18,536 nucleotides of DNA, taken from contig JAOZPP010000071.1 of assembly GCA_029932675.1 (NCBI GenBank), positions 1-18,536 of the forward strand. The letters are read 5' to 3'. Each line of letters begins with the position of its first letter. Position 1 is the stretch's first letter. A model generated the notes under the pieces. That model ran no database searches. It saw only the letters and a program-made list of their open reading frames with translations, and was not told the DNA's origin. The translations under genes were made by a program, and so were the position numbers. Source of the DNA: a bacterium. Lineage in GTDB: Bacteria; SM23-81; DAOVCL01. Positions 1 to 18,536 of the stretch are shown one piece after another.

Positions 1-218
1 AAATTTCACCCCCTTTTTACAGATAAGTCCAAATCTACATTGCTATTAGATCCTATACCTATCCCAATTTTGGGGGACATTCAGGGAAATTGTAATTTCC
101 TCCCCAAAATTACAAGCTTGCTTAAAATGTCAATAAATTTTCAGCTAACTTTTTATTTTAGAAATTGCATCGTATATCGGAGGAAACGGAAAAACATTAA
201 CATAAAATTTAAGGCGTA
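1..218 (-). promoter_or_regulatory. AT-rich leader before a gene beyond the left edge
   Basis: No gene is seen here. On the minus strand there is TTGACA (133-128) with a poorly spaced TAATTT, then a 10-bp inverted repeat AATTTTGGGG/CCCCAAAATT (66-75 with 102-111) that competes with an inner GTAATTT/AAATTAC stem (92-98 with 107-113). The window ends in AAAAAGGGGGTGAAATTT, which looks like a ribosome site. A further gene of this cluster probably starts just beyond position 1. Confidence 0.35.
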
Positions 219-1274
219 TTACCTTCTCCCAAATACCCTTTGGATTAGCCTTACCCTCTGCTTGGTCACTATCATTGCCCTGCCGGAGAGGCCAGGTTTT
301 AAGGGGAGTTGGGTGGAGCTTGCCTTGACCCAGGGGTCGGCTATCCTTAGCTTTACCTCAAAGGCGATTCCCCTTTTGGTAAGTTTGGGTTTGGGGGAGA
401 TGCTCACCACTTCCCCCTTGAAGACCTTATATCTACGATGGGGGAAGGCATTGATGAAGATCCGCGCCTCCTGTCCGGGTTTTATATCTGGTATATCAGC
501 CTCTCCCACCTCCCCAATGAAGTTCACCCCTGAAAGGTCTCCTATCTCCAAGATTGGTTCCCCCTTAGTTGCTTTTGTTCCCACCAACTCCTCCACTTTA
601 GGGGTCAAGATCTCCCCGGAAATTGGGGCAGTGATTACAGACTTCCTTAACTTCTCCATGGCTAACTCACATTCCCTCTTCGCCAGCGCGACTTCCTCTT
701 CTTTTTCCCTAATCCGCAGGAGGTAACGCCTTTTCAGTAGCTCTGCCCTCTCCTTTAACGCCCTATACTGGGATTGGAAGAGCTCATAGTTTAACCTTAT
801 ATCTTCCTTCTCCTCCAGGCTTATCAAATTTTCTTTGTATAATTTTTGTGCTCTCTCATATTTCTCCTTGGCAATTTCTGCCCTTCTCCTTGCTTGAAAC
901 AGATTGGCGAATGCAGAGGTTGTCTCAAATGATTTGCTCAGGATGAGGTTTTCATACTCCTCTTTGAGTTGGGAAAGGTCTGCTTGGGCCTGAGTAAGTG
1001 CCTGTTTTGTTCTCTCCACCTGAAGTCTTAGCTCTCGAACATCTAAAACCGCCAGAGTATCCCCTTTCTCAACCCTATCCCCTTCTTTAACCAATATCTT
1101 CTCTATGATCCCATCAACCTTTGGCTTAACTCTTTCATAATTTGCTGGCTCCACTATGCCAAAAGCCCTCACCGTCTCATCCATCCTCCCAAAGATGAGC
1201 ACGCTAAACCCCAGCAAGAGGATCATAATAGCTAAAAGGACTATATACCTAATCAGCCTAAACCTTCGCCTCAA
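219..1274 (-). CDS. HlyD-type membrane fusion (periplasmic adaptor) protein
   Basis: 351 residues. A basic N terminus (MRRRFRLIRY) and one membrane segment (about 10-28) anchor it in the inner membrane. A split lipoyl/biotinyl-like domain (VKPKVDGIIEKILVKEGD, later VITAPISGEIL) flanks a long, charged alpha-helical coiled-coil hairpin (about 80-215), and a beta-barrel region follows (about 250-340). These proteins link an inner-membrane exporter, often an ABC transporter with a peptidase domain in bacteriocin clusters, to the outer membrane. No transporter gene is in the window; it may lie to the left. The start is TTG overlapping the previous stop (TTGA). In context it should export the modified peptides (inference). 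Confidence 0.88.
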   Translation of the reverse strand: MRRRFRLIRYIVLLAIMILLLGFSVLIFGRMDETVRAFGIVEPANYERVKPKVDGIIEKILVKEGDRVEKGDTLAVLDVRELRLQVERTKQALTQAQADLSQLKEEYENLILSKSFETTSAFANLFQARRRAEIAKEKYERAQKLYKENLISLEEKEDIRLNYELFQSQYRALKERAELLKRRYLLRIREKEEEVALAKRECELAMEKLRKSVITAPISGEILTPKVEELVGTKATKGEPILEIGDLSGVNFIGEVGEADIPDIKPGQEARIFINAFPHRRYKVFKGEVVSISPKPKLTKRGIAFEVKLRIADPWVKASSTQLPLKPGLSGRAMIVTKQRVRLIQRVFGRR

Positions 1275-2047
1275 ATCCCTTCCTTCTCCAGGATAAAGCT
1301 CACCAAACTCCTCGCCATCTTCACCTTTCTTTCGGCCCCATTCCTATCTATCCCCTGCACTCCCTGAAGGGCCGCGAACTCCTCCGCCAGGGGGGAGGAG
1401 AGTTGGGATCTCAACTGAGGGTAGAGATCTGATAATTTCGAGAATGTACGGGACTTTTTCGTCAGCAAGAGCAATTGCAAAGCGTGCCAGAGGATCTGCC
1501 TTGAGTTAAGCAGGCTTTTCCTATACTTCCCCTCATCCAATAATCGCCCCATTAAATCGATCTCTAACCTTAAGCCCTCGATCTCCCTACCGATGAATAG
1601 CTTTGCTGGTCTTATCCCCTGCAAACCCTCCTTCAATTGACTCAGGATTCCCTCCCTCTCATAGAGGATTACAACCTCCCTTAGCTTGTGAAGATCAAAT
1701 ACGGTAGGCCACCCCTGGTATCCTCTTTCCAAGGCCAATTGAAGGGAGTGAAGGGGGAAGAATGCTATCTCCAATCTTCTCCCCACTTCGCTGAAAGGGG
1801 GGAGTTGATGATGATAGAAGGGTTCTCTTCCACCAGGGATGAGGACAGCGAGATGGAGGTCGCTTGTGGGGGAGACCCGGGAATATTCGAAGGGGCCGGA
1901 AAGCCATATTGCCAGGATATCATGCTCTTTTCTGAGGTGCTCGGCCACTTTCCTGCCATCTTCTATATATTTCTCCCGGAGGGAAGGGAGGGAGTGAAGG
2001 GGGAGTTCCTCCTCTCCACTATGATCTTTCCAAAAGGAACTGAGCAA
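1271..2047 (-). CDS. Third nucleotidyltransferase-fold paralogue (partly degenerate)
   Basis: 258 residues, with the same architecture as the two proteins at 7534-6007: a nucleotidyltransferase-like N-terminal half, then a helical domain starting near LFIGREI. The GS motif reads SGPFEYS (50-56) and the DxD pair reads Asp63-Leu-His65, so one metal ligand is changed and activity is doubtful. Its start is TTG at 2047, supported by an excellent ribosome site (AGGAGG, 6 nt away) lying within the end of the ATP-grasp gene. The TGA overlaps the TTG start of the HlyD-like gene. Three copies in one operon, only one with complete catalytic residues, suggest a hetero-oligomer or a division between catalysis and substrate handling (inference). 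Confidence 0.72.
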   Translation of the reverse strand: MLSSFWKDHSGEEELPLHSLPSLREKYIEDGRKVAEHLRKEHDILAIWLSGPFEYSRVSPTSDLHLAVLIPGGREPFYHHQLPPFSEVGRRLEIAFFPLHSLQLALERGYQGWPTVFDLHKLREVVILYEREGILSQLKEGLQGIRPAKLFIGREIEGLRLEIDLMGRLLDEGKYRKSLLNSRQILWHALQLLLLTKKSRTFSKLSDLYPQLRSQLSSPLAEEFAALQGVQGIDRNGAERKVKMARSLVSFILEKEGI

Positions 2048-2957
2048 GCTTTCCTCCTATATCCGCCCCCACTTGGGTATCATAGGGTCTGAAGAAAGGG
2101 GCAGAGTTACACTCTAAGAAGTAGTATTCACCACTGGATTGATCCCATTGGAGGTCCACGCCAGAAAAGATCATCCCAAAGGTCTTTGCTGCCCGCACTA
2201 TCTCATCCTCCATCTCAGGAGGAAGGTCGATTTTTTTCATATACTCTATATGCTCGCTGGCATCAACCCCCTTCTCTTTATGGGGGAGTTCACAGGCTAA
2301 GATGAGTTCATCCCCCAGAACAAAAGCCCGAACGCTCCTTCCTCGAATAAACTCCTGATAGATGATGGGTTTCTTCCTCAGGTTATCCCGTGTTGCCTCA
2401 AGCCCCGCTAAATTGGCCCTCTGAACCTGTCCTTTAATGAAGGGTTTCTGCACGGCCTCTTTCCCCTCTAAAAAGGATTTAAGGTTAAAGTAGTTGTTCC
2501 CTGCCTTAAACCCAGGAACCTTAAAACCGTTCTCTTTTAAGATCCAGAACTGATGGAGCTTTAGGTGGTGGTACCCCCAGGAATTGTAGGGGTTGATGAC
2601 CAGTTTCCTTTCACAGAGGATCCTCACCAAGGAGTGTTTAAAGGAGAGGATAGCGCGGATGTTGGCCATATAATCGTTGAACTTCTCGTAGAAATTGGCC
2701 CATTCCTCCCTAGTGAACTCCCTGCGTGGCAGGGGCCACATACCTGCAACCCTCCTGAGGTAGAAGCCATCAAAATCGAGGAGGTTCATCCCATCGAAGA
2801 TTACCCTATCTATTGTAATGGAGGCCTTGACTACCGAGGGGAAGAGTCCTAAGTCGATGACCCTGGCCTCCCCTCCCCTATCCTCGATCTTTGCCTTGAG
2901 CTCCTGGACGTCTGCATCGGTATGAGGGCCGAAGATGCCTATTCTTTTTCGCGCCAT
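2019..2957 (-). CDS. RimK-type ATP-grasp ligase
   Basis: About 312 residues; ATG 2957 is preferred to an in-frame GTG at 2963 because GAGG lies 8 nt upstream. ATP-grasp motifs, numbered from the GTG, are intact: Lys173 in QKPFIKG, YQEFIRG (202-208) at the adenine site, and the metal ligands Asp270 (GVDLQW) and Glu284/Asn286 (FLECNSAP). Such enzymes activate a carboxylate as acyl phosphate and join it to an amine or other nucleophile; in peptide clusters they form macrolactams or esters or add amino acids. The acidic tails of the two precursors (DPDG...E) offer carboxylates, so side-chain ligation is a reasonable guess. It overlaps the following gene by 29 nt. Confidence 0.88.
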   Translation of the reverse strand: MARKRIGIFGPHTDADVQELKAKIEDRGGEARVIDLGLFPSVVKASITIDRVIFDGMNLLDFDGFYLRRVAGMWPLPRREFTREEWANFYEKFNDYMANIRAILSFKHSLVRILCERKLVINPYNSWGYHHLKLHQFWILKENGFKVPGFKAGNNYFNLKSFLEGKEAVQKPFIKGQVQRANLAGLEATRDNLRKKPIIYQEFIRGRSVRAFVLGDELILACELPHKEKGVDASEHIEYMKKIDLPPEMEDEIVRAAKTFGMIFSGVDLQWDQSSGEYYFLECNSAPFFRPYDTQVGADIGGKLAQFLLERS

Positions 2958-3071
2958 TGCCACTGCCTCATAGTTAGAGCTTTAATCGGAATGCTCGGCT
3001 TTCTCAGGGGAATGCCCTTTACCTGAATTATTCATGAACTAATAGAATTTCGTAAAGACCCCGAGGTACAT

Positions 3072-3968
3072 CTAATCAGCGATCTCCACCAGGTATCTGG
3101 CCAGGGATTCAGAGATGGGTAGTCCGTGAGCCTTCTCCAACTCAAAGAAGTTAGGAGAGGGATCAACCTGGAGGAACCAGACCCTTTTCTCTTTGGCAGT
3201 ATATAAGAGCTGGACCTCAGCAAACGCGGCTCCCATAGCCTTTGCTGCCTCCAGGATACCCCCCCTTATTTCTTCTGGAAGTTCCTGCGACTCTACCTTC
3301 CTTGGTGCACCTCCATCCCCGGGGATCTCAACTGTCACCTCCAACAGACTCTCCCCTAAGACGATGCCCTTATAAGTAGTGCCCTCAGGTTTCTTCCTCC
3401 AAATCCTCACCTCCCCCTTCCCCTCCTTAGGGAAGGAGAGCACATCCCAGATCCTTTCCTCATCCAAGTTCAAAGGGAGCTCTTCCTGGAACCCTGTGAC
3501 CTCAAGGTCTTCCTCAACCCCGCTGATAAAAGGTGGGACCGAAAATCCCCTTTGAGCTAATAGGGAGAGGTGGAAGGGGAGCTGACGACGGTGGGAGTAG
3601 ACCTGAGGGGGATTAACCATTGGTTTTTTGTAGGCCAAAATCTCCAGGAGGTTACGTGTAAAGAGGATATTTTCCCTCTCCTCGGCCTCAAAGGAGAGGT
3701 ATCTCTCCCGCAGCATCGCCCAGAGCTGTTTGGTATAGGTGACGTGAAAGAAAGGGGCCCTTATCTCCATCTCCCGGAGATAAAAGCTCCCCATCTCAAA
3801 TAGGTTGTAACCGTCATAGACTATTCCCTGGTAGTCGATGGTTGCTGTGGTTACCTGGGGGAGAGACTTTAGATTGATGGTTATCGCCTTATGGCCTAGG
3901 TCTTCTATTTGCCGCTTAAGCAGGCCTAAACATCTATCGTATTCGCCCCCCAACAGACCTATTATCAT
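3072..3968 (-). CDS. Degenerate ATP-grasp-like protein
   Basis: 298 residues, a divergent paralogue of the ATP-grasp protein encoded next. Similarity is clear in the N-terminal domain (IVYDGYNLFEMGSFYLREME against VIFDGMNLLDFDGFYLRRVA), the middle (YKKPMVNP against ERKLVINP) and the C terminus (VWFLQVDPSPNFF against YYFLECNSAPFF). The metal-binding E-x-N is changed to Q-V-D (267-269), the upstream Asp is Glu251, and the KPFIKG and YQEFIRG nucleotide-binding segments are absent. It is probably not an active ligase and may form a heterodimer with its intact neighbour (inference). ATG 3968 follows the kinase stop by 12 nt with a poor ribosome site. About 115 nt of sequence without a recognisable signal separates it from the next gene. 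Confidence 0.75.
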   Translation of the reverse strand: MIIGLLGGEYDRCLGLLKRQIEDLGHKAITINLKSLPQVTTATIDYQGIVYDGYNLFEMGSFYLREMEIRAPFFHVTYTKQLWAMLRERYLSFEAEERENILFTRNLLEILAYKKPMVNPPQVYSHRRQLPFHLSLLAQRGFSVPPFISGVEEDLEVTGFQEELPLNLDEERIWDVLSFPKEGKGEVRIWRKKPEGTTYKGIVLGESLLEVTVEIPGDGGAPRKVESQELPEEIRGGILEAAKAMGAAFAEVQLLYTAKEKRVWFLQVDPSPNFFELEKAHGLPISESLARYLVEIAD

Positions 3969-3980
3969 AAAAAGTCCGTA

Positions 3981-4658
3981 TCAATGTTGAGCAGGGACCA
4001 AGACCGTCCCCTTTTCTTTAAGTTTCTCCTCCACATAATGGAAGATCAATTTGCTCTGTTCTAAGAGGGGGAGGCGACCATCGATGATAACTCCTCCCTC
4101 TTCCCTCATTAGCTTGCGCAGTTCTTCCCTTACCTTACCCTGAAAATCAATGAAGGATGATTCTTTGTCCGTGCCTCTTTTCACATCCAGTCCCGCTTCA
4201 TAGAAGGAGATCTCCCTATAATTTGTTATCCTCTTCAACGCGATCTGAGGGGGAACATCAAGGAGGATCTTTAAGTCCGGTTCAGGAGCAAATTTGAAGA
4301 CCGTCTTCAGCCACTGTTTGTTCAGGCCGCGGGCGATCCCTTGGGCGATTATCTTGTAGATATACCTGTCCCCGATGACGATCTCCCCCTTCTCCAACCA
4401 GGGCTTGATCATACTCTCTAACCTATTGGAGATGTCCGCACCTAAAAGGAAGGTGCGGGCCTCAGGAGGAATAATCACACTCCCTTCGTGGATCCTCTTT
4501 ATGAGGTCGCCTATGTACAGCCTCTCAATGTAGAGTGAATCCTTCCACCGGGAAACATTTACCACCAAGCCTCTTTGGGAGAGCTTCTTCTCCAGCAGAG
4601 TTACCTGAGTAGACTTTCCACAGCCGTCTATCCCATCTATGACAATGAAGGATCCCAT
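3981..4658 (-). CDS. Thymidylate kinase-like P-loop kinase
   Basis: 225 residues from the preferred ATG at 4658, 2 nt after the radical SAM stop; an in-frame TTG at 4691 lies inside that gene and has no ribosome site. Walker A is GIDGCGKST (9-17, Lys15), the nucleotide-binding DRY is at 97-99, and LDVPPQIALKRI (133-144) is typical of thymidylate kinases. The chain is somewhat longer than the usual 205-215 residues, with an unusual segment around 146-175. Its place inside a peptide-modification operon suggests a specialised kinase, perhaps providing a nucleotide for the nucleotidyltransferase or phosphorylating a cluster substrate, rather than the housekeeping dTMP kinase (inference). A moonlighting or duplicated housekeeping tmk is the alternative. 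Confidence 0.8.
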   Translation of the reverse strand: MGSFIVIDGIDGCGKSTQVTLLEKKLSQRGLVVNVSRWKDSLYIERLYIGDLIKRIHEGSVIIPPEARTFLLGADISNRLESMIKPWLEKGEIVIGDRYIYKIIAQGIARGLNKQWLKTVFKFAPEPDLKILLDVPPQIALKRITNYREISFYEAGLDVKRGTDKESSFIDFQGKVREELRKLMREEGGVIIDGRLPLLEQSKLIFHYVEEKLKEKGTVLVPAQH

Positions 4659-4660
4659 CA

Positions 4661-6010
4661 CTAAAATGGCGTTACGTTTTTCTTGCGGCAAGCATTATCA
4701 AAGATTTGGGCATAATAGAACCTCAGATCTTCACAGTCGCTACAGGGTCCATCTAAGGCTCCATTGGTGAGATAGGCATCAGCCCGGCACCCCCCTCCGC
4801 AGAGGTACTTGGCAGGACAGCTTCGGCAACACTCTATCTCCTCTACAGTTGTGTTCCTGAAGAAGTTGTATATCGAGGAATTCTCCCATACCTCCTTGAG
4901 TTTATCCTTCCGCACATTGCCGAGGACGAATTCCTTCTCCCCGCAGAGAAGGGAACAGGGGATTATATCGCCATTATAGGAGACCTGGATGAAGGTCCTG
5001 CCGGCGCCGCAGGGGAGAGAGCCCACCCTATCCCCTAATCCAGTGAGGAGGGGTTGGTTGTATTTAGGGTTGACCTTCATCCCCTTCTCGCGCACTTCGA
5101 TCGCCTTCCGGTAAAGCGTCTTATATGCGGAGGCCATCTCCTGAGGTGAAGGATAGGCTATAGCCTCCTGTCCTTTGGCCCTGCCAGCTATCCTCACTTT
5201 GCCAAAGGCGATCTCCTTCGCCCCCAGCCTTAGCCCGAGCTCCACCATGGCTTCTATGTCCTTTATATTGTGTTTGTTGATGACAAAGGCAAACCGGAAG
5301 GGGATCTCATATTTATTTAAGAGCTTCACCCCCTCCATTGTCCTGGCAAAGGAACCTTCTCCTCTATTCCAGTCATTTATCTCCGGTGAACTGCCGTCTA
5401 AACTCACCTGGACGAGGACATCCAATTCCTTCATCCTCTTGGCCGTATCTTCAGTCAGGGTAAGCAAGCTCGTCGATATCCCCCCAGTCAACCCCCGTTT
5501 TATCGTTATATATTCCAAGATCTCCAGCAGGTCCCCTCTGGTCAAGGGATCACCTCCAGAGAGGGCAATGAATTCAACCCCCATTTCCGCCATCTGATCG
5601 ATGACCCCATAGATCTCGTCTAAGCTGAGGGTGTCGGGCTTCTCCTCCCCTGAATCTACATAGCAGAGCCGGCAGCGGGTGGAACACTTTCTGGTGACCT
5701 CTACAAAGCCAAGGTTGGGCTGGGGCATCCCTTCTCCTTCCGGCTGGGCCTCCCCTAACATTCTGTGGCGCTTCAGTCGGTCGAAGAAGCTAACAAATCT
5801 GGCAGCAGCCTCATAAGGATTGATCTTTAACTCCTCTGAAATGAGGTCGATTAACCTCTCCTCATCCTCCTCGCGGTCCATGAGTTCTATTACCTTAAAG
5901 CCGGCCTCATCGGTAACAAACTTACCGCCCCAATATGGGTTGGCGAAGAAATGGATACCATCCCTGGTGTGGTGAACCCTCTTCTGGGGGAGCCGTTGTA
6001 AACCCCTCAT
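4661..6010 (-). CDS. PqqD-radical SAM-SPASM peptide-modifying enzyme
   Basis: 449 residues. Residues about 10-85 form a PqqD-like domain (FVTDEAGFKVIELMD), the usual recognition element for precursor peptides. The radical SAM core follows with CSTRCRLCY (Cys109, 113, 116 binding the SAM 4Fe-4S cluster) and the GGDP motif (152-155). A C-terminal SPASM domain has auxiliary-cluster cysteines: Cys334, 352, 356, 394/395, 398, 404, 408, 423, 426. SPASM enzymes modify ribosomal peptides by forming crosslinks or altering side chains through a 5'-deoxyadenosyl radical. The natural substrates are the two small peptides encoded about 1.6-2 kb upstream. The start overlaps the previous stop as ATGA. It should require anaerobic or microaerobic conditions. 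The reaction type cannot be deduced from the sequence. Confidence 0.93.
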   Translation of the reverse strand: MRGLQRLPQKRVHHTRDGIHFFANPYWGGKFVTDEAGFKVIELMDREEDEERLIDLISEELKINPYEAAARFVSFFDRLKRHRMLGEAQPEGEGMPQPNLGFVEVTRKCSTRCRLCYVDSGEEKPDTLSLDEIYGVIDQMAEMGVEFIALSGGDPLTRGDLLEILEYITIKRGLTGGISTSLLTLTEDTAKRMKELDVLVQVSLDGSSPEINDWNRGEGSFARTMEGVKLLNKYEIPFRFAFVINKHNIKDIEAMVELGLRLGAKEIAFGKVRIAGRAKGQEAIAYPSPQEMASAYKTLYRKAIEVREKGMKVNPKYNQPLLTGLGDRVGSLPCGAGRTFIQVSYNGDIIPCSLLCGEKEFVLGNVRKDKLKEVWENSSIYNFFRNTTVEEIECCRSCPAKYLCGGGCRADAYLTNGALDGPCSDCEDLRFYYAQIFDNACRKKNVTPF

Positions 6011-6777
6011 CTTGACCCTTCCTCCCCTTCGGACCCGAAGATGTGCTCTGGGTTGACTCCAATCTCTCGGAGCGTATATTCGGCGAATTTCCTGGCTCTT
6101 GTCGCGTTATCCTTCGCTATGCTCAGGTCAACCCCCCTTATATCCAAGATCTCCTCGTAGAGAGCGAACTGCTCAGGGGGGAGAAGCTCCTCAGCGGCCT
6201 CCAGGAAGGAGATATCCCCCTCCTGCATCCTCTCTCCAACTACTATGCCAACTGCCTTAGTAACTGCCTCCCTGGCCACCAAAACGGCGTTTAGGTAGTC
6301 GCCGTTCCGCAAGAGGGAAAAGGCATCATCGAGGGCCGAAACAGCTCCGTGCAGGCTCTCCCCAATGAACCGCTTCTTAGGGATATGTCTCTTTGCCCCC
6401 TCAATCATCTCCCGGCCCACCCCATCCTTTTCCCAGAGGACCCGACCACAACGGAAGGCCTCTAAGGACTTATAGGAGACCATATCGGTGTAACCGTTCT
6501 GGAGGAGATACCTGGCCACCTTGAGGGGGAACTTCCCCATCTCAATTGGCCTCTTCACCTCTCCCCATCCTTCATCTAAGAAGTGATGTTCTATTATGCC
6601 ATCATCTTTGTTGGTAATGACGGCAAAATAGAGCTTGTGGGATTCCGCGACCCTTCCCAGGGCCAATGGGCCACTTAAGATCACGGCCAGAGTGGAAGGG
6701 TCCCCTCTGAGCTCTTTGGCTATATACTCCGCCTCTTTATACAGAATCCCTCTCAGTTCCTTATCCTCTTCATTCAT
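6007..6777 (-). CDS. Degenerate nucleotidyltransferase-fold paralogue
   Basis: 256 residues, clearly related to the gene just upstream in length, domain order and the helical domain beginning near RFIGESL. The catalytic motifs are lost: SGPLALG (35-41) replaces TGSAAWG and HKLYF (47-51) replaces DLDIL, removing both metal-binding aspartates. It is therefore likely non-catalytic, perhaps a structural partner or substrate-binding subunit of the intact paralogue (inference). ATG 6777 lies inside the end of the upstream gene, and its TGA overlaps the ATG of the radical SAM gene (ATGA), so all three are translationally coupled. Peptide recognition is a conceivable role but nothing in the sequence proves it. 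Confidence 0.7.
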   Translation of the reverse strand: MNEEDKELRGILYKEAEYIAKELRGDPSTLAVILSGPLALGRVAESHKLYFAVITNKDDGIIEHHFLDEGWGEVKRPIEMGKFPLKVARYLLQNGYTDMVSYKSLEAFRCGRVLWEKDGVGREMIEGAKRHIPKKRFIGESLHGAVSALDDAFSLLRNGDYLNAVLVAREAVTKAVGIVVGERMQEGDISFLEAAEELLPPEQFALYEEILDIRGVDLSIAKDNATRARKFAEYTLREIGVNPEHIFGSEGEEGSR

Positions 6778-7534
6778 AGTTCACCAGATCTGGGGAGATA
6801 GACCACCGCTGGAGAAACCTTTTCATAAAATCAATGGTGCTCCCCACTGTGCGGCGAGCCTCTTTCTCCCCAATTCCTTTGATCCCCAGCAACCTTTCAT
6901 ACTCTGCGGTTTCCATCTCATTTAAGCATCTCCTCACCGCCCTATACTCATGTTTCTCCTTTGCTATCCCTGTCCTTTCTCTGGCCAGGAGAAGAACCCG
7001 CACGGAGAGCTGAACCATTCGCCGGATGGCCAAGGTTGCCCCTTTGGTATGGCCTTGGTCAATGTTCCACTTAATTTCCCGTAAAACCCCCCTAATATTA
7101 TTGAGGAGCTCCCCGATGATGAGCCTGCTGGGCTGTATCCTCCGGCAGCTATCAATTAGATCATCCCCTTGAGAGCCCCTTTGAAAAAGCACTCTCCCAT
7201 GCTTAAGCTGCTCTATGAGACTACAACTTAGCTGGTTTCTATGGCCCTCCTTGATCTTCTCCACTGCCGTTCTATAGGGTATATAACCCAGTTCGGTGCG
7301 TCGTGGGACAGGGCAGAATTTGGGGACGAGATAGCGATAGACTACCCCCCTCTGCTCGTGGGCAATGAGGAGGATGTCCAGGTCCCCAGCGGGGTTTGGC
7401 TTCCCCCAGGCAGCAGACCCGGTGAGGATGGCGGCTAAGATGTTGCTGTCCTCCTCCACCCCGCTGATCGAGCCCTTGGCCTCCTGAAGGAATTGCTCCC
7501 GCAGATTTTCTTGGGCTTGATTGGATTCTATCAT
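6770..7534 (-). CDS. Nucleotidyltransferase-fold protein with helical C-terminal domain (intact motifs)
   Basis: 254 residues. The N-terminal half is a nucleotidyltransferase domain of the MNT/kanamycin-nucleotidyltransferase type: LTGSAAWG (38-44) is the GS motif and Asp51-Leu-Asp53 the metal-binding pair, with Glu81 a candidate third acid. The C-terminal half (about 130-245) is all-helical and HEPN-like. Such enzymes transfer a nucleoside monophosphate to a hydroxyl or protein side chain; the substrate here is unknown, perhaps the peptide or a small-molecule partner. It is the first enzyme gene after the precursors, with ATG 7534 and no good ribosome site. It overlaps the next gene by 8 nt. 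Two paralogues in the same cluster (6777-6007 and 2047-1271) share the helical domain (R-LIIGELL / RFIGESL / LFIGREI) but have damaged active sites. This is probably the catalytic member. Confidence 0.8.
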   Translation of the reverse strand: MIESNQAQENLREQFLQEAKGSISGVEEDSNILAAILTGSAAWGKPNPAGDLDILLIAHEQRGVVYRYLVPKFCPVPRRTELGYIPYRTAVEKIKEGHRNQLSCSLIEQLKHGRVLFQRGSQGDDLIDSCRRIQPSRLIIGELLNNIRGVLREIKWNIDQGHTKGATLAIRRMVQLSVRVLLLARERTGIAKEKHEYRAVRRCLNEMETAEYERLLGIKGIGEKEARRTVGSTIDFMKRFLQRWSISPDLVNYE

Positions 7535-7544
7535 AATTAGCTGA

Positions 7545-7584
7545 AGAAGGACGAGGGACTTTAATGGAACTCCCCCGTCCTTCT
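7545..7584 (-). other. Hairpin between peptide gene B and the biosynthetic genes
   Basis: AGAAGGACGaGGG (7545-7557) pairs with CCCcCGTCCTTCT (7572-7584), with one mismatch and a 14-nt loop. It starts 28 nt after the peptide stop, like the hairpin after gene A. It lacks a T-run, which fits partial termination or processing that would give more precursor than enzyme mRNA (inference). Confidence 0.55.
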
Positions 7585-7612
7585 CCCCCAGTGGGTTAAC
7601 CGTTGTGGTCTC

Positions 7613-7717
7613 CTACTCCTCTGCGAGGAGATAATCGCCACCGTCTGGATCATACGGCGGCCATGGTTTAGGCTTCCACGGAGGTCCCGGTTCGCCCTTG
7701 TTGCACCACATAGCCAT
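7613..7717 (-). CDS. Small peptide precursor B (putative RiPP substrate, 34 aa)
   Basis: A 34-residue peptide gene: MAMWCNKG, then EPGPPWKPKPWPPY, then DPDGGDYLLAEE and TAG. Its ribosome site AAAGGAGGTGA and ATG context match those of peptide gene A almost base for base. The variable core is rich in Pro, Trp, Lys and Tyr, and aromatic and lysine side chains are common targets of SPASM radical SAM enzymes that make side-chain crosslinks (family knowledge); which are used here is unknown. The only cysteine (Cys5) is in the conserved N-terminal block. The DPDG(G)D...E tail could bind a metal ion, a guess from the spacing of acidic residues. Downstream is a hairpin and then the biosynthetic genes. 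Confidence 0.82.
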   Translation of the reverse strand: MAMWCNKGEPGPPWKPKPWPPYDPDGGDYLLAEE

Positions 7718-7819
7718 TCCCACTCACCTCCTTTCGTTTTTCCCTTCCAACCGCCTCTCCCAGGAAATGATCGATCCCTTTAGGATTACCTAGGGTAGTC
7801 GGACTGGAAGGGCTTTTAC

Positions 7820-7855
7820 GAGGGCGGAGGAGCAGGGGAAGACTCCTCCGCCCTC
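7820..7855 (-). other. Long GC-rich hairpin after peptide gene A
   Basis: A perfect 13-bp stem (7820-7832 with 7843-7855, GAGGGCGGAGGAG and its complement) with a 10-nt loop starts 33 nt after the stop codon. No T-run follows on the minus strand, so it is more likely an RNA-stabilising or partial-termination element than a full terminator. Confidence 0.6.
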
Positions 7856-7888
7856 TTCCCTTTCTGGGGCACTTATCCAGGGGGCCTC

Positions 7889-7987
7889 TTATTCGTAGAG
7901 GATAGCATCCCCATCTGGATCCGGTGGAGGCGGAGGCGGAAACCCTGGTTTGATGATCGCCGGCCCCTTATTGCACCACATAGCCAT
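7889..7987 (-). CDS. Small peptide precursor A (putative RiPP substrate, 32 aa)
   Basis: A 32-residue peptide gene, reading MAMWCNKG, then PAIIKPGF, then six prolines, then DPDGDAILYE and TAA. It has a near-perfect ribosome site (AAAGGAGGTGA) 7 nt before ATG. The strong evidence is the sister gene at 7717-7613: identical first eight residues, the same ribosome-site block at the same distance, a proline-rich middle and the same acidic DPDG tail, while the middle differs. That is the pattern of paired precursor peptides, with conserved recognition regions and variable core. It lies just upstream of a PqqD-radical SAM-SPASM/ATP-grasp cluster. I do not recognise the peptide family. Which residues are modified, and whether the conserved N terminus is a leader, cannot be told. 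Confidence 0.82.
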   Translation of the reverse strand: MAMWCNKGPAIIKPGFPPPPPPDPDGDAILYE

Positions 7988-8014
7988 TCCCTTTCACCTC
8001 CTTTCGTTCTATCC

Positions 8015-8045
8015 CCAGCCGCTGACCATTTCAACGGCTGGTCAG
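8015..8045 (-). other. Overlapping alternative hairpins before the first peptide gene
   Basis: CCAGCCG/CGGCTGG (8015-8021, 8035-8041) and CTGACC/GGTCAG (8022-8027, 8040-8045) share bases and cannot form together. They lie between the DUF92 stop and the peptide ribosome site. No T-run follows, so they are not a normal terminator. TTGAAA-N17-TAGAAC in the same stretch is a weak promoter candidate. Confidence 0.35.
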
Positions 8046-8058
8046 GGTTCAAATGACC

Positions 8059-8781
8059 TTATTCCGGGGTGAGCCAAAGAATCCCTCCCAAGAGGGCGAA
8101 GCCGCCGCCGAGGGAGGTGTTCAACAGATTTAATAATTCGTGCTTAACCCTAATGCTCGGAGGAATAATCTCCGCTAAATAGCTTTCCATCATACTGCCC
8201 AAAAGGGCAGCAAAACAAAGGGGAAGAACGAGCCTTAGGTTTACTAATCTTAGCGCGTAAGCCAAAGAAATAAGAGATGAACCAGCCACAAAACCTGCTG
8301 TCGTCCCCTCCAAAGAGACAGCTCCTGCGGTGCCTGGGTTTACCCTGTGAAAGTTTTTGATGAGGTAACTCCTTCTCCCCCAAAGGTTTCCCAGTTCTGT
8401 GGAGGAGGTATCACAGAGGGCAGTGGCCCAAGCCCCAATATAGCCCAATGTAAAAAGCTTTGAGTCTAACCAAACCATCGGAAGGGTAAACAGCAACGGC
8501 ACTAAACCATTGGCTAAAACCTCTCGTGGCCCCCTTGTCCCTCCCCTTTGCTGGGCCACTTGCCGGTTTCTCTTCCTTTCATAGCCCAAATGGGTAAAAA
8601 GGCTGGCCAGAGTAAAAAAGCCAATGGGGATGAGGTACCCCCGCCATCCTAAGGCGAGGAAGATCCAAAACCCCATTAGAGCCATTACTACTGCCCCCTT
8701 AAGGGATAAGGCCCTGACCCTCACAGTTAAACCGAGGAGCAATCCATTGAAAAAGAGCGCCTCCCAGAAGTTACCCGCCAA
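8059..8781 (-). CDS. DUF92/TMEM19-family integral membrane protein
   Basis: A 240-residue polytopic membrane protein of the DUF92 family, which includes the plant prenyl/phytyl-phosphate kinase VTE6. Family signatures are visible: TRGPREVLANG (82-92), the long motif around Asp124 (GAWATALCDTSSTELG) and VNPGTAGAVSLEGTTAG (147-163). About six hydrophobic segments span the chain. By analogy it may phosphorylate an isoprenoid alcohol phosphate; this is inference, as bacterial members are largely uncharacterised. The start is TTG at 8781 after GAGGGGAAG; the first in-frame ATG is 32 codons further in, past conserved sequence. It lies 71 nt upstream of the first small peptide gene. Whether it belongs functionally to the peptide cluster is unclear. 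Confidence 0.85.
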   Translation of the reverse strand: MAGNFWEALFFNGLLLGLTVRVRALSLKGAVVMALMGFWIFLALGWRGYLIPIGFFTLASLFTHLGYERKRNRQVAQQRGGTRGPREVLANGLVPLLFTLPMVWLDSKLFTLGYIGAWATALCDTSSTELGNLWGRRSYLIKNFHRVNPGTAGAVSLEGTTAGFVAGSSLISLAYALRLVNLRLVLPLCFAALLGSMMESYLAEIIPPSIRVKHELLNLLNTSLGGGFALLGGILWLTPE

Positions 8782-8813
8782 TTCTTCCCCTCAAGGGATC
8801 TACTGGTGCAGAA

Positions 8814-8848
8814 GTAAAAAAGCCCCCACACCAGCCTATATGGGGGCT
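8814..8848 (-). terminator. Strong intrinsic terminator upstream of the DUF92 gene
   Basis: AGCCCCC / GGGGGCT (8848-8842 and 8827-8821, minus strand) is followed at once by T6. It sits about 33 nt before the DUF92 start, so the gene depends on readthrough or on another promoter. Confidence 0.8.
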
Positions 8849-8952
8849 ATCTTTCCTCACATATTCCCTACCAACAACATTTGGGGTTAAGAAGGATAAT
8901 ACAATCATCAGCACCTCTGAGGACAATGACGTTCTCTTAAGAATGCAAGTCG
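8814..8952 (-). ncRNA. Predicted short transcript or attenuated leader
   Basis: The interval from the predicted start (about 8952) to the terminator T-run would give an RNA of about 140 nt. I recognise no riboswitch or known small-RNA class in it. A 44-codon frame begins at ATG 8908 after AGAGGTG and overlaps the terminator, so a leader peptide controlling readthrough into the DUF92 gene is one possibility; a stand-alone small RNA is another. Confidence 0.3.
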
Positions 8953-8958
8953 AAAGTC

Positions 8959-8987
8959 AATATATATAGCATCTCACCACTTGTCAA
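8959..8987 (-). promoter_or_regulatory. Strong sigma-70-type promoter
   Basis: TTGACA (8987-8982), 17 nt, TATATT (8964-8959): the best -35/-10 match in the window. It directs transcription towards the DUF92 gene, but a strong terminator intervenes. Confidence 0.65.
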
Positions 8988-9009
8988 CTCCAAAAATCAG
9001 CGGTGCCCC

Positions 9010-9042
9010 AAAAAATTTTAGTCCCGGGGATAGAGTCCCCGG
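9010..9042 (-). terminator. Weak intrinsic terminator after the redox operon
   Basis: CCGGGGA-CTCTA-TCCCCGG (9042-9024) is a perfect 7-bp hairpin. On the minus strand a T6 run follows about 8 nt later (9015-9010), which is further than ideal. Confidence 0.5.
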
Positions 9043-9146
9043 CGGATGTTGGCCTCCTCAACAATAGAAGTTTCTATGCCATCACCTGTTTTCCTTCCTT
9101 TTTTACATGGTCCCCCAAGCCGATTACGAATTGACAATCGCTTTCC

Positions 9147-9254
9147 TCAGACCTCACCGTTCCTAAATTGATAGGCCCTCTCACAACCGACCCCAATCAA
9201 GCTCAGGGTAATAACGATGAGGAAAACCCTGAAAATAGCCTTCATATCACTCAT
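9147..9254 (-). CDS. Possible tiny lipoprotein (short ORF)
   Basis: A 35-residue frame (or 32 from ATG 9245) with a hydrophobic stretch and a good lipobox (LSLIGVGC), so a small lipoprotein is possible. The ribosome site is weak. It ends in TGA (9149-9147), but the same frame stays open for 42 further codons to TAA at 9018, with two lysine/arginine-rich stretches. No convincing SECIS hairpin follows, so readthrough is speculative. It lies 122 nt after the CcdA-like gene, perhaps as the last gene of that operon. I do not recognise the sequence. It and the next few features are all I see in the 527-bp stretch 8850-9376. Confidence 0.3.
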   Translation of the reverse strand: MSDMKAIFRVFLIVITLSLIGVGCERAYQFRNGEV

Positions 9255-9376
9255 TTTCTGAGTTTTGTTAAAGGCTTCCCCAACAAGGAGAGCAAGCTGG
9301 GTGGGCAGGAATGTAGGGGGGCGAAAACCCCTCTAGAGAACTTGCCGAACACAGGGAGCTATGTCCATCAGGTTCC

Positions 9377-10927
9377 CTAATGAGATATGTAATAGATTAG
9401 GATGCCAGCCAAACAGAGGAACATTATCCCCATCCCCAGCTTTACCCCCTTCCCCTTGCTTTTCCAGAACTCGGTCAACCTCTCTGAGGTCATCCCTTTA
9501 TAGGCGAGAAGGAAGATGACCACCAGGGGGAGGATAAAGCAGAGGTTATAGAAGAAGAGATAGAAGAGGGCCTTGGCCTTCAGGGCAGGCACTTTGGTGA
9601 CGAATATGATGGTGGGTAGATAGACCTGGCCAGTGCAGGCGAACTCCAGTATGGAGATAAAAAATCCAGTAACTAAGGCAGCAAGGACATAGTTTTTCGC
9701 GCGGGAACGGGTGCGCACCGCCTGGTGGACCCTTTTATGGAGAAAGTCAGGGAGCTTTAATATAGACTCCTCATATTCGCCCCCCCGGTATTTAGCATAG
9801 TCATAAAAGCTTAAAACTGCTAAGACTATGGCTCCCCCAGCGGTGAGCATATAGACTATCCGGGCCACATAGGGCATAAAGCTCAGGGATTGAACGAACT
9901 TCAGCAACCCCAGCCCCACCAAAAAGTAGGTTATGAACACGGCCAGGGTAAAGGCGGACCCCACGGCGAGGAGTTCCTTCCCCTTGCGGCCTACAAATGC
10001 TAAGTAGGAGATGAAGAAGACTATAGTGACAAAGGCACAGGGGTTTACCCCGTCTAAGAGGCCAGCGGAGATGACTGTGGTTATCTCTAATCCCTTAAAC
10101 CTGCTGATTATTTTCTTCTCCGCTTTCTGCAACTCCTCGCGGGCTAACTCCCAGGGGGGAGATGTCCCAGTAGCATTGTATTTTTCTATGAGTTTCTCTA
10201 AGTTTTTATCATTTACTTCCTTGCCCAATAGGTAATCTCTTCCAATAAAGGCTTCTGGGGTGGACATCCTTTGGGGCTCAGGGACATTGTATATCTCCCC
10301 TAAGGCCTCAGCCAACTTCTTGCTCTCTGGATCCAGGATGTTATACTTTCTCACCACCAGATTGGGATATTTAGCTCTTAGAAACTTCATTTGATACTCG
10401 GCCCTATCACACTCCTTACAGCCGAACTTATAGAAATAGGCCAGATAGACCTGTCTCTCTTCCTCAACTGGTGGGGATTTCGCCCCCTCGTCTTCCCCCC
10501 AGAGGGGCTTAGATGTATAGACCCCGCCCTTAGTAAGTTCTAAATGAGGGAAAGGGACTCCAGTGGGAGAATATAGGGAAAGCACCTCTTCCAGTTTCTC
10601 CTCTACCTCCTTGTTGCTGAGGAGGAAATCTCCAATGACAAAGACCGGAATTCCATTGTCCTCTTTTTTATAAGCTTCTTCCATATTGAGCAACACCTGA
10701 TAGTTGTCCGGGTTATTAATCTCAAAGTATCGCCACTGTAGCCTGTCCCCATAGGTGGACTCAATCTTAGGCAAGAAATCTTCGATGATGTGGTGACAGT
10801 CCTCACAATCCCGACCGTAGAAGACATAGATGGAAAGCTCCCTTTCTCCCCCGTTAATCCCGGAGACTTCTCCAGAAACCATAAAAGAGAAGATAAATAG
10901 AAGCGAGATAATCTGTTTTATTCTCAA
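9377..10927 (-). CDS. Thioredoxin-like/CcdA (DsbD-type) thiol-disulfide membrane protein
   Basis: About 516 residues. A signal peptide/anchor is followed by two thioredoxin-like domains outside the membrane with active sites FYGRDCEDC (Cys41/Cys44) and FYKFGCKEC (Cys170/Cys173). A multi-span CcdA/DsbD-like domain comes next, with the conserved paired cysteines in GVNPCAF (Cys297) and EFACTGQVYLPT (Cys431). Such proteins carry reducing equivalents from cytoplasmic thioredoxin across the membrane to exported thiol proteins. Lying 15 nt after the selenocysteine lipoprotein gene, it probably keeps that protein reduced (inference). The start is likely TTG at 10927, right after GGGAGGGGGA; an in-frame TTG at 10939 lacks a ribosome site. 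The domain order, two thioredoxins before the membrane part, differs from classical DsbD, whose thioredoxin domain is C-terminal. Confidence 0.88.
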   Translation of the reverse strand: MRIKQIISLLFIFSFMVSGEVSGINGGERELSIYVFYGRDCEDCHHIIEDFLPKIESTYGDRLQWRYFEINNPDNYQVLLNMEEAYKKEDNGIPVFVIGDFLLSNKEVEEKLEEVLSLYSPTGVPFPHLELTKGGVYTSKPLWGEDEGAKSPPVEEERQVYLAYFYKFGCKECDRAEYQMKFLRAKYPNLVVRKYNILDPESKKLAEALGEIYNVPEPQRMSTPEAFIGRDYLLGKEVNDKNLEKLIEKYNATGTSPPWELAREELQKAEKKIISRFKGLEITTVISAGLLDGVNPCAFVTIVFFISYLAFVGRKGKELLAVGSAFTLAVFITYFLVGLGLLKFVQSLSFMPYVARIVYMLTAGGAIVLAVLSFYDYAKYRGGEYEESILKLPDFLHKRVHQAVRTRSRAKNYVLAALVTGFFISILEFACTGQVYLPTIIFVTKVPALKAKALFYLFFYNLCFILPLVVIFLLAYKGMTSERLTEFWKSKGKGVKLGMGIMFLCLAGILIYYISH

Positions 10928-10942
10928 TCCCCCTCCCAATCT

Positions 10943-11947
10943 TTAACGATCCATTTCCTTGGCCCTTTTTCGGCCAGAGATCTTTTGTTTCTCCTTATAC
11001 TCACGCAGCAACTTTAAAATATCAGGATCACCTTTGATCTTCTCATCCAGGAGGCAAGAACGGGATTCGATGGAATGCAGCCTCCCTTGAGGGTCCAAGG
11101 AGAGGATTAGATCCCCCGCATAATAGCTTTTTGAACCCACAACGGCCAGATAAGTCCTCCCCACCTTCTTCGGTTCTCCTTCAACCGATCCCACTCTCCC
11201 TCCAATTATCAGGTCAATTCCCTCCACTTTCTTGGCCAATTCCTGAGATTGGCTCCGCTCCAAATCGGTGAGCATGATCACCAGATCACATCTTCCCCTC
11301 AGCTTGTTTACCATATGGCGAGCTGTCTCGAGAGGATCGTCCACCACCAAGGGTCTATCCTCCCCTTGGGGTTTGATCCGTTCGATTGGTTCGGGGCTAG
11401 CCACCCCAAATATCCCCACCTTGAGTCCACCATATCCAATACCCAGGAAGCTCTTCCCCCCATACCTCTTCACTATGTAAGGCCGGGCAAAATGCGACCT
11501 CGTATCCTTATACCTGATGTTGGCTGAAACAAAGGGGAGTTTGTACTTATCCTGCAAGTCCTTGAGAAATCTCTCCCCCAAAAAGAAGTCCCAGCCGGCC
11601 ACATTTATGGCATCATATCCCAAGAGGGACATTCCTTGAGCCATATAATCTGCCTTCAGCTTGCTGGTCCTTGCCCCATAACAGAGAAATTGCCCTGCAT
11701 CGAGGATCAGCAGGTATGCATCCTCAGCCCTGTTATCCTTTATATATGTGGCTCGCCGAGCCAGCCCGCCATAATCATGGCGATGTCCTCAGGTTGGACA
11801 GGGCTCAAGATAGCCCCACATATTCCCCGAGTAAATAATCTGGACCTTCTCTTTTACCTCCTCCCCTGTGCTACAAGCAGAGAGGAGGCCCAAGGCCAAA
11901 AACAGAAGAAAGAGGCCGAAATATCCTTTTTTGGCATCCGAGATCAT
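10943..11947 (-). CDS. UshA-like lipoprotein with in-frame UGA (putative selenoprotein)
   Basis: A 334-residue paralogue of the protein at 13639-12599, again readable only through one TGA (11791-11789, residue 53). ATG 11947 overlaps the arsR stop (ATGA) and begins a lipoprotein signal peptide with lipobox LLSAC (lipidated Cys25). The order is IIYSGNMWGYLEPC, then P-T-U-G, then GGLARRATYI, LLILDAGQF, LLGYDAINVAGWDF, IGYGGLKVGIFGVASPEP and EGIDLIIGG. The UGA lies 2 residues after the Cys50 of an LEPC motif, giving a Cys-x2-Sec arrangement. A SECIS-like hairpin follows. AGWD replaces the NHE metal ligands of true 5'-nucleotidases, so the domain may have a redox or binding role rather than phosphatase activity (inference). 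The downstream CcdA/DsbD-like gene is a plausible electron donor. A double nonsense mutation is the less likely alternative. Confidence 0.85.
11749..11763 (-). promoter_or_regulatory. SECIS-like hairpin, second selenoprotein gene
   Basis: TGGCTC-GGC-GAGCCA forms a perfect 6-bp stem with a GGC loop, starting 25 nt after the UGA (loop at 32 nt). Relative to the paralogue, a U-A pair replaces a C-G pair, so the stem is conserved by compensation. A second hairpin, CGCCAT-GATT-ATGGCG (11782-11767), lies closer to the UGA. Confidence 0.65.
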
Positions 11948-12309
11948 AGTATTCTTCTCCCTTCCAGATGTTTGCACCTTTCTGTAGCATTGGAGTTCAA
12001 ACACTTCCTCACCCTCCTCAAATCCTCTTTAATTACCTTCTCCCCCCCTGTCCAGTCCTTAATTGCCGGGGAAAGGACCCCTAAGTAGGTATTATCCTCC
12101 AAGGAGTAGAAGACCCATTTGCCCACTTTTCTGTCCTTAACCAGATCTGCCTGCCTTAATATACGCAATTGATGGGAGATATTTGACTGGGAAACCCCAA
12201 GGATGTTCTCCAGTTCACAGACACACAGCTCACCTTCCATAAGCGCTCTTACTATCCTCAACCTGGTGGGGTCGGAAAGGGTTTTAAAGATCTCGATCAA
12301 ATCCCTCAT
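11944..12309 (-). CDS. ArsR/SmtB-family metalloid-responsive repressor
   Basis: A 121-residue winged-helix repressor. FKTLSDPTRLRIVRAL (8-23) is the classic ArsR N-terminal helix pair, followed by the recognition helix VSQSNISHQLRILRQADLV and wing RKVGKWVFYSL. The ELCVCEL segment (Cys29, Cys31) matches the As(III)/Sb(III)/metal site of ArsR proteins (ELCVCDLC in Escherichia coli), but the third cysteine is Glu33 here. Two more cysteines (103, 112) in the tail could complete a site. The protein should bind the palindrome at 12401-12420 and release it on ligand binding. Its stop overlaps the ATG of the downstream selenoprotein-like gene (ATGA), which ties the redox pair to this sensor. The inducer cannot be told from sequence. 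Confidence 0.92.
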   Translation of the reverse strand: MRDLIEIFKTLSDPTRLRIVRALMEGELCVCELENILGVSQSNISHQLRILRQADLVKDRKVGKWVFYSLEDNTYLGVLSPAIKDWTGGEKVIKEDLRRVRKCLNSNATERCKHLEGRRIL

Positions 12310-12400
12310 CTTAACAGATCTCTGTTTGAGGCTCCGAGGGGTACCTACTCAATTACTCTCCCCTGGGGGACCTTTATAAGTATCCAATTTTGAATGCAAA

Positions 12401-12420
12401 TATTTGAATACATTCATATA
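12401..12420. promoter_or_regulatory. ArsR/SmtB-type operator
   Basis: TATTTGAATACATTCATATA is a 20-bp dyad with a single mismatched pair (TGAAT-AC-ATTCA core). It resembles the AT-rich TGAA...TTCA operators of ArsR/SmtB repressors and covers the predicted transcription start just after the -10 box. Autoregulation by the gene at 12309-11944 is the simplest reading. Confidence 0.65.
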
Positions 12421-12448
12421 ATTTAACCATCTAAACGGAGCTTGTCAA
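12420..12448 (-). promoter_or_regulatory. Promoter of the arsR-selenoprotein operon
   Basis: TTGACA (12448-12443), 17 nt, TAAATT (12425-12420). It lies about 110 nt before the arsR-type gene and abuts a palindrome suited to an ArsR-family repressor. Confidence 0.65.
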
Positions 12449-12560
12449 GAAAAATCAAGGGTGAGTATTTAGAATGCCTCGATTTTTATTTCTATCAACA
12501 CTTCGCGGCTTGTTCTCCCGGTGGTGTGGATGATTTAGGGCACAAGGATCTTTTGCTCAA

Positions 12561-12595
12561 CCGCAAAAAGGAAAAGGCCTCCCTTACCGGAGGCC
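12561..12595 (-). terminator. Intrinsic terminator after the first selenoprotein gene
   Basis: GGCCTCC / GGAGGCC (12595-12589 and 12582-12576) with a 6-nt loop is followed on the minus strand by TTTTCCTTTTT. It begins 4 nt after the stop codon and separates this gene from the ArsR unit. Confidence 0.88.
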
Positions 12596-12598
12596 CTC

Positions 12599-13639
12599 TT
12601 ACTTCCTCTTAATCACCCCGCCCTTATCTCTGCGGGGAAGTTTCTTCGGTGGTGGGGAAGGGGCCTTCTTTTTCCTCCCTTGTTCCCTCTTCGCCCTCCT
12701 CCTTACTTCTTCCTTGTACTCCTTAACAAGCTGCGCTATCCGTTTATCATCAGAGAATTTGTTGTCCAAAAGCACCAGGGAGCCGTTTGAGCTACTCACC
12801 CCTCCCTGGGGGTTGAGACGGAGGTCGAGCAAACCAACATTTTTACCCCGAGAGCCTGGTTGCACAATAAGGGTGTGATTGACCTGTAAGGGATTCCCCC
12901 GTTTGCCCCCCCCTCCCCCAATGATCAAATCAATTCCCTCCACCTTTTGGGCCAACTCCTTCAACCCTTGCATATCCATTTGGGCCAGAGCCACTACCAA
13001 ATTGCACTTTCCCCTTAGCTTGCGTACCACCCTCTTCGCCTCTTCCACAGGGTCTTTAACTACTATTTTTCTGTCTCGCCAATCAGTAGGCTTGGGGGAG
13101 AAGACCTTAGAGAGGCCAAATATTCCTACCTTTATCCCCCCATACCCAAAGCCCAAGAAGCCATTGCCTCCCACCCTCCTGATCAAAAACCGATGAGCAA
13201 AAGGGCGGTTGGTATCCCCATAGTAGATATTCGCTGAGACAAAGGGAAGTCTATATTTATCCTTAAGCTGGGCCAAGAACCGCTCCCCAAACCCGAAGTC
13301 GGAACTCCCTAAATTCAAGGCATCATAGCTGAGAACCGAGAGCATCTTGGCCAGATATTCTGATTTCAGTTTAGCGCCTTTGCCCCTCCCCGCGAAGTTG
13401 TTCCCAGCGTCTAAGAGCAGGGGGAGATACCTTGGAAGACTCTTCTCTTTGATGAAACTGGCCCGCCGGGCCAGACCGCCTGTGCGGTTACAGCCTCACC
13501 CAGAGGGAACCAGGTTGGAGAGGGTGTTCCCCGTGTAGATGATTCGTAGGCTATCCCCTTCTCCCCAGGCGGAAGTAGTAAAAAACAGGAAAAGGATAAA
13601 AATTATTAAGGGCAAAAGCCCGGCCTTCAACCTTGACAT
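12599..13639 (-). CDS. Exported UshA-like protein with in-frame UGA (putative selenoprotein)
   Basis: Read through one TGA (13498-13496), this is a 346-residue protein of the UshA-like metallophosphatase/5'-nucleotidase family. ATG 13639 sits 7 nt after GGAGG and begins a signal peptide (hydrophobic 8-20, likely cleavage after TTSAWG). Family landmarks run in one frame on both sides of the TGA: IIYTGNT before it; GGLARRASFI, LLLDAGNNF, LSYDALNLGSSDF, FGYGGIKVGIFGL and EGIDLIIGGG after it. The TGA codon (residue 48, context PSG-U-GC) falls where related proteins carry the cysteines of an EPCGC motif. A SECIS-like hairpin starts 21 nt after it. The NHE metal-ligand motif of true phosphatases is replaced by SSD, so phosphatase activity is doubtful. 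The C terminus is strongly Lys/Arg-rich. Without recoding, translation would stop after 47 residues. A nonsense mutation is the alternative, but the paralogue has TGA at the same site. Confidence 0.82.
13458..13474 (-). promoter_or_regulatory. SECIS-like hairpin, first selenoprotein gene
   Basis: CTGGCCC-GGC-GGGCCAG forms a perfect 7-bp stem with a 3-nt loop starting in G. The loop begins 29 nt after the UGA, within the usual 16-37 nt window for bacterial SECIS elements. The paralogue has the same loop and a compensated stem. Confidence 0.65.
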
Positions 13640-13678
13640 AGCTAACCTCCCTTAAGGAGATGCTATCTTCTTAGGCGA

Positions 13679-13707
13679 AATTTAAGTCGAAACCCCCCCT
13701 CTGTCAA
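13679..13707 (-). promoter_or_regulatory. Putative promoter of the first selenoprotein gene
   Basis: TTGACA (13707-13702), 17 nt, then TAAATT (13684-13679), about 40 nt before the ATG. The leader contains CTCCTTAAGGGAG, in which CTCC could pair with the ribosome-site GGAG, so some translational control is possible. Confidence 0.6.
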
Positions 13708-13866
13708 GCAGATTTTTCTTTGAGCCCGGATGGAGGAACAGGGTGATTTAGGAAGAGGTGGCTGCAAAGATACCTTCTCTCGGATAGGGGGACTACTCAC
13801 CCAAGCCAATAGGGCAGGCGGATCGGGCCATGGCAACGGTAAAGACGAAGTTCTGGGAGATAATAA

Positions 13867-13898
13867 AGAGGGGATGTCCTTGAGCGAACATCCCCTCT
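13867..13898 (-). terminator. Intrinsic terminator after the GcvH-like gene
   Basis: A perfect 11-bp stem (AGAGGGGATGT / ACATCCCCTCT, 13867-13877 and 13888-13898) with a 10-nt loop lies about 50 nt after the stop of the cysteine-rich gene. On the minus strand it is followed by TTATTA. The 309-bp gap 13640-13948 holds this terminator and the promoter of the next gene; I see no gene in it. Confidence 0.75.
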
Positions 13899-13948
13899 CT
13901 CTTGGTTTAATGGCTTATGAGCTCACAAGAAAACTCTTGTCTTCCTAA

Positions 13949-15052
13949 CTAAAGTAGAAGAAAATCTTTTATCAGATTTCTCCACTGGCGACCATCGATC
14001 TTCTCATCGATGGCATGAATTAATTGACCACCGTCAGCTACCGTGACCCCAATGTCGCTTGCAATCCTTTGGGAAAGCCTATCTATCTCCGCCTCGAGCC
14101 AATCTTTGGCACTGTCCCCCTTCACCAGCTCCTCTAAGCTCTCTCTGAGATCGAACGGCTGCAACTCAAGGACCCAACCTTCCCCATAGGGGTCGGTATT
14201 TAACGAAGAACCATCCTTAGAAAGTTCCTCGTTGATCGCCTTAACTGTCCCATCGATTGGGGAAAGAAGTTGGGCATCTCCCATCTTGCACCTCACTCCC
14301 CAGGCAAATTCTCCCTTCCTCAATTCCCTCCCCGGAAGGAATTCCACTCCCTCTATCTGTCCTAACAGGCGCTGAGCAAAATCGTCCAATCCTACCCGGA
14401 CAGTGTCATCGCTCATTATCCTGACCCAAGTGTGCTTCTTATGAAAATAGAGATGGCTCAGAATTAGGAAGTCCCTCACCTTTATCCGCTTCACTTGAGC
14501 CATACGACCCACAACCTTCGGATGCCCATAGAGGGCATCTTGCATGGCCTGGTCATATTCACAGGTCCCGCATTGGTAGTTATTGGGGCATAACTTATAA
14601 GAGACTTCCCCCATCAAAGTATACCTGCATTTCCGTTCAGACGCAGGTAGCCTTCGTAATCGTTCGATTATGTTGAACATATCTGGGGCTTGGGCGTATT
14701 TCCCGTTTGCATCCATCAAGGACTGGTTGAATTCGCATTCCGCACAGTTATAATCGAGCGTGCAATGCCTCTCCGGGACCACACCTAACTTTGCCCAGAT
14801 ACACAGGGGTTCGGTGCTGAGGTGCTCCCTCTCAGTTACCTTCACTCCTTCCTCTCTGGCCACTTTCATCCTGTTCACCTCCTTAGATTTTTCTCCATCT
14901 CCTTTCGCCACACCTTGGTACTCGGTGCACTGAACGTGCCCTTCGCTCAAACATAAGCTCATCGTACCGGAAAGATCAGAAGGAATTAACTTTCTGATGG
15001 GATATGCTTTACAATACCTCACGACCACTTCCTCCAAAAACGGGCATTTCAT
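13949..15052 (-). CDS. Cysteine-rich protein with C-terminal GcvH/lipoyl-like domain
   Basis: A 367-residue, apparently cytoplasmic protein. The N terminus has Cys3, Cys14, Cys34 and Cys42. Two repeated modules with identical spacing C-x12-C-x5-C-x2-C follow (Cys84/97/103/106 and Cys142/155/161/164), each ending CxxCE(F/Y)(N/D)Q. They look like metal or Fe-S sites (inference). Residues about 195-300 resemble glycine cleavage H protein (HTWVRI, VGLDDFAQRLLGQIEGVEFLP, LLSPIDGTV). The candidate lipoyl-lysine Lys256 sits in RCKMGDAQLLSP, one residue further from the SP turn than in GcvH, so lipoylation is doubtful. ATG at 15052 is preferred, 9 nt after GGAGG; a GTG two codons earlier is too close. 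No glycine cleavage genes are nearby. A sigma-54 promoter precedes it and a terminator follows, so it appears monocistronic. Its function is unknown. Confidence 0.85.
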   Translation of the reverse strand: MKCPFLEEVVVRYCKAYPIRKLIPSDLSGTMSLCLSEGHVQCTEYQGVAKGDGEKSKEVNRMKVAREEGVKVTEREHLSTEPLCIWAKLGVVPERHCTLDYNCAECEFNQSLMDANGKYAQAPDMFNIIERLRRLPASERKCRYTLMGEVSYKLCPNNYQCGTCEYDQAMQDALYGHPKVVGRMAQVKRIKVRDFLILSHLYFHKKHTWVRIMSDDTVRVGLDDFAQRLLGQIEGVEFLPGRELRKGEFAWGVRCKMGDAQLLSPIDGTVKAINEELSKDGSSLNTDPYGEGWVLELQPFDLRESLEELVKGDSAKDWLEAEIDRLSQRIASDIGVTVADGGQLIHAIDEKIDGRQWRNLIKDFLLL

Positions 15053-15080
15053 CTTCACTCACCTCCTTGACCAACTGAAA

Positions 15081-15096
15081 AGCAAACGCCGTGCCA
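15081..15096 (-). promoter_or_regulatory. Sigma-54 (-24/-12) promoter
   Basis: On the minus strand the sequence reads TGGCACGGCGTTTGCT, a complete match to the RpoN consensus TGGCACG-N4-TTGCW. It ends about 28 nt before the ATG of the cysteine-rich GcvH-like gene. An NtrC-type activator gene lies immediately upstream on the same strand. Confidence 0.85.
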
Positions 15097-15185
15097 GCCC
15101 CCCCTTTTCGTAGTTAAATTATTGTTATAACAAGGAGTTAGACGAAAAACGGATTTGGGACGAGCAGCTTCAATGGGGGTGGTAT

Positions 15186-15288
15186 TGCTACATATTTCAG
15201 CAGGGGTAAATAGAGGGTGATGTAATTTGGCGGGATATAAAAGGTTAGGTTATGCAGAAATTTCAGCGGGGCTGCGGAAGAATTCAGC
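15186..15288. promoter_or_regulatory. Candidate enhancer (UAS) sites for the sigma-54 activator
   Basis: Upstream of the sigma-54 promoter there are three imperfect dyads: TGCTACATATTTCAGCA (15186-15202), TGCAGAAATTTCAGC (15253-15267) and GCTG-N10-CAGC (15271-15288). All share a TTCAGC half and lie 90-200 bp from the promoter, a normal distance for activator binding. The last overlaps the end of the regulator gene. The sites differ by a base in spacing, so this is only a suggestion. Confidence 0.3.
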
Positions 15289-16628
15289 GTTTTTCAATAT
15301 GAAACCTCTTTATCTTGCTGGAGAGGGTGTTCCTGTCGATCCCCAATATCTTAGCTGACTTGGATATATTCCAGTTGTTCGATTCCAGGACACGCTGGAT
15401 GTGTTCCCTCTCCACTTCGCGAAGCTGCATACTGGAGCTGGGCCTGAACTTTTCTTCTCTACGAAAAGTCAGAGGGAGGTCTTGGGGGAGGATCATTCTG
15501 CCTTTAGTTATTACCACAGCCCTTTCTATTACGTTCTCTAACTCGCGCACATTGCCGGGCCAATCGTATTTCATCAGGAGAGCGAAGGCCTCCTCTGATA
15601 GCCCATCTATTTCTTTTTTGTTTTCAATGCAGTATTTTTTTAAGAAATGCTGGACAAGGAGAGGTATGTCCTCCTTCCTATCGCGCAAGGGAGGCAGTTG
15701 AATGGAGACCACATTTATCCTGTAGTATAAATCCTCCCTAAACCTTCCTTCTTCCACTAATTTCTTTAACTCCTTGTTGGTGGCAGAGATAATCCTGACA
15801 TCAGTTTTAATTAAGGCTGTCCCCCCTACCCGCCGGGAACTTCTCCAATACTCGCAATAGGTCCACCTGGGTTTTAGGACTTATATCACCAATTTCGTCA
15901 AGGAAAAGGGTCCCCTTATTGGCAAGCTCAAACCTCCCTTTCTTGGTAGAGACTGCACCGGTGAAAGCTCCCCTTTCATGACCAAAGAGTTCACTTTCGA
16001 GGAGATTTTCAGGTAGGGCCGCACAATTCACGGCAACAAAGGGGCCTTCATTCCTCAGGCTGCTATTATGGATTGCGCGGGCAACGAGCTCCTTCCCGGT
16101 ACCGGATTCCCCTTCGATAAGAATCGTAGAATTGCTTTTTGCCACTGTCTTTACCAAGGCAAAAACCTCTTGCATTTTATGGCTTTTCCCAATAATGTCC
16201 TTGAACTGGTATTTCCTCTCCAATTCCTGACGGAGGTATAGATTCTCTTTAACCAAGTCCTGATAGGCAATTATCTTTCTGATGGCTAGTCCTATCTCTT
16301 CCGGATTGAATGGTTTAACAATATAGTCATAAGCGCCTTTCTTCATCGCTTCCACGGCACTATCCACAGTTGCATACGCGGTCATTATAATTACTGGTAT
16401 TTCCTCATTATATCCCTTGACTTTCTCCAACACCTCAATCCCATCCATCCCCGGCATTTTTAAGTCCACTAACAACACGTCCCATCTCTCCTCCCGCACT
16501 CTTTGTAATGCTTGCGCGCCATCTCCCACTGCCTCAACCTCATACCCATCTTCCATTAACCATGCAGAGAGCGAATCGCGCATAACTGCTTCATCATCAA
16601 CTATCAAGATATGTACATCTCCCCTCAT
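15284..16628 (-). pseudogene. NtrC-type sigma-54 response regulator, frameshifted
   Basis: A two-component regulator that should activate sigma-54 RNA polymerase. From the start at 16628 (ATGA overlap with the upstream gene; an upstream in-frame codon at 16670 is less likely) come a receiver domain (Asp11/Asp12, phospho-Asp55), an AAA+ domain with Walker A GESGTGKE, the sigma-54 contact loop GAFTGA and Walker B LFLDEIGD. The frame then runs into a stop at 15807. The rest of the AAA+ domain (RFREDLYYRINV, WPGNVRELENVIERAV) and a Fis-type helix-turn-helix (residues NISKSAKILGIDRNTLSSKI) continue in another frame to 15284. Deleting one C from the CCC at 15835-15837 restores [18 protein letters not shown], although about two residues of the usual LEEGEFRRVGG segment also seem missing. 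Both halves look well conserved, so an assembly error or very recent mutation is likely. Confidence 0.85.
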
Positions 16629-17185
16629 TCTGTCACCTTTGGTTTCTTCTCTGACAATAGTATTGAACAACTATCACAGAATTTATCGCTCTTTGTATCT
16701 ATGTTTTTAACGCTATTTGAAAAGTACATCACACATTTTGGGTCTAAACAATGGGTCAACCCGAATGTATGGCCCAGCTCATGTAAGGCCTCCTTAACCG
16801 CTCTCTTTAACAAAAGTGGAGGATTTGGAGGCAATCCATAGTACTCTTGATGCAAACGGCGTAATGAAATTAGGGCCGCCTTACCACCTAATTGGGCTTC
16901 ACCAAAGACAAAGGTCAAAATGGGTGTACACAGATCGAGATCGACTATTCCCAGTATTTTGATTAAATCCTCTGAAACTGGATGTGCTTGCGCTTTATTC
17001 AATATCTCTCTCAAGATTTTGGCTGAGGAATACTGGCCTCGTTTGGGCTCAAAGGCGTAGGAAGGCTCCCCTATGCTCTCCATAATTTTACATCGGTAGT
17101 TGAGTTTTAAGGGTATCTCCTCTGCCACATACTTCAAGGTGGCTGGGTTTACTAACCCGATGGGCAAGATATAGATCCACTTCAC
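16625..17185 (-). CDS. amzA: Archaemetzincin-family zinc metalloprotease
   Basis: A 186-residue protein of the archaemetzincin (archaelysin) family, zinc-dependent peptidases common in archaea and scattered in bacteria. The diagnostic motif is complete: [12 protein letters not shown] (135-146) supplies zinc ligands His135, His139 and His145 and catalytic Glu136. It is followed by Cys151, Met153 (the Met-turn) and the CxxC pair Cys170/Cys173 that, with Cys146 and Cys151, forms the family's structural second zinc site. There is no signal peptide, so it should be cytoplasmic. The start is GTG at 17185, 35 nt after the kinase stop with only a weak ribosome site. Its stop overlaps the response-regulator start as ATGA, implying translational coupling. 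A protease between a sensor kinase and its regulator is unusual. The substrate is unknown. Confidence 0.9.
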
Positions 17186-17220
17186 AATATTATTCCCGCT
17201 GGCGGGTTAGCTACAACTGC

Positions 17221-18375
17221 TCAAACAGTAGGGATCTTGATGGTAAAAGTGGTGCCCTTCCCCACTTCGCTTTTTATATAGATCTGGCCGCGGTGATCCT
17301 TAATTATCCCTTGGACTATAGAAAGGCCTAAACCAAGGCAGGTATCCCCTCTTTTACACTTTGTGGTGAAGAAGGGATCGAAAACCTTGGGAATATCTTC
17401 TTCAGGGATACCGCATCCCGTATCTGAGACATCTATCCTCACAAAACCTTCCCTCCCAGGTTCTCCTTCTAATGCCGTTTTTATCTCCAGCCTCCCCCCT
17501 TTGGGCATGGCTTGAATAGCATTCATTATGAGGTTCATAAATACCTGTTGAAGTTGTCCGAAGTCGCCCATTACCTCTGGAAGCGCTGGCTTAAGCTCCC
17601 TCCTCACCTCCACATTGCCAATTTTGAGTTGATCATTTAGGAGGACCAGACTGTGTTCTATTACCTCATTGATATGGATGGGCCTAATATCGGGCTCGGC
17701 CCGTCTGGAGAAATCCAATAAATTTTTTGTTGTCCTCCCGACACGCTTGGTCTCCTTTTCCATTATGAGGAGATATTTCTTAAAGTCTTCAACCACAGAA
17801 GGGAGATCCCCCTTCTCTAACTTCCTCAAAAGCAGTTTGATATAGGTCAGAATTCCGTTGATCGGGTTGTTTATCTCATGTGCTACTCCGGCGGCGATCT
17901 GTCCCATCATAGTGAGTTTATCCGTATGGATGAGTTGATTCTGCAAATTCTTTAGTCCGCTGATATCTCGGAAAATTTCTACCATTCCCACTATCTTAGC
18001 TTCATGGTCTTTCAAGGGGAAAGCAGTAATATTGACAGGAATGGGTTTGCTGGCTTTACAATGGAATTGAAGTTCTATATCGCATACTGATGTTCTCTTC
18101 TTAAGTATCTCCTTAAAGCAACAACGCTGCTCACATAGCGGACTCCTAAATACTTCCTGACAGACCCTCCCCACCACCTCAGAGGCACTATACCCAGTTA
18201 TCTTTTCTGCTGCTTTGTAGAAGAGAGTTATTCGTTTCTGACGATCAACTATAAAGACTCCTCCCTGCATATTGTAGAGGAGACCCTCTATGAAACTCCT
18301 CATCGTGAAGGGGTCTAAACCCACTGCTGGTTTTTCGAGCCTTTCTATTTGCGGGACTTCTTTCACCTTTGCCAT
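17221..18375 (-). CDS. Cytosolic PAS-domain sensor histidine kinase (NtrB-like)
   Basis: A 384-residue sensor kinase with no membrane segment or signal peptide, so it should sense an intracellular signal. A PAS domain (about 25-140) is followed by HisKA with the phospho-accepting His166 in AHEINNP, and an HATPase_c domain with N box NLIMNAIQAM (281-290), G1 DTGCGIP (318-324), F box FDPFFTTK (332-339) and G2 GLGLS (348-352). The PAS domain carries a cysteine cluster (Cys72, 81, 85, 86, 98, 106), and two further cysteines (340, 346) flank the ATP lid, which suggests redox or metal sensing (inference). The ATG start follows AGGGGTAA. It is the first gene of a unit with the archaemetzincin and the sigma-54 response regulator, its presumed phosphorylation partner. 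The signal is unknown. Confidence 0.93.
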   Translation of the reverse strand: MAKVKEVPQIERLEKPAVGLDPFTMRSFIEGLLYNMQGGVFIVDRQKRITLFYKAAEKITGYSASEVVGRVCQEVFRSPLCEQRCCFKEILKKRTSVCDIELQFHCKASKPIPVNITAFPLKDHEAKIVGMVEIFRDISGLKNLQNQLIHTDKLTMMGQIAAGVAHEINNPINGILTYIKLLLRKLEKGDLPSVVEDFKKYLLIMEKETKRVGRTTKNLLDFSRRAEPDIRPIHINEVIEHSLVLLNDQLKIGNVEVRRELKPALPEVMGDFGQLQQVFMNLIMNAIQAMPKGGRLEIKTALEGEPGREGFVRIDVSDTGCGIPEEDIPKVFDPFFTTKCKRGDTCLGLGLSIVQGIIKDHRGQIYIKSEVGKGTTFTIKIPTV

Positions 18376-18434
18376 CTTGATTACCCCTTTTTGTAATGGC
18401 CTATCTATTTCCTCATTTAAATCTGTGAATTACA

Positions 18435-18463
18435 AATTTACTATATTATTTTGGAAATTTCAA
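18435..18463 (-). promoter_or_regulatory. Putative sigma-70-type promoter of the histidine kinase operon
   Basis: Read on the minus strand, TTGAAA (18463-18458) is separated by 17 nt from TAAATT (18440-18435), about 60 nt upstream of the kinase start. The surroundings are very AT-rich. The same -10 hexamer and the same spacing recur in front of two other transcription units in this window, which supports the reading. It was identified by eye only. Confidence 0.5.
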
Positions 18464-18536
18464 GTCATTTTTCGTTTATAACTGGCTGATGACCCCACAT
18501 GGTAACCACCCTGGATAGATTCTCTCTCTTTCATCC

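Follow-up and report, generated by a model that had tools for sequence, protein, structure and literature searches.

A putative RiPP operon that joins radical SAM and ATP-grasp proteins with thymidylate-kinase-like and nucleotidyltransferase-fold proteins

The window analyzed here, a whole contig of 18,536 nt, carries what its sequence strongly suggests is a RiPP operon for two small, heavily modified peptides. Two short open reading frames, pepA and pepB, encode putative precursors, and eight closely spaced genes lie downstream of them on the same strand, reaching the contig end (Table 1). As for the product chemistry, we infer that this is probably a hybrid operon, in which radical SAM modification would be combined with a Lys-Asp/Glu macrolactam, with nucleotidylation or phosphorylation, and with export through HlyD. 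What is new is that RiPP chemistries (radical SAM, ATP-grasp) are joined in one operon with the folds of thymidylate kinase and aminoglycoside-type nucleotidyltransferases, which we found in no published RiPP locus, and that several enzymes of the operon form paralog sets with both live and dead copies. In the original prediction, a ribosomal peptide pathway of several steps with two tiny paired precursors had been proposed. Support for this proposal comes from the coding signature that the two peptides show, a complete SPASM radical SAM enzyme with a fused RRE-like domain, a graspetide-type ligase and an operon layout that includes HlyD. The host belongs to a poorly known phylum.

Table 1. 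Positions and main properties of the features of the locus (coordinates refer to the window)
Feature	Coordinates	Strand	Description
pepA	7889..7987 (7987-7889)	-	Putative precursor, 32 aa; ATG start, ribosome site AAAGGAGGTGA; MAMWCNKG and DPDG as in pepB
Stem-loop after pepA	7820..7855	-	Perfect 13-bp stem without T-run; RNA fold z -3.4 (7780-7890)
pepB	7613..7717 (7717-7613)	-	Putative precursor, 34 aa; ribosome site, MAMWCNKG and DPDG as in pepA
Stem-loop after pepB	7545..7584	-	17-nt arms, 88% complementary; RNA fold z -4.8
NT3	6770..7534	-	ANT/kanamycin-nucleotidyltransferase-like, HEPN-like C-terminal bundle; GS...D50xD52 kept; weak Pfam Polbeta/NTP_transf_2
NT2	6007..6777	-	NT3 paralog (~24%); GS and DxD lost (SGP...KLY)
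Radical SAM/SPASM enzyme	4661..6010	-	N-terminal PqqD-like (RRE) domain; Pfam Radical_SAM 5.8e-28, SPASM 1.8e-11, PqqD 1.5e-4 (N-terminus)
TMK-like protein	3981..4691	-	Thymidylate-kinase-like; start TTG 4691 or ATG near 4657; Pfam Thymidylate_kin 1.6e-23
grasp2	3072..3968	-	grasp1 paralog (E 9e-24); every ATP-grasp catalytic residue lost
grasp1	2019..2963	-	Graspetide-type ATP-grasp ligase; 7drm 1e-18; catalytic K173, Q203-E204, R212, D270, E284, N286 retained
NT1	1271..2047	-	Third NT paralog, partly degenerate (SGP...DLH)
HlyD	219..1274	-	HlyD-type membrane-fusion (export) protein; Pfam HlyD_D23 1.3e-18, HlyD_3 2.9e-15; contig end lies beyond

The peptides encoded by pepA (MAMWCNKGPAIIKPGFPPPPPPDPDGDAILYE) and pepB (MAMWCNKGEPGPPWKPKPWPPYDPDGGDYLLAEE) share the ribosome site, the MAMWCNKG block and the DPDG motif, as had been noted for these two frames of 32 and 34 codons. 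A direct repeat of 44 nt (93%) spans the ribosome site and the MAMWCNKG block of both genes. A common N-terminal prefix of eight residues was absent from 15 order-3 Markov shuffles of the window, in which the maximum was 5–6. Moreover, all four base differences between the two genes within the MAMWCNKG and DPDG blocks fall at third positions and are synonymous, a pattern with a probability of about 6e-4 under random change for blocks that were picked post hoc. The cores contain neither Ser nor Thr, and a tyrosine in the C-terminal half is the only hydroxyl residue of the peptides. Both peptides possess a Lys and the conserved DPDG, with spacing that differs between pepA and pepB.

Neither of the stem-loops that follow the two genes is in the terminator list for the minus strand. 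Since both frames are proline-rich and a strong stem-loop stands after each, they might be read as regulatory leader peptides (attenuators), in which pausing at proline runs would control the stem-loops and the operon. We regard this as very unlikely: the stem-loops have no T-run, and the residues that are conserved, with synonymous changes only, lie at both ends of the peptides and not in the proline run. In addition, an RRE-SPASM enzyme and an ATP-grasp ligase require a peptide substrate, for which no better precursor candidate was seen in the operon. As precursor genes, pepA and pepB come first, have strong ribosome sites and are each capped by a stem-loop, an arrangement that may provide precursor mRNA in excess.

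From the promoter side the gene order is pepA, pepB, NT3, NT2, the PqqD-like/radical SAM/SPASM gene, TMK-like, grasp2, grasp1, NT1 and HlyD. Gene calls bore out the enzyme genes listed in the original prediction, all of them on the minus strand, as well as their mostly overlapping or touching ends; between grasp2 and grasp1 there is a spacer of ~108 nt. The peptides do stand first in the operon, as predicted, but the genes directly after them are NT3 and NT2, not the radical SAM gene. The contig end truncates the locus after HlyD, and neither a protease nor an ABC transporter was seen in the operon up to that point. The operon may continue past HlyD, for example into ABC transporter genes.

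The radical SAM/SPASM enzyme has a CxxxCxxC motif at residues 109–116 and additional cysteines in its SPASM region (334, 352, 356, 394/395, 398, 404, 408, 423 and 426). Its isolated N-terminus scored 22.5 bits as a PqqD domain, slightly under the Pfam cut-off of 23.4, while two relatives that align along this region scored 31.6 and 42.4 bits, above the cut-off. An AlphaFold model made from the single sequence was too poor for structural reading (pLDDT 44). The best-scoring model for the enzyme was WgkB (NF050035), but at 171.7 bits the match is far under the cut-off of 650 bits, so that we rejected membership in the WGK (Lys-Trp crosslinked) RiPPs.

The PADLOC pVip (viperin) models gave a weak match of 43 bits to the same enzyme, whose gene overlaps that of the TMK-like protein. 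This pair could thus make a modified nucleotide in the manner of prokaryotic viperins that have a nucleotide kinase next to them, and NT3 would then attach this nucleotide to a peptide or to another acceptor. However, SPASM and PqqD-like domains mark peptide-modifying enzymes, and any radical SAM core would likely give a 43-bit viperin match. We consider this the least probable of the readings weighed here; the SPASM domain also sets the enzyme apart from a prokaryotic viperin with its kinase.

The closest solved relatives of grasp1 are graspetide macrocyclases, with the match to 7drm extending over the full length. The profile of the grasp1/grasp2 pair also matches 5ig9 and 7mgv. We take 7drm to be PsnB and 5ig9 to be MdnC. 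From its residue losses grasp2 is probably a pseudoenzyme or partner subunit. Among NCBIfam models, grasp1 matches the coenzyme glutamate ligase MptN best (5.5e-14), and mycofactocin MftC (2.2e-46) and PqqE (2.2e-41) are among the best curated matches to the radical SAM enzyme. Such matches would suit a pathway that makes a redox cofactor, as those of PQQ and mycofactocin do. There, a trimmed core would be decorated through glutamylation by grasp1, nucleotidylation by NT3 and phosphorylation by the TMK-like protein, yielding a coenzyme instead of a secreted peptide. Coenzymes typically bear nucleotide tails, the precursors PqqA and MftA are similar in length to pepA and pepB, and these pathways likewise pair short precursors with a PqqD-plus-SPASM enzyme. 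Nevertheless, the scores stay far below the equivalog cut-offs for mycofactocin (TIGR03962, 158.6 vs 265 bits), PQQ (TIGR02109, 142 vs 381.35 bits) and MptN (51.9 vs 350 bits). In contrast to those pathways, the PqqD-like domain is fused here and the other pathway genes are absent, including, in the operon as seen, the peptidase gene of either pathway. Two differing proline-rich precursors and a dedicated HlyD exporter also suit a secreted peptide better, and we view the coenzyme reading as quite unlikely.

Our preferred reading, a modified and exported peptide, invites comparison with graspetides (MdnC, CdnC and PsnB ligases), which the locus resembles in the similarity and kept catalytic residues of grasp1 and in the gathering of small precursor genes, SPASM and HlyD at one place. 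SPASM and HlyD genes are common in graspetide loci (PMC8939145). The statement that the combination of genes matches no named class was therefore too broad: ATP-grasp, SPASM, HlyD and small precursors are a recurring graspetide toolkit (PMC8939145), and it is in such a locus that the pair of ATP-grasp genes has its nearest relatives. It held for the remaining genes as far as our literature searches reached: these yielded no RiPP locus that combines ATP-grasp, radical SAM and nucleotidyltransferase, we found no published RiPP locus with thymidylate-kinase-like or ANT-like enzymes, and the papers listed included none that describes a thymidylate kinase within a RiPP cluster. The locus also differs from graspetides in its precursors of 32–34 aa without Ser/Thr and without known leader or GG motifs, and in its dead second ATP-grasp and its TMK-like and ANT-like genes. 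On reading pepA and pepB we found no convincing copy of the graspetide leader motif Phhx(1,2)h or of the GG site. For this reason we do not file the locus as a plain graspetide member, even though some graspetide branches also lack the leader and GG motifs (PMC8939145).

Among the matches listed in a fold search with NT3 were the aminoglycoside/lincosamide nucleotidyltransferases 6un8, 1kan, 4ebk and 3jyy; its predicted structure is of modest confidence (pLDDT 71). Only NT3, one of the three ANT/HEPN-fold proteins, retains GS...DxD. By these motifs NT3 is likely the active copy, and NT2 is likely inactive. The original prediction had not noticed that catalytic residues are lost in grasp2 and in two of the NT-fold proteins. 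The HEPN RX4-6H RNase motif is absent from NT3 and occurs in NT1 and NT2 as stray copies not common to both, and PADLOC reported nothing for NT1–3; an MNT-HEPN toxin–antitoxin system was rejected on these grounds. The TMK-like protein matches archaeal TMK 2plr (2.2e-31) and is the second copy in the genome; the other copy, on a different contig, is 35% identical to it.

Producers commonly use ANT and kinase enzymes for self-resistance, as do aminoglycoside producers, and the fold of NT3 resembles that of aminoglycoside/lincosamide nucleotidyltransferases. Hence the NT-fold and TMK-like proteins could serve self-protection or control without a biosynthetic part, nucleotidylating or phosphorylating, within the producing cell, the peptide or the target of the peptide. 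Three NT paralogs, two of them degenerate, go beyond the needs of simple resistance, however. Moreover, NT3 and NT2 are the first genes behind the precursors, and NT2 shares an overlap with the radical SAM gene; biosynthetic or substrate-binding subunits are usually encoded at such a position. Thus, a protective role appears unlikely. A biosynthetic role has a parallel in the lasso peptide pseudomycoidin, a ribosomal peptide tailored by the kinase PsmK and the nucleotidyltransferase-annotated PsmN (PMC9266682). The locus differs from it in that lasso machinery is absent, the kinase is TMK-like, and the NT proteins are ANT/HEPN-like and present in three copies.

For the biosynthetic reading, the following order of events may be proposed. 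The radical SAM enzyme would bind the invariant N-terminal MAMWCNKG block through its PqqD-like domain (or would act on the W-C-N-K of this block) and form a C-C or C-S link. With ATP, grasp1 would then activate a carboxylate of the DPDG/acidic tail and join it to a core lysine; because the cores have no Ser or Thr, usual graspetide chemistry could give only Lys to Asp/Glu macrolactams. The dead paralog grasp2 could act as a substrate-binding or stabilizing partner, and graspetide synthetases that depend on a partner protein do exist (PMC13097080). Next, NT3, helped by the degenerate NT2 and NT1, might nucleotidylate the peptide, most plausibly at the tyrosine of the C-terminal half, with the TMK-like kinase phosphorylating the product or supplying the nucleotide. 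Finally, the product would be exported via the HlyD system. The radical SAM link and the grasp1 ligation are likely in kind; the substrate and purpose of the NT3/TMK-like step are a guess. Only tentatively do we suggest a new class of RiPPs, in which a SPASM enzyme and an ATP-grasp ligase dependent on its dead partner would crosslink a tiny proline-rich peptide. This peptide would then be nucleotidylated and phosphorylated by an ANT-fold enzyme complexed with two degenerate paralogs and by the TMK-like protein, giving a ribosomal peptide-nucleotide product.

A pattern search for the peptides had been proposed as a check; in ~85,000 GTDB r220 species genomes, the pattern M-x-M-W-C-[NDSG]-K-G gave seven matches, all of them chance as judged by neighborhood. 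No orthologous cluster was found in the genomes searched, and therefore no between-species conservation stands behind the peptides or the gene set. In a genome of the same genus, neither the radical SAM enzyme nor the NT and ATP-grasp profiles had a match; the neighboring DUF92 gene was likewise not found there. Across 386 genomes, the NT profile gave a few weak matches, to generic nucleotidyltransferases; in the three regions that were looked at, none of them had RiPP genes as neighbors. Two further small phyla were negative. Searches of viral contigs found no relative of the radical SAM protein or the NT profile, and a peptide-pattern match there lay in a phage-like region where no related gene was seen. 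Among plasmids and phages, no NT3 relative was found and only distant relatives of the ATP-grasp and radical SAM proteins.

The nearest genomic relatives of grasp1 include copies that stand next to graspetide-like precursors, in loci L077 (...TTLAVGEEST) and L076 (repeated PIMK[IV]RAD). In two species (L072 and L073), a complete and a degenerate ATP-grasp surround a SPASM enzyme in a tight operon adjoined by divergent tandem small peptides, and this gene order is partly visible in a third species (L094). These peptides are Cys-rich (LCALCSEDPxFCG) and of another family than pepA and pepB. The SPASM enzymes there belong to the Clo7bot/TIGR04463 branch, unlike the one described here, and in the stretch inspected nothing matched the NT proteins, the TMK-like protein or HlyD. 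In the ATP-grasp tree the two pseudo-ATP-grasps group together (support 0.915); this may be long-branch attraction, and we do not claim a single origin. The second gene of locus L037, placed in the tree as a candidate paired ATP-grasp, has none of the motifs and was not counted. That a live and a dead ATP-grasp accompany a SPASM enzyme in at least two unrelated lineages suggests that RiPP enzymes are retained as partners after they lose catalytic activity. This idea might lead to a novel type of peptide linkage or to a product that joins peptide and nucleotide.

The window spans a whole contig of a 3.03 Mb genome (97% complete), and every gene of the cluster lies on its minus strand. After pepA and pepB, the putative precursor genes, the order is NT3, NT2, the radical SAM enzyme, the thymidylate-kinase-like gene (TMK-like), the ATP-grasp genes grasp2 and grasp1, NT1 and HlyD; from NT3 to HlyD the genes mostly overlap, and the series runs as far as the contig end. 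The cluster and paired short ORFs of the original prediction are confirmed.

Coordinates of features in the window and in other contigs or loci
Feature	Position	Strand	Detail
pepA ORF	7889-7987	-	32 codons
pepB ORF	7613-7717	-	34 codons
Radical SAM enzyme	4661-6010	-	
Membrane protein	9377-10939	-	
First paralogue	10943-11947	-	TGA at 11789-11791 (EPCPT*GH)
Second paralogue	12599-13639	-	TGA at 13496-13498 (VPSG*GC)
NtrC-type regulator	15284-16670	-	frameshifted
Receiver, sigma-54 AAA domain	15807-16670	-	regulator part
AAA lid, Fis-type HTH	15284-15757	-	regulator part
M54 metallopeptidase	16625-17185	-	archaemetzincin-like
PAS histidine kinase	17221-18375		NtrB-like
Second PqqD-SPASM enzyme and nearby PqqD protein	534-1925 and 4023-4298		same genome, contig C103 (L023)
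L073 operon	10139-14080		
L072 operon	173-3877		

A 44-nt repeat (93%) common to pepA and pepB spans the ribosome site and codons 1-8, and is followed by divergent sequence and then DPDG in both. Within the MAMWCNKG and DPDG blocks all four base differences are synonymous third-position changes, and no shuffle of the window reached the 8-residue common start. Strong stem-loops, both lacking a T-run, lie downstream of pepA (13 bp, perfect; folding z-score -3.4) and pepB (17 nt at 88%; -4.8). Ser and Thr are absent from both peptides; tyrosines, located in the C-terminal half, are their sole hydroxyl residues. Each peptide also has a single cysteine, one or two lysines in the core, tryptophan(s) and the conserved acids of DPDG. 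It is very probable that pepA and pepB are precursors of a modified peptide.

Grasp1 aligned along its whole length with the solved ATP-grasp 7drm (1e-18); the grasp1/grasp2 pair profile additionally matched 5ig9 and 7mgv (CdnC). Of these, 7drm is PsnB and 5ig9 is MdnC, both graspetide macrocyclases. In a residue table of 18 sequences, the ATP/Mg-binding residues are kept both by grasp1 (K173, Q203-E204, R212, D270, E284 and N286) and by the single-copy relatives in bacterial genomes, the E positions varying slightly; in grasp2 none remains. Among the mutual paralogues NT1, NT2 and NT3 (ANT/HEPN-fold proteins), NT3 retains GS...DxD, and the motif positions read SGP...KLY in NT2 and SGP...DLH in NT1. 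Catalytic residues are thus lost in grasp2, NT1 and NT2, and these dead copies may act as partners. Graspetide synthetases that depend on a partner are known, albeit with unrelated partners (PMC13097080). The predicted NT3 structure (pLDDT 71) is similar to those of nucleotidyltransferases of the kanamycin/aminoglycoside and lincosamide kinds, and its C-terminal bundle is HEPN-like. TMK-like, nearest to archaeal thymidylate kinase 2plr (2e-31), is a second copy, 35% identical to one elsewhere in the genome.

The radical SAM enzyme carries a CxxxCxxC motif and a set of SPASM cysteines, and has a PqqD-like domain at its N-terminus. Scored alone, this domain falls slightly below the Pfam cut-off; two relatives that pass it align with the domain. 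The enzyme's reaction is not readable from its family, since its top-scoring curated models, those for WgkB, mycofactocin, StsB and PqqE, all fall far short of their cut-offs. The genome encodes a second PqqD-SPASM enzyme (27% identical) near a separate PqqD protein, which may mark a further RiPP locus unrelated to this one.

Searches with the peptide motif in about 85,000 GTDB genomes, with profiles in 386 genomes, and in plasmids, phages and viral contigs turned up no orthologous cluster. Among the 386 genomes, the nearest ATP-grasp relatives by profile (E about 3e-39) belong to loci L072 and L073, from two species that share a genus. At both loci the operon consists of a SPASM enzyme flanked by a degenerate and an intact ATP-grasp, and tandem small peptides rich in Cys (containing LC[AG]LCSEDPxFCG) are encoded divergently from it; this looks like a RiPP family of its own. 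Its SPASM enzyme falls in the Clo7bot/TIGR04463 branch, whereas the window's lies outside it. Locus L094 repeats this gene order, its upstream copy being only a fragment, and L076 and L077 hold single grasp1 relatives adjoining graspetide-like precursors. Given these loci, the core of ATP-grasp, SPASM enzyme and small peptides represents an established locus type, of which a survey exists (PMC8939145). The RiPP reading is well supported, and the claim that the cluster matches no named class needs softening: the core is graspetide-like, and the accessory set and putative dead partners are new. The NT trio and TMK-like set the cluster apart.

As the peptides lack Ser/Thr and accompany a graspetide ligase, possible products are Lys-Asp/Glu macrolactams. 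The invariant W-C-N-K block could be what the PqqD-like domain recognises, or the radical SAM substrate itself. ANT-fold enzymes require a nucleophilic acceptor, commonly a hydroxyl, and tyrosine might serve. Pseudomycoidin offers a precedent for tailoring by a kinase and nucleotidyltransferase pair (PMC9266682). We regard the cluster model as a whole as somewhat favoured.

Elsewhere in the window, two paralogues share an IIYxGN...GGLARR motif, the first with a lipoprotein-like and the second with a signal-peptide-like start. An in-frame TGA interrupts both at nearly the same position; as a tRNA-Sec is encoded in the genome (contig C9, 77.5 bits, anticodon TCA), they are candidate selenoproteins. 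Even read through, they matched no Pfam family, and RNA folding of the 48 nt surrounding each TGA was unexceptional (z -1.6 and -0.9). The neighbouring membrane protein, for which no Pfam model reached its cut-off, shows by eye a membrane part resembling CcdA along with two stretches that look thioredoxin-like. The NtrC-type regulator is split into two parts in different frames, joining near 15800-15850, and is either a pseudogene or an assembly error; between it and the histidine kinase lies the metallopeptidase gene.
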